Shown here: positions 1-45,292 of the stretch, piece after piece
How the letters are laid out: each line of letters begins with the position of its first letter
Position numbering within the stretch: position 1 is the stretch's first letter
DNA from: a bacterium
Lineage (GTDB): Bacteria > Gemmatimonadota > Gemmatimonadetes > Gemmatimonadales > Gemmatimonadaceae
Direction: 5' to 3'
Assembly (NCBI GenBank): GCA_021813725.1
Contig: JAKAJN010000009.1
Location: 1 to 45,292, forward strand
Length of the DNA stretch: 45,292 bases
Notes under the pieces: generated by a model
The model's input: the letters and a program-made list of their open reading frames with translations, nothing else
Told to the model about the DNA's origin: nothing
The model's database searches: none
Translations under genes and position numbers: made by a program

Positions 1-96
1 GAGGGGAGGGCGTGCGGTCACTGCGACGCGTGTCAGCTGCGCCGGCGCGGGTTTTCGCAAGCGGGACTGTCCGACCCGGCACCGTACGTCGGCTAA
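1..96 (+). CDS. queC: QueC, 7-cyano-7-deazaguanine synthase, C-terminal end (partial)
   Basis: Frame 1 is open from the window edge to TAA at 94-96 and reads [18 protein letters not shown], then [13 protein letters not shown]. The CGxCDxCxLRxxGF signature followed by an AGxxDPxxY tail is the C-terminal zinc-binding end of QueC, which converts 7-carboxy-7-deazaguanine to preQ0 using ATP and ammonia. Three of the zinc cysteines are visible; the first lies outside the window. The frame is too short to stand out by length, but the motif and the following queE and queD make the call firm. It is the upstream member of a co-directional queuosine-precursor operon. Confidence 0.88.
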
Positions 97-135
97 TTCG
101 ATTCACCGCCATTCGTCCTCTGATTCCGACCTCCC

Positions 136-771
136 TTGTACTCCGTCCACGAACTCTTCTTCACGCTCCAGGGTGAAGGCATGCACGCCGGCCGACCAGC
201 GGTGTTCTGCCGGTTCGCGGGCTGCAATCTGTGGTCGGGACGGGAAGCCGATCGTGCGAGCGCCGTCTGCCGCTTCTGCGACACCGACTTCGTCGGCGTC
301 GGCGCAGACGGCGGCCGGTTTGCCACGGCGGAGGCTCTCGCTCGCGCGGTTGAGGCCGCCTGGCCAGCCGACCAGGAGGGAGCGGGGGTGCGCTACGTCG
401 TGTGCACCGGGGGCGAACCGCTGCTGCAGCTCGACGTCGCAGCGATCGATGCACTGCACCAACGCGGCTTCACGGTGGCAGTCGAGACCAATGGCACGCT
501 GGCGGCGCCGCGCGGTCTCGACTGGATCTGCGTCAGTCCCAAGGCGAATGCGCCGCTCGCCATCGCCGGAGGCGACGAACTGAAGCTGGTGTATCCGCAG
601 GCGAATGCCGAACCGGATCGCTTCGACCATCTTGCCTTCCGGCATTTTCTCCTGCAACCGATGGACGGCCCCGCACGCGAAGCGAACACGCGGGCCGCCG
701 TGGAATACTGCCTGTCGCATCCCCGGTGGCGCCTGAGCCTGCAGACACACAAGCTGTTGGGACTTCGCTAG
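136..771 (+). CDS. queE: QueE, 7-carboxy-7-deazaguanine synthase (radical SAM)
   Basis: A 211-residue radical SAM protein that rearranges 6-carboxytetrahydropterin to 7-carboxy-7-deazaguanine in the queuosine pathway. The opening FFTLQGEGMHAGRPAVF is typical of QueE. The cluster cysteines are C30, C45 and C48, giving the CX14CX2C spacing of the proteobacterial QueE type instead of CX3CX2C. A GGEPLLQ motif follows near residue 94, then VETNGT and SPKAN. The start is TTG at 136: an in-frame stop at 121-123 rules out an earlier start and no later start would keep the QueE N-terminus. No Shine-Dalgarno is visible. It lies 39 bp after queC and 46 bp before queD. Confidence 0.93.
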   Translation: MYSVHELFFTLQGEGMHAGRPAVFCRFAGCNLWSGREADRASAVCRFCDTDFVGVGADGGRFATAEALARAVEAAWPADQEGAGVRYVVCTGGEPLLQLDVAAIDALHQRGFTVAVETNGTLAAPRGLDWICVSPKANAPLAIAGGDELKLVYPQANAEPDRFDHLAFRHFLLQPMDGPAREANTRAAVEYCLSHPRWRLSLQTHKLLGLR

Positions 772-820
772 TGCGCCGTCATCTCCGGCATCACCCCCTG
801 CACCCTGTGCCCAGCGCGTG

Positions 821-1174
821 ATGGACGTCTACTGCGAATTCTTCATGGCCGCCGGCCGACAACTCACGGGCGTTGCGCCAGAACATCCGTGCGCTCGCGT
901 GCACGGACACACGTTTCGCGTGCGACTGACAGTCTCCGGCCCCGTTGATCCCACGACGGGTTTCGTGATTGACTTCGCCGACGTGCAACGCGCGTTCGCG
1001 CCGGTGCACGACGCACTCGATCATCGGTTTCTCAACGACATCGCCGGGCTCGAGAATCCAACGAGCGAGCATCTCGCGGTTTGGATCTGGAAGCGGCTGC
1101 GACCTGCACTCCCCATGCTCAGCGCAGTCGAGATCACCGAGTCGGGCGCATCCGGCGTCGTGTATCGCGGCTGA
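821..1174 (+). CDS. queD: QueD, 6-carboxy-5,6,7,8-tetrahydropterin synthase
   Basis: A 117-residue protein aligning end to end with E. coli QueD: VHGHTFRVRLTVSGPVDP, the GFVIDFADV segment, LDHRFLNDI, GLENPTSE and a C-terminal YRG. It makes 6-carboxytetrahydropterin from dihydroneopterin triphosphate, the substrate of the neighbouring QueE. The catalytic cysteine (C24), two zinc histidines (H28, H30) and the DH pair in LDHRF are present. The first zinc histidine, expected in an FxAAH motif, is absent: the protein reads FMAAGRQLTG, with Gly12 at that place and one extra residue before the cysteine. A GTG at 818 is an alternative start adding one residue; ATG 821 matches family length. Confidence 0.9.
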   Translation: MDVYCEFFMAAGRQLTGVAPEHPCARVHGHTFRVRLTVSGPVDPTTGFVIDFADVQRAFAPVHDALDHRFLNDIAGLENPTSEHLAVWIWKRLRPALPMLSAVEITESGASGVVYRG

Positions 1175-1251
1175 CCCGGGCGGCGGCCCGCGGTACGACG
1201 GGCCCGCTCAGTGCCGAAACCTTCGCGTCGGCAGTAGGTTTCTACTCTGCC

Positions 1252-1812
1252 ATGCGACTCCGTCACCGCTTCGCCCTCGCGCTGCTGTTCGTCGCCGTCG
1301 CGCGCCCGCTTGCCGCACAGCAGGGCAGCGCCGGTACGCTGGCGGACCTGCTTGCCCGCGGCCCGAATCCGGACGGCCCATTCGCGCGCCGTGCGCGGCT
1401 CGCCGAGGATTCCGTCGTGCAGCGTGCCCGTGAGCAGTTGGGACGGCGCTATCGCTACGCAGCCGCGTCGCCGGAGCGCGGATTCGACTGCAGTGGACTC
1501 GTGAAGTACGTGCTCGAGGCCGTTGGCGTGGAGCTGCCGCACAACGCCGCCCGCATGGCGCGCGAGGGTGAGGCGGTGAACCCCGACTCGACCGCGCTGC
1601 AGCCTGGCGACCTCTTGATGTTCGGCCGCGGCGGCAGCACGCGTATTTCGCACGTCGGCATCTACGTGGGCGACGGCAGGATGATCCACGCGAGCACCAG
1701 CCAACGCCGCGTCGTCGAGACGCGCATGCCTTCGAAGGCATCGTCGTTGAAGTTGCGCACCGTGCGTCGCGTCCTCAGGGATTCCACCACAGTCCCCCGC
1801 GGCTTCGAGTAG
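1252..1812 (+). CDS. Secreted NlpC/P60-family endopeptidase
   Basis: A 186-residue exported protein with a signal peptide (residues 1-22, hydrophobic ALALLFVAVA, cleavage near LAAQQ) and an NlpC/P60 domain from about residue 55 to 170. The catalytic dyad is visible as C80 in GFDCSGLV and H134 in SHVGIYVG, with a further H146 in MIHAS. Such enzymes cut peptide stems of peptidoglycan in the periplasm. The frame is open upstream to 1081 inside queD, but that extension has no protein character; ATG 1252 directly precedes a good signal peptide. It stands alone, 77 bp after queD. The substrate bond cannot be told from sequence. Confidence 0.88.
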   Translation: MRLRHRFALALLFVAVARPLAAQQGSAGTLADLLARGPNPDGPFARRARLAEDSVVQRAREQLGRRYRYAAASPERGFDCSGLVKYVLEAVGVELPHNAARMAREGEAVNPDSTALQPGDLLMFGRGGSTRISHVGIYVGDGRMIHASTSQRRVVETRMPSKASSLKLRTVRRVLRDSTTVPRGFE

Positions 1813-2031
1813 GCCGGCGTCGCGCGGTTCGCTCGGAGCGTGGCCGCATGACCATCGGTTGCGTCTTCACGCGCGGTGTCTGCGTCGCGGAGAATCCCCT
1901 GCTGACCTTATTGACGTTTGCCGGCCTCGCGCCAAAGTTTTAGCGGACTTCGCTGTACAGCTTTCCCCTCGTCTACGATGGCGTTGGGAATGTTGCGCTT
2001 GATGCAACACACTCCTCCACGAGGTGCCACT
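1813..2031. other. Intergenic region upstream of the TonB-dependent receptor
   Basis: About 220 bp with no convincing gene. A TTGACG hexamer sits at 1911-1916, but no good -10 is found at standard spacing, so it is a weak promoter candidate only. A Shine-Dalgarno-like GAGGTG lies five bases before ATG 2032. Confidence 0.4.
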
Positions 2032-4824
2032 ATGGAAGTTCGATTCGTCGGCAGGTTGCTTGCGGCAATCGGGTTCGTTGCCGTGGCAGGAACCGCGGCG
2101 GCGCAGCAGGGTCGCATTGTTGGCAAGGTGACCGACGAAGCAGGCGCGGCAGTCGCGTCGGCGACCGTGCAGGTCATCGAGGGCCTGCGCACGGCGGCAG
2201 TGGCGACGACCGGCGAGGACGGACGCTACACGGTTGCCAGTCTCCGGGCCGGGTCGTACGCCGTGCGCGTGACTCGCATCGGTTTCAAGCCGGCGCGCAA
2301 GGACAATGTGGCCGTGGCGAGCGCCTCGGTGACGGCGGACTTCACGCTCGCCGAGATGCCGACGCAACTGAACGCGGTAGCGGTCACCGGCATCGCCGAG
2401 GAGGAGAAGATCAACAAGGCGCCGGCCGCCATCAGCGTGCTGAGCCAGGAGAAGATCAACGAAACAGTCACCACGACGCCGGTGGACCAGTTGCGCGACG
2501 TCCCGGGCATCGACATCACGGCGGGCGGTGTGGTGCAGTCCAACGTGGTGGCCCGCGGCTTCAACAACATCTTCTCGGGCTCGCTGCTGACGCTCACGGA
2601 CAATCGGTTCAACTTTGTGCCGTCGCTGCGCGTCAACGTCTCCTACATGTCGCCGACGAGCAACGAGGACATCGAGCGCATCGAAGTCGTCCTCGGCCCC
2701 GCGGCGGCGCTGTACGGCCCGAACGCGACGCAGGGCGTGATGCACGTCATCACGAAGTCGCCGTTCACTTCCAAGGGCGGCACGCTCACGACCGACATTG
2801 GCGAACAAAGCATGCGCCGCTTCTCGGCGCGCTACGCCAACACGGTGGGCGAGAAATTCGGCTACAAGGTCTCGGCCGAGCGGCTGACGGCCACTGACTT
2901 CACGAGCGTGGACAGCGTGGAGCTGAAGGCCGGCCGTCAGCGCAGCTTCGACATTGAACGGACGGCGATGGATTTCCGCGCCGATTTCCGCCCCGACAAG
3001 AAGACGGAAATCGTGGCGAACTTCGGCCAGACGCTGATCGGCAGCTCCGTCGAGCCCACCGGGCTTGGCGCCGCGCAGGTGAAAGATTGGAGGTTCCGCG
3101 CCTACCAGCTGCGCGCCAAGCGCGGTCGCCTCTTCGCGCAGGTCTTCCGCAACGAGAGCGACGCCGGCGAGACGTTCCTGCTGCGCACCGGGCAGACGAT
3201 GGTCGACCAGTCGAGCCAGACGGTCGGCCAGGTGCAGCACAGCACGTCGTTCGGCCCGGACGGTCGGCAGACGTTCGTGTACGGCGGCGACTACCTGGCG
3301 ACGAACCCCAAGACGGGCGGCACGATCAACGGCCGCAATGAGAACGACGACAACTTCACGGAGGTCGGCGGCTACGTTCACTCGATCACGCACCTGAACA
3401 AGTACTGGCAGGCGGTGGCCGCGATCCGCTATGACAAGCACAGCCGGCTGAGCGAGGGCAACTGGTCGCCGCGCGCGGCGCTCGTCTACAATCCGAACGA
3501 CGTGCAGAGCTTCCGCGTCTCGTATAACCGCGGCTTCTCGAATCCGTCGACGAACAACATGTTCCTCGACTTGGCCGCCGGGTACATCGGCGGGACCAAC
3601 GCGACCAACTCGTTGTACACGGTGCGCGCACTCGGCACGCCGTCGGATGGGTTCCAGTTCCGGCGCGACTGTGTGGGCGGCGTCGGCAATCTCTGCATGA
3701 AGTCGCCGTTCAACCCAGGCGGCAAGGGCGCATTCACGCCGGCCAACGCCGCGCTGTACTACAAGGCGGCGGTCGCGGCGGCGGCGGCCGGCGGCATGGG
3801 CAACGCGGTGACGGCCGCGCTCGCGCCGAGCTTCGGCTCCGCCACGGCGGCGCAGCTCTCCGCGCTGGTGATGTCCACGCTCGCCTCGCTCCAGCCGAGT
3901 CCGACCCAGGTGGCGACGAAGCTGCGCGTGCTCAATCCGACCACGGCGCGATTCACCGACGTCGCGGCCGGCGACGTGCGCGACATTGAACAGATTCGGC
4001 CGACGCTCACGACGAGCTGGGAGACCGGCTGGAAGGGTCAGATTGGCAAGAAGTTCTATGGTACGGTGGACTGGTGGTATTCGGAGCGCACGGACTTCGT
4101 GGGCCCGCTGATCGTCGAGACGCCGAACGTCTTCCTCGACGCGGCCTCGCTCGCCGGGTTCATCGGCCCGAATCTGGTGCCGGCGCTGACAGCGGCGCTC
4201 ACGCCGGTGCTGGGCGCGGCGGCAGGCCCGACCGCGGCGGCGCTGGCCGGCAAGCTGGCCCCGACGATAGCTGGTGGACTCGGCGGCGTGTCCGGCTCGA
4301 CGACGACCGGCGTGCCGCTCGGCGTGGTGAACCCCGACAACGCGCTCTCCGGCAGCACGGATATCGTGCTCGCCTACCGCAACTTTGGCCGCGTGCGGTT
4401 GAACGGCTGGGACCTCAGCGGCAACTATCTGGTAAGCGACCGGCTCTCGGTGTACAGCACCTATAGCTGGGTGAGCAAGGACTACTTCCCGCGCGCGCTG
4501 GTCGGCGGTGTGTCAGACATCGCGCTCAACGCGCCGCGCAAGAAGAGCACGGTCGCCATCCGCTGGCGTGACGATGCGAGCGGCTTCAACGCCGAGGCGC
4601 GGTTCCGCCATGCGGCGCGGTTCCCCGGCAACTCGGGCGTCTACATCGGCAACGTGCGCGCGTACAACCTCTACGATGCCTCGCTGACGTTCCGCCCGAC
4701 GTTCTTGGGTGGCGCGATGCTCTCGGTGACGGGGCAGAATGTGCTCGGCACGCGCCACGCCGAGTTCGTCGGCGGCGCGCCGCTGGGGCGGCTGATCATG
4801 ACTCGCGTGCAGTATTCGTTCTAA
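2032..4824 (+). CDS. TonB-dependent outer-membrane receptor with carboxypeptidase-regulatory-like N-terminus
   Basis: A 930-residue outer-membrane receptor that would import an unidentified ligand using TonB energy. Order of parts: signal peptide (1-24, ending TAAAQQ), a CarboxypepD_reg-like beta-sandwich (about 25-110, GRIVGKVTDEAGAAV and GRYTVASLRAGSYAV), a plug domain (about 118-245, with PVDQLRDVPGIDI and IERIEVVLGPAAALYGPNA), then a barrel ending in aromatic VQYSF. ATG 2032 is preferred over upstream in-frame ATGs because GAGGTG lies just before it and the signal peptide starts there. Two Ala/Gly-rich segments (about residues 569-623 and 709-763) interrupt the barrel and are unusual. Substrate genes are not nearby. 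Confidence 0.9.
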   Translation: MEVRFVGRLLAAIGFVAVAGTAAAQQGRIVGKVTDEAGAAVASATVQVIEGLRTAAVATTGEDGRYTVASLRAGSYAVRVTRIGFKPARKDNVAVASASVTADFTLAEMPTQLNAVAVTGIAEEEKINKAPAAISVLSQEKINETVTTTPVDQLRDVPGIDITAGGVVQSNVVARGFNNIFSGSLLTLTDNRFNFVPSLRVNVSYMSPTSNEDIERIEVVLGPAAALYGPNATQGVMHVITKSPFTSKGGTLTTDIGEQSMRRFSARYANTVGEKFGYKVSAERLTATDFTSVDSVELKAGRQRSFDIERTAMDFRADFRPDKKTEIVANFGQTLIGSSVEPTGLGAAQVKDWRFRAYQLRAKRGRLFAQVFRNESDAGETFLLRTGQTMVDQSSQTVGQVQHSTSFGPDGRQTFVYGGDYLATNPKTGGTINGRNENDDNFTEVGGYVHSITHLNKYWQAVAAIRYDKHSRLSEGNWSPRAALVYNPNDVQSFRVSYNRGFSNPSTNNMFLDLAAGYIGGTNATNSLYTVRALGTPSDGFQFRRDCVGGVGNLCMKSPFNPGGKGAFTPANAALYYKAAVAAAAAGGMGNAVTAALAPSFGSATAAQLSALVMSTLASLQPSPTQVATKLRVLNPTTARFTDVAAGDVRDIEQIRPTLTTSWETGWKGQIGKKFYGTVDWWYSERTDFVGPLIVETPNVFLDAASLAGFIGPNLVPALTAALTPVLGAAAGPTAAALAGKLAPTIAGGLGGVSGSTTTGVPLGVVNPDNALSGSTDIVLAYRNFGRVRLNGWDLSGNYLVSDRLSVYSTYSWVSKDYFPRALVGGVSDIALNAPRKKSTVAIRWRDDASGFNAEARFRHAARFPGNSGVYIGNVRAYNLYDASLTFRPTFLGGAMLSVTGQNVLGTRHAEFVGGAPLGRLIMTRVQYSF

Positions 4825-4875
4825 AGCAGAGAAAAAGCAGAGAAAAAGCAGAGAAGAAGCAGAGAAAAAGCAGAA
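4825..4875 (+). repeat. 11-bp tandem repeat, about 4.6 copies
   Basis: Directly after the receptor stop codon the unit AGCAGAGAAAA repeats at 4825, 4836, 4847 (last bases AAGA, one change) and 4858, and a partial fifth unit runs into the terminator stem. The core AAAAGCAGA is the same as the 5' arm of the hairpin at 4866-4909, so each unit is a partial copy of that arm. Confidence 0.9.
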
Positions 4876-4909
4876 CGGCGGGGCAGCGATGCCTCGCCGT
4901 TCTGCTTTT
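4866..4909 (+). terminator. Rho-independent terminator after the receptor gene
   Basis: Perfect 15-bp arms AAAAGCAGAACGGCG (4866-4880) and CGCCGTTCTGCTTTT (4895-4909) enclose a 14-base loop whose ends can extend the stem with one mismatch. The GC stem followed by TTTT fits an intrinsic terminator; the A-run on the other side could let it act in both directions. Confidence 0.85.
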
Positions 4910-4992
4910 GCGGGGGCTGCGGCGGCGCGCTGGCTGCGCCCGCGTCGCTGCACCCCACTCTGTCCGCTGCCCGCTACACCCTAGATTTCGGA

Positions 4993-5799
4993 ATGCTTCC
5001 GCTGCTCGATCCATACCGCCGCCTCGTCATCGCGCACCGTGGCAACTCGATGCACGCGCCGGAGGACACGCTCGAGGCGCTCGCGCAGGGGCTGGGCCTC
5101 GGGGCGGATGGCATCGAATTCGACGTGCGGCTCAGCGCGGACGGCGTGCCGGTCGTGATCCACGATCCGACGCTCGATCGCACGACCGACGCGGTCGGAC
5201 TCGTCGCGCGGCAATCGCTCGCCGCGCTACGTGCTTGCGATGCGGGGCATCGGTTCACGCGCGACGAGGGGCGCACGTTTCCGTATCGCGGCCGCGGCGT
5301 GCGCATCCCGACACTCGACGAGGTCCTTGAGACCTTCCCGGCCGTCGCCTGCATTCTCGAGATCAAGGCGCCCGAGGCCACCGACGCCGTGATGCGTACC
5401 ATCGAACGGCATGGCGCCGCGGACCGCGTGCTCATCGGCAGCTTCGCGGAGGCGGCGCACGCGCAGCTCCAAGGCCGCGGATTTCACATCACCGCGTCGA
5501 GGCGGGACGTCGAGCGCCTGTTCGTGCGCGCGCTGCTCGGCTTGCCGCTGGGACGCACGCCGTATCAGGCCTGCAGCGTGCCGCCGCGGTGGAAGTGGCT
5601 GCGCATTCCGGTCACGCGGTTCGCCCGCGTGCTGCGCCGGCGTGGCATTCCCACCCATTGCTGGACGATCAATGACCCGGCGATGGCGGCGGACCTTTGG
5701 GCTGGCGGGGTCAGCGCGATACTTTCCGATGATCCCGGGACGATGCTCGCGCTGCGCGAGCGGCTCTTCCCGGCCCTTTCCGCCGCGGAGTCGCGATGA
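4993..5799 (+). CDS. Glycerophosphodiester phosphodiesterase
   Basis: A 268-residue cytoplasmic-type GDPD enzyme that hydrolyses glycerophosphodiesters to glycerol-3-phosphate and an alcohol. Active-site motifs are visible: AHRGNSMHAPEDT (H15, R16, E24), IEFDVRLSADG (E42, D44) and VIHDPTLDRTT (H57), then LEIKAP near residue 124 and the C-terminal CWTIND and LSDDP strands. The usual ENT triad after the first motif is EDT here, a mild variation. No signal peptide. Its stop overlaps the start of the ABC exporter gene (ATGA at 5796-5799), so the two are translationally coupled, perhaps for membrane lipid turnover and export; that link is inference. Confidence 0.9.
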   Translation: MLPLLDPYRRLVIAHRGNSMHAPEDTLEALAQGLGLGADGIEFDVRLSADGVPVVIHDPTLDRTTDAVGLVARQSLAALRACDAGHRFTRDEGRTFPYRGRGVRIPTLDEVLETFPAVACILEIKAPEATDAVMRTIERHGAADRVLIGSFAEAAHAQLQGRGFHITASRRDVERLFVRALLGLPLGRTPYQACSVPPRWKWLRIPVTRFARVLRRRGIPTHCWTINDPAMAADLWAGGVSAILSDDPGTMLALRERLFPALSAAESR

Positions 5800-7604
5800 C
5801 CCCCCCAGCGCCCGACAAGAAGAAGACGAACTACCGGCAAGCCTGGGGCGAGGCCAAGGCGTTGATGTGGACGCACCGCCGCACGCTCGCCATCGGCTTC
5901 GCCTTGATGCTGCTGAGCCGGGCGGCGGGATTCGTCGGCCCGGCCAGCACCAAGTGGCTGATGGACGAGGTCGTCGGAAAGCGCCGCTTCGAACTGCTCT
6001 GGCCGCTCGCGCTGGCCGTGGGGGCCGCGGCGCTCGTGCAGGCGGCGACGAGCTTCGCCCTTTCGCAGGTGATCAGCGTCGCCGGCCAGCGCGCCATCAC
6101 CGAGCTCCGCCGGCGGGTGCACGCCCGGCTGCTGCGCCTGCCGGTCTCGTTCTTCGACGAGACGCAATCGGGCGTGCTCATCAACCGCGTGATGAACGAC
6201 GCCGAGGGGATCCGGAATCTGATCGGCACCGGGATCATTCAGCTCGTCGGCGGCGTGCTCACCGCCATCGTCGCGCTCGTCGTGCTGTTCTACCTGAACT
6301 GGCAGATGACGGTCGCGACCCTGTTGTTCCTTGCCCTCTTCGGCGCAGGCATGGCGTATGCCTTCAAGACGCTGCGCCCGGTCTTCCGCGAGCGGAGCAT
6401 CATCACCGCCGAAGTGAGCGGCCGACTCGGCCAGGCGTTCGGCGGCGCGCGCGTGGTGAAGGTCTACACCGCCGAGAAGCGCGAGGAGAAGGTCTTCACG
6501 CTCGGCGCGCATCGTCTCTTCCGCAACATCGCACGCACGATCACCGGCACGTCCGCCATCGGCGCGCTGAGCACGGTCATCATCGGTGCGATCTACGTGA
6601 TCCTGATCGTCTTCGGCGGTCGGGCGATCATCAGCGGCCAGATGACCATCGGCGACCTGTTCATGTACGTGTTCATGGTCGCGCTCGTCGCCTTCCCGGT
6701 GGTGCAGATCGCCAGCATTGGCACGCAGATCACCGAGGCATTCGCCGGTCTCGACCGCATTCGCGAGATCATGCAGACGCCAACCGAGGACGAGCACGAC
6801 GCGTCACGCCAGCGCGTGCGCGCGCTGCGCGGCGAGATCGCGTTCGACAGCGTCAGCTTCGAGTATCGCCCCGGCATTCCGGTGCTGCGCGACGTGTCGT
6901 TCAATGCGCCGGCCGGCACGACCACGGCGCTCGTTGGCTCAAGCGGATCGGGCAAGAGCACGCTCATCTCGCTCATCATGGCGTTCGCGCGCCCGAAGAC
7001 TGGACGCATTCTCGTGGACGGAGAAGACTTGGCGTCGCTGCGGTTGCGCGACTACCGCGCCAACCTCGGCGTGGTGCTGCAGGACAACTTCCTGTTCGAT
7101 GGCACCGTGCTCGACAACATCGCGTTCTCCAAGCCTGGGGCTACCAAGGACGAAGTGCTGGCCGCGGCGCGTGTGGCGCACTGCGACGAGTTCGTGCGCC
7201 AGTTTCCGGACGGGTACGACACCGTCGTCGGCGAGCGTGGCGTCAAGCTGTCGGGTGGCCAGCGGCAGCGCGTCGCCATTGCGCGCGCCATTCTCAGCGA
7301 CCCGCGCGTGCTGCTGCTCGACGAGGCAACGTCGTCGCTCGACAGCGAGAGCGAGCAGCAGATCAAGGAGGGCCTGCGGGCGCTGCGCAGCGGACGCACG
7401 ACCTTCGTGATCGCGCACCGCCTCAGCACCATCCAGAGCGCTGACCAGATTCTTGTGCTCGAACATGGCGAGATCGTGGAGCGCGGCACGCACGGCGCAT
7501 TGCTGCGGCTGGGCGGTCGCTACCGGCAGCTCTATGACACGCAGTACCGCGCCGAGATGGACCAGTTCATCAATCCGGGCGAAGAGATGGTCAGGACGGA
7601 GTAG
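5796..7604 (+). CDS. ABC exporter, fused permease and ATPase (MsbA-like)
   Basis: A 602-residue half-transporter: six-helix ABC membrane domain (about residues 30-320, including a WLMDEVVGKRRF elbow and the coupling FFDETQSGVLINRV segment) followed by a nucleotide-binding domain. Walker A GSSGSGKST is near residue 380, the Q-loop LQDNFLFDGTV near 427, signature LSGGQRQR near 485, Walker B VLLLDEATSSLD near 504 and the H-loop AHRLST near 535. The organisation matches homodimeric lipid or lipid-linked exporters of the MsbA type. Start overlaps the GDPD stop. Its 3' end overlaps the convergent small gene by 14 bp. The substrate is not determined. Confidence 0.9.
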   Translation: MTPPAPDKKKTNYRQAWGEAKALMWTHRRTLAIGFALMLLSRAAGFVGPASTKWLMDEVVGKRRFELLWPLALAVGAAALVQAATSFALSQVISVAGQRAITELRRRVHARLLRLPVSFFDETQSGVLINRVMNDAEGIRNLIGTGIIQLVGGVLTAIVALVVLFYLNWQMTVATLLFLALFGAGMAYAFKTLRPVFRERSIITAEVSGRLGQAFGGARVVKVYTAEKREEKVFTLGAHRLFRNIARTITGTSAIGALSTVIIGAIYVILIVFGGRAIISGQMTIGDLFMYVFMVALVAFPVVQIASIGTQITEAFAGLDRIREIMQTPTEDEHDASRQRVRALRGEIAFDSVSFEYRPGIPVLRDVSFNAPAGTTTALVGSSGSGKSTLISLIMAFARPKTGRILVDGEDLASLRLRDYRANLGVVLQDNFLFDGTVLDNIAFSKPGATKDEVLAAARVAHCDEFVRQFPDGYDTVVGERGVKLSGGQRQRVAIARAILSDPRVLLLDEATSSLDSESEQQIKEGLRALRSGRTTFVIAHRLSTIQSADQILVLEHGEIVERGTHGALLRLGGRYRQLYDTQYRAEMDQFINPGEEMVRTE

Positions 7605-7986
7605 GAAGTCTCTTCCCCGTCATCTTTCCCCCGTCTCCCTGCATTGCCCACGAGCCGTCGAGCGTGCCGTCCTCGGCCACGGTGACCTCGGCGGTGGCCT
7701 CGGTTCCCTGCGGCGTCGACAGCACCACCTTCATGGTGCGCCCCTCGATCTTCAACGAGACGATGACCGACGTGCCGTAGTTCGGGTTGCTGAGCGTGCC
7801 GGTGTACGAGCCGTCGTCCTTCTTCTCGACGACCATTTCGAAGTCGGCGGCCTGACCCTGCACGACCGTCTGCACGGCGTACTTGCCGACCGGGTCGAGC
7901 GGAGCGGGCGACGCGGTGTCTTGCGCCCCGAGGGCGGCCGGAAGCACCAGTGCAAGCAATCCTGCGGCGAGCAATCGGAGTTTCAT
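7591..7986 (-). CDS. Small secreted protein of unknown function
   Basis: A 131-residue protein with a clear signal peptide (MKLRLLAAGLLALVLPAALGAQ). The mature part is acidic and alternates short beta-like stretches (GKYAVQTVVQG, FEMVVEKKDDGSYTGTLSN, ATAEVTVAEDGTLDGSW), which suggests a small beta-barrel or sandwich periplasmic protein. I do not recognise the family with certainty. It reads towards the ABC exporter and overlaps its last 14 bp; upstream it shares the 7987-8157 gap with the divergent lactate permease gene. Confidence 0.8.
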   Translation of the reverse strand: MKLRLLAAGLLALVLPAALGAQDTASPAPLDPVGKYAVQTVVQGQAADFEMVVEKKDDGSYTGTLSNPNYGTSVIVSLKIEGRTMKVVLSTPQGTEATAEVTVAEDGTLDGSWAMQGDGGKMTGKRLPTPS

Positions 7987-8157
7987 CGCGGGTTCATCCG
8001 GGTCGAGGGTGAGCGCTGCCGGCGAAGTCGTCGTCGACTGTCAGCCGTCGACCTGCGTCCGACTTCTGTCCAGAGAATACCGCTCCGACCCACCGACCAA
8101 CAGGTGGCGCCCGCCGCCGATTCGCCGCATGTTCGGGCCTTCCCAGCCCCGACCCAC

Positions 8158-9795
8158 GTGACCTGGCCGCAACCATACAATCCGCTCGACAGCACGCTGC
8201 TGTCCACGCTCGTCGCCGCGCTACCCGTTGTCCTCCTGCTCGGCGCCCTCGCATCGCACCGAGTGCAGGCGCACTGGGCCGCGCTGCTCGGCCTGGGCTC
8301 GGCGATGCTCATCGCCATCGCCGCGTCCGGCATGCCGGCGCGGACGACCTTCGCCGCGGCGGCGCTCGGCGCAGCGTATGGCCTCTTTCCGATCGGCTGG
8401 ATCCTCATCAATGTCCTGTTTCTGTACCGGCTCGCGGTGGATCACGGCGCGTTCGACGCCCTGCGCGAGCACATTGCCGACGTGACCGCCGACCGGCGCC
8501 TGCAGCTCGTGCTCGTCGCGTTCTCGCTCGGCGCGTTCTTCGAGGGCGCCGCCGGTTTCGGCACGCCGGTGGCAATCACCTCGGCGCTCCTCGTCGGGCT
8601 CGGCTTCGCACCGCTCGAAAGCGCGGTGCTCTCGCTGCTCGCCAACACGGCACCGGTGGCCTTTGGCGCGCTCGGCACGCCGATCATCGCGCTCGGCGGC
8701 GTCACGGGACTCGACGTGCAGGTGCTGTCCGCCATGGTCGGACACCTCCTCCCGCCGTTCAGTCTGATTGTGCCATTCTGGCTCGTTGCCGCCTACTGCG
8801 GCGTCCGTCGCACCTTCGCCGTCTGGCCGGCGTTGCTCGTCGCCGGCGCCGCCTTTGCCGTGCCACAGTACCTCATGGCCACCTACCACGGTCCGTGGCT
8901 GGTGGACATCGTCGTGGCCATCTGCTCGATGGGAGCGCTCGGCGCATTCCTCAGAGTGTGGAGCCCCAAGGACCAGGCACAGGAGGCGGAACGGCCTGGT
9001 GCGGTGCAGCAGATACCGTCGGGGACGCCACAGGCGGCGCTGCCGGCGCAGCATCCGGCACCTCCGATTGACGTGCTCAAGGCGTGGCTCCCGTGGGCCA
9101 TTCTCGCCGTCTTCGTCTTCGCGTGGGGCGTCCCCGCAATGAAGAACGGTCTGAACGCGCTCTCCGCGCCCGCGTTTTCGGTGCCGGGCCTGCACAACAT
9201 CGTCGAGCGCACCCCTCCCGTCGTTGCCGTCGCCAAGCCGGAGGCGGCCGTGTTCACGCTGAACTGGCTGTCGGCGACGGGAACCGCGATTCTCCTCTCG
9301 GGACTCGTCGCCGGGCTCGCGATGCGTGCCGGTCGCCGCGGCCTCACGCGCGCGTACGCCGACGCACTGCGACGCGCGCGCATCCCGCTGCTGACGATCG
9401 CGGCGATGTTCGGCATCGGCTTCGTGATGCGCTACTCAGGGCTCGATGCCATCCTCGGCCTCGCCTTTGCACACACCGGGCGCGCGTATCCGTTCTTCGG
9501 GACCATGCTCGGCTGGCTGGGCGTCGCGCTCACGGGGAGCGACACGTCCAGCAACGTGCTCTTCGGTTCGCTGCAGGTGCTGACCGCCACGCAAGTCGGC
9601 GTGAGCACGGTGCTGATGGCGGCGGCGAACAGCGCCGGCGGGGTGATGGGCAAGATGATTGACGCACAGAGCATCGTCGTCGCCGGCGCCGCGACTGGCT
9701 TCATCGGCCACGAGGGGTTGATCCTGCGCCGGATCTTCTGGCACTCGATGGTGCTGGCGAGCTTGGTGGGGCTCTGGGTGATGATGATGGCTTGA
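8158..9795 (+). CDS. lctP: L-lactate permease (LctP family)
   Basis: A 545-residue polytopic membrane protein of the LctP family that imports lactate or glycolate with protons. The N-terminus WPQPYNPLDSTLLSTLVAAL matches the conserved LctP opening; GAFFEGAAGFGTPVAIT and FGALGTPIIALGG are the family's signature loops, and GWLGVALTGSDTSSNVLFG and GGVMGKMIDAQS lie in the C-terminal half. Length equals the family norm. The frame is open to 7453, but the upstream part is the shadow of other genes, so GTG 8158 is chosen; no Shine-Dalgarno is apparent. No lactate dehydrogenase or regulator gene lies beside it. Confidence 0.9.
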   Translation: MTWPQPYNPLDSTLLSTLVAALPVVLLLGALASHRVQAHWAALLGLGSAMLIAIAASGMPARTTFAAAALGAAYGLFPIGWILINVLFLYRLAVDHGAFDALREHIADVTADRRLQLVLVAFSLGAFFEGAAGFGTPVAITSALLVGLGFAPLESAVLSLLANTAPVAFGALGTPIIALGGVTGLDVQVLSAMVGHLLPPFSLIVPFWLVAAYCGVRRTFAVWPALLVAGAAFAVPQYLMATYHGPWLVDIVVAICSMGALGAFLRVWSPKDQAQEAERPGAVQQIPSGTPQAALPAQHPAPPIDVLKAWLPWAILAVFVFAWGVPAMKNGLNALSAPAFSVPGLHNIVERTPPVVAVAKPEAAVFTLNWLSATGTAILLSGLVAGLAMRAGRRGLTRAYADALRRARIPLLTIAAMFGIGFVMRYSGLDAILGLAFAHTGRAYPFFGTMLGWLGVALTGSDTSSNVLFGSLQVLTATQVGVSTVLMAAANSAGGVMGKMIDAQSIVVAGAATGFIGHEGLILRRIFWHSMVLASLVGLWVMMMA

Positions 9796-9875
9796 ACCTA
9801 CACGGACCGAGGAGGGGGCACCGGCTCGGCGAGGGGTGAGGAGCGTCGAAACGAGGAGGGAGGTTTGCTCGCCGT

Positions 9876-11372
9876 TCAATCCGCCGCGACCGTCCTGTGC
9901 GACGCCCACCTTCTCAGCGCATCCAGCCGCTCCGGCATGGTCTTCGACAGCGGTCGCGTCGCCGAGATCTCCGTCAACAAGGCATCGGTGTCGAGCGGGG
10001 TATTGCCGGCAAACGCCGCGTACATCGCGCTCACGATGCTCTCCTCGATCTCGGCGCCACTGAAGCCCTTCGTCGCCGCGACCAAGTCGGCCAGATCCAG
10101 TGTGGCCGGATCTTGTTTGCGCTTGCGCAGGTGAATGCGGAGGATCTCGGCCCGCGCCTCGTCGCCGGGCAGGTCGACGAAGAAGATCTCGTCGAAGCGC
10201 CCCTTGCGAATGAACTCGGGCGGCAGCTTGGCAACATCGTTCGAGGTTGCCACCACGAAGACGTCGCCGCGGCGGTCTTGCAGCCAGCTGAGAAACGTGC
10301 CGAAGATGCGGTGCGACACCCCGCCGTCGGCGTCGGCGCTCGCCGACGCAAACGCCTTCTCCAGTTCATCAATCCAGAGCACGATCGGCGCGAGACGCTC
10401 GGCGGTGAGCATCGCCTGCTTGAAGTTGTGCTCGCTCTCACCGACGAACTTGTCGTAGAGGTTGGACGGGTCGAGTTTCAGCAGCGGCAGGCCCCACTCG
10501 TGCGCCACCGACTTCGCGCTCAGGCTCTTGCCGCATCCCGGCACGCCGAGCAGCAACACCCCCTTCGGAAAGCCGAGTCCGAACTCCTCCGCGCGGCGCG
10601 GGTCGTTGACCACCGCGCGCCGGCGCTGCAGCCATGACTTGAGCCCGCCGAGTCCCGCCACCTGGTCGAGCCCCTCAGTGTGCGGATAGAACTCCAAGAG
10701 GCCGTCCTGCTCGACAATCTGCCGCTTCGCAGCATTCACGCGCTCGATGTCACGCGCGTCGAGCGCGCCGTCCTCGACGATCAGCCGCGTGATGATCTTC
10801 TCCGCCTCCGTGAGCGTCAGCCCCGTCAGGTTGTTGATGAAGCGCAGTCGCTCCTCTCGCGACAACTCTACTCTCACCGGCATCTTGGCCGAGTATTCGC
10901 GGACCAGCCGCTCGAGCAGCTGGCGGAAGTCATCGTACGCCGCGCCCTCGAGCCGAACGACGGTGGCGTGCGGGCGGAGCGCATCGGGAAGGCGGATGTG
11001 ATGCCCCGTCAGCACCAGCGCGCCCCGTCGCGCACTGAACTGCTGCACCACGTCGAGCACGTGGCTCACCACCGCCGGGTCATCGAGATGCGCGCCTAGT
11101 TCGCGGAAATGGAAGAGTCCGGCGCCCTCCTCGGCGGCCGCCGCGAGCGCCTTGGAGGGATCGGCGGTGTCATTCATCACCGGATCCGACTTCAAGACCC
11201 CACGTCGCAGGCCGCGCGAGCGACTCCAGGCGAAGAAAAGCAGGTTGAGACGTGACGCGGCGAGCGCCAGCCCTTCCTCCGCGCGTTCCACCTCGACCGT
11301 GTCGAGCACGATCAGCGCATACTTGGCGCGAATGAGGAGTTCGAGTTCGTCGAAGGAGGAATCCTGGGGCAT
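9876..11372 (-). CDS. Ycf46-like AAA+ ATPase
   Basis: A 498-residue protein with the layout of the Ycf46 group of AAA ATPases, known from cyanobacteria and plastid genomes. The N-terminal half (1-230) contains the family-specific region with a SRxRG segment and an RLPxxL motif; the AAA module follows with Walker A GVPGCGKS (276-283), Walker B VLWIDE (332-337), sensor-1 ATSND (376-380) and arginine-finger context FIRKGRFDE. No transmembrane segment. ATG 11372 is chosen because the frame's further extension (to 11681) is low-complexity Arg/Gly. Divergent from the GspF-like gene, convergent with lctP. Its cellular role in bacteria is poorly known. Confidence 0.85.
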   Translation of the reverse strand: MPQDSSFDELELLIRAKYALIVLDTVEVERAEEGLALAASRLNLLFFAWSRSRGLRRGVLKSDPVMNDTADPSKALAAAAEEGAGLFHFRELGAHLDDPAVVSHVLDVVQQFSARRGALVLTGHHIRLPDALRPHATVVRLEGAAYDDFRQLLERLVREYSAKMPVRVELSREERLRFINNLTGLTLTEAEKIITRLIVEDGALDARDIERVNAAKRQIVEQDGLLEFYPHTEGLDQVAGLGGLKSWLQRRRAVVNDPRRAEEFGLGFPKGVLLLGVPGCGKSLSAKSVAHEWGLPLLKLDPSNLYDKFVGESEHNFKQAMLTAERLAPIVLWIDELEKAFASASADADGGVSHRIFGTFLSWLQDRRGDVFVVATSNDVAKLPPEFIRKGRFDEIFFVDLPGDEARAEILRIHLRKRKQDPATLDLADLVAATKGFSGAEIEESIVSAMYAAFAGNTPLDTDALLTEISATRPLSKTMPERLDALRRWASHRTVAAD

Positions 11373-11569
11373 GCGAGGAGGCGGAGCGGGTCCGGAGTGC
11401 GGAGGTTTGGTACGGCGGTATGAGGGAAGCGCAGAGCGATGCGGGATGAGGAAGAATCTACGAGCGACGGGCGTTGTTCGCCTCGGCGCACCTCGCCCAG
11501 CACTCGACTCGCCCCCCTTCACCAAGCCCCCGCACCCCGTACCCATCCCTCTCCCGCTACCTTTCCTCC

Positions 11570-12391
11570 GTGCCAAACCTCCTCTCCGCCTACCGCGCAT
11601 TCGATGACGGCCGCCACCGCGAGGAGTTCTATCGCATGTGGCGCGCAGCGGTGCATGCCGGGCTGACCAACGAGCACGCACTGCGCACGATGGGGAAGCG
11701 AGGGGTGCCGCACGTCGAGGAGATGCGCGACTGGCTGCTCGATGGCGCCCGACGCGGACAACGCGTGACCTACCTGGTGCGCACGGGCGGCAAGCGGTTC
11801 GAGCCGATGGAGCGCGCCATTCTCGTCCTCGGCGAGGAGACCGGCACGTTCGAGGAGTCGCTCCAGCTTCTCGCGCAGTTCTACCAATCCAAGCATCGCC
11901 TGATGCTCTGGATCAAGAAGCAGATGGCGTACCCGATGTTCACGGCGCTCTGCATGGTCTTCATTGCGCCCTTCCCGCTGCTCTACTTCGGCCACACGGC
12001 CGCCTACATCGGATTCGTCACCACGGGGTGCGTCGCCTGGGCAACCTCGGGGGGATCGTTCCTCATCATGATGGCCGACCGGCACGGCAGGAAGCCGGCG
12101 CTCGTCCGGGCCCGTTTCGCCCGTGCGCTCGCGACCGGCGTCGAGGCGGGACTGCCGCTGCCGCGCGCCATTCGCCTCGCGGCCGAGGCAGCGGCCGACG
12201 CGCAGTTGTCGGCGTTCGTGAATGCGATGGATGAGCATCGCCTCGCCGCCGGCGGGCTGCAGGAGACCTTCTCGCGGGCGCCGCACATGACTGCCGACCT
12301 GATCGGCGCACTCGCGGTCGCGGATCGCACGGGCGACTTCTCCACGACGTTGCGCAAGCTCGCCGATCTCTACGAAGACGGGTTCCGCTGA
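11570..12391 (+). CDS. GspF/PilC-type inner-membrane protein, short form
   Basis: A 273-residue protein with two T2SSF-type cytoplasmic domains: one at about 18-110 (FYRMWRAAVHAGL, ILVLGEETGTFEESLQ) and one at about 180-270 (RFARALATGVEAGLPLPRAI, ALAVADRTGDFSTTL), separated by two hydrophobic segments (about 122-143 and 147-166). Classical GspF/PilC proteins have a third membrane helix at the C-terminus; here the protein ends at LADLYEDGFR without it. GTG 11570 is the likely start, with TACCTT at 11558-11563 as a possible -10 close by. It overlaps the MFS gene by one base (TGATG). No other secretion or pilus genes are in the window. Confidence 0.75.
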   Translation: MPNLLSAYRAFDDGRHREEFYRMWRAAVHAGLTNEHALRTMGKRGVPHVEEMRDWLLDGARRGQRVTYLVRTGGKRFEPMERAILVLGEETGTFEESLQLLAQFYQSKHRLMLWIKKQMAYPMFTALCMVFIAPFPLLYFGHTAAYIGFVTTGCVAWATSGGSFLIMMADRHGRKPALVRARFARALATGVEAGLPLPRAIRLAAEAAADAQLSAFVNAMDEHRLAAGGLQETFSRAPHMTADLIGALAVADRTGDFSTTLRKLADLYEDGFR

Positions 12392-13608
12392 TGACGCCCG
12401 CACACCCCGCTGAGACGCGGCAGGCCCGGCGCGCGATCGCGCTCGCAACTTTCCTGACGCTGGTGCCGCTGACGCTCGTCGTGGCCGGGCTGCACGAGCT
12501 GATCATCGTGCACCTCGGCGGTTCGCGCGCCGACGCGCATGCGTTCACCGCCACCAACATGGCGACGGGGATCGTGGGCGTACCGATTGCGATGATGCTC
12601 TTCCGCCGCCGTCCGAACCTGCAGGCCTGGCTGGTCGGGTCGCTGCTTCTTGATGCGGTGGCATTCCTCGGAATGAACGCGGCCCATTCCGTGCCGACAC
12701 TGCTGGCTTGGCGCGCGCTCGACGGCGTGGCGCACTTGCCGGCAGTGACGCTCCTCATGGTGGCCGCCAACCGGCTTGCGGGCGAGAAGCGAGGCGCGAC
12801 GCTCGGTCTGGTGGCGACGGCGCTGATGACGGGTGTAGCCGTCGGGTCGCCACTCGGCGGCTGGCTCGTCGAGCGAAGTCCGTCGGCCGTGTACGTGACG
12901 GGCGCTGCGCTGCTGGTGGTTGCCGCCGTCGCCGCGCTCGCCATTCCGCCGCTCCCCTCCGACGAGCAGGCCGTCACGCGACACCGCTACGAGTGGAAAC
13001 GCACCTCGCTCTCCATCTGGATGCCGCTCGCCTTCGGTTTCACGGACCGATTCACCATTGGCGTGTTTGTCTCGACGTTCACACTCTACCTCAGTGAGGT
13101 GCAGCGGGTAACACCCGCCGAGCGTGGCCTGCTGATGGCGCTGTTCATGATGCCATTCGCGCTCCTGTGCTGGCCGGTGGGTCGGCTGGCCGACAAGGTG
13201 GGCTGGTTCTGGCCGATCATCGTCGGGACGCTCGGATTCGGCGTGGTCTATGCCACGTACGGCATCGTCCCGCATGGCCTGCTTGCGGTATCCATGGTGC
13301 TCTCGGGGTTGACGAGCGCTCTTATGTTTGCGCCGAACCTGCTCCTGGTCTCGGAGTTCGCGCGGCGCGGAGCCGGCGAGGGTTTGTTCGGTGCGTTCCA
13401 GGTGGCGGGGAGTTTCGGCTTTCTCGCGGGACCGATCTTTGGTGGCATCGCGGTGGAGGTCACGCGCGGCGAGACCGGCACGCCGGGCTACAACGTCATT
13501 TTCATCGTGGTCGGCACGCTGGTGCTTGCAGTCGGTGTCCTCGCCGGCGTCGTGCTTGCACCACTCGCCAAGGCCTGGCGAAAGGAGCGTCAGCCGCCTA
13601 CTGGCTGA
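12391..13608 (+). CDS. MFS transporter
   Basis: A 405-residue major facilitator with about twelve hydrophobic helices. Typical features are the RRRPN loop after helix 2, WRALDGVAHLP in helix 4, GLVATALMTGVAVGSPLGGWL in helix 5, and in the second half GRLADKVGWFWPII and GAFQVAGSFGFLAGPIFGG. Helix packing suggests a drug or metabolite exporter, but the substrate cannot be named. The ATG overlaps the stop of the GspF-like gene (TGATG), so translation is probably coupled. It runs towards the PglK-like gene with only two bases between the stop codons. Confidence 0.85.
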   Translation: MTPAHPAETRQARRAIALATFLTLVPLTLVVAGLHELIIVHLGGSRADAHAFTATNMATGIVGVPIAMMLFRRRPNLQAWLVGSLLLDAVAFLGMNAAHSVPTLLAWRALDGVAHLPAVTLLMVAANRLAGEKRGATLGLVATALMTGVAVGSPLGGWLVERSPSAVYVTGAALLVVAAVAALAIPPLPSDEQAVTRHRYEWKRTSLSIWMPLAFGFTDRFTIGVFVSTFTLYLSEVQRVTPAERGLLMALFMMPFALLCWPVGRLADKVGWFWPIIVGTLGFGVVYATYGIVPHGLLAVSMVLSGLTSALMFAPNLLLVSEFARRGAGEGLFGAFQVAGSFGFLAGPIFGGIAVEVTRGETGTPGYNVIFIVVGTLVLAVGVLAGVVLAPLAKAWRKERQPPTG

Positions 13609-13610
13609 GG

Positions 13611-15404
13611 TCAGGCCTTCGCCGCGTCAGCCATGCGACGAAAGCGAGGGCTCGAGGCCATCAGTTCATCGTAGCGACCCTGCGCCACAATCTGCCCGTC
13701 CTCGAGGAAGAGCAAGCGATCGCACCCCCGCACCGTGCTCAAGCGGTGCGCGATGACGAGCATGGACTTGCGTCCGCGCAACGAGTGAATGGCCTGAGTG
13801 ACCTCGGCCTCGGTGACTCCGTCCAGTGCCGCCGTCGCCTCGTCGAACACCAGGAGGTCGGGATCGTGATAGAGAGCGCGCGCGATCCCCACGCGCTGGC
13901 GCTCACCACCCGAGAGGCGAACGCCGCGTTCGCCGAGCAGGATACTGACACCCGCAGGCCAGGAGTCCACCAGTCCCTGCAGTTGCGCCATCTCGACAGC
14001 GCGCAGGACCGCCTGATCATCGATTTCCTGGTCTGGAATGCCCAGCGCGATGTTGCGACGCAGCGTGTCATCGAGCAGAAATATGGACTGCGGTACGTAG
14101 CCGATCTTCTGCCGCCACCGCATGGCGCGCTGAGACTGGTCCACGCCATCCACCAACACTTGCCCCGCCGACGGAGTCAAGAGTCCGACGATCACGTCCA
14201 CCAGCGTGCTCTTCCCCGCCCCCGTGGGGCCAACAATGCCGATGGCTTCACCAACCGTGAGCCGCATCGACGCGTCGGTCAGCGCCAGACGCGTGGCACC
14301 TGGATAGCGATAGCTGACACCAACGAGCGTCAGCTCCGACCGGAACGAGACGACATCGCCGTCGGCATGACTCAGCGATTCCGTTTCCCGGCGAATCAGG
14401 ATCAGGTCTCCGTACACTTCGTCCACAGCCGCACGCGCCGAGCGGATGTGATTGATGGAGACAATGATCGGGTTCGCCATCACGATGATGCGGAACCCGG
14501 CGTATCCGAGCAGGCCCAACATCGGCAACGCCGTGGCGGATGACGAAGGCCGGGAGGCCAGAAGCACCGCCGCCACCAGCGCTGCCAGCACGAAGGCGGT
14601 TTCGAAGATCACCTGCGGGATAACGCTCAGCGTCACGTTCATGTGCCCGAGCTCCTGCAGTTGACGCTGGACATCTGCAAATGCCCGGTAGAAGAAGGGC
14701 TCTCGCCCCAGCGCCTTGATCTCGCGAATCCCGCCAAACGCGTTCTGGACGGTCTGATGGAGGCTCTTTCCCAGCTCATGCTGGGCGGTGCCACTCCGCG
14801 TGGCGATGGCCCGCGTCAGTTGCAGCAGTCCGAAGACCAGCAAGACGAGCGCGACGCCCGAACCGAGGGCCGCGGCAGGTGACGTGGTGAGGAGAATGAC
14901 GGCCAGGCTCGCCACGGTGAAACCGCGGCGAAGCAGGCCATCGAACGCCTCGAGCACTGTCACGGTAGTGGCGACCGCCTGGGTCGTATTGCGCACCAGT
15001 TCGGCGGAGTGCCGGCGAAAATGAAAGGGGAGCGGAACCAGCAGATAGCCGCGGAACAACGCGTTGGAGAGGGTGGCGTTCGTGCCAGCCAGGATATACT
15101 GCCGGCGGTAATGCGAAGCGATGACGATCAGATTCTTCATGACGTGAAACACGGCCAGCATCGCGGCGAATCGCACAACGATGGTGACATCGCTGACGCC
15201 CTCGAACAGGCGGCGCAGCGGCGACCACAAGGCGAATTCGAAGATCGCGCGCGGTTCGCCCATGAGGCGAATCAACAGGTATATGGCACCCGCCTGCCCA
15301 CCCTCCAACGCCCCCGCGACCATTCCGAGGAGCGGCAAGGTCATCCAGCCGAGGCGCAGCTCCCTCGGCAACATCTCCACACACTTCCTGAGGGTCGAGA
15401 TCAT
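13611..15404 (-). CDS. ABC-type flippase, PglK-like (lipid-linked oligosaccharide)
   Basis: A 597-residue ABC half-transporter. The membrane domain (about 20-330) has five to six helices; the ATPase domain has Walker A GPTGAGKST near residue 393, signature LSGGERQR near 496, Walker B LLVFDEATAALD near 515 and AHRLST near 547. The long N-terminal part, the YRYPG opening strand and the VIxGLLTPSxGxxLVDG segment resemble PglK, the flippase of lipid-linked oligosaccharides in Campylobacter protein N-glycosylation. Placed at the left edge of the glycan region, it is the best flippase candidate here, since no Wzx or Wzm/Wzt is visible. The exact glycan is inference. Confidence 0.82.
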   Translation of the reverse strand: MISTLRKCVEMLPRELRLGWMTLPLLGMVAGALEGGQAGAIYLLIRLMGEPRAIFEFALWSPLRRLFEGVSDVTIVVRFAAMLAVFHVMKNLIVIASHYRRQYILAGTNATLSNALFRGYLLVPLPFHFRRHSAELVRNTTQAVATTVTVLEAFDGLLRRGFTVASLAVILLTTSPAAALGSGVALVLLVFGLLQLTRAIATRSGTAQHELGKSLHQTVQNAFGGIREIKALGREPFFYRAFADVQRQLQELGHMNVTLSVIPQVIFETAFVLAALVAAVLLASRPSSSATALPMLGLLGYAGFRIIVMANPIIVSINHIRSARAAVDEVYGDLILIRRETESLSHADGDVVSFRSELTLVGVSYRYPGATRLALTDASMRLTVGEAIGIVGPTGAGKSTLVDVIVGLLTPSAGQVLVDGVDQSQRAMRWRQKIGYVPQSIFLLDDTLRRNIALGIPDQEIDDQAVLRAVEMAQLQGLVDSWPAGVSILLGERGVRLSGGERQRVGIARALYHDPDLLVFDEATAALDGVTEAEVTQAIHSLRGRKSMLVIAHRLSTVRGCDRLLFLEDGQIVAQGRYDELMASSPRFRRMADAAKA

Positions 15405-15600
15405 TGGACGGTGACGCCTACCTCAGGACAGGGAATGTGGCATGTCGAACCTGCGAGCTGCGGCTCCACAGTAGGCAGGCGTCGATGAGGGCGTCAAGCG
15501 TCGGACGTTGTGGGGCTGCCGGTGGCTGGGTAGGTTGCCGGAGGCGCGGGCCGAGCAGCGCGCATCAGGCTGGGCGTGTCCCACAGGAACGGGAGCTGAC
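15405..15600. other. Divergent intergenic region
   Basis: About 195 bp between the divergent PglK-like gene and the GT2-type gene. A GGGAG Shine-Dalgarno at 15591-15595 serves the right-hand gene. No convincing promoter pair was identified by eye. Confidence 0.4.
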
Positions 15601-16752
15601 ATGGCGGAGGGACTCGTCCGACAATTCGTGGGACTGGCGAGGACCGCACGACGCACTACCCTGCTGGGGCCGTTGCTGGACGCCTGGCACGTGCGGGCCG
15701 TGCTGCGGGCCATCGACGACGACCCACGGGACGCTCGCGTGCTCGGTCCCGAGGAGTTGGCACCGTATCTGCGCCGCCTGACTCCGCTGGGCAGCATCTC
15801 GGACGATTTTGCCGGTCTCCCGTTCGATTGGGTGATCGTGCCCCACGGGGCGGTCGCAGCGCTTCCCGTCGCACTCGTACGAGGGCTCCGCAATGGGTAC
15901 CAGCGTGTACTCGAGAACCGGCGCTACCTGCTGCTCCGCTCGCGCCTTCCGGGATCCGGTGTCGCCAGCGACCCCGAGCTGCATGCACGCCTGGACGCCC
16001 TGCTTCCCCTCAGCAACCAGGGGGCGGAACCCCGTGCACTCACCGCTTCCGCGTGGCACGACCGCGCCATCCTTGTCACCACGTTCGAGCGGGCAACCGC
16101 CCTCGAGCGATCACTCCCGCAACTCTGCGGCCTTGGCGCGCCGGTGCTGGTGATGGATGACGGATCTCGCGAGGCCATGGCGGAGCGCAACAGGGCTGTG
16201 GCGCGTGGGTGCGGCGCCGAGTATCTACGGTTGCCCCGCAACCGGGGCATCAGCGCAGCGCTGACCGTGGGTCTCGAGTATCTGCTCGCCGACGCGCGGC
16301 TGCAGTGGATTTCGTGCGTGCAAGACGATGTGGACGTGCGTCCGGACACACTCTCCGTGCTTCAGGCCGTTGAGGATGCGGCAGTCCGGCCAGTACTCAC
16401 AGGCTACGACGCCGCGCTGCACGCCGCACTGGAGGAAACCGCGGTCGGCGGTGTGCGCGTGCGACTGAAGCGGGAAACCTCCGGGGTTCATCTCCACGCG
16501 CATCGGGACTATTGGCGCGCGGTGCTTCCCATTCCCACCGAGTACTTGGGGGCCCCCAAGCGGCGGTGGGAGGCCTCGCTCGAGGACTCGTGGATCACCG
16601 TGGGTGCGCCCAACGCGGCCGCGCGCCGCGGGATTCCTGTCGTGTGCGTCCCGGGCCTTGTTCGCACCTTTCTGTGGCACGCCGGCGACTCCACGTGGGG
16701 AAATCCCAACTCTCCGGAGCCGCTCCTCGCGCCGGATAACGCAGCGCCCTAG
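15601..16752 (+). CDS. GT2-type glycosyltransferase with an unassigned N-terminal domain
   Basis: A 383-residue protein. Residues about 154-340 look like a GT-A family-2 transferase: AILVTTFERATALERSL, the nucleotide-binding VLVMDDGSR (DDGS at 186-189), RLPRNRGISAALTVGLEYL, and a DXD-like VQDDVDVRPD (241-247). Residues 1-150 contain LPFDWVIVPHGAVAALPVAL and match nothing I recognise. ATG 15601 has a good Shine-Dalgarno (GGGAG, five bases upstream), so the open frame back to 15508 is not used. The gene is convergent with the two-domain gene on the minus strand, overlapping its 3' end by four bases. Sugar and acceptor are unknown. Confidence 0.78.
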   Translation: MAEGLVRQFVGLARTARRTTLLGPLLDAWHVRAVLRAIDDDPRDARVLGPEELAPYLRRLTPLGSISDDFAGLPFDWVIVPHGAVAALPVALVRGLRNGYQRVLENRRYLLLRSRLPGSGVASDPELHARLDALLPLSNQGAEPRALTASAWHDRAILVTTFERATALERSLPQLCGLGAPVLVMDDGSREAMAERNRAVARGCGAEYLRLPRNRGISAALTVGLEYLLADARLQWISCVQDDVDVRPDTLSVLQAVEDAAVRPVLTGYDAALHAALEETAVGGVRVRLKRETSGVHLHAHRDYWRAVLPIPTEYLGAPKRRWEASLEDSWITVGAPNAAARRGIPVVCVPGLVRTFLWHAGDSTWGNPNSPEPLLAPDNAAP

Positions 16753-18638
16753 CGACAGAGCTGGGGAAGCAACTCGCGGAACAATTGCACATTCACGAAC
16801 GTCACGTCGGCTTCGGGGGTTGTGTCGAAACGCGCAACGTTGAAAAGCCGGAATCCGGCTTCCTCAAACACCGCGCGATCCTCCGCGAAGCTCGACTGTC
16901 CGTCGTAGAGCGTTGACACCGTTCCGTCCTTCGCGGCAAGGACGGTTTCCGTGCGAACGAACAGACAGCGCTCGCTCAGCGAACCGAGACTTCTGAACGC
17001 ATCGAGGTCGCTGCCCTGCGCGTCGATCTTCAGGAAGTGCAGCACGTCGTCGGCGAGGCCATACTGCCGCACGATGGTGGACAGGTTGAAGGTCGGCACC
17101 GTGACGGTGTGCTCGAGACGTTCGATCGGCGCCGGGGAGTAGTACAGCCGATCGCCCCCTTGCGACGGGTCGTGTGTGACCTTGGCGGCATTCAGGCGCT
17201 TCAGCGAACTGCAATCGCTGGAGCCATAGCAGTAGAAGTCCGCGTAGCCTTCCGGACCATCCGTGATGGCGGCCTGCACGTAGCCGGCATACAGCAAATG
17301 CGCCCGCACGTCGATGGGGTCGATGCCCACGGAGAACAGCCGCTTGTGCAGGCTGGCTGCTACGAGCCGATGGCGGACGTCCCCACGCCCGGCGCCCACA
17401 TCAATGAACACGACTCCAGAGCCAGGCAGCGAGTTCAGTGCGACGGCAAGAAGCTCGAGCACCTCCTGCTGGCGCGATTCGGGAATCTCATACACACACC
17501 GCGCGTCGCGATACCACGATTTCCACAGCGCTCGCGCGCGCCGCCGGGACTGGAGCGCGCGCCAGACGCTGGCCATGGCGTTTGACTGGGTGCGTCCACG
17601 GTAGACTTCGCGGGCCACCTGGAACAGGAGGCTCGATCGCACCGTCGGCCGATTCAGCATGGCCCGAGTCCACTCCGCTATTTCGACCGGCCGGCGTGGA
17701 GCGACAGGAGACGGCGCCGCGAGCGCCGCGGCCTGCGCACGCCGCTGCTGCACCTCACGCCACCGTCGCGCGCGCGGCGAGTCCGCATGGTCCGAGTAGA
17801 ACTCGTCGTCTCTCGGAAGTGCAAGAAGCTCTCGCCGACGCGTCCACAGGGCGTGCCGCAGATCGTAGTGCGACGCCAGTTCATCTTCCGCAATCGCGTA
17901 GGACGCTGGCTTCGCCCGTGGTGGCCCCATTGTCGGATGCCGGGCCGACTCCCCGATGCTCTGCCGCGCAAATCGCCGCCTCCACACCGTGTCGCGCAGC
18001 GACTCCAGGTAGAGATGGTCTGGCTTGCAGACCAGCAGTTCGGTATCAACGCGACGCCGTTGCGTATTGGCGACACGCACGCGGTTCGTTTGGATCACGT
18101 GTCCTGGAAAGAGATCGGCCGCGAGACTGCAGAGGAGATTCTGGGAATAGCACTCCGTCTGCTCGTCGAGCAGGTCGTAGTACGGGAGCAATACATCAAC
18201 CGCCTCGCGATGGAATGCATTGAGGATCGCGTCGAAGAAGCGAAGCGTCTGCACGTCCTGCGCCGCATCGAGCCACCCGCCGCACAGGTGCCAAGAGTAC
18301 ATGCCGCAGCCGACCGCGGGTTCGCGGGAAAGCAGGAACTGCTCGAAGACTCGCCACGGGTTCGCATACGGACCGGCGGCCGCCACGCCAAGGTCGGTGA
18401 GCGAAAGGACGATATCGTCGTCCGCAAAGACGACGTAGAGGTAGTCGCGCCCCATTGCCTCCCTGAGCAGCCGGTTCCGCCCCTGCGTCCACGAACTCGA
18501 CGGATAGTGAATGCTGCGCGGGTCGGGCGATCGCGCACGCCAGGATAGGAATAGAATGTCGCTATCGTCCCCCGCCGCCTGCTCAAGTGCGGATGGAAGA
18601 TCCTCCTCGACCTGAAAGAGATAGAGGAACCGCTTCAT
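16749..18638 (-). CDS. Two-domain GT-A-like / FkbM methyltransferase protein, copy 1
   Basis: A 629-residue protein with two parts. Residues 1-310 look like a GT-A-type transferase: MKRFLYLFQVEEDLP, YPSSSWTQGRNRLL (45-58) and a DXD-like VVFADDDIV (DDD at 73-75). Residues about 400-629 are an FkbM-type SAM methyltransferase with VVFIDVGAGRGD near 409 and FLKIDAQGSDLDAF near 534, the motif that marks active FkbM enzymes. A charged linker joins them. It overlaps the stop of the GT25 gene by four bases (ATGA) and is last in a FkbM-GT25-two-domain operon. A paralogue with the same layout lies at 22828-24513. A transfer-then-methylate role on one glycan is inference. Confidence 0.78.
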   Translation of the reverse strand: MKRFLYLFQVEEDLPSALEQAAGDDSDILFLSWRARSPDPRSIHYPSSSWTQGRNRLLREAMGRDYLYVVFADDDIVLSLTDLGVAAAGPYANPWRVFEQFLLSREPAVGCGMYSWHLCGGWLDAAQDVQTLRFFDAILNAFHREAVDVLLPYYDLLDEQTECYSQNLLCSLAADLFPGHVIQTNRVRVANTQRRRVDTELLVCKPDHLYLESLRDTVWRRRFARQSIGESARHPTMGPPRAKPASYAIAEDELASHYDLRHALWTRRRELLALPRDDEFYSDHADSPRARRWREVQQRRAQAAALAAPSPVAPRRPVEIAEWTRAMLNRPTVRSSLLFQVAREVYRGRTQSNAMASVWRALQSRRRARALWKSWYRDARCVYEIPESRQQEVLELLAVALNSLPGSGVVFIDVGAGRGDVRHRLVAASLHKRLFSVGIDPIDVRAHLLYAGYVQAAITDGPEGYADFYCYGSSDCSSLKRLNAAKVTHDPSQGGDRLYYSPAPIERLEHTVTVPTFNLSTIVRQYGLADDVLHFLKIDAQGSDLDAFRSLGSLSERCLFVRTETVLAAKDGTVSTLYDGQSSFAEDRAVFEEAGFRLFNVARFDTTPEADVTFVNVQLFRELLPQLCR

Positions 18639-19510
18639 CGGGCGCGGTTTCCGTTTGTCAACGCTTGGAGCCGCCGCGAGTATGCATCCGGGTAGACGCC
18701 CGCCTTGCGCATCCAGAGCAGAACAGTGCCGACCCACATTCGGAGTCGGACGAACACTGGACCCCGCCGGGGCGTCTGCTGCGTCCAGGAGAAGGACGCC
18801 TCCCGATCGGGAAGTGTCGTCGCGTGCGGCGTCGCGGCGTGCGGAGTGATCACCGGCGGCGTGACCGCGAACAGGCGCACGCCGGCGCTCGGCGCATAGC
18901 CGGTGAGCCAATCCGCGGGCATCCGCACTGGAGTGCCATGATCCAGGAGTTTGCGCGCGCCTTCGTGAGAGATCAGGTACGCCATGGCGCCCATGGCGAA
19001 CTCCACCACGCGCGCCACGCGGTGCCTCCGATGAACAGCCACTCCCCGCCAAGCGGTCGCCGCCCCCTCGTTCGGCCCGTGCCGCGCCGAGTGATGGGCG
19101 AATAACACCAACTCCCAGTTCCTGGGAAACCGCGGAAGCGCCCGCATCACCGCAAGGAGCTCGACCGACACGTCGACATCGTCCTCCAGGATGATCGCCA
19201 TCGGCAGTCCGCGCTCGCGAATCAGGCGGTAGCAGTGCTGATGACTCAAGGCACAGCCGATCTCGCCTGGCGTCAGCCGACGCCGCAATCCGGGACTGAC
19301 TTCGATGACCGTGCTGTCGCCCACGCGCTGTACGTCGTCCGGAGGGAGCGCAAGTCCGTCCACGGCGTCAATGAACTCCCACGGCAAGCCCAAGGTCGTC
19401 AGCTGACGCGCGATGTGCTCCCGCCGTTCACGCGACGTGGACAGGCTGATCACGAAAATCGCGGGGAACCCGCCTTCGGCGGTCATCGGGGGCATCGCGT
19501 TGGCAGCCAT
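18635..19510 (-). CDS. Glycosyltransferase family 25 (LPS/LOS type)
   Basis: About 291 residues. The family-25 pattern is clear: FPAIFVISLSTSRERREHI at the N-terminus, FIDAVDGLALP, LTPGEIGCALSHQHCYRLI and the metal-binding AIILEDDVDVS, then AYLISHEGARKLL. GT25 enzymes add galactose or glucose to lipo-oligosaccharide or to collagen. The start is uncertain: the frame is open to a GTG at 19603, but the domain begins soon after ATG 19510, and neither has a good Shine-Dalgarno. The gene overlaps the two-domain gene by four bases and follows the FkbM gene, so the three form one operon. Confidence 0.85.
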   Translation of the reverse strand: MAANAMPPMTAEGGFPAIFVISLSTSRERREHIARQLTTLGLPWEFIDAVDGLALPPDDVQRVGDSTVIEVSPGLRRRLTPGEIGCALSHQHCYRLIRERGLPMAIILEDDVDVSVELLAVMRALPRFPRNWELVLFAHHSARHGPNEGAATAWRGVAVHRRHRVARVVEFAMGAMAYLISHEGARKLLDHGTPVRMPADWLTGYAPSAGVRLFAVTPPVITPHAATPHATTLPDREASFSWTQQTPRRGPVFVRLRMWVGTVLLWMRKAGVYPDAYSRRLQALTNGNRAR

Positions 19511-19675
19511 CCCAGGGGACTGTGAACGTGCACGCACTCCTCGCCTCAGTAAGGTCGCGGCCGTGCGCACGTCGATCGGGGTGAGGTTGTCCGAGGCGAA
19601 CACCGCCCAATCATAACGATCCGGTCGCGAACATGGACCTGCCGCGTGACCCCGCCCGCCATTCGGCGAGTCGAT

Positions 19676-20620
19676 CTATATCGCCCGCCCGTGGTCGAAG
19701 GTCGGCGGAAGCAAGAGCACGTCAGTCTGCTGCGGCGTCAGGTCGAGCACCTCGCGCAGGCGCGAGATGTCCTGCGGCGCTGCCTCCAGTCCCTCCGCGA
19801 ACAGGCGCCGCGCCTCGATGAAGCGGTCAAACGACCGGCTGGCGGCCGTGTAGAACCGCTCGACTCCTCCATGCATCGTCAGCAACCCGGGCTCAAACTC
19901 GGCCCACAAGGGGACCCCCAGCGACCACAACGCCTCGCCCGTTTCGATCACGGCCGCTTCACTTCCCTGAACGTCAGCCCACACGAGCGCCACCTCTGAC
20001 GGATGGACGCCTGCGCCGGATATCGCGTCGCCGAGTGGCAGCGCGCGCACGTCGAAGCGCGAACCACGGATCGACGAGGCGGGTCGCCCGGGCATCTCCG
20101 ACACCACGCTCGCCGCGCCGATATCGGTGCCCAGAGTCATCGTCACCTGGCCCCCCGTAACCGCAACGGCCGCATCAATCAGGATACAGCGGTCCGCGAG
20201 CCCGTTCCGCTCGACATTCTCGCGCAGCAACGCAAACACTCCGGGCTCGGGTTCGATGGCGACGGCGCGACATCCAGCGGCGCGCACTATGGGAATACAC
20301 GTGGATCCGATGTTCGCCCCGACATCGACGATCACGTCCGCACCTCCAAGCGTCCGCCCGCGCGCCCGCAGCCACGCAACCAGCAGATCGATGGACGCCT
20401 GGGCGAATCCCCCTTCGACGAAGAGGCCAAAGCCGATATGTGAATCGCCGACGGGCGCTCGCCACGTCAGCCCGTTGCGCGAGAAAGTCGCCAGCTGCAC
20501 ACCAGCGGCCGCCATGGCCTGCCAAGCGAGGATGCGCCGGCGGCGCTCGCCTAGCAACGACAGCCCGCGGAGCAGTGCGGTACGGCGCAATGAGCGAAAC
20601 AATTCGACGGGCAAAGGCAT
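19676..20620 (-). CDS. FkbM-family methyltransferase
   Basis: A 314-residue SAM-dependent methyltransferase. The SAM-binding strand VIVDVGANIGSTCIPIV (about 95-111) and acidic loop VAIEPEPGVFALLREN are followed by the FkbM signature ALVWADVQGSEAAVIETG (about 231-248), in which the usual KxDxEG is WADVQG. Such enzymes O-methylate sugars in surface glycans and antibiotics. It is the first gene of the leftward operon with GT25 and two-domain copy 1, and starts 300 bp from a second, divergent FkbM gene. The two are not close copies. Confidence 0.87.
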   Translation of the reverse strand: MPLPVELFRSLRRTALLRGLSLLGERRRRILAWQAMAAAGVQLATFSRNGLTWRAPVGDSHIGFGLFVEGGFAQASIDLLVAWLRARGRTLGGADVIVDVGANIGSTCIPIVRAAGCRAVAIEPEPGVFALLRENVERNGLADRCILIDAAVAVTGGQVTMTLGTDIGAASVVSEMPGRPASSIRGSRFDVRALPLGDAISGAGVHPSEVALVWADVQGSEAAVIETGEALWSLGVPLWAEFEPGLLTMHGGVERFYTAASRSFDRFIEARRLFAEGLEAAPQDISRLREVLDLTPQQTDVLLLPPTFDHGRAI

Positions 20621-20920
20621 GCAGATTTGGATGCGCGACGGAAAGTCCGACGGGAACGGCGCCGAATGGGCGGGAGCCAGCGGATGCCTCTATAGCCGCA
20701 GAACGGGTGACGCGCATGGTGCGGCGACGTCGGCGGCAAGGTAGGGCGCGGCGTTTACGCGGGCAAGCCAGCCATGAAGGACCATCCCGCACGCCCTGCC
20801 AGTGGGTATGGGTCGCGCGTCGTTCGCGTGCCTCCCTTGCCCATCGCCCTTACGCCGCCTACGCTTCTCGCCGGTTCGGTGGACCGCCATTCGACGCCGC
20901 CCCTTCACCTGCACTCTCCG
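20621..20920. other. 300-bp divergent region between two FkbM genes
   Basis: No gene is supported here. The frame of the right-hand gene is open back to 20774, but the extra residues are Pro/Arg-rich and unlike a folded domain. Both neighbouring operons must start from this region; no sigma-70-like pair could be assigned with confidence. Confidence 0.4.
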
Positions 20921-21754
20921 ATGCAGCGTGCGCCGCACGACATCAAGTTGAGCGTCAAGGATTTCGTGCGACGTTGGGCACCCGCCCGATGGTGGCCGTG
21001 GCTCCAGATTGCCCGACTCGCCATGGAGCGCAGGACGTTTCCGCGTCGGTGGGTGCGCCACACGTACGAGGGTCATCCGTTGCGGGTGCTGCTCGGTGAT
21101 GTCGTTGGCGCCATGTGGTACGACCACGACTGGACATTGCCGGAGCTCCCCGTTCTGCTGACCGGCCGATTGAAGTCGGGATCGACGGTATTCAACATCG
21201 GTGCACACCAGGGCGTGGTCGCGATGGTTCTCGCACAAACGGTCGGCAGTTCGGGCAGGGTGGTGGCAGTGGAAGCGGACCGATTCCACGCGACGCTGGC
21301 CGAGGCGAATCGTGCCGCCAACGGCATTGAACAGCTGGTCGTCCGTCACGCGGCCGTCGGCGAGGTGGCCGGACCACTCAGGCACGACGCGACGACCGGC
21401 GCGATTCAGCTCGGCACCGGACCTGGGAATTCCGTGCCGGCAGTGACCATTGACGAACTGACGGCAGCCTACGGCGCGCCCGATGTGATTTACATGGATG
21501 TGGAAGGATACGAGGCGCTGGCGCTCCGTGGCGCGACCGCGACGCTCGCGGCGGGGACCGTGGACGTGCTCGTCGAAGTTCACGGACCATGGCTGCAGCG
21601 GTATGGAACGGCAATCGGCGATCTGCTGCAATCGTTTCCTGCCGCGACCTACCGCTCGCTCATCTTCGAAGAAGGCAGTACCCGTCCGCTGCCAACGGAT
21701 CTCGCCGCGCTCGCGCGCACACGATTTGTCCTCGTGAACTTCGGCCGCCGGTAA
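20921..21754 (+). CDS. FkbM-family methyltransferase
   Basis: A 277-residue SAM-dependent methyltransferase, monocistronic as far as can be seen. The SAM-binding motif is STVFNIGAHQGVVAMVLA near residue 87, followed by GRVVAVEADRFHATLAEAN; the FkbM signature is VIYMDVEGYEALALRG near 188-203, with the canonical DVEGYE. ATG 20921 is chosen over the open frame from 20774 because the upstream part has no domain character. It is convergent with the STELLO-like gene (81-bp gap containing a weak GCGCT/AGCGC hairpin). Probably methylates a sugar of the glycan made by its neighbours; position and sugar are unknown. Confidence 0.85.
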   Translation: MQRAPHDIKLSVKDFVRRWAPARWWPWLQIARLAMERRTFPRRWVRHTYEGHPLRVLLGDVVGAMWYDHDWTLPELPVLLTGRLKSGSTVFNIGAHQGVVAMVLAQTVGSSGRVVAVEADRFHATLAEANRAANGIEQLVVRHAAVGEVAGPLRHDATTGAIQLGTGPGNSVPAVTIDELTAAYGAPDVIYMDVEGYEALALRGATATLAAGTVDVLVEVHGPWLQRYGTAIGDLLQSFPAATYRSLIFEEGSTRPLPTDLAALARTRFVLVNFGRR

Positions 21755-21835
21755 GGAACGAGACCCCCGTCTTGCGCTCTCAAGCGCGGCTGCAGCAATG
21801 CCGCGTTCACATCGATGGATGTTCCACTCCGTCCG

Positions 21836-22831
21836 TCATCCGCACGACGCGAGATCGTCCAGCCACGCCTCCACCCGCGACGGTTCCCGCGCATCCACGA
21901 CGTTCACCCGCACCAACGCCTCGTAGGCGGACACGAGGTTGTCTCCCATCGTCGCGCCGCTCCGTACGGCAGCGACTACCGCATCTACGATGACTTCCGC
22001 GTGCAGGTAGAGCGGAATCTCGGCCTCGAAATCGCGGAGGAGATCGTGGGGATTCCGATCCTGCACGACTGTCGCGCTCGTGAAGCCGAGGCGAAAGCCT
22101 GCGGCCCAGAGGATCGGTTGCGCCACGAGACCACGCAGGATGTCGGTGACGCGCGACGTGACGCTCGCTGGAAAATAGAGCAGCGGAAAGCAATCGCGGC
22201 AGAAGGCGGTGGCCTGCGAGTTGAACGGGCAGAGCGTGCCGTCGCCCAGCACCAGCGGATCGCGCGCGTCGAAATGGCACTCACGGCCGTGTACGAGGCG
22301 ATAGACAGCATCCACATCCGGATCGCCGTCGGCCAAGGCCTGCCAGACCCCCACGCGCGCGCGAGTGCGCACAGCGTGATCGGAACTGGGAATCGTGCGT
22401 GGATCACTGATCGCGCGCAGTGGGAACCCACGCGGCCAGATGTGCGCATCGGTGAACCACCGGTAGACGTTCACCCAACCCGGCGACGAAGCAGTGGTGA
22501 ACCAGCTGCCCTCGAACGAGGGCACGTCCCAATCCGCCTTCGGCGCGTTGTCGTCGTCGGTGTCGTAGATGATCTCGGCGCCACGCCGGATCGCCCGGAG
22601 ATACCCGAGCATCTTGCGGCAGTAATGATTCCACGGCAGCAACGGCGCCAGCATGCCGCTCTGTCGCTGCGCCTCGACTCCGAGGTACTCCGCCGGAGGT
22701 AGCGACCACTCCGGCGGCGTCTTGCGGTCACCGACGACGATCAGGTGGTCCCCCACACGATCGGCAAAAGCGCGGACGGCCGGTGTGGGAGCGGAAATCG
22801 ATGTGATCACGACAAACGGCGACTGCGTCAT
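21836..22831 (-). CDS. STELLO/DUF288-like glycosyltransferase
   Basis: A 331-residue soluble protein. The opening FVVITSISAPTPAVRAFA, IVVGDRKTPPEW and EYLGVEAQ, then LPWNHYCRKMLGYLRAI and AEIIYDTDDDNAP (DDD at 92-94), match the DUF288 region of STELLO proteins, Golgi proteins that support cellulose synthesis in plants; bacterial relatives exist but their function is little known. WVNVYRWF and LCPFNSQATAF follow. ATG 22831 overlaps the preceding stop (ATGA); the longer open frame (to 23035) is a shadow of the upstream gene. Last gene of the leftward operon that starts at 28946. A sugar-transfer role is inferred from the DXD motif and context. Confidence 0.78.
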   Translation of the reverse strand: MTQSPFVVITSISAPTPAVRAFADRVGDHLIVVGDRKTPPEWSLPPAEYLGVEAQRQSGMLAPLLPWNHYCRKMLGYLRAIRRGAEIIYDTDDDNAPKADWDVPSFEGSWFTTASSPGWVNVYRWFTDAHIWPRGFPLRAISDPRTIPSSDHAVRTRARVGVWQALADGDPDVDAVYRLVHGRECHFDARDPLVLGDGTLCPFNSQATAFCRDCFPLLYFPASVTSRVTDILRGLVAQPILWAAGFRLGFTSATVVQDRNPHDLLRDFEAEIPLYLHAEVIVDAVVAAVRSGATMGDNLVSAYEALVRVNVVDAREPSRVEAWLDDLASCG

Positions 22832-24513
22832 GGGACGAGATCGGGAAGAAGGATCCGCGCGAGAGCAAGGTTCACGAACGTGGCTTCGGGATCTGCCCCA
22901 CCTTGACCCGGTGTCAGCGCCACGAAGGCGAAGCCGGCGGATACAAGGTATTGCTGGTGCCAGGGCGAGGAGTCGGCGGTCGGTTCCACCAAGCGGGAGA
23001 CACCCGCCGGGCATCGCAGAGTGAGAAACAGGCACTGATCCATCTGACCGTCAAGCGTGCGAAGAACGGTGAGTGGCTGCTCGTCGGCGATGCGCACCCA
23101 GTGCAGCACACGCTGGGCGAACCCATACTGGCGGAGAATCGCCGCGAGCGTCATGTGGCCCGCCGAGACCGTCCCCAGCACATATCCGGTGTACCAGGTG
23201 AAGCCGCGCGTTTGGACGCGATCCACGCCAATGGATATCACCGGCTTGCGCAGCGTGACACCGTCCTGAATGCGTCCCAGCGCCTCGCCGCGTCCGGTGC
23301 CCACGTCCACAAAGACAACTTGCGGGTCGTTGAGCGTGTCCAGCGCGTAACCGATAAGGTCAGTCGCGTCTGGACCGTCCGGCGGTAACTCCGTCAGCGC
23401 CCGACGGTGCGTTCGCCAAGCGCTCCACAGCGCTGCCTCGTTGGGGCTGCGGAGCCGGCGCTGGCAGCGCTGTGCCTGCACGCGTGCGAGGTAGCGCCAC
23501 TGCCGGATCCACCGCCCCAGGGCGAATACCCTTGACGTGCGGACCAACCCCAGTCGCGCGCGCAACGCGTGCGTCCGTAGCCGCAGTTCAGCGATCTTGC
23601 CCGTGGGCATCGGCGCCGAACCAGGGCTTCGCTTGCGCCACCGCTTCGCGCGACTGCTGGCGGGATCGTCGGAGTAGAACTCATGCTGCAGCGGCATTGC
23701 CAGCAGTTCGCGCTTGCGCATCCAGATAGGGTGGTCCAACAGATAGCGTGATGCCATCTCCTCCGCCGTCACGCGATATGAGGCCGCCTTTCGCCGAGGG
23801 ACTCCCATCCCCGGATGCGGGAGCTGGCTCCATTCCGGCTGGCGCAGGTAGCGGGCCGCATCCCGCGGATCGCGCAGCGATTCCAGGTAGAGCGTCTCGG
23901 GCTTGGTCAGCAATCGCTCCGTATAGCCCCGGAGGCTGTACGGGTTCAACGCCCGCACCCGGTTGGTCTGCATCACGTGTCCGGGGTACAAGTCGGCTGC
24001 CGTGCTGCACACGATGCTCCCCGAGTAGTCCGCGCACGCCTCGTCGAGCAGATCGTAGTACGGCAGGAGCGCGGGCAATGCCTCTCGGTGGAAGGCATTC
24101 AGGACCGGATCGAAGAAGCGCAGCGTCTGCGTTTCCTGCGCGAGGTCCCACATGCCCGAAAGGTGCCACGCGTAGGCCGGCGTCCCCACCGCGGGCTCGT
24201 ACGCGAGGAGAAACTCCTCGAACGCACGCCACGGGCTCAGCCGGCGCGCGAGGCTCTCGGCGCCGCGTGCCGTGAACTCGAGGCGGACGTCCGCATCGCC
24301 AAATATGAAGTACAGCCAGTCGCCCCCGACGACCTCGCGGAGCAGGCGGTTTCGCCCCTGCGACCACGAGCTCGAGGGGTAGAACACCGACCGCGGATCG
24401 TTCGACCGCGCGCGGTACGAGAGGAAACGCACGTCGCTGTCGGGCCCCGCGGCATCTCTGAGGTGGTCCGGCAGATCCTGCTCGACTTGAAAGAGGTAGA
24501 GGAACCTCCGCAT
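22828..24513 (-). CDS. Two-domain GT-A-like / FkbM protein, copy 2 (degenerate methyltransferase)
   Basis: A 561-residue paralogue of 16749-18638. The N-terminal domain is well conserved: MRRFLYLFQVEQDLP, YPSSSWSQGRNRLL (45-58), FGDADVR with DAD at 73-75, and FFDPVLNAFHREALPALLPY. The C-terminal domain keeps the SAM-like strand VVFVDVGTGRGE (near 396) and LRQYGFAQRVLHWV, but the stretch between GYV and LRQYG is 12 residues against 66 in copy 1. The KIDAQGSDLDAF motif has become RIADEQPLTVL, losing the key Asp and Gly. The methyltransferase is therefore probably inactive. ATG 24513 overlaps the GT2 stop by one base; its stop overlaps the STELLO-like start by four. Confidence 0.77.
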   Translation of the reverse strand: MRRFLYLFQVEQDLPDHLRDAAGPDSDVRFLSYRARSNDPRSVFYPSSSWSQGRNRLLREVVGGDWLYFIFGDADVRLEFTARGAESLARRLSPWRAFEEFLLAYEPAVGTPAYAWHLSGMWDLAQETQTLRFFDPVLNAFHREALPALLPYYDLLDEACADYSGSIVCSTAADLYPGHVMQTNRVRALNPYSLRGYTERLLTKPETLYLESLRDPRDAARYLRQPEWSQLPHPGMGVPRRKAASYRVTAEEMASRYLLDHPIWMRKRELLAMPLQHEFYSDDPASSRAKRWRKRSPGSAPMPTGKIAELRLRTHALRARLGLVRTSRVFALGRWIRQWRYLARVQAQRCQRRLRSPNEAALWSAWRTHRRALTELPPDGPDATDLIGYALDTLNDPQVVFVDVGTGRGEALGRIQDGVTLRKPVISIGVDRVQTRGFTWYTGYVLGTVSAGHMTLAAILRQYGFAQRVLHWVRIADEQPLTVLRTLDGQMDQCLFLTLRCPAGVSRLVEPTADSSPWHQQYLVSAGFAFVALTPGQGGADPEATFVNLALARILLPDLVP

Positions 24514-25385
24514 CACCGCCGCCCCAAGGCAGCGAGTCCCCGCTGCAAAAGCCAAGCGCCATGCACGTAACTCCGCCGAGCCCACTCCGGCCACCAAGCG
24601 GTGGCTGGCACCGGCCGTGGCCAATCAGCCAACGCCACTCGATCGCGCATCACGGCGGGATGTGATCCGTGGAACAGGCGCAGGTGGCGCGTGTCGCCGA
24701 AAGCCGCGGAGAGATCCGCTTCCGTTGGGACCTCCTGGTCTCCACGCCACGCGTCGCCGCGAAAGAGCCGGGCAAGGTTCCGCTGCTTGAGCAGCATCTG
24801 CGCCGGCGGCCGCACCCTGCCATAGTGAAAGATGTGCTCTGCGAGATCACGCCGCCTGGGTTTCAGCCAGACACCGTCCGCCCGGCGCATGAACGCGCAC
24901 GCATCGCCGACCGACTCGATGCCCGTTCCCGTCCGGACGATGCGGGTCGCCCTGGGGTACCACTGCCGTGGGTCATCCTTGTAGGTCTGGTACGATCCAT
25001 AGAAGTGGTAGTAGCGGAGACTCAACGCCTCGACTTGCCCGGACCGGTGACGCGCCATCGCTGCGCGCAGAGCGGGAAGCTCCGCTTCGTGCAGCACTTC
25101 ATCGGCCTGCAGGTAAACCGCCCACTCGCCGTCGCAGCGCGCCAGCGCCTTGTTGGTCTCCTCCGAGAGGGTCTGGCCATCGCGTTTGGTCAGGTCCCAC
25201 GTGCTCCGGAACGCAACGATCTTCGGATCAGCGAGTGCCTGCACCGTCTCCCAGGTTCCGTCGTCCGCGTCGCCCACGTTGACCACCAGCTCGTCCACGA
25301 GCGGGAGGAGCGAGCGGAGCGACTCGGCGATCGGATAACCCAATGCGACCGCCTGTCGGGCAATGGTAAATCCGGAGATCCGCAT
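24513..25385 (-). CDS. Glycosyltransferase family 2 (GT-A)
   Basis: A 290-residue transferase: MRISGFTIARQAVALGYP, VDELVVNVGDADDGTWE and the acceptor/metal region WAVYLQADEVLHEAELPAL, typical of a GT2 subfamily found in surface-polysaccharide clusters. ATG 25385 is preferred because GGAGG lies five bases upstream; an earlier in-frame ATG (25418) overlaps the LptG-like stop as ATGA and is the alternative. A C-terminal WPEWARRSYVHGAWLLQRGL segment could be amphipathic. It sits between the LptG-like gene and two-domain copy 2 in the leftward operon. Donor and acceptor are unknown. Confidence 0.85.
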   Translation of the reverse strand: MRISGFTIARQAVALGYPIAESLRSLLPLVDELVVNVGDADDGTWETVQALADPKIVAFRSTWDLTKRDGQTLSEETNKALARCDGEWAVYLQADEVLHEAELPALRAAMARHRSGQVEALSLRYYHFYGSYQTYKDDPRQWYPRATRIVRTGTGIESVGDACAFMRRADGVWLKPRRRDLAEHIFHYGRVRPPAQMLLKQRNLARLFRGDAWRGDQEVPTEADLSAAFGDTRHLRLFHGSHPAVMRDRVALADWPRPVPATAWWPEWARRSYVHGAWLLQRGLAALGRR

Positions 25386-25414
25386 GGCATCCTCCGACGC
25401 GGGCATCCGCTTGA

Positions 25415-26497
25415 TCATGTGCGCGCACGGCGAAGCAGGAGCACTCCGCCTCCGCCAAAGAGGATCGCGGGAAACGAGGCGGCGATGCCCGCGGGCAGAA
25501 TCCCCGCCGCGCCAAGCCCTTCGGTCGTCCGAAGCAGCGCGAGATAGAAGATCGTGCACACCAGGGCCAAGGCGACTCCCAACTGTCCTTCGCCGCGTCC
25601 GACAACGGTGCTCAATGGGGCCGCAAAGAGAATGATGGCCAGTATCGTCAGGGGAATGGCGATGCGCTCCCACTGCTTCGTCCGCGGGACACCCGTCGGC
25701 GCACCAGAGCGCTCCATCCGCTCGGCGAGCCGCCCCAACTCCCCGAAGGTCATCTCGTCCAGCGCGAGCGCGGGCGCATCGAGGAGATCCATCGGACGTT
25801 CCGTGAGCGATGGGTGAACGAGCCGCGTGAAGCTGACCGACACCTGCTCCCCGTTGCCGAGAAGGCTCCAGAGGTTGCCGTCTCGCAACTCCCAGCCGCG
25901 TCCCTCGATATAACGGGCCTCCCTTGCCACGACGTACTGGATTGGGCGTGATGCGGTGGGAGTCGCGGAGCGAAGTGCGATCCCGTACATCCGCGTGCGC
26001 GCGCCCACCTCCAACCGCTGGACGCTCAAAATTTCGCCGGCATCGGTGAGGTAGGCGAAGGCGTCCCGCTCTGCTCGCCCGCCGCGGCGTTCACCGGGCG
26101 CCAAGGATGCGTCGCGCCATATGCGGGGGGCCGCCTCGAGCAGAACGACGTCAACGAGCGCCGCAACTGCTCCGCAGAGCAACAGTGGAACAAAGAGGCG
26201 TTGGACGCGAATCCCGGACGCCAGCATCGCGTGAATCTCGCCGTGCCGCATCAGGGGCTGGAGCGTAAACAGCGTTGCCACCAGCGCGGCGATGGGAAGA
26301 CTCCACGTGAGGTACATCGGAAACTGGCTGGCGTACCCCCGCAACATGTCGCCCGCGCTCCTCCCGAGGGCCAGATTGGCGTCGAGGCGCTCCGTGAGGT
26401 CGGCGAGGACGAACAACAGGGGAGCCGTCAGCGCAGTGAGCGCGAAGATCCGCACGAACGCCCCGAGGAGATACCGGTCGACCAGACGCATTCTCAT
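25415..26497 (-). CDS. LptF/LptG-family permease (second of pair)
   Basis: A 360-residue YjgP/YjgQ-type membrane protein: N-terminal helices (VDRYLLGAFVRIFALTAL and YLTWSLPIAALVATLFTLQPL), the family motif HGEIHAMLASGIRVQRL, a periplasmic beta-jellyroll (about 105-260) and three C-terminal helices. These proteins form the inner-membrane part of the LPS exporter with LptB. It overlaps the preceding paralogue by four bases (ATGA). The pair is embedded among glycosyltransferase genes instead of standing alone. Which of the two is LptF and which LptG cannot be settled here; LptB, LptC and LptA are not in the window. Confidence 0.85.
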   Translation of the reverse strand: MRMRLVDRYLLGAFVRIFALTALTAPLLFVLADLTERLDANLALGRSAGDMLRGYASQFPMYLTWSLPIAALVATLFTLQPLMRHGEIHAMLASGIRVQRLFVPLLLCGAVAALVDVVLLEAAPRIWRDASLAPGERRGGRAERDAFAYLTDAGEILSVQRLEVGARTRMYGIALRSATPTASRPIQYVVAREARYIEGRGWELRDGNLWSLLGNGEQVSVSFTRLVHPSLTERPMDLLDAPALALDEMTFGELGRLAERMERSGAPTGVPRTKQWERIAIPLTILAIILFAAPLSTVVGRGEGQLGVALALVCTIFYLALLRTTEGLGAAGILPAGIAASFPAILFGGGGVLLLRRART

Positions 26498-27786
26498 GGC
26501 GTCTCCCGCGAGCGCGCCGCAGCGTGCCCGGGGGCGCGGCGGCGGCGCAGCATACCGTCACCCTGCGTCCCTCGGACAAGGTCCGCGGAGGTTCGCGCGT
26601 TCGCCACGGCGCCGCCGATATCACGCAGCAGCGGGAGAGTGAGCAGCAGGAGCACACCGACCGTTGCCCAACTGCCCAGAAGCGGGTCGATCCATCCGGC
26701 ATCGGTGAGTCGGTCTCCCCAGATGATCCCGACGCGGAAGAAGAGGAGAACCGCCACGGACAGGCCGATTACCGCTCCAATCCCGCCGTAGGCGAACCGG
26801 ATGCCGAGCGGTGCGGCCAGCAGGACAAGCACGACACAGGCAAAGGCTGTGGCAAGGCGCCGGTGAATCTCGCCCAAGCTTCGGATGACGACGGAACGGC
26901 GGGCTTGTGCCGCCGCGCTTGAGCGTTCACGGCACCCCCACCTTGCTGGGTCCACTCCGTCGCATTCCGCGTTTCGAATCCGCTGGCGAAGCGAGGCCAT
27001 GGAAAGCTCTCGCTCAGCGCGCTCTTCAACGCGCGCCCCCCGCTCCACGCGGGCGGCGAGCCCGCGAAATCGGACGAGATAGCCTCGGAACTCCGAAGTC
27101 ACGAGGGTTCCGGGACGGTCAAGGTAGGGACTCGCCAACGTGCCGTGCGTGAGCCGCAGGGCGAGATCACGGCGATTGGGCATCACCGCGACTGTCGCGC
27201 TTTCGGCGGTAACGTAGCGCGGGCGACTCGGCCGACTGAGGTCAGCAATCGTCACGCCACGCAGGACATTGCTCCGCGCATCGATTGACTGCACCACGAC
27301 GTATCGCACCGCGCCGTCGCCGGTGCGCACGGCATTCACCGCCCCCGCGCGGAGGCGCAGCGTGGGACTCATTCGGGCCACATCCTCAAGCCGATCCTGG
27401 AAGCGCGCGTTCGCCGCCGACAGGATCCGATCATTGAAGCCGACCATGAGCAGCGACACGACGAATCCGGTGACAAGCAGCGGAGCGATCAGCCGCCCCG
27501 GATGGACGCCACCGGCCGCCATCGCCACCAGTTCGCCGCTCTCCGAAAGGTCGGCAAACACATACTGGGTGGCCGCAAACAGCGCCATGGGAACAGCAAG
27601 CGTCACCACATGCGGGAGGGAGAGGAGCATGAGCTCCAGGATGACTCCCCCCCCGACACCCTTCCCAGCCAGTTCTTGAAACCGTTGCGCGACGGCCGTG
27701 AGGAACAGCAACCCCGTCACCGCGACGAACGCAAAGGCGAACGGACCGGCGTAGGCTCTCAGCAGGTAGCGGGTGATGGTCGTCAC
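26494..27786 (-). CDS. LptF/LptG-family permease (first of pair)
   Basis: A 430-residue YjgP/YjgQ-type permease: [38 protein letters not shown], the motif SESGELVAMAAGGVHPGRL (about residues 81-99), a periplasmic jellyroll and C-terminal helices (CVVLVLLAAPLGIRF, VIGLSVAVLLFFRVGIIWG). It is longer than a usual LptF or LptG by about 65 residues, mainly an Arg/Glu-rich insertion around residues 245-300 (containing the cysteines of NAECDGVDPARWGCRE) and a basic C-terminal tail. It overlaps the GT4 stop upstream and its partner downstream by four bases each, so the operon is translationally coupled through these genes. Confidence 0.85.
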   Translation of the reverse strand: MTTITRYLLRAYAGPFAFAFVAVTGLLFLTAVAQRFQELAGKGVGGGVILELMLLSLPHVVTLAVPMALFAATQYVFADLSESGELVAMAAGGVHPGRLIAPLLVTGFVVSLLMVGFNDRILSAANARFQDRLEDVARMSPTLRLRAGAVNAVRTGDGAVRYVVVQSIDARSNVLRGVTIADLSRPSRPRYVTAESATVAVMPNRRDLALRLTHGTLASPYLDRPGTLVTSEFRGYLVRFRGLAARVERGARVEERAERELSMASLRQRIRNAECDGVDPARWGCRERSSAAAQARRSVVIRSLGEIHRRLATAFACVVLVLLAAPLGIRFAYGGIGAVIGLSVAVLLFFRVGIIWGDRLTDAGWIDPLLGSWATVGVLLLLTLPLLRDIGGAVANARTSADLVRGTQGDGMLRRRRAPGHAAARSRETP

Positions 27787-28946
27787 GGGCGTCCGATCGC
27801 CACTTCTTCCACGAGGTTACGTACCGTCGTTTCGAACCGTGTCCGCGTGAAGAGGGCGCCGCGTCCCCGAAGGTACGCCCGCAGTCGGTCTTGCTCCTCG
27901 ACATCACTTAGTACGTTGCCGATGGTGGCGGTCGCATCTGCCTCCGTGGCGAAACGGAGGGCTCGCTCAGGCCCGACGATGTCCACCTGGCCGCCGCCGT
28001 CGGGAACGAACACGATGGCGCCGCCGAGGAGTGCCTCCGCCGGCGCGATGCCAAAGTGCTCCTCGCTCATGCCGTGGATCGCGTAGCGATTCGCGTGGAT
28101 CAGCCGGACCAACTCGGTCCTTGAGACGTCGAAGTGCAGGTGCACCCAAGCCCCCGCATCGTGCGCCATCCGCTCAACCCGGCGGACGTACCACGCGGGA
28201 CCCCGGCTCCCGATGAGATGAAGCTCGACATGCGGGTGGACCCGCTGGACCTGCGCGAGAATGCGGATCACGCGCTCCAGTTCCTTCTCCGGCGCAATGC
28301 GTCCGATACAGACGAAGCCATCCCGGCGTTGATGCCACGGCAGCGGTGACGCCGCCATCTCGACTGGCGGCGGCACGACCTGTGGGCGAGCCGCCTCGCC
28401 GTACAACTGCACCATCCGCTCCGCGATCCACGTCGAGTTGGTGAGCGTCATCGCCTCGACCACCCGCTCCGAACGGAAGTCCGCAAGCCAGTCACAGAGC
28501 GCATAGTAGGCGGCCAGTCCACCGGCCCACGCGTGATACCACCGAAGGTCGGCCGTCGGGCGAGGCCGCAGGCGCGAGGGGTAATGGATGTACTGGAGCG
28601 TCTTCGCCCCGAAATCCGTCTCGTTGTGACCGCAGATCACCACGTCGAAATCCCCGACGAGCCGCTTCGCCCGCCGAAACAGGAGCGACGACTTGAGGAG
28701 AACGACCGGCAACGGGAACGCCTCAAGCATCCGCAGGCTGGCGGGCATAGGAATCCAGGTCGCATCGTCCGGCCGGATCGTGGTACCGTAGTATGCATTC
28801 ACGGCTTCCAGCTCCACCGGACGCCAACTGCACACGGTGATGTCATGGAGGCCAGCCAGGGCCTGAAGCATCCAGGCGGCCACGGCGTTGCCGCCCCCAG
28901 GCGGCTGGAGGGATGGCTGGACCACGAGAACGCGGAGGCGCGGCAT
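27783..28946 (-). CDS. Glycosyltransferase family 4 (GT-B)
   Basis: A 387-residue GT-B retaining transferase. The N-terminal glycine loop is [13 protein letters not shown]; the C-terminal nucleotide-sugar domain has [18 protein letters not shown] and the catalytic-site [15 protein letters not shown], in which Glu residues bind the donor. The segment [12 protein letters not shown] and overall pattern recall ALG11-type alpha-1,2-mannosyltransferases, but GT4 specificity cannot be read from sequence. First gene of the leftward operon that continues through LptF/G, GT2, two-domain copy 2 and the STELLO-like gene. There is no Shine-Dalgarno, and the promoter candidate lies very close to the ATG. 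Confidence 0.85.
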
Positions 28947-28958
28947 GGAGTTACCGAC

Positions 28959-28988
28959 ACAGTAGACTGGCGTTCATACGGTCGTCAA
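28959..28988 (-). promoter_or_regulatory. Candidate promoter of the leftward GT4-LptFG operon
   Basis: Read on the minus strand: TTGACG (28988-28983), an 18-base spacer and TACTGT (28964-28959). The -35 is good and the -10 weak. The predicted transcript would start only a few bases before ATG 28946, fitting a nearly leaderless mRNA. Confidence 0.35.
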
Positions 28989-29117
28989 CCATATTTCCCG
29001 CCCGCCCTAACGGGGCCTCCGACGCCGAGATTGGCGGGTGGTTCCACCACCAGGCCGATTTGGGCGGCATTGGCCCGCGAGGTGACCGGGCGGTCGACGT
29101 ATTCCACGGGGCAAGAG

Positions 29118-30050
29118 ATGGACAAGCACGCCAAGATCTACGTCGCCGGGCATCGCGGGCTTGTCGGAAGCGCGATCGTTCGCAACCTGACGCTGCGGGG
29201 ATACCACAGCCTCATCGTGCGCACGCACGGGGAGCTGGACCTGGAGCGCCAGTCCGACGTGCGGACCTTCTTTGAATCCGAGCGACCGGAGTACGTCTTC
29301 CTCGCCGCTGCGAAGGTGGGCGGCATTCATGCGAACACGGCCTACCCGGCGGAGTTCATCTATAACAATCTGCTCATCGCCGTCAACGTCATAGAAGCCG
29401 CCTATCGCTGCGGCGTGCGGAAACTGCTGTTCCTTGGATCCTCCTGCATCTACCCCAAGGACGCCCCGCAGCCGATTCGCGAGGAGTACCTGCTCACTGG
29501 CGTGCTCGAGCCGACCAATGCACCCTATGCCGTGGCGAAGATCGCGGGCATCAAGCTCTGCCAGAGCTACAATCGCCAGTTCGGCACCGACTTCATCTCG
29601 GTCATGCCGACGAACCTCTACGGCGTCAACGACACCTACCATCTCGAGAACAGCCACGTGCTGCCGGCGCTAATTCACCGTTTCCACGACGCAAAGACGC
29701 AGGGAAGCGCGCAGGTTGCGGCGTGGGGAACGGGGACGCCCCGGCGCGAGTTTCTGTACGCCGATGACTGCGCGGACGCTTGCGTCTTCCTCATGCAGGA
29801 GTACTCGGGAAACGACATCATCAACATCGGCACCGGCGAGGACCTGACGATCCGGGAGTTGACTGAACTGGTGGCGCAGACGGTGGGGTATCACGGCGAA
29901 ATCGTCTGGGATTCGTCGCAGCCCGACGGTATGCGCCGCAAGCTGCTCGACGTCTCACGAATCCATGCCCTCGGATGGCGACATCGGTACAGCTTGGAGG
30001 ACGGGCTTCGCCTCGCCTACGAGGACTTCCTGCGCCGGTTCGGCATGTGA
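29118..30050 (+). CDS. fcl: GDP-L-fucose synthase
   Basis: A 310-residue SDR enzyme converting GDP-4-keto-6-deoxymannose to GDP-L-fucose with NADPH. The nucleotide motif is [12 protein letters not shown] (G11, G14, G17); [15 protein letters not shown] (S108, C110) and PYAVAKIAG (Y137, K141) match the catalytic residues of E. coli Fcl, and [13 protein letters not shown] and [13 protein letters not shown] complete the pattern. GGGGCAAGAG before ATG 29118 is a modest ribosome site. The frame is open to 28533, but that is the shadow of the GT4 gene. Its usual partner GDP-mannose 4,6-dehydratase is not in the window. It overlaps the next gene by one base (TGATG). Confidence 0.93.
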
Positions 30051-31105
30051 TGCTCGCAACGGCCGGCGCGGCCACGTTCACGGCGCTCGCCGTCACATGG
30101 GTCGCCATTCCATTCCTGATCCCACGAGCGGAAAGATGGCGGCTCGTTGACCACCCGGGCGGACGCAAGACGCACGCGCGCAGCACGCCGGTCGTGGGGA
30201 GCGTGGCGATGGCGGCCGGCGTTCTGGCGGCCATGCTGCTCGTCCGCACCATGACCACCGGCGAGCGTCTCACCGCGAATGCCACGATCGCATGGCCGAT
30301 CGCCGCCGCCATTCTTGCCGGCGCCGTACTCCTACTCGTGGTCGGCATCGTCGACGACCAGCGGGAGCTCGGCGCCTCCATCAAGCTGCTGGCCCAAATC
30401 GCCGCGGCATTGCCGCTGGTGCAGGTGCACGACTTTTCCATCTTCCACGCCTGGCTCCCTTCCTGGACCGCATCGGCCGCCGAGTTGCTATGGATTCTGG
30501 CCGTAGTGAACGCGTTCAACATGCTGGACGGCATCGACGGGCTCATGGGGAGCGTGGCGCTGCTTTGCGCCCTCGCGATCGCCGTCCTGGCCTGGAGTTG
30601 GAAGGTGTATGACGCCTGCTTCCTGCTCGCCGCCCTTGTCGGCGCGCTCCTCGGGTTCCTGCGCTGGAATCTCCCGCCCGCTCGCACCTTCGCCGGGGAC
30701 GGCGGATCGTTGATGGTGGGGTACCTCGTCGCCGCCATCTCGATTCGCATCACCGGTCCCGATGCGGCGCTCGACCTCACGGGGCGGCCCTACGCGATCA
30801 TCGCGCTGCTACTCATCCTCGCCATCCCATTCTACGACCTCGTGAGCGTCGTGTGGCTGCGCGCCATCGAACGACGCGGGCTGTTCGGTGGCGACACCAG
30901 CCACCTCGCCCATCGCTTGGTGCGACGTGGATTGTCCCCACGCCGGACGCTCGTGTTCATCGTGGGGTGCACCCTGTTGACGGCGCTCGCCGGACTGTTG
31001 CTGGCCCGCGTGGGGCGGGCCGCGGCGATGTCGGTGGTGGCCCAGTGCGCCGTGGTGATCGGGCTCATCGCGTTGATGGAGGCGAAGACCCGTCCCGCCG
31101 CCTGA
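30050..31105 (+). CDS. Undecaprenyl-phosphate sugar-1-phosphate transferase (WecA/TagO/ALG7 type)
   Basis: A 351-residue polytopic protein (about ten to eleven helices) of the WecA/MraY superfamily, which moves a HexNAc-1-phosphate, often GlcNAc, onto undecaprenyl phosphate. Conserved cytoplasmic motifs are present: WRLVDHPGGRKTHARSTP, VGIVDDQRELGASIK (DDxxE), NAFNMLDGIDGL and FAGDGGSLMVGYL; the last is usually FxGDxGS. The fifth, usually HxHHR-like, reads GGDTSHLAHRL. The start overlaps the fcl stop. The gene is convergent, three bases apart, with the ALG1-like gene. As an initiating enzyme it should start glycan assembly for this region. Confidence 0.87.
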   Translation: MLATAGAATFTALAVTWVAIPFLIPRAERWRLVDHPGGRKTHARSTPVVGSVAMAAGVLAAMLLVRTMTTGERLTANATIAWPIAAAILAGAVLLLVVGIVDDQRELGASIKLLAQIAAALPLVQVHDFSIFHAWLPSWTASAAELLWILAVVNAFNMLDGIDGLMGSVALLCALAIAVLAWSWKVYDACFLLAALVGALLGFLRWNLPPARTFAGDGGSLMVGYLVAAISIRITGPDAALDLTGRPYAIIALLLILAIPFYDLVSVVWLRAIERRGLFGGDTSHLAHRLVRRGLSPRRTLVFIVGCTLLTALAGLLLARVGRAAAMSVVAQCAVVIGLIALMEAKTRPAA

Positions 31106-31108
31106 TCG

Positions 31109-32299
31109 CTATGCCGTTGGAGGCAGGAGCGACGGCATCACGGACGACCATTGCTCGTCCCAGGAGACCGGACGGCGGGCGCGGGCCTGTGCGGTGAGCT
31201 GCGCAAGGAAGTCCGAGCCGTCATCGGACCGGGTGAGTGCGACAAAGAGGTGCCCGGCGAGTTCCTCCGCGGTTGCGAAACTGGCGATTCCGCTTCCGCG
31301 TGGTGCGATCTCCTCGTGCGGAGACCCATCGTTCAGCGCGAGCACGGGGACGCCAACCGTCTGCAACTCCACGATCTTCATTGGCAGATCGAGTCCGGAT
31401 GACGATCGGTGGACACAGAGTCCGAGGTGGCTCCCGGCCAGCAGGTGCGGATAGTCGTGCGGCGCAACGTTCGGCGTCTCCACCCACAGTGCAGCGCCCC
31501 CGATTGCGCGAAGCGTCGTCCCCCACTTGGCTCGCAGGGGACCGTCACCGCTCAACAGGAGCCGGACCCCCCGACGGTTTCCCGGTGTGGCCTCCATGCG
31601 ACGTACCAAGAGGCCGAGCGCGTCGGACAAGAGCGAGAGGTCATCGTCGCGAGTCCATCCCATGGGGGCCACAACGACCAAGGGATCATCGGGCAAGTCG
31701 TCGCGTGCCCGCGGAAATGCGCGCACCGCCGAAGGCCCGTCGTGAAGCACGGCGACGTCCCCGAGACCCCAACCCTGCAGATGTCGCGCCAGACGATGAG
31801 AGACGGCGACGTGCGCGTCGGCTCGCCGGCCGAAAAAGCGCTCGGCCCATCGCGTGAATCGGACGAGCGGATGCGACGCGCCGAAGCGGAGGGCGAGTAG
31901 TGTCCAACCGAGATTGTGCCAATCCACAATCAACTTCGCGCCGCGCAGGCGAGCGGCGATGATTGCCACGGGAAAGGTTGGAAGTGCAGGCGGCGACTGA
32001 AGGAGAATCAGGTCGGGCCGAGGCGTGGCGCTCAACAGCACTCGGGTGAGCCCCCACCCCAGTCGGAGCCCGCGCAGTCCGGTGGCGAGACTCCCCGCCA
32101 GTCCGGCACCTCCCCCGGCTTCTCCCAGCGCAAGCGCGTGCACGTGCAGTCGCGCCTCGCCGGCGAGGCCGGTCGGGAGAGCGGTGCGCATGCCCCCCAC
32201 CAGGTGCACGTCGTGACCGGCCCGAAGCAACGACGCCGCGTGGGCCAGCAGACGCGGGCTTCGGCCGAGATCCCCGAGGACCAGTACGAGGGCTCGCAT
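31109..32299 (-). CDS. ALG1-like (GT33-type) beta-mannosyltransferase
   Basis: A 396-residue GT-B enzyme resembling eukaryotic ALG1, which adds the first mannose to dolichol-PP-chitobiose. Visible ALG1-type motifs: VLVLGDLGRSPRLLAHAASL (1-24), PDLILLQSPPALPT (95-108), GAKLIVDWHNLGWTLLAL (120-137), MGWTRDDDLSLLSDAL (about 222-237) and GLDLPMKIVELQTVGVPVLA near the end. It starts nine bases after the MurG-like stop, with an AGGT ribosome site overlapping that stop, so the two are one operon. In bacteria the acceptor would be an undecaprenyl-linked sugar; this and the mannose specificity are inference from the family. Confidence 0.8.
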   Translation of the reverse strand: MRALVLVLGDLGRSPRLLAHAASLLRAGHDVHLVGGMRTALPTGLAGEARLHVHALALGEAGGGAGLAGSLATGLRGLRLGWGLTRVLLSATPRPDLILLQSPPALPTFPVAIIAARLRGAKLIVDWHNLGWTLLALRFGASHPLVRFTRWAERFFGRRADAHVAVSHRLARHLQGWGLGDVAVLHDGPSAVRAFPRARDDLPDDPLVVVAPMGWTRDDDLSLLSDALGLLVRRMEATPGNRRGVRLLLSGDGPLRAKWGTTLRAIGGAALWVETPNVAPHDYPHLLAGSHLGLCVHRSSSGLDLPMKIVELQTVGVPVLALNDGSPHEEIAPRGSGIASFATAEELAGHLFVALTRSDDGSDFLAQLTAQARARRPVSWDEQWSSVMPSLLPPTA

Positions 32300-32308
32300 G
32301 GTGGTGAC

Positions 32309-33451
32309 CTATGCTGTAAGCATCGCGAATCGGCACCAGTCGGCCATGCGTGAGGCCGCGTCCGGTCGGTGCCACGAACGTGCCGCTTCACCCATGCGCG
32401 TGAGCTCGGAACCGTCAGACGCGAGCGAGAGAATGGCGTCCGATAGCGACGTGCCGTTGAGTTCGTTCGGGAGAATGGAACGGGAGCATCCGGCTTCCTC
32501 CCATGCCTTGGCATTGGCCAACTGATGATCGCCCGCCGCCGGAAGCGGGACGAGGATCGCTGGACGACCAGCGGCCGCGAGCTCGGCGAGCGTCGCGGCA
32601 CCCGCGCGCGTGATGACCAGCGACGCACGATGGTACGGTTCCGCCAGGTCCGCGAAGAATGGCTCCACCCGTGCGTCGACACCCGCGGCACCATACTGCT
32701 GACGGAGTTCCGGCACCTCTTGGGGTGACGCTTGGTGAACCACAGACAAGGCTTGGGCAAGAGACCCAAGGCGTGGCAGCGCGTCACGCATGGCGCGATC
32801 GAGTTCCGAGGCGCCGGCGCTGCCTCCCAGAATCAGCAGGTGAAAGCGACCAGGCTGCGGTATGGCTTGCGGTACGTGCGCACGAATCGCCCGACGCACC
32901 GGCCAGCCGCTGAGGAACTCTCGCCCCGGAAACGATCCCAGCGTCTGGGGCCAGGCCACCGCCGCTGCTTGCACGAGCCGCCCGAGCATGCGGTTGGCGA
33001 GTCCGACATCCACGTTTGCTTCGAAGAGGAGCGTGGGAATTCCCTGCAGGGCAGCGAGCGCTACGAGCGGTCCTGACGTGTGCGCGCCTGTGCCCACCAC
33101 GAGGTCCGGACGCAACGTGCGCAGCAATCGATCGCTCCTGAGCATGCCCATCGGTAGTCTCAGCAACCCATTCAGCCACCGCAGGACGCCCCCTCCCCTG
33201 AGCGGGTGGACCTCCAACGGAATGAACGCGCCGTTGTTGGCTGCCACCAGCCGCTCCGCCACACCGCCGGCCGGTCCGCAGAACAGTGTCTGCACCGGCT
33301 GCGCCGATTCGTGCAGCGCCTCCGCCACCGCCAGAGCGGGGGTCACGTGCCCTCCGGTGCTCCCCGTTGCAAAGAGCACCAGCGGCGGGCCGAACGCGCG
33401 CCTTTCATTCGCGCGCTTCCCTCTCGGCGATGCAGCGGCAGGCGGGTACAC
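32309..33451 (-). CDS. MurG-like UDP-HexNAc glycosyltransferase
   Basis: About 380 residues of MurG fold. N-terminal motif FATGSTGGHVTPALAVAEAL, acceptor-side GTGAHTSGPLVALAA and IPTLLFEANVDVGLANRML, GWPVRR, and the donor side LILGGSAGASELD and TRAGAATLAELAAAG, then PLPAAGDHQLANA. Compared with the usual MurG pattern, GGYxSGP reads GAHTSGP and HEQN reads FEAN, so it is a diverged homologue. No mur or fts genes flank it; it sits in an operon with an M28 peptidase gene (11 bp upstream) and the ALG1-like gene. The start is unsure: GTG 33451 is the first usable codon, with GTG 33379 as alternative. True MurG remains possible. Confidence 0.8.
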   Translation of the reverse strand: MYPPAAASPRGKRANERRAFGPPLVLFATGSTGGHVTPALAVAEALHESAQPVQTLFCGPAGGVAERLVAANNGAFIPLEVHPLRGGGVLRWLNGLLRLPMGMLRSDRLLRTLRPDLVVGTGAHTSGPLVALAALQGIPTLLFEANVDVGLANRMLGRLVQAAAVAWPQTLGSFPGREFLSGWPVRRAIRAHVPQAIPQPGRFHLLILGGSAGASELDRAMRDALPRLGSLAQALSVVHQASPQEVPELRQQYGAAGVDARVEPFFADLAEPYHRASLVITRAGAATLAELAAAGRPAILVPLPAAGDHQLANAKAWEEAGCSRSILPNELNGTSLSDAILSLASDGSELTRMGEAARSWHRPDAASRMADWCRFAMLTA

Positions 33452-33462
33452 GGACGTAATGC

Positions 33463-34500
33463 CTACGGCCTGGCCGCGGGCGCCGCGGGCTGTCCGCCCG
33501 GCTTCCACGCCGGCTTCGGTCCGTCCGCGAGCAGTCGTGTGGCACGGGCGGCCGCGTTGATCACCGCCGCCATGTGGTCGAGGTCGACATGCGCCACGTC
33601 GTCGCTGGGCTGGTGATAGTCCGCGTGCAGGTTGTATGTGGAGAGCGTGTGGGCCACGATGCCGCGCCGGGCGAAGGCGATGTTGTCGCTGCGCTCGAAA
33701 AAGCGCTGCTCCGGACGGCGGTCGGGACCGATGGGAATGCCGGCGGCGGCAAGCTCGTCGCCCATGGTCGAGCGCTCGTATCCCGTGAGCCACGCCTTGC
33801 CCGCACCGCCCGCCAGTGAATCCGGCCGCGCAATCATCTCGATCTCCAGGTTGGCGACGATTCGCGCCAACGGCACCGCGGGATGGTCGATGAACCAGCG
33901 CGTGCCGAGGAGGCCCGCTTCCTCGCCGGTGGTGGCGACGAAGAGCACGCTGCGCTTCGGACGCGGCCCGGCGGCGAGCTGCCGTGCGATCTCCAGCACC
34001 GCAGTGACGCCCGACGCATCGTCATCGGCGCCGTTGTAGATGGAGTCGCCGTTGATCGCCATTCCGACGCCCACGTGGTCGAAGTGGGCGTCCACGAGGA
34101 TGACCTCGTCCTTGAGGCGCGGATCGCTGCCATCCAGCAGTCCGACGACATTGACCGAGTTGCGGCGCCGTTCCACCGGGAACGTATCGCGGTCGGCGAA
34201 CGATCCGGCGAGGACGACGCGCTCGGTGCGGCCGCGCCGCGGCTGGGCCAGCGGAATGACCGCGGTGGGAACGCGCTGGAAATATCCGCTATCGCCGAGT
34301 GGCGTGAGCCCGATGTGCTGCATCGCGCCGGCGATGAACCGCGCGGCCTTCGCTTCGCCGGGGGTGCCGGTCATCCGCCCGGCCATCGAGTCGTCAGCGA
34401 GCGGGAAGAGCACGCGCTGCACGTCGGCGGCCGTGGTGGGGCGCTGCGCGGCGAGCGCGACAGGGAGCATCAGGGCTACCGCAGTGGCACGTCGAATCAC
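33463..34500 (-). CDS. Secreted M28-family zinc metallopeptidase
   Basis: A 345-residue exported aminopeptidase-like protein with signal peptide 1-18 (ALMLPVALAAQ). Metal ligands expected for M28 are visible: H139 in VDAHFDHVG, D160 in NGADDDASG, the catalytic Glu pair E193-E194 in TTGEEAGLLG, an acidic residue in EIEMIARPD and H296 in DYHQPSDDV. It would remove N-terminal residues from peptides in the periplasm. AGGAG six bases before the GTG start at 34500 is a good ribosome site, and ATTACA at 34535-34540 (TGTAAT on the minus strand) is a candidate -10. First gene of the leftward operon with the MurG-like and ALG1-like genes. Confidence 0.9.
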   Translation of the reverse strand: MIRRATAVALMLPVALAAQRPTTAADVQRVLFPLADDSMAGRMTGTPGEAKAARFIAGAMQHIGLTPLGDSGYFQRVPTAVIPLAQPRRGRTERVVLAGSFADRDTFPVERRRNSVNVVGLLDGSDPRLKDEVILVDAHFDHVGVGMAINGDSIYNGADDDASGVTAVLEIARQLAAGPRPKRSVLFVATTGEEAGLLGTRWFIDHPAVPLARIVANLEIEMIARPDSLAGGAGKAWLTGYERSTMGDELAAAGIPIGPDRRPEQRFFERSDNIAFARRGIVAHTLSTYNLHADYHQPSDDVAHVDLDHMAAVINAAARATRLLADGPKPAWKPGGQPAAPAARP

Positions 34501-34676
34501 GCGATCTCCTCAGTCGTGGGGTGAGCGTCCCGTAATTACAGCCGTCGCCGTCACCGCCGCGACCCCCGCCGATTCATCGCCCTGCGAGGAGCGCATCTCG
34601 AACGCGCGCCGCGACGCGTCTCGGCGGCCGCGCCGACGCACGGCCGCCGTCCGCTTGCCCTCGGCCCCGGTGCCGC

Positions 34677-34682
34677 TAGCTT
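34677..34682 (+). promoter_or_regulatory. Candidate -10 element (TAGCTT)
   Basis: TAGCTT nine bases before ATG 34692, in a gene without a Shine-Dalgarno. The same hexamer precedes ATG 37202. It may mark leaderless transcription; no clear -35 was seen. Confidence 0.3.
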
Positions 34683-34691
34683 CCCCGCCCT

Positions 34692-35291
34692 ATGGAGACC
34701 GCCCTCATCGCGCCCGTCGGTGACCAGATTGACCGCCGCGGCAACTTCATCAGCAAGGGCATCGCCGCCCTCGCCATGCTCCTCACGGGGTGGCGCTTCG
34801 AGGGCCAGCTCCCCAACCTCCGCAAGTTCGTGCTCATCGTCGGACCCCACACCTCCAACTGGGACTTCCCGACCGGGGTGATGGCGATGTTCACGCTGGG
34901 CATCCGCGGCACCTTCCTCGGCAAGGACTCGCTCTTCAAGCCGCCCTTCGGCTTCATCTTCTACTGGTTGGGCGGCGTGCCGGTGGACCGCTTCTCCAAG
35001 AACAACGTCGTCGAGCAGACCATCGCCCTGTTCCACGCGCGCGAACGGATGATCCTTGCCATTTCGCCGGAGGGCACGCGCAAGCGGATCGACAGGTGGC
35101 GCACCGGCTTCTACTGGGTTGCGACCGGCGCCAAAGTTCCGATCGTCCCCGTCGCCTTCGACTTTCCGCGCAAACGCTTCATCATCCACGAACCGCAGCA
35201 CATGACCGGAGACGCCGAGCGCGACATCACCCATCTGCGCTCCTTCTTCCGCGCCAGTCAGGCGTATCGGCCCGCTTGGTACGTCGAATGA
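34692..35291 (+). CDS. Lysophospholipid acyltransferase-like protein (PlsC family)
   Basis: A 199-residue acyltransferase with the HX4D catalytic box in GPHTSNWDFPTG (H53, D58) and the substrate-binding AISPEGTRKRIDRWRTGFYW. It resembles the short lysophospholipid or 1-acylglycerol-3-phosphate acyltransferases found as stand-alone proteins. A single hydrophobic stretch (GIAALAMLLTGW, near 23-34) may anchor it. It is monocistronic or first in a short rightward unit. It would acylate a lysolipid or membrane glycolipid; the acceptor is not known. Confidence 0.87.
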   Translation: METALIAPVGDQIDRRGNFISKGIAALAMLLTGWRFEGQLPNLRKFVLIVGPHTSNWDFPTGVMAMFTLGIRGTFLGKDSLFKPPFGFIFYWLGGVPVDRFSKNNVVEQTIALFHARERMILAISPEGTRKRIDRWRTGFYWVATGAKVPIVPVAFDFPRKRFIIHEPQHMTGDAERDITHLRSFFRASQAYRPAWYVE

Positions 35292-35365
35292 ACGGCGGAC
35301 AGTCACAATGTGATGGTCGTTTCATTGACGGGGCGCCGCGCGTCTGGAAGAATGAATGAGATGCA

Positions 35366-36310
35366 TTGCCGCGTCCTCCGACTGCGGAGGACGTGGGCCC
35401 GCCGCGCCCCAACCGCACCTCCCCCGTGAAGCACCATCTCGTCAGTCCCAGCTCCCCCTTCGTCGGCACGCGAAACCTCGATGACGCCGCGCTCGTGCAG
35501 CGCGAAGTCGAGGCGCTGCGCGTCGAATACCGCCGGCTCGTCGGACGCATCAACTTTCGCACGCGCCGCAGCTGGCTGTTCATTGCCCTGCTCGTCCTGA
35601 CCCTCGTCGCGTTCATTGCCGTCGGCGTCCTGGTGCTTTCGCCCGCCGAATGGGCCAGCAATCAGCAGTCGCGCTTCACGCAGATGACCTCGTTGCTGAT
35701 CCTCGCCGCCACGGCGATGCCGCTCGGCGCGTACTTCGCGCGCCGCTACGACCGCCAGCGCGAACGGGTGAAGATCGCCCGCACGCGCCAGCACGAGGTG
35801 CTGAGTCGACTCGCCCAGCTCGACGAGGTGCGTGGCGCGCGGCGGCGCCGCCGGCGGCGCACCCACAGGTCGTGGGCCTGGCGGATCGCGCACCCGCAGC
35901 ACTTCAGCCGGCCGCCGCTGGAGACGATGTCCACAGCCGCGCTCGAAGAGACGGCCGACCAGCTCGGCGGCCAGGTGCACGAGGAGAAGCGGATGCGCGC
36001 GCTCGCCTACGCGCACGCGTGGGCCACCGGCATCCTCACCGTCGTCCTCGCTTTCGGCGTGACGCTCGCCGGGCCCGCTTACCTGGGCGACTTCCTCGGC
36101 GGCCGGCAGTGGGGCGGCGCGGCGGGTCCCGACCCGCTCGTCTTCTGGGTGACCCTCACCATCGCGCTCGTGCTGTTCGGCGGCCTGGGCGCCCACCGGG
36201 TGACGGTGCTGTTGCGCCGAGCACGCGCGTACCACGACCGGCTGTCGGCGGTCGAACGCGCGCTCTGGGATGCGCGCGTCCTACTTCGGGAGCGTCGCGA
36301 AGAAGTCTGA
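35366..36310 (+). CDS. Predicted four-TM membrane protein of unknown function
   Basis: Up to 314 residues. Two helices near the N-terminus (SWLFIALLVLTLVAFIAVGV and MTSLLILAATAMPLGAYF), a basic coiled-coil-like segment with GARRRRRRRTHRSW, and two C-terminal helices (GILTVVLAFGVTLAGPAYL and VFWVTLTIALVLFGGLGA). The arrangement suggests long helical cytoplasmic segments. The start is uncertain: TTG 35366 gives the full frame, GTG 35426 a shorter form; neither has a good Shine-Dalgarno. Its 3' end overlaps the convergent hydrolase gene by 30 bp. I do not recognise the family. Confidence 0.65.
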   Translation: MPRPPTAEDVGPPRPNRTSPVKHHLVSPSSPFVGTRNLDDAALVQREVEALRVEYRRLVGRINFRTRRSWLFIALLVLTLVAFIAVGVLVLSPAEWASNQQSRFTQMTSLLILAATAMPLGAYFARRYDRQRERVKIARTRQHEVLSRLAQLDEVRGARRRRRRRTHRSWAWRIAHPQHFSRPPLETMSTAALEETADQLGGQVHEEKRMRALAYAHAWATGILTVVLAFGVTLAGPAYLGDFLGGRQWGGAAGPDPLVFWVTLTIALVLFGGLGAHRVTVLLRRARAYHDRLSAVERALWDARVLLRERREEV

Positions 36311-37087
36311 CAGGACCTGCGTGACTTCCGCCGGCTGCTCCACCGACGAGGAGTGCCCCGCCGCCGGAATGCGGGCGAGCCGCGAGCCCGCAATGTGCTC
36401 GTGGATCCGCCGCGCCTTGGGCGGCGGCGTGGCAACGTCCTCGTCGCCCACCACCACGAGCGTCGGCACGCGAATCGCCGGAATCGCCTCCATCACCCCG
36501 TCGCGCTCGATCACGCCGCGCACCGCACGTACGATGGAGCGCGGCCGCGATGCGATCTCCATCCGCCACGACTCGCGATCTGCCGCGCGCGTGGGATCGC
36601 CCATGAACGTGCGGCCAAACAGAATCGGCATCACGCGGTCCACCACCCACCGGGTGCCGAGGGTCTGCGCGACGAACGCGAGCGTGCGGTACTTCGGCAC
36701 GTTCTCCGGCGCTTCCGGCTCCGCGGAGGTCTCGAGCAGGGACAGCGAGTAGAGAAGGTCCGGACGCCGGATCCCCAGGCGCATGCCGACGAACCCGCCC
36801 ATCGAGAGCCCGACGAAGTGGCAGGGGCGCGCGTCGAGCCCCTCGATCACCGCCACCGCGTCGCGAAAGCACGTATCCATGTCGTGCGACCGTCCGCCGG
36901 GATCGCTGCTGCGCCCCTGTCCGCGGTGGTCGTAGGCGATGCACCGAAACCGGTCCTTCAGCGCATCCACCTGCGCGGCGAACATGCGCGACGACATCAG
37001 CAACCCGTGGCTGAAGACGATCGCCGGATCCGGGCCGCCCGTATCCTCGTAATAGAAGGAGACGCCGTTGATCGTCAGGTGCGGCAT
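36281..37087 (-). CDS. Alpha/beta hydrolase
   Basis: A 268-residue alpha/beta hydrolase. MPHLTINGVSFYYEDTG opens the fold, the oxyanion segment is VFSHGLLMSS, the nucleophile elbow VGLSMGGFVG, the acid in VVGDEDVATPPPKA and the histidine in PAAGHSSSVEQP. It is soluble and without signal peptide; related proteins are esterases, 3-oxoadipate enol-lactonases and dehalogenase-like hydrolases. ATG 37087 is chosen since the further open frame (to 38617) lies over the acyl-CoA dehydrogenase gene. It is divergent from that dehydrogenase across 114 bp, so a joint role in degradation of some acyl substrate is possible but unproven. Confidence 0.87.
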   Translation of the reverse strand: MPHLTINGVSFYYEDTGGPDPAIVFSHGLLMSSRMFAAQVDALKDRFRCIAYDHRGQGRSSDPGGRSHDMDTCFRDAVAVIEGLDARPCHFVGLSMGGFVGMRLGIRRPDLLYSLSLLETSAEPEAPENVPKYRTLAFVAQTLGTRWVVDRVMPILFGRTFMGDPTRAADRESWRMEIASRPRSIVRAVRGVIERDGVMEAIPAIRVPTLVVVGDEDVATPPPKARRIHEHIAGSRLARIPAAGHSSSVEQPAEVTQVLSDFFATLPK

Positions 37088-37190
37088 GGCCGGTCGTGTT
37101 GCGAGAGGAGGTCGCGCTGCATCACCGAGAGAGGTAACGCGCGCCGCGTCGCTTCGAAAGGGCGTCGTGGCGTCGCTCTTCGCCCCTCCG

Positions 37191-37196
37191 TAGCTT
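37191..37196 (+). promoter_or_regulatory. Candidate -10 element (TAGCTT) of the acyl-CoA dehydrogenase gene
   Basis: TAGCTT five bases before ATG 37202, which has no Shine-Dalgarno, fits a leaderless start. The same hexamer precedes ATG 34692. Confidence 0.3.
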
Positions 37197-37201
37197 GAGT
37201 C

Positions 37202-38383
37202 ATGACCGATCTTCTTGCCCGCTACGCGGCCTTCGTGGATGACGTGCTGCTGCCGTTGGAACCGCTCGTGCTCGCACATCCGTGGACGGCGGTTGCCTCG
37301 CAGATCGACACCGCGCGCCAGGAGGCGCGCCACCGCGGCCTCTGGGCGCCGCATCTGCCCGCCGCGTTCGGTGGCCTCGCCATGCCGATGGCCGAGTTTG
37401 CCGAAGTGAGCGCGATCCTCGGACGCACACCCATTGGCCATTACGCATGCAACGTGCAGGCGCCCGACGTGGGAAACATGGAACTGCTGCTGGCACATGG
37501 CTCCGCCGAACAACAGGCGCGTTTCCTGCGTCCACTCGCCGCCGGTCAGATCCGTTCGTGCTTCGGCATGACCGAGCCGGCGCGCGCCGGCTCGAACCCC
37601 GTCTGGCTCGACACCACGGCGGTGCGCGACGGCGAAGCCTGGGTGATCAATGGCCGCAAGTGGTTTGCCACGTCCGCCGAGGGCGCGTCGTTCTGTGTGG
37701 TGCTCGCGGTGACGACGCCCGGCGCGGCCAAGCCGCATCAGCGGGCGTCCATGTTCATTGTACCCACCGACACGCCGGGCTACGCGCTCGCGCGCAACAT
37801 TCCCGTGATGGGGCACGTGGGCGCGGGCTACGCGAGCCACGGCGAACTCACATTCACCGACTGTCGCGTTCCCGCGTCGGCGATGATTGGCGCGGAGGGG
37901 GCCGGCTTCCTGCTCGCGCAGGAGCGGCTCGGCCCCGGGCGCGTGCACCACTGCATGCGCTGGATCGGCGTCTGCGACCGCGCCATTGACCTGATGTGCC
38001 GCTACGCCCTGCGGCGAGAGACGGCGCCGGGCGAGCCGCTGGCGTACAAGCAGGTGGTGCGGCATTGGATTGCCGAGAGCCGTGCCGAAACGGAGGCCGC
38101 CCGGCTCTTTGTGCGCGACACGGTCGCGAAACTCGAGCGCGTCGGACAGCGCGCGGCGCGCGACGAGATCTCGATGATCAAGTACTTCGTGCCGTCGGTG
38201 ATGCAGAAGGTGCTCGACCGGGCCCTGCAAGTGCACGGCGGCTACGGCCTCACCGACGCCACCCCGCTGGCCAACTGGTGGGCGCACGAGCGCGCGGCGC
38301 GGATCTACGACGGCCCCGATGAAGTACACAAGGACGCGGTGGCCAAGCACACGCTGGCGCAGTATCTCCCACCGCGCGGATAG
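37202..38383 (+). CDS. Acyl-CoA dehydrogenase (ACAD10/11-like)
   Basis: A 393-residue flavoenzyme. SCFGMTEPARAGSNPVWLDT is the flavin-binding segment, followed by VINGRKWFATSAEGASFCVV, then LGPGRVHHCMRWIG and the C-terminal LQVHGGYGLTDATPLANWW and RIYDGPDEVHKDAV. The DGPDEVH ending is characteristic of ACAD10/11-related enzymes. It would oxidise an acyl-CoA at the alpha-beta position in the cytoplasm. Thirteen bases after its stop begins an APH-like kinase gene; in mammalian ACAD10 and ACAD11 the same two domains are fused, which supports a shared pathway for hydroxylated acyl-CoA substrates. Confidence 0.9.
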   Translation: MTDLLARYAAFVDDVLLPLEPLVLAHPWTAVASQIDTARQEARHRGLWAPHLPAAFGGLAMPMAEFAEVSAILGRTPIGHYACNVQAPDVGNMELLLAHGSAEQQARFLRPLAAGQIRSCFGMTEPARAGSNPVWLDTTAVRDGEAWVINGRKWFATSAEGASFCVVLAVTTPGAAKPHQRASMFIVPTDTPGYALARNIPVMGHVGAGYASHGELTFTDCRVPASAMIGAEGAGFLLAQERLGPGRVHHCMRWIGVCDRAIDLMCRYALRRETAPGEPLAYKQVVRHWIAESRAETEAARLFVRDTVAKLERVGQRAARDEISMIKYFVPSVMQKVLDRALQVHGGYGLTDATPLANWWAHERAARIYDGPDEVHKDAVAKHTLAQYLPPRG

Positions 38384-38396
38384 CCGCCACGTCCCC

Positions 38397-39475
<1,079 letters not shown>

Positions 39476-39479
<4 letters not shown>

Positions 39480-40600
39480 TCGCACGCCCGCTCCTCGCGC
39501 TCCTTCCCTTCGTTGCCGGCGCACTCGGTCTGCCGGCACCGCCTCCGCGGCCGCCCGCCGCCCTCGCCGCCCGGTCCGACACAACCTTCGACACCGTCTT
39601 CGTCGTCTCCAACCGACGGCGCACGGCGTCGGAATTCCTGCGCGAGCCAACCGATTCGCTCTGGCACGGCCTGTACGTGGTGCGCGTCATCGCGCAGCCA
39701 AATGATGTGCCCGAACTCGCCCGGCTCGACGTCGAACGCGTCGATTCGGCGGCGCTCGACGTGCTCGACTGGCGCGCGCGCCTGCGGACCGCCGCCGCAC
39801 GCGACACCACGGCCGAAGGAGCCGTCCTGCTCTATGTGCACGGGTACTCGTCCAATCCCGGGTATGCGACGAACCAGGGCGTGCAGGTGAAGCACCGCGG
39901 CGACCACGCCGGACCGCTCGTGCTCTTCCTCTGGCCGGCGCACGACATGTCGCGCACCATCCGCTCGCCGCTCAGCGCCTACCGCGAGGATGAACGCGCC
40001 GCCGCGCAGAGTGTGGCCGCGTTTGCGCGCGCCCTGCAGGAGGTGCACGCCGTCGCGCCGGATGCGGTGCTCCTGGCCCACTCGATGGGGAACCGGCTGG
40101 CACTCGGCGCCGCGGTGTCCGACGCCGAAACGCGTGCCCAGCTTGAGGCGCACCCCCTGCGCGCCATCGGCCTTTTTTCGCCCGACGTGGGCGCCGACCG
40201 CTTTCGCGACGAGTACGCGATGGCCTTGCCGCTCGTCGCGCAACGCATCGCGATGTACGGCGCCAGCACCGACTACCTGCTGGGCGCGTCGGCGCTGGTG
40301 AATCGCGAGCGCCGCGCCGCGGGCATCACGCGACGCGGTGCTCCGTTGCCAGGGATCGAACTCGTGGACGACACGCGCGGCGCACGGGCCGAGCCCGCCC
40401 TGCTCAACTTCATCGGCGCCAAGCACGCCGTGCGCTGGGCCAGCGCCGCGCTGGTCGACTTCTTCGATGTCGTCGCCGCCGGCGTACCCCCGCGGTGCCG
40501 CGTGACCGCCGGCGCGGCGGATTCGGTGGGCGTGGGACGCTGGCGACTCAAGGCCGGCGGCCAGCGCATCACGGCGCTGGTCGCCGACTGCCATCCCTAG
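39476..40600 (+). CDS. Exported DUF900-type alpha/beta hydrolase
   Basis: A 374-residue protein with an N-terminal signal or anchor (LLALLPFVAGALGLPA) and a hydrolase domain. VLLYVHGYSSNPGYA starts the core, VLFLWPAHD follows, and the nucleophile elbow is LLAHSMGNRLAL; IGLFSPDVGADRF continues the DUF900 pattern of esterase/lipase-superfamily proteins. GTG 39476 overlaps the kinase stop, so the three rightward genes may be one transcript, but export separates it functionally from the cytoplasmic enzymes. It overlaps the convergent DUF2231 gene by four bases. Substrate unknown. Confidence 0.8.
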
Positions 40601-41202
40601 CGTGTGCCCTGCTCACCTTGTCGTTCGCCCTCTTCGCGTTCCCCTTTCTCACCGCCATCGCGCGCGGCTTCGCCGCCGGCGGCCGTGGTGTCGGGTGACG
40701 CGTACGCCGACGCCGCGTCGTACTTGTAAACCAGGTCGCCGCCGGTCATCCCGACCTTGAAGGCGGCCGCCGCCACGGTCAGCGTGCCGACAGCGCCCAC
40801 ATAGCGCGCAATCCGCCCCTTGTCGCCCGACATCAGCCCCAGCGAGAGCACGGCAAGCACGCCGATGGACGCGTAGAGCAGCGCCTGCCCGGCGTCGGCA
40901 TGCGCATCGAGGCGCGCTTCGCCAACCACGTCCTCCACACGCTCCTCCTGCTGTTCGCCGGTCTCGACCGCCACCCACGCGCTCAGGGTCAGCGCCGCCG
41001 AGAAGGCGAGCGCCACGCTCCAGGCCCGCATCGCCGGGGCGCCCCGACGGATGCTCCACAGCGACACGACCGTCACGATGGGGAGCAGGATCGACAGGAC
41101 CACAGGGAAGTGCACAACAATCGGATGCAGCGGATCGGGCAGCACATCGGTCTCCAGTTGAGGGATGCCGGGAGTCTGTCGCACTTCGGTGGGAGACACC
41201 AT
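40597..41202 (-). CDS. DUF2231 membrane protein
   Basis: About 201 residues. LPDPLHPIVVHFPVVLSILLPIV is the DUF2231 signature, an HPxxVHFP motif of a family sometimes associated with heme or redox proteins. Three further hydrophobic segments follow (MRAWSVALAFSAALTLSAW, ALLYASIGVLAVLSLGLM, YVGAVGTLTVAAAAF) and a charged tail rich in Glu and Gly. ATG 41202 is chosen, with ATG 41238 as a longer alternative. It is divergent from the membrane-anchored LuxR-type regulator across a short region of nested dyads, suggesting that the regulator controls it. Convergent with the DUF900 gene at a four-base overlap. Confidence 0.78.
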   Translation of the reverse strand: MVSPTEVRQTPGIPQLETDVLPDPLHPIVVHFPVVLSILLPIVTVVSLWSIRRGAPAMRAWSVALAFSAALTLSAWVAVETGEQQEERVEDVVGEARLDAHADAGQALLYASIGVLAVLSLGLMSGDKGRIARYVGAVGTLTVAAAAFKVGMTGGDLVYKYDAASAYASPDTTAAGGEAARDGGEKGEREEGERQGEQGTR

Positions 41203-41269
41203 CCGGCATTCCGCCAGTATTTGGCGGACAAGTGCCATCCGTCAAATGCCGGATGGCGGGCATGCCCGC
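41199..41269. promoter_or_regulatory. Nested inverted repeats between divergent DUF2231 and LuxR-type genes
   Basis: Three dyads in 71 bp. An exact 12-bp inverted repeat has arms CCATCCGGCATT (41199-41210) and AATGCCGGATGG (41245-41256). Inside it, TCCGCCA (41210-41216) and TGGCGGA (41222-41228) flank GTATT. A perfect palindrome GCGGGCATGCCCGC spans 41256-41269. The left arm covers the chosen DUF2231 start and the palindrome lies 20 bp before the regulator start, so these are candidate operators. Confidence 0.6.
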
Positions 41270-41288
41270 GCGCGGCGTAGCGTTAGAT

Positions 41289-41867
41289 ATGGATGAGTCG
41301 TTTCTGACCGACGCCGAAGAGCGCGCTGGCGCACTCCCGCTGGTGGTTGCGGGCATCTTGCTCCTGGTGGCCATCGGCGGCGGCGCCGACCTGGTGCTCG
41401 ACCGGCCGGAGCGCTGGCTGTCGACGCACGTGCTCTTCGAGGCGGCGTTGATGCTCGTCTCCGTGACCTTCGCCGTCTGGTTGTATCTTGGCTGGCGCCG
41501 CGCGTCGCGGACCCTCGGCGATGCGCGTCGCGCCTTCGCCGCGCGCCATGCCACGCTGCAGGCGGAGCGCGACGAGTGGCGAGCGAGCGCCCAGGCCGCG
41601 CTCGCCGGCTTGGGAGCGGCCATCGAGACGCAGTTCGCGGCCTGGAAGCTGACGCCCGCCGAGTCGGAGGTCGCGCTGCTGCTGTTGAAAGGACACGGGC
41701 ACAAGCAGATCGCCGGCGCCACGCAGCGCAGCGAACGGACGGTGCGTCAGCACGCCGTGACCGTCTACCAGAAATCGGGGCTCGCCGGGCGCGCGGAACT
41801 GGCGGCGTTCTTCCTCGAGGACCTGCTCCTGCCGCCCACCGACGCGTCCGCACCGCGACCGCGCTGA
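41289..41867 (+). CDS. Membrane-anchored LuxR-type transcriptional regulator
   Basis: A 192-residue protein: two hydrophobic segments near the N-terminus (ALPLVVAGILLLVAIGG and LFEAALMLVSVTFAVWLYLG), an Ala/Arg-rich coiled-coil-like linker, then a LuxR/GerE helix-turn-helix at about 123-182 (LTPAESEVALLLLKGHGHKQ, RSERTVRQHAVTVYQKSGL, GRAELAAFFLEDLL). It lacks a receiver domain, so it is a membrane one-component regulator instead of a classical response regulator. ATG 41289 is chosen because the earlier in-frame ATG (41232) would place the dyads inside the gene. Probably regulates the divergent DUF2231 gene and itself. Confidence 0.8.
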   Translation: MDESFLTDAEERAGALPLVVAGILLLVAIGGGADLVLDRPERWLSTHVLFEAALMLVSVTFAVWLYLGWRRASRTLGDARRAFAARHATLQAERDEWRASAQAALAGLGAAIETQFAAWKLTPAESEVALLLLKGHGHKQIAGATQRSERTVRQHAVTVYQKSGLAGRAELAAFFLEDLLLPPTDASAPRPR

Positions 41868-41875
41868 ACGGCGCG

Positions 41876-41904
41876 TTGACCAGGCCGCCCGGCCGACGTA
41901 TTAT
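41876..41904 (+). promoter_or_regulatory. Promoter of the tetR-efflux operon
   Basis: TTGACC (41876-41881), a 17-base spacer and TATTAT (41899-41904) form the best sigma-70-like pair in the window (five of six matches in each hexamer). It lies about 108 bp before the tetR start. Confidence 0.65.
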
Positions 41905-41914
41905 ACTGCTCAGT
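41905..41914 (+). promoter_or_regulatory. Possible TetR operator overlapping the start site
   Basis: ACTGCTCAGT is a perfect dyad (ACTG/CAGT around CT) directly after the -10 and covering the expected transcription start. Its position fits autorepression by the TetR protein encoded downstream. The dyad is short, so the call is tentative. Confidence 0.4.
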
Positions 41915-42011
41915 TGAATAGCGCGCCCAAGGGCCGTCCTTGGTACCGCCATGCCTATCGCCGGCGGCCGCGCGCGCGGCCTTCCAGGCATCCGAGCAGT
42001 CGATATCTAAC

Positions 42012-42713
42012 TTGACCGTCAAAAAGCCCAGCCCCGCGTCGCGCCGGGCGCCCCACCCCAAGTGGTCGCGCCGCCCCGAGGCGCGCCCGCGTGAGATCCT
42101 CGCCGCGGCCCTGCGCGTCTTCGCTCAGCGCGGGTACAGCGCGACGCGCCTCGACGACGTCGCCGCCGCCGCCGGCGTGACCAAGGGCACCATCTACTAC
42201 TACTTCCGCAGCAAGGACGATCTGCTCCTGCGACTTGCCGAACTGTGCGATTGCAGTGAGTTCGATCGCCTGGCCGCCACGCTCGCCCACGCGACCGGCC
42301 CCGTGTCGGCCCAGCTCCGCACCGTCCTGCGCAAGGGCTTCGCCGAACCCGACGACGAGACGCGGCGTCTGCTGCGCGTCGTGTACCTCGCGCTGCACGC
42401 CGATGCACCCCAGCTCTTCGCGCGCGTCGTGCAGCACGCGCTCGTGGACGGCTGGGCGCTGCTCGCCCAGCTCATCGAGCGTGGCAAGGCCACCGGGGAG
42501 TTCCGCGCCGACGCGGATTCCGAGGTCGCCGCACGCATTTTTACCTCCGGCGTCGTGCTCCAGATGCTCTGGCGCAGCTCCATGGGACTCGACACGCTGG
42601 ACCCGTTTGACCAGGACCGCCTGGTGGACTCCACCATCGACCTTTTCCTTCACAGCCTCCGCCCGACGGTCCGCGTTACCGCGGTCCGCGGCAAACGCAG
42701 GGCCGTCTCGTGA
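42012..42713 (+). CDS. TetR/AcrR-family transcriptional regulator
   Basis: A 233-residue regulator. The N-terminal HTH is typical: REILAAALRVFAQRGYSATR, LDDVAAAAGVTKGTIYYYF and RSKDDLLLRL (about residues 33-82). The C-terminal part (about 90-215) is the helical ligand-binding domain of the AcrR type. TTG 42012 is the likely start; the open frame back to 41940 has no domain and no ATG in frame. Its stop overlaps the efflux channel gene (GTGA), so it is in the operon it probably controls. The inducing ligand is unknown. Confidence 0.85.
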   Translation: MTVKKPSPASRRAPHPKWSRRPEARPREILAAALRVFAQRGYSATRLDDVAAAAGVTKGTIYYYFRSKDDLLLRLAELCDCSEFDRLAATLAHATGPVSAQLRTVLRKGFAEPDDETRRLLRVVYLALHADAPQLFARVVQHALVDGWALLAQLIERGKATGEFRADADSEVAARIFTSGVVLQMLWRSSMGLDTLDPFDQDRLVDSTIDLFLHSLRPTVRVTAVRGKRRAVS

Positions 42714-44104
42714 CTCTGACCGCACGTCTCGCGCGCTGTGGCGCGCTCGCTTTCCTACTCGCCTCGCCGGCCCGCGCACAGCAACCCGCCGCCGGTGACA
42801 CTGTCCGCCTGTCGCTCGACGCCGCGCTCGCGCGGGCCGGTGCGGTCGGCGAGGAGGCGCGCCTCGCGCGGGCGCAGGTGGACATCGCCTCCACTCAGGT
42901 GCGGGCCGCGCGATCGGCAGCCCTCCCGGCCCTCGACGGCAGCTTCAATTACCAGCGCACCTACGCCTCGCCATTTCAGGTGAAGGCACCGAGCGACGCC
43001 TCGGCGGACTCGGCGCTGGCGCCCATCGCCAAGCTCTTTTCCAATCTGCCGTTTGGTCGCGTCAACCAGTACACGGCCAACCTCACGGCCACGCAGGCAA
43101 TCTTCTCGCCGCGTCTCGGCAGCGCGCTGCGCATCGCCAACTCGTACCAGTCGGCGTCGCGCCTCGGCTTGCGCGAGCAGCTCGCCGAGACCGAGTACCA
43201 GGTGCGCGCGGCATACGTCGGGGCTCAGCTTGCCGCAGACCTCGAGTCGAGCACGCGCGAGGCCGTGGCGCAGGCCGCACGTTTCCTCGAGCAGGAGCGC
43301 CTGCGCCTCTCCGCCGGCACGGGGTCGGAACTCGACGTGCTGCGAGCCGAGGTGTCGCTGGAGAACCTGAAGCCGCAGCTCATCGAGGCGCAGAACGCGG
43401 CGGCAATCGCGACGCTCAACCTCAAGCGGCTCATCAACGTGCCCTTGGTGGCGCCCCTCGTGCTCACCACGCCGCTTGTCGCACCGGCGCTGCGCGCCGA
43501 GGAGCGGCTCGACCCGTCCGCCGTCGCCACTCAGCGTGCGGCCGTGCAGGCCGAGCAGGAAAACGTGCGCATCGCCAATGAGCTCGTGAAGCAGGCGATC
43601 GCCGCGTACATCCCGTCACTCGATTTCCGCATGAGTCTCGGGCGCATCATGTACCCGCAGCAGGTCTACGCCCTCAACGGCCGCGACTGGCTCACCGACT
43701 GGAACGCGTCGCTCACCCTGAAGGTGCCCATCTTCAGCGGCTTCAAGCGCGGCGCCGACCTCTCGCAGGCACGCATCGGCCTGCGCCAGGAAGAGTATCG
43801 CCTCGCGCAGCTGCGCGAGGCGGTGCAGTTGCAGTACGAGCAGGCGGTGGGCGAGCGCTCGCGCGCCGCGTCTGCGATCACGGCGCGGCAGCGCACCGTG
43901 GAACAGGCGCAGAAGGTGTACGACCTCACCGTCCTCCGCTACGACCAGGGGCTCGCCACGCATCTGGAAGTGAGCGAGGCGCGCCTTGGCCTCCTGATGG
44001 CGCGTTCCAACTATTCGCAAGCCGTCGCCCAGTACCACATCGCCGACGCGGGACTGCAGCGCGCCTTGGGCGCCGGTTCCGCCGCACTCACCACGGGCCG
44101 CTGA
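42710..44104 (+). CDS. TolC-family outer-membrane efflux channel
   Basis: A 464-residue outer-membrane factor with signal peptide (ALAFLLASPARAQQ). Two repeats of the OEP helical pattern are visible: LSLDAALARAGAV with QVRAARSAALPALDGSF in the first half, and ELVKQAIAAYIPSLDFRMSL, LTLKVPIFSGFKRGADLSQA and LEVSEARLGLLMARSNYSQA in the second. It forms the exit duct of a tripartite pump. GTG start overlaps tetR by four bases; the adaptor gene follows after two bases. The length fits the family. Confidence 0.9.
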   Translation: MTLTARLARCGALAFLLASPARAQQPAAGDTVRLSLDAALARAGAVGEEARLARAQVDIASTQVRAARSAALPALDGSFNYQRTYASPFQVKAPSDASADSALAPIAKLFSNLPFGRVNQYTANLTATQAIFSPRLGSALRIANSYQSASRLGLREQLAETEYQVRAAYVGAQLAADLESSTREAVAQAARFLEQERLRLSAGTGSELDVLRAEVSLENLKPQLIEAQNAAAIATLNLKRLINVPLVAPLVLTTPLVAPALRAEERLDPSAVATQRAAVQAEQENVRIANELVKQAIAAYIPSLDFRMSLGRIMYPQQVYALNGRDWLTDWNASLTLKVPIFSGFKRGADLSQARIGLRQEEYRLAQLREAVQLQYEQAVGERSRAASAITARQRTVEQAQKVYDLTVLRYDQGLATHLEVSEARLGLLMARSNYSQAVAQYHIADAGLQRALGAGSAALTTGR

Positions 44105-44106
44105 CC

Positions 44107-45231
44107 ATGACCCTCTCGAACGCATTCTCGCGCCGCGGCATCGTGGCCGCGCGCCGCCCTGCCCTGTTCGCTTCTGCTGCCTTGCTGCTCGCTGCCTGCG
44201 GCGGCAAGTCCGACACCGGCGCGGCGGCGCCGCCTGTGGCGCTCGGCCCCGCCGACGTCGCCATGGTGGCAACCGCGGAGCTCGCACCGACGGTTCTCGT
44301 CAGCGGCGCGCTCGACCCGGCCGACGTCGTGCGCGTCCGCGCGCAGGTGGGCGGCACGGTGCGCGACGTGTCGGTGGACCGCGGGTCGCGCGTGAGCCGC
44401 GGCCAGGTGATGGCGCGCGTCGAGGCGCAGGGGGTGACCAGCGGCGCCGAGAGCGCCAAGGCCAACGTGGCCAGTGCGGATGCCGCACTCGCTGTGGCGC
44501 TTCAGCGGCTGGAGGGCGCAAGGAAGCTCTTCGCCGCCGGCGCCATGTCGGCAGTGGACCTGAAGACTGCGCAGGCCGGCTACGACGCGGCCGTCGCGCA
44601 ACTTGCCGCGGCGAGGTCGGCAGCGGCCGGCGCCACGGAGGCCGCTGGCCGCACGCTGCTGCGCGCGCCATTCGACGGCTGGGTCAGCGAACGGCTGGTC
44701 GAGGCGGGCGAGTCCGTAAAGGGCGAGGATCCCGTCTTCACCGTGGTCGATCCGCGCACGCTCGAACTCAAGGGGCAGGTCGGCGCGCTCGACGCGGCGC
44801 GCGTGCGCACGGGCCAGATGGTCACCTTCCGCGTGGATGCGCTCCCGGGCCAGGAGCTCCACGGCAGCGTGGCGCGCGTGGACCCCGTCGCCGACGCCGC
44901 CACGCGGCAGGTGGGTGTCTATGTGCGGCTTCCGAACGGCAACGGCAAGATTGTCGCCGGCCAGTTCGCGAACGGCCACATCCGCACCGGCGCCGCCGTG
45001 AAGACCGTGGTGGTGCCGGCGAACGCGCTGCGCACCGACGGCAAGGCGCCCTACGTGCTCGTCGTCGAGGGAGGCGTCGTGCACCGGCGCCCAGTCGAGG
45101 CAGGCGCGCGCGACGAGGACGCCGGCACCGTGGCAATCCGCAGCGGCCTCAAGGGTGGCGAGCGCGTTGTGGTGACGCTGGGCGTTGAGATGGCCGACGG
45201 GACGAAGGTCTCCCTGGGCCAGGAGAAGTAG
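44107..45231 (+). CDS. Efflux periplasmic adaptor lipoprotein (HlyD/MFP family)
   Basis: A 374-residue membrane-fusion protein. The lipobox is LLLAACGG (Cys near residue 36), giving a lipoprotein anchored in the membrane. The order is typical: barrel-sandwich part one (VRVRAQVGGTVRDVSVDRGS), helical hairpin (about 125-170), part two (LLRAPFDGWVSERLVEAGES), beta-barrel (FRVDALPGQELHGSVARVDP) and membrane-proximal domain (VVVPANALRTDGKAPYVLVV). It links the TolC-like channel to an inner-membrane pump. Two bases separate it from the channel gene and one from the next start codon. Confidence 0.9.
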   Translation: MTLSNAFSRRGIVAARRPALFASAALLLAACGGKSDTGAAAPPVALGPADVAMVATAELAPTVLVSGALDPADVVRVRAQVGGTVRDVSVDRGSRVSRGQVMARVEAQGVTSGAESAKANVASADAALAVALQRLEGARKLFAAGAMSAVDLKTAQAGYDAAVAQLAAARSAAAGATEAAGRTLLRAPFDGWVSERLVEAGESVKGEDPVFTVVDPRTLELKGQVGALDAARVRTGQMVTFRVDALPGQELHGSVARVDPVADAATRQVGVYVRLPNGNGKIVAGQFANGHIRTGAAVKTVVVPANALRTDGKAPYVLVVEGGVVHRRPVEAGARDEDAGTVAIRSGLKGGERVVVTLGVEMADGTKVSLGQEK

Positions 45232-45232
45232 C

Positions 45233-45292
45233 ATGGAAGAGAAACGCTCGCGTGGCCGCCGCGCCTCCGACCAGTCCGGGTCGGGGCTGAGC
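45233..45292 (+). CDS. Start of next gene, probably the RND efflux permease (partial)
   Basis: ATG 45233 follows the adaptor stop by one base, with AGGAG eight bases before it. Only twenty codons are in the window (MEEKRSRGRR followed by ASDQSGSGLS), too few for identification. The position after a channel and an HlyD adaptor makes an RND inner-membrane permease the likely product; this rests on context only. Confidence 0.5.
   Translation, partial: MEEKRSRGRRASDQSGSGLS

Follow-up and report, generated by a model that had tools for sequence, protein, structure and literature searches.

Known pathways and the locus compared with them

In eukaryotes, the sugar chain destined for proteins receives its first mannose from ALG1, an enzyme with an N-terminal extension that serves as a membrane anchor. 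The pgl N-glycosylation cluster of Campylobacter jejuni relies on a PglC-type starter enzyme, and uses GalNAc and bacillosamine. In Lombard (2016; PMC4973528), the closest prokaryotic relatives of Alg1 could not be determined, and a "eukaryotic innovation" was considered as a possibility. In another study (PMC8993221), archaeal Agl24, which is about 16% identical to its bacterial and eukaryotic counterparts, eukaryotic ALG13-14 and bacterial EpsE-EpsF are MurG-superfamily enzymes with a conserved GGH loop, and an enzyme of this superfamily, with the same loop, is likewise proposed here for the GlcNAc-GlcNAc step.

The window, which is the whole stretch of 45,292 nt that was analyzed, encodes a protein homologous over the catalytic protein to eukaryotic ALG1 (GT33; chitobiosyldiphosphodolichol beta-mannosyltransferase), with common motifs, a shared clade, and a predicted GT-B fold; in contrast to the eukaryotic enzyme, this protein is bacterial and begins at the first motif, without the N-terminal extension. 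With pgl, the locus has in common a glycosyltransferase cluster that would build a lipid-linked oligosaccharide and an ABC transporter of the PglK type; an STT3-family oligosaccharyltransferase (OST) is a further common element in the relatives only. The WecA-type starter, the MurG-like protein, ALG1, and the ALG2-like protein of the relatives set the locus apart, as does the lack of a detectable OST in the window genome. Unlike Agl24, as it is described in that study, the MurG-like proteins considered here are close relatives of MurG. The window copy shares the GT28 N- and C-terminal domains and the donor-site residues with canonical MurG, but it is an extra copy located outside a dcw-like context. 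No earlier report of such a bacterial locus was found among the open-licence papers searched.

The reading frames of the window showed three contiguous genes, which encode a WecA-type protein (30050-31105, plus strand; 351 aa from this start, with the frame open already from 29975), an ALG1-like protein (31109-32299, minus strand; 396 aa), and a MurG-like protein (32309-33451, minus strand; 380 aa). The contiguity and the 9-base spacing between the latter two genes are as an earlier note on this DNA had described them, and 3 bases separate the WecA-type gene from the ALG1-like gene. Because the WecA-type gene lies on the plus strand and converges on ALG1, while the MurG-like and ALG1-like genes are co-directional, the three genes are not a single operon. 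The WecA-type protein, a predicted starter, passed the cut-off of the sugar-phosphate transferase family PF00953, that is, the WecA/ALG7 superfamily (122.8 vs. 27 bits), and was below that of the WecA model TIGR02380 (118.7 vs. 326).

Family membership of the ALG1-like protein

Judged by its sequence, the ALG1-like protein is a member of the ALG1 (GT33) family. Its full-length BLAST identity was 30% to human and 29% to yeast ALG1, compared with 35% between the two eukaryotic proteins; all eukaryotic reference sequences were typed by hand, and the human ALG1 sequence matches three of three printed residues. The trees joined this protein with eukaryotic ALG1 in a single clade, with support of 100 in one tree and 100/100 in two others, which places it apart from the unrelated GT4 families to which, as the earlier note had allowed, it might have belonged. 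When 33 ALG1 loci were searched (E 1e-5), the hand-typed human and yeast proteins each matched exactly one place per locus; this was the ALG1 gene in every case, none of the other glycosyltransferase genes being matched, and hence the likeness to ALG1 is not due to chance.

The motifs reported before, DWHNLGWTLLAL and GWTRDDDLSLL, are present in the protein, and VLGDxGxSPR, DWHN, and SSSGLDLPMK are common to it and ALG1. In an alignment of 23 bacterial and two eukaryotic sequences, 48 columns were invariant or deviated in a single row, including those of GDxGRSPR, DWHN, and GLDLPMK. The window protein is divergent: among the ALG1 sequences of one tree its terminal branch is the longest, and in another tree it is the first to split (87/93), and ELQT follows its SSSGLDLPMK at the position of DMFG in human ALG1. 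Its predicted activity, based on these similarities, is the transfer of beta-1,4-mannose from GDP-mannose to a GlcNAc2-PP-lipid.

Similar gene sets surround ALG1 in some other bacteria

A single pattern scan, which covered 84,980 prokaryote species, yielded 24 bacterial ALG1 relatives, whose identity to human ALG1 reaches 44%. Gene neighborhood, family membership, conservation, and gene presence or absence were observed directly in these data. With bit thresholds set by the analyst, the 25 loci, window included, had near ALG1 a MurG-like gene in 16 cases, a WecA-type gene in 14, a GT4 gene in 19, an ABC transporter gene in 17, an ALG2-like gene in 11, and an STT3-type OST gene in 10. All seven genes were consecutive in two Rokubacteria bins (L016 and L010). 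The recurrence of the partners in bins of several phyla rules out a chance neighborhood for the relatives. In L122-L125, four loci from Acidobacteriota, the search beside ALG1 gave no partner genes. The window is like the relatives in gene set and not in gene order, as its ALG1 lies between the WecA-type and MurG-like genes.

The GT4 glycosyltransferase (27783..28946, minus strand) and the PglK/MsbA-type ABC transporter (13611..15404, minus strand; a possible flippase) had earlier been guessed to be partners, and relatives of both are present beside ALG1 in other loci. The relatives of the GT4 protein were 28-55% identical to it per aligned piece, and it grouped with a hand-typed part of human ALG11, although the branches are long. 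The transporter gene is 15.7 kb away from the ALG1 gene. Its product was below the cut-off of the PglK model NF050066 (254.6 vs. 1000) and scored 264.5 with the HepA model; the PglK structure 5c73 matched its residues 73-572 with 235 bits, and ABCB transporters scored higher.

A proposed pathway and the fate of its product

We consider it somewhat probable (roughly 0.55) that the bacterium uses a lipid-linked oligosaccharide pathway of the eukaryotic ALG type, with its cytoplasmic half specified by these genes. We infer every sugar, linkage, and acceptor of this pathway. The WecA-type enzyme would transfer GlcNAc-1-P to undecaprenyl phosphate, the extra MurG-like enzyme would add a second GlcNAc from UDP-GlcNAc, and the GT33/ALG1 enzyme would add mannose from GDP-mannose. 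The chain could then be lengthened by the ALG11-like GT4 enzyme, together with an ALG2-like glycosyltransferase in the relatives, and flipped by the PglK-like transporter; in those relatives that have an adjoining STT3/AglB-type OST, it would be transferred to protein asparagine. Genomes in which ALG1, ALG2-like, MurG-like, and STT3 genes adjoin predict protein N-glycosylation in some bacteria, with a GlcNAc2-mannose core resembling that of eukaryotes.

The earlier note had seen no OST in the window, and a search of the whole genome for an STT3-type OST also gave none, either with Pfam or with a tailored profile, yet OST genes are found near ALG1 in 10 of the 25 loci. STT3 scored over the Pfam cut-off in the genomes of 23 of 24 relatives, and in two of eight ALG1 genomes that were not known from the first scan (Fisher p 0.13). 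The WWDxG motif is present in 14 of 16 aligned OSTs, and those of L016 and L121 exceed the TIGR04154 cut-off. No OST was found in the Gemmatimonadaceae bin of locus L009 (G301), or with the tailored profile in the genomes of L122-L125. An ALG2 ortholog was not found in the window genome either, where the best match (52.7 bits) was a generic GT4. Since no OST was found, a surface polysaccharide or some other acceptor is the probable end point of the chain in this bacterium, unless the OST is encoded in the missing part of the genome, which is 94.5% complete.

It is possible, though we find it less probable than not, that the module here makes a surface polysaccharide or an LPS side chain, with a lipid-linked sugar of some kind receiving beta-mannose from the ALG1-like enzyme and proteins remaining unglycosylated. 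The failure to find an OST in either Gemmatimonadaceae genome is consistent with this, as are the genes at 13.6-25.7 kb, which encode the ABC transporter, GT2-, GT25-, and STELLO-like proteins, and FkbM methyltransferases, and the atypical composition of the 15-27.5 kb region. On the other hand, a similar enzyme set occurs near the OST genes of other loci, and a single gene can be absent from a genome of this completeness.

Evolutionary relation of bacterial and eukaryotic ALG1

The seven-gene type of cluster (WecA-type, MurG-like, ALG1, ALG2-like, ALG11-like GT4, flippase, and STT3) raises the tentative suggestion that eukaryotes obtained their ALG1 and ALG2 from a bacterial N-glycosylation cluster of this type. 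If this is true, the cytosolic part of N-glycan synthesis in eukaryotes, including the Man3GlcNAc2 core, was built in bacteria and then taken over, and ALG1 is not a eukaryotic invention. It is likewise doubtful, although conceivable, that bacteria acquired ALG1 and ALG2-like genes laterally from eukaryotes, after which these genes spread among bacteria. Such a history would agree with the patchy distribution of ALG1, which turned up in just one of the 298 genomes from the phylum of the window, the window genome itself (E 1e-10), and in 14 of 347 Acidobacteriota genomes, and a single bacterial ALG1 clade apart from eukaryotes was not rejected (AU 0.165 and 0.291). Against it, the best trees placed eukaryotic ALG1 among the bacterial sequences, none of 200 bootstrap trees kept the bacteria together, and eukaryotic ALG2 nested beside L008 and L006, the two loci that lie close to eukaryotic ALG1 as well (98/96). 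As the trees contain only two eukaryotic sequences per family, they show neither direction of transfer. In L008, ALG1 is 44% identical to the hand-typed human ALG1, and a 263-aa ALG2-like piece, cut by the contig end, is 49% identical to the hand-typed human ALG2. Bacterial genomes with adjoining ALG1, ALG2-like, MurG-like, and STT3 genes provide prokaryotic relatives for comparison, by which the origin of ALG1 becomes testable.

The MurG-like protein is a second copy

The MurG-like protein, which has GT28 N- and C-terminal domains, scored 231 bits with TIGR01133 (cut-off 250). It is not the only MurG of the genome, a condition on which the earlier note had made its proposal depend, as another copy is located at G000:C128:38003-39073. 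The contig of that copy also carries the only other PF00953 protein of the genome, presumably MraY, and the gene directly after it resembles murC, judged by a motif; its context thus appears dcw-like. Among 60 genomes, which were the window genome and 59 of its kin, only the window genome had two MurG copies (E 1e-15). Since both this extra copy and ALG1 are confined to the window genome in the respective sets, both look acquired.

The 14 other MurG-like proteins that neighbor ALG1 form a clade separate from other MurG (100/99), and all 14 keep the donor-site residues. In the best tree, the window protein grouped with another MurG (L076, 91/88), outside the ALG1-neighboring clade; its union with that clade was not rejected by the AU test (p 0.116). 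This grouping would suit a spare peptidoglycan MurG, with ALG1 acting on the WecA product without it. Seven loci (L013-15, L017-19, and L029) indeed have ALG1, WecA-type, and GT4 genes without a MurG-like gene, in genomes with one full-length MurG, and the orientation of the window gene is also unusual, as the MurG-like gene and ALG1 are divergent in all 14 other loci with direct adjacency, while they are head to tail in the window. We nevertheless regard a spare MurG as unlikely, because the gene lies so close to ALG1 and in the same direction, no second MurG was found in the kin genomes, direct adjacency of a MurG-like gene and ALG1 is seen in 15 of the 25 loci (the window being one of them), and placement in the specialized clade is not rejected by the AU test.

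Profile and structure searches and the origin of the contig

That the ALG1-like protein is a generic GT4 enzyme with chance ALG1-like motifs, as its only Pfam matches, to generic GT4-type models, could suggest, is ruled out by the full-length homology, the exclusive matches, and the ALG1 clade, and is most improbable. The NCBIfam profile search of this protein gave no match. Its predicted structure has a GT-B fold (pLDDT 87), and the fold search with this model matched many GT-B enzymes, including BshA, PimA, PglA, and MurG, and so does not discriminate among them. The PDB sequence and profile searches found nothing related; the bacterial proteins provide homologs of a family for which sequence search found no solved structure.

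A viral or plasmid origin was set aside, as neither a viral contig scan for relatives nor a plasmid search gave a match. Compared by tetranucleotide make-up in 5-kb pieces, the window resembled 46 pieces of the same genome at 2.5-15 and 27.5-42.5 kb, while its pieces at 15-27.5 kb (89th-98th percentile) and at both ends, 1-5 kb (98th) and 40-45 kb (100th), were atypical; this is a weak test of mis-binning, as three of five foreign loci scored no worse than the atypical pieces. Outside the core genes, an associated gene (29136..30050, plus strand) encodes a GDP-L-fucose synthase-like enzyme (495.6 bits vs. a cut-off of 500), the substrate of which is a product of GDP-mannose.

Organization of the three window genes

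The reading frames of the three genes were found where the earlier note had placed them. The WecA-type gene (30050-31105, plus strand) has the Pfam domain Glycos_transf_4, and it is separated by 3 bases from the ALG1-like gene (31109-32299, minus strand), which has Pfam GT4-like domains and zero NCBIfam matches. The MurG-like gene (32309-33451, minus strand), with Pfam GT28 N and C domains, follows after 9 bases.

ALG1-family genes in bacteria

ALG1-family genes exist in bacteria. To compare the window protein with human and yeast ALG1, typed-in sequences rather than database entries were used; the human sequence agreed with the wild-type residues at three patient-variant positions in PMC7616334 (Q50, S258 and A360, 3/3). 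BLAST against these typed-in queries gave 30% identity to human ALG1 (176 bits, 433 columns) and 29% to yeast ALG1 (173 bits, 420 columns), the human and yeast proteins being 35% identical to each other; the corresponding values for the window protein were 34% and 32% in a MAFFT alignment, and 30% and 29% in a larger one. In an alignment of 25 nearly full-length ALG1 proteins, 23 from bacteria and 2 from eukaryotes, 48 columns were invariant or missed a single row. Bacterial and eukaryotic ALG1 formed a single clade in trees that also took in ALG2-like, ALG11-like and generic GT4 proteins (support 100 in a quick tree, 100/100 in two further trees), and the human and yeast queries each matched 33/33 loci once, solely at the ALG1 gene. 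The AlphaFold model of the window protein has a GT-B fold (pLDDT 87, pTM 0.85), with BshA, PimA and PglA among its fold matches, and a sequence-based search of the PDB found no ALG1 relative.

Scanning two peptide patterns over genome_contigs returned 24 loci, every one labelled MAG, in bins of Acidobacteria and Vicinamibacterales, Rokubacteria, Deltaproteobacteria, Proteobacteria, Myxococcota and Opitutaceae, and in single bins of Gemmatimonadaceae, Cyanobacteria and Acidimicrobiia. This yield is incomplete, because eight of the 14 ALG1 genomes detected among 347 Acidobacteriota-side genomes (the phylum of G306) were absent from it. In the window's phylum ALG1 was present in 1/298 genomes, which was the window's own genome (E 1e-10). 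The ALG1, ALG2-like and MurG-like genes of L009 (Gemmatimonadaceae bin) and L012 (Acidobacteria bin) are sisters, which points either to a gene exchange across phylum boundaries or to a misbinned contig.

Neighbors of ALG1

The earlier note's finding of an ALG-like gene set was upheld and can be extended to ALG1-family clusters in other bacteria; these clusters resemble the first steps of eukaryotic N-glycan assembly, and some of them carry an oligosaccharyltransferase (OST). Neighbors were clustered and mapped by tblastn in 25 loci, the window included, some truncated at contig ends. MurG-like genes occurred in 16 loci, WecA in 14, ALG2-like in 11 and OST in 10 (an eleventh, L023, possibly, at a score slightly below the analysis threshold), while relatives of the window GT4 (27783-28946) occurred in 19 and of its ABC transporter (13611-15404) in 17, a count favored by the greater length of the window. 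Seven consecutive genes of L016 (2939-12617) encode ABC, GT4, WecA, MurG-like, ALG1, OST and ALG2-like proteins, in the same order as in L010. The ALG2-like proteins were 31-49% identical to a typed-in human ALG2 sequence across aligned parts. An open frame of L025 (8276-11425) apparently fuses ALG2-like and window-GT4-like enzymes.

Three kinds of locus were distinguished. The first has ALG1 with a MurG-like gene, sometimes also with OST and ALG2-like genes; it alone directly fits a pathway in which the MurG-like protein adds the second GlcNAc and ALG1 then mannose, and the window is of this kind, without ALG2-like and OST genes. The second (L013, L014, L015, L017, L018, L019, L029) has ALG1, WecA and GT4 without a MurG-like gene, in genomes each with an OST elsewhere and one full-length MurG; these loci have no nearby MurG-like gene to account for the second sugar step. 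In the third, the Acidobacteriota-side loci L122-L125 and L099, none of the partners accompanies ALG1 in the available sequence, with L124 lying at a contig end and L099 on a 3.3-kb contig; scanned neighbors of L122, L124 and L125 were unrelated genes. The five ALG1 proteins cluster at 100/99, and the tailored OST profile found none in these genomes. The GD of VLGDLGRSPR reads AD in L124 and L125.

Oligosaccharyltransferases

Large proteins near ALG1 were assigned to STT3/PglB/AglB by Pfam. Those of L016 (498 bits) and L121 (522) exceeded the TIGR04154 cut-off of 450, while L040 (422), L047 (399) and L007, L008 and L027 (only 24 to 49) fell below it; the L040 protein matched AglB 3waj with 204 bits, and the WWDYG stretch of L027 matched a solved Stt3-related protein (E 0.0003). 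WWDxG was present in 14/16 aligned OSTs, the exceptions being L020 and L025. Tandem STT3-family genes in L006 (1189-3972 and 4044-6833) both contain WWDYG.

PF02516 was above cut-off in 23/24 relatives' genomes (weakest 31 bits); this search found none in G301 or in the window's own genome. In the 347-genome draw STT3 passed the cut-off in 8/14 ALG1 genomes versus 25/333 others (Fisher 5.8e-6), an association leaning much on first-scan loci, because only 2/8 newly found ALG1 genomes passed (p 0.13). In the window's phylum 2/298 genomes passed, the own genome not among them. The tailored profile matched 2/10 genomes searched (G556, G641), with none in the own genome, G301, G409, G436, G479, G547, G555 or G586.

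MurG copies and interpretation of the window genes

MurG occurs twice in the window's genome. Besides the window copy there is one on contig C128, which also carries the genome's other PF00953 protein; the C128 MurG precedes a gene that we take to be murC-like from a motif. Among 60 genomes (E 1e-15), two copies were found in this genome only, one in 56 and none in 3. In a 39-protein tree, 14 ALG1-neighboring MurG proteins formed their own clade (100/99), in which the GxTxGH histidine, the donor-loop glutamate and the HQ..NA residues, presumably serving UDP-GlcNAc, were kept in 14/14 rows. In the best tree the window protein lay outside this clade, paired with L076 (91/88), and its union with the clade was not rejected (AU 0.116).

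The best explanation, to which we give a probability of about 55%, is that the window genes are the cytoplasmic half of an ALG-type lipid-linked oligosaccharide pathway. MurG-like and ALG1 genes are divergent in all 14 other loci where the two are adjacent, and head to tail in the window. Because gene order in the window is unlike that of its relatives, less weight falls on this pathway and more on the rather unlikely alternative that the MurG-like gene is a spare peptidoglycan MurG, with ALG1 working without it.

Relationship to eukaryotic ALG1

Lombard (2016; PMC4973528) was unable to establish which prokaryotic proteins are most closely related to Alg1 and notes that this may suggest a eukaryotic innovation; Meyer et al. 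(2022; PMC8993221) deal with Alg13/14. In our trees eukaryotic ALG1 nested with L008, L006 and L027 (95/80 with L008; 81/21 in a tree with more rows), and eukaryotic ALG2 with L008 and L006 (98/96). Separation of bacterial from eukaryotic ALG1 appeared in 0/200 bootstrap trees and was not rejected by AU (0.165, 0.291). The trees contain two eukaryotes per family, sequences of unlike letter make-up and long branches, and therefore do not fix the direction of transfer.

Other glycan genes in the window

The region 15001-27500, of atypical composition, contains GT2, GT25, FkbM methyltransferase and STELLO-like glycan genes. The proteins encoded at 16749-19052 and 22828-24624 have in common a similar stretch, FLYLFQVE.DLP, and are likely paralogs.
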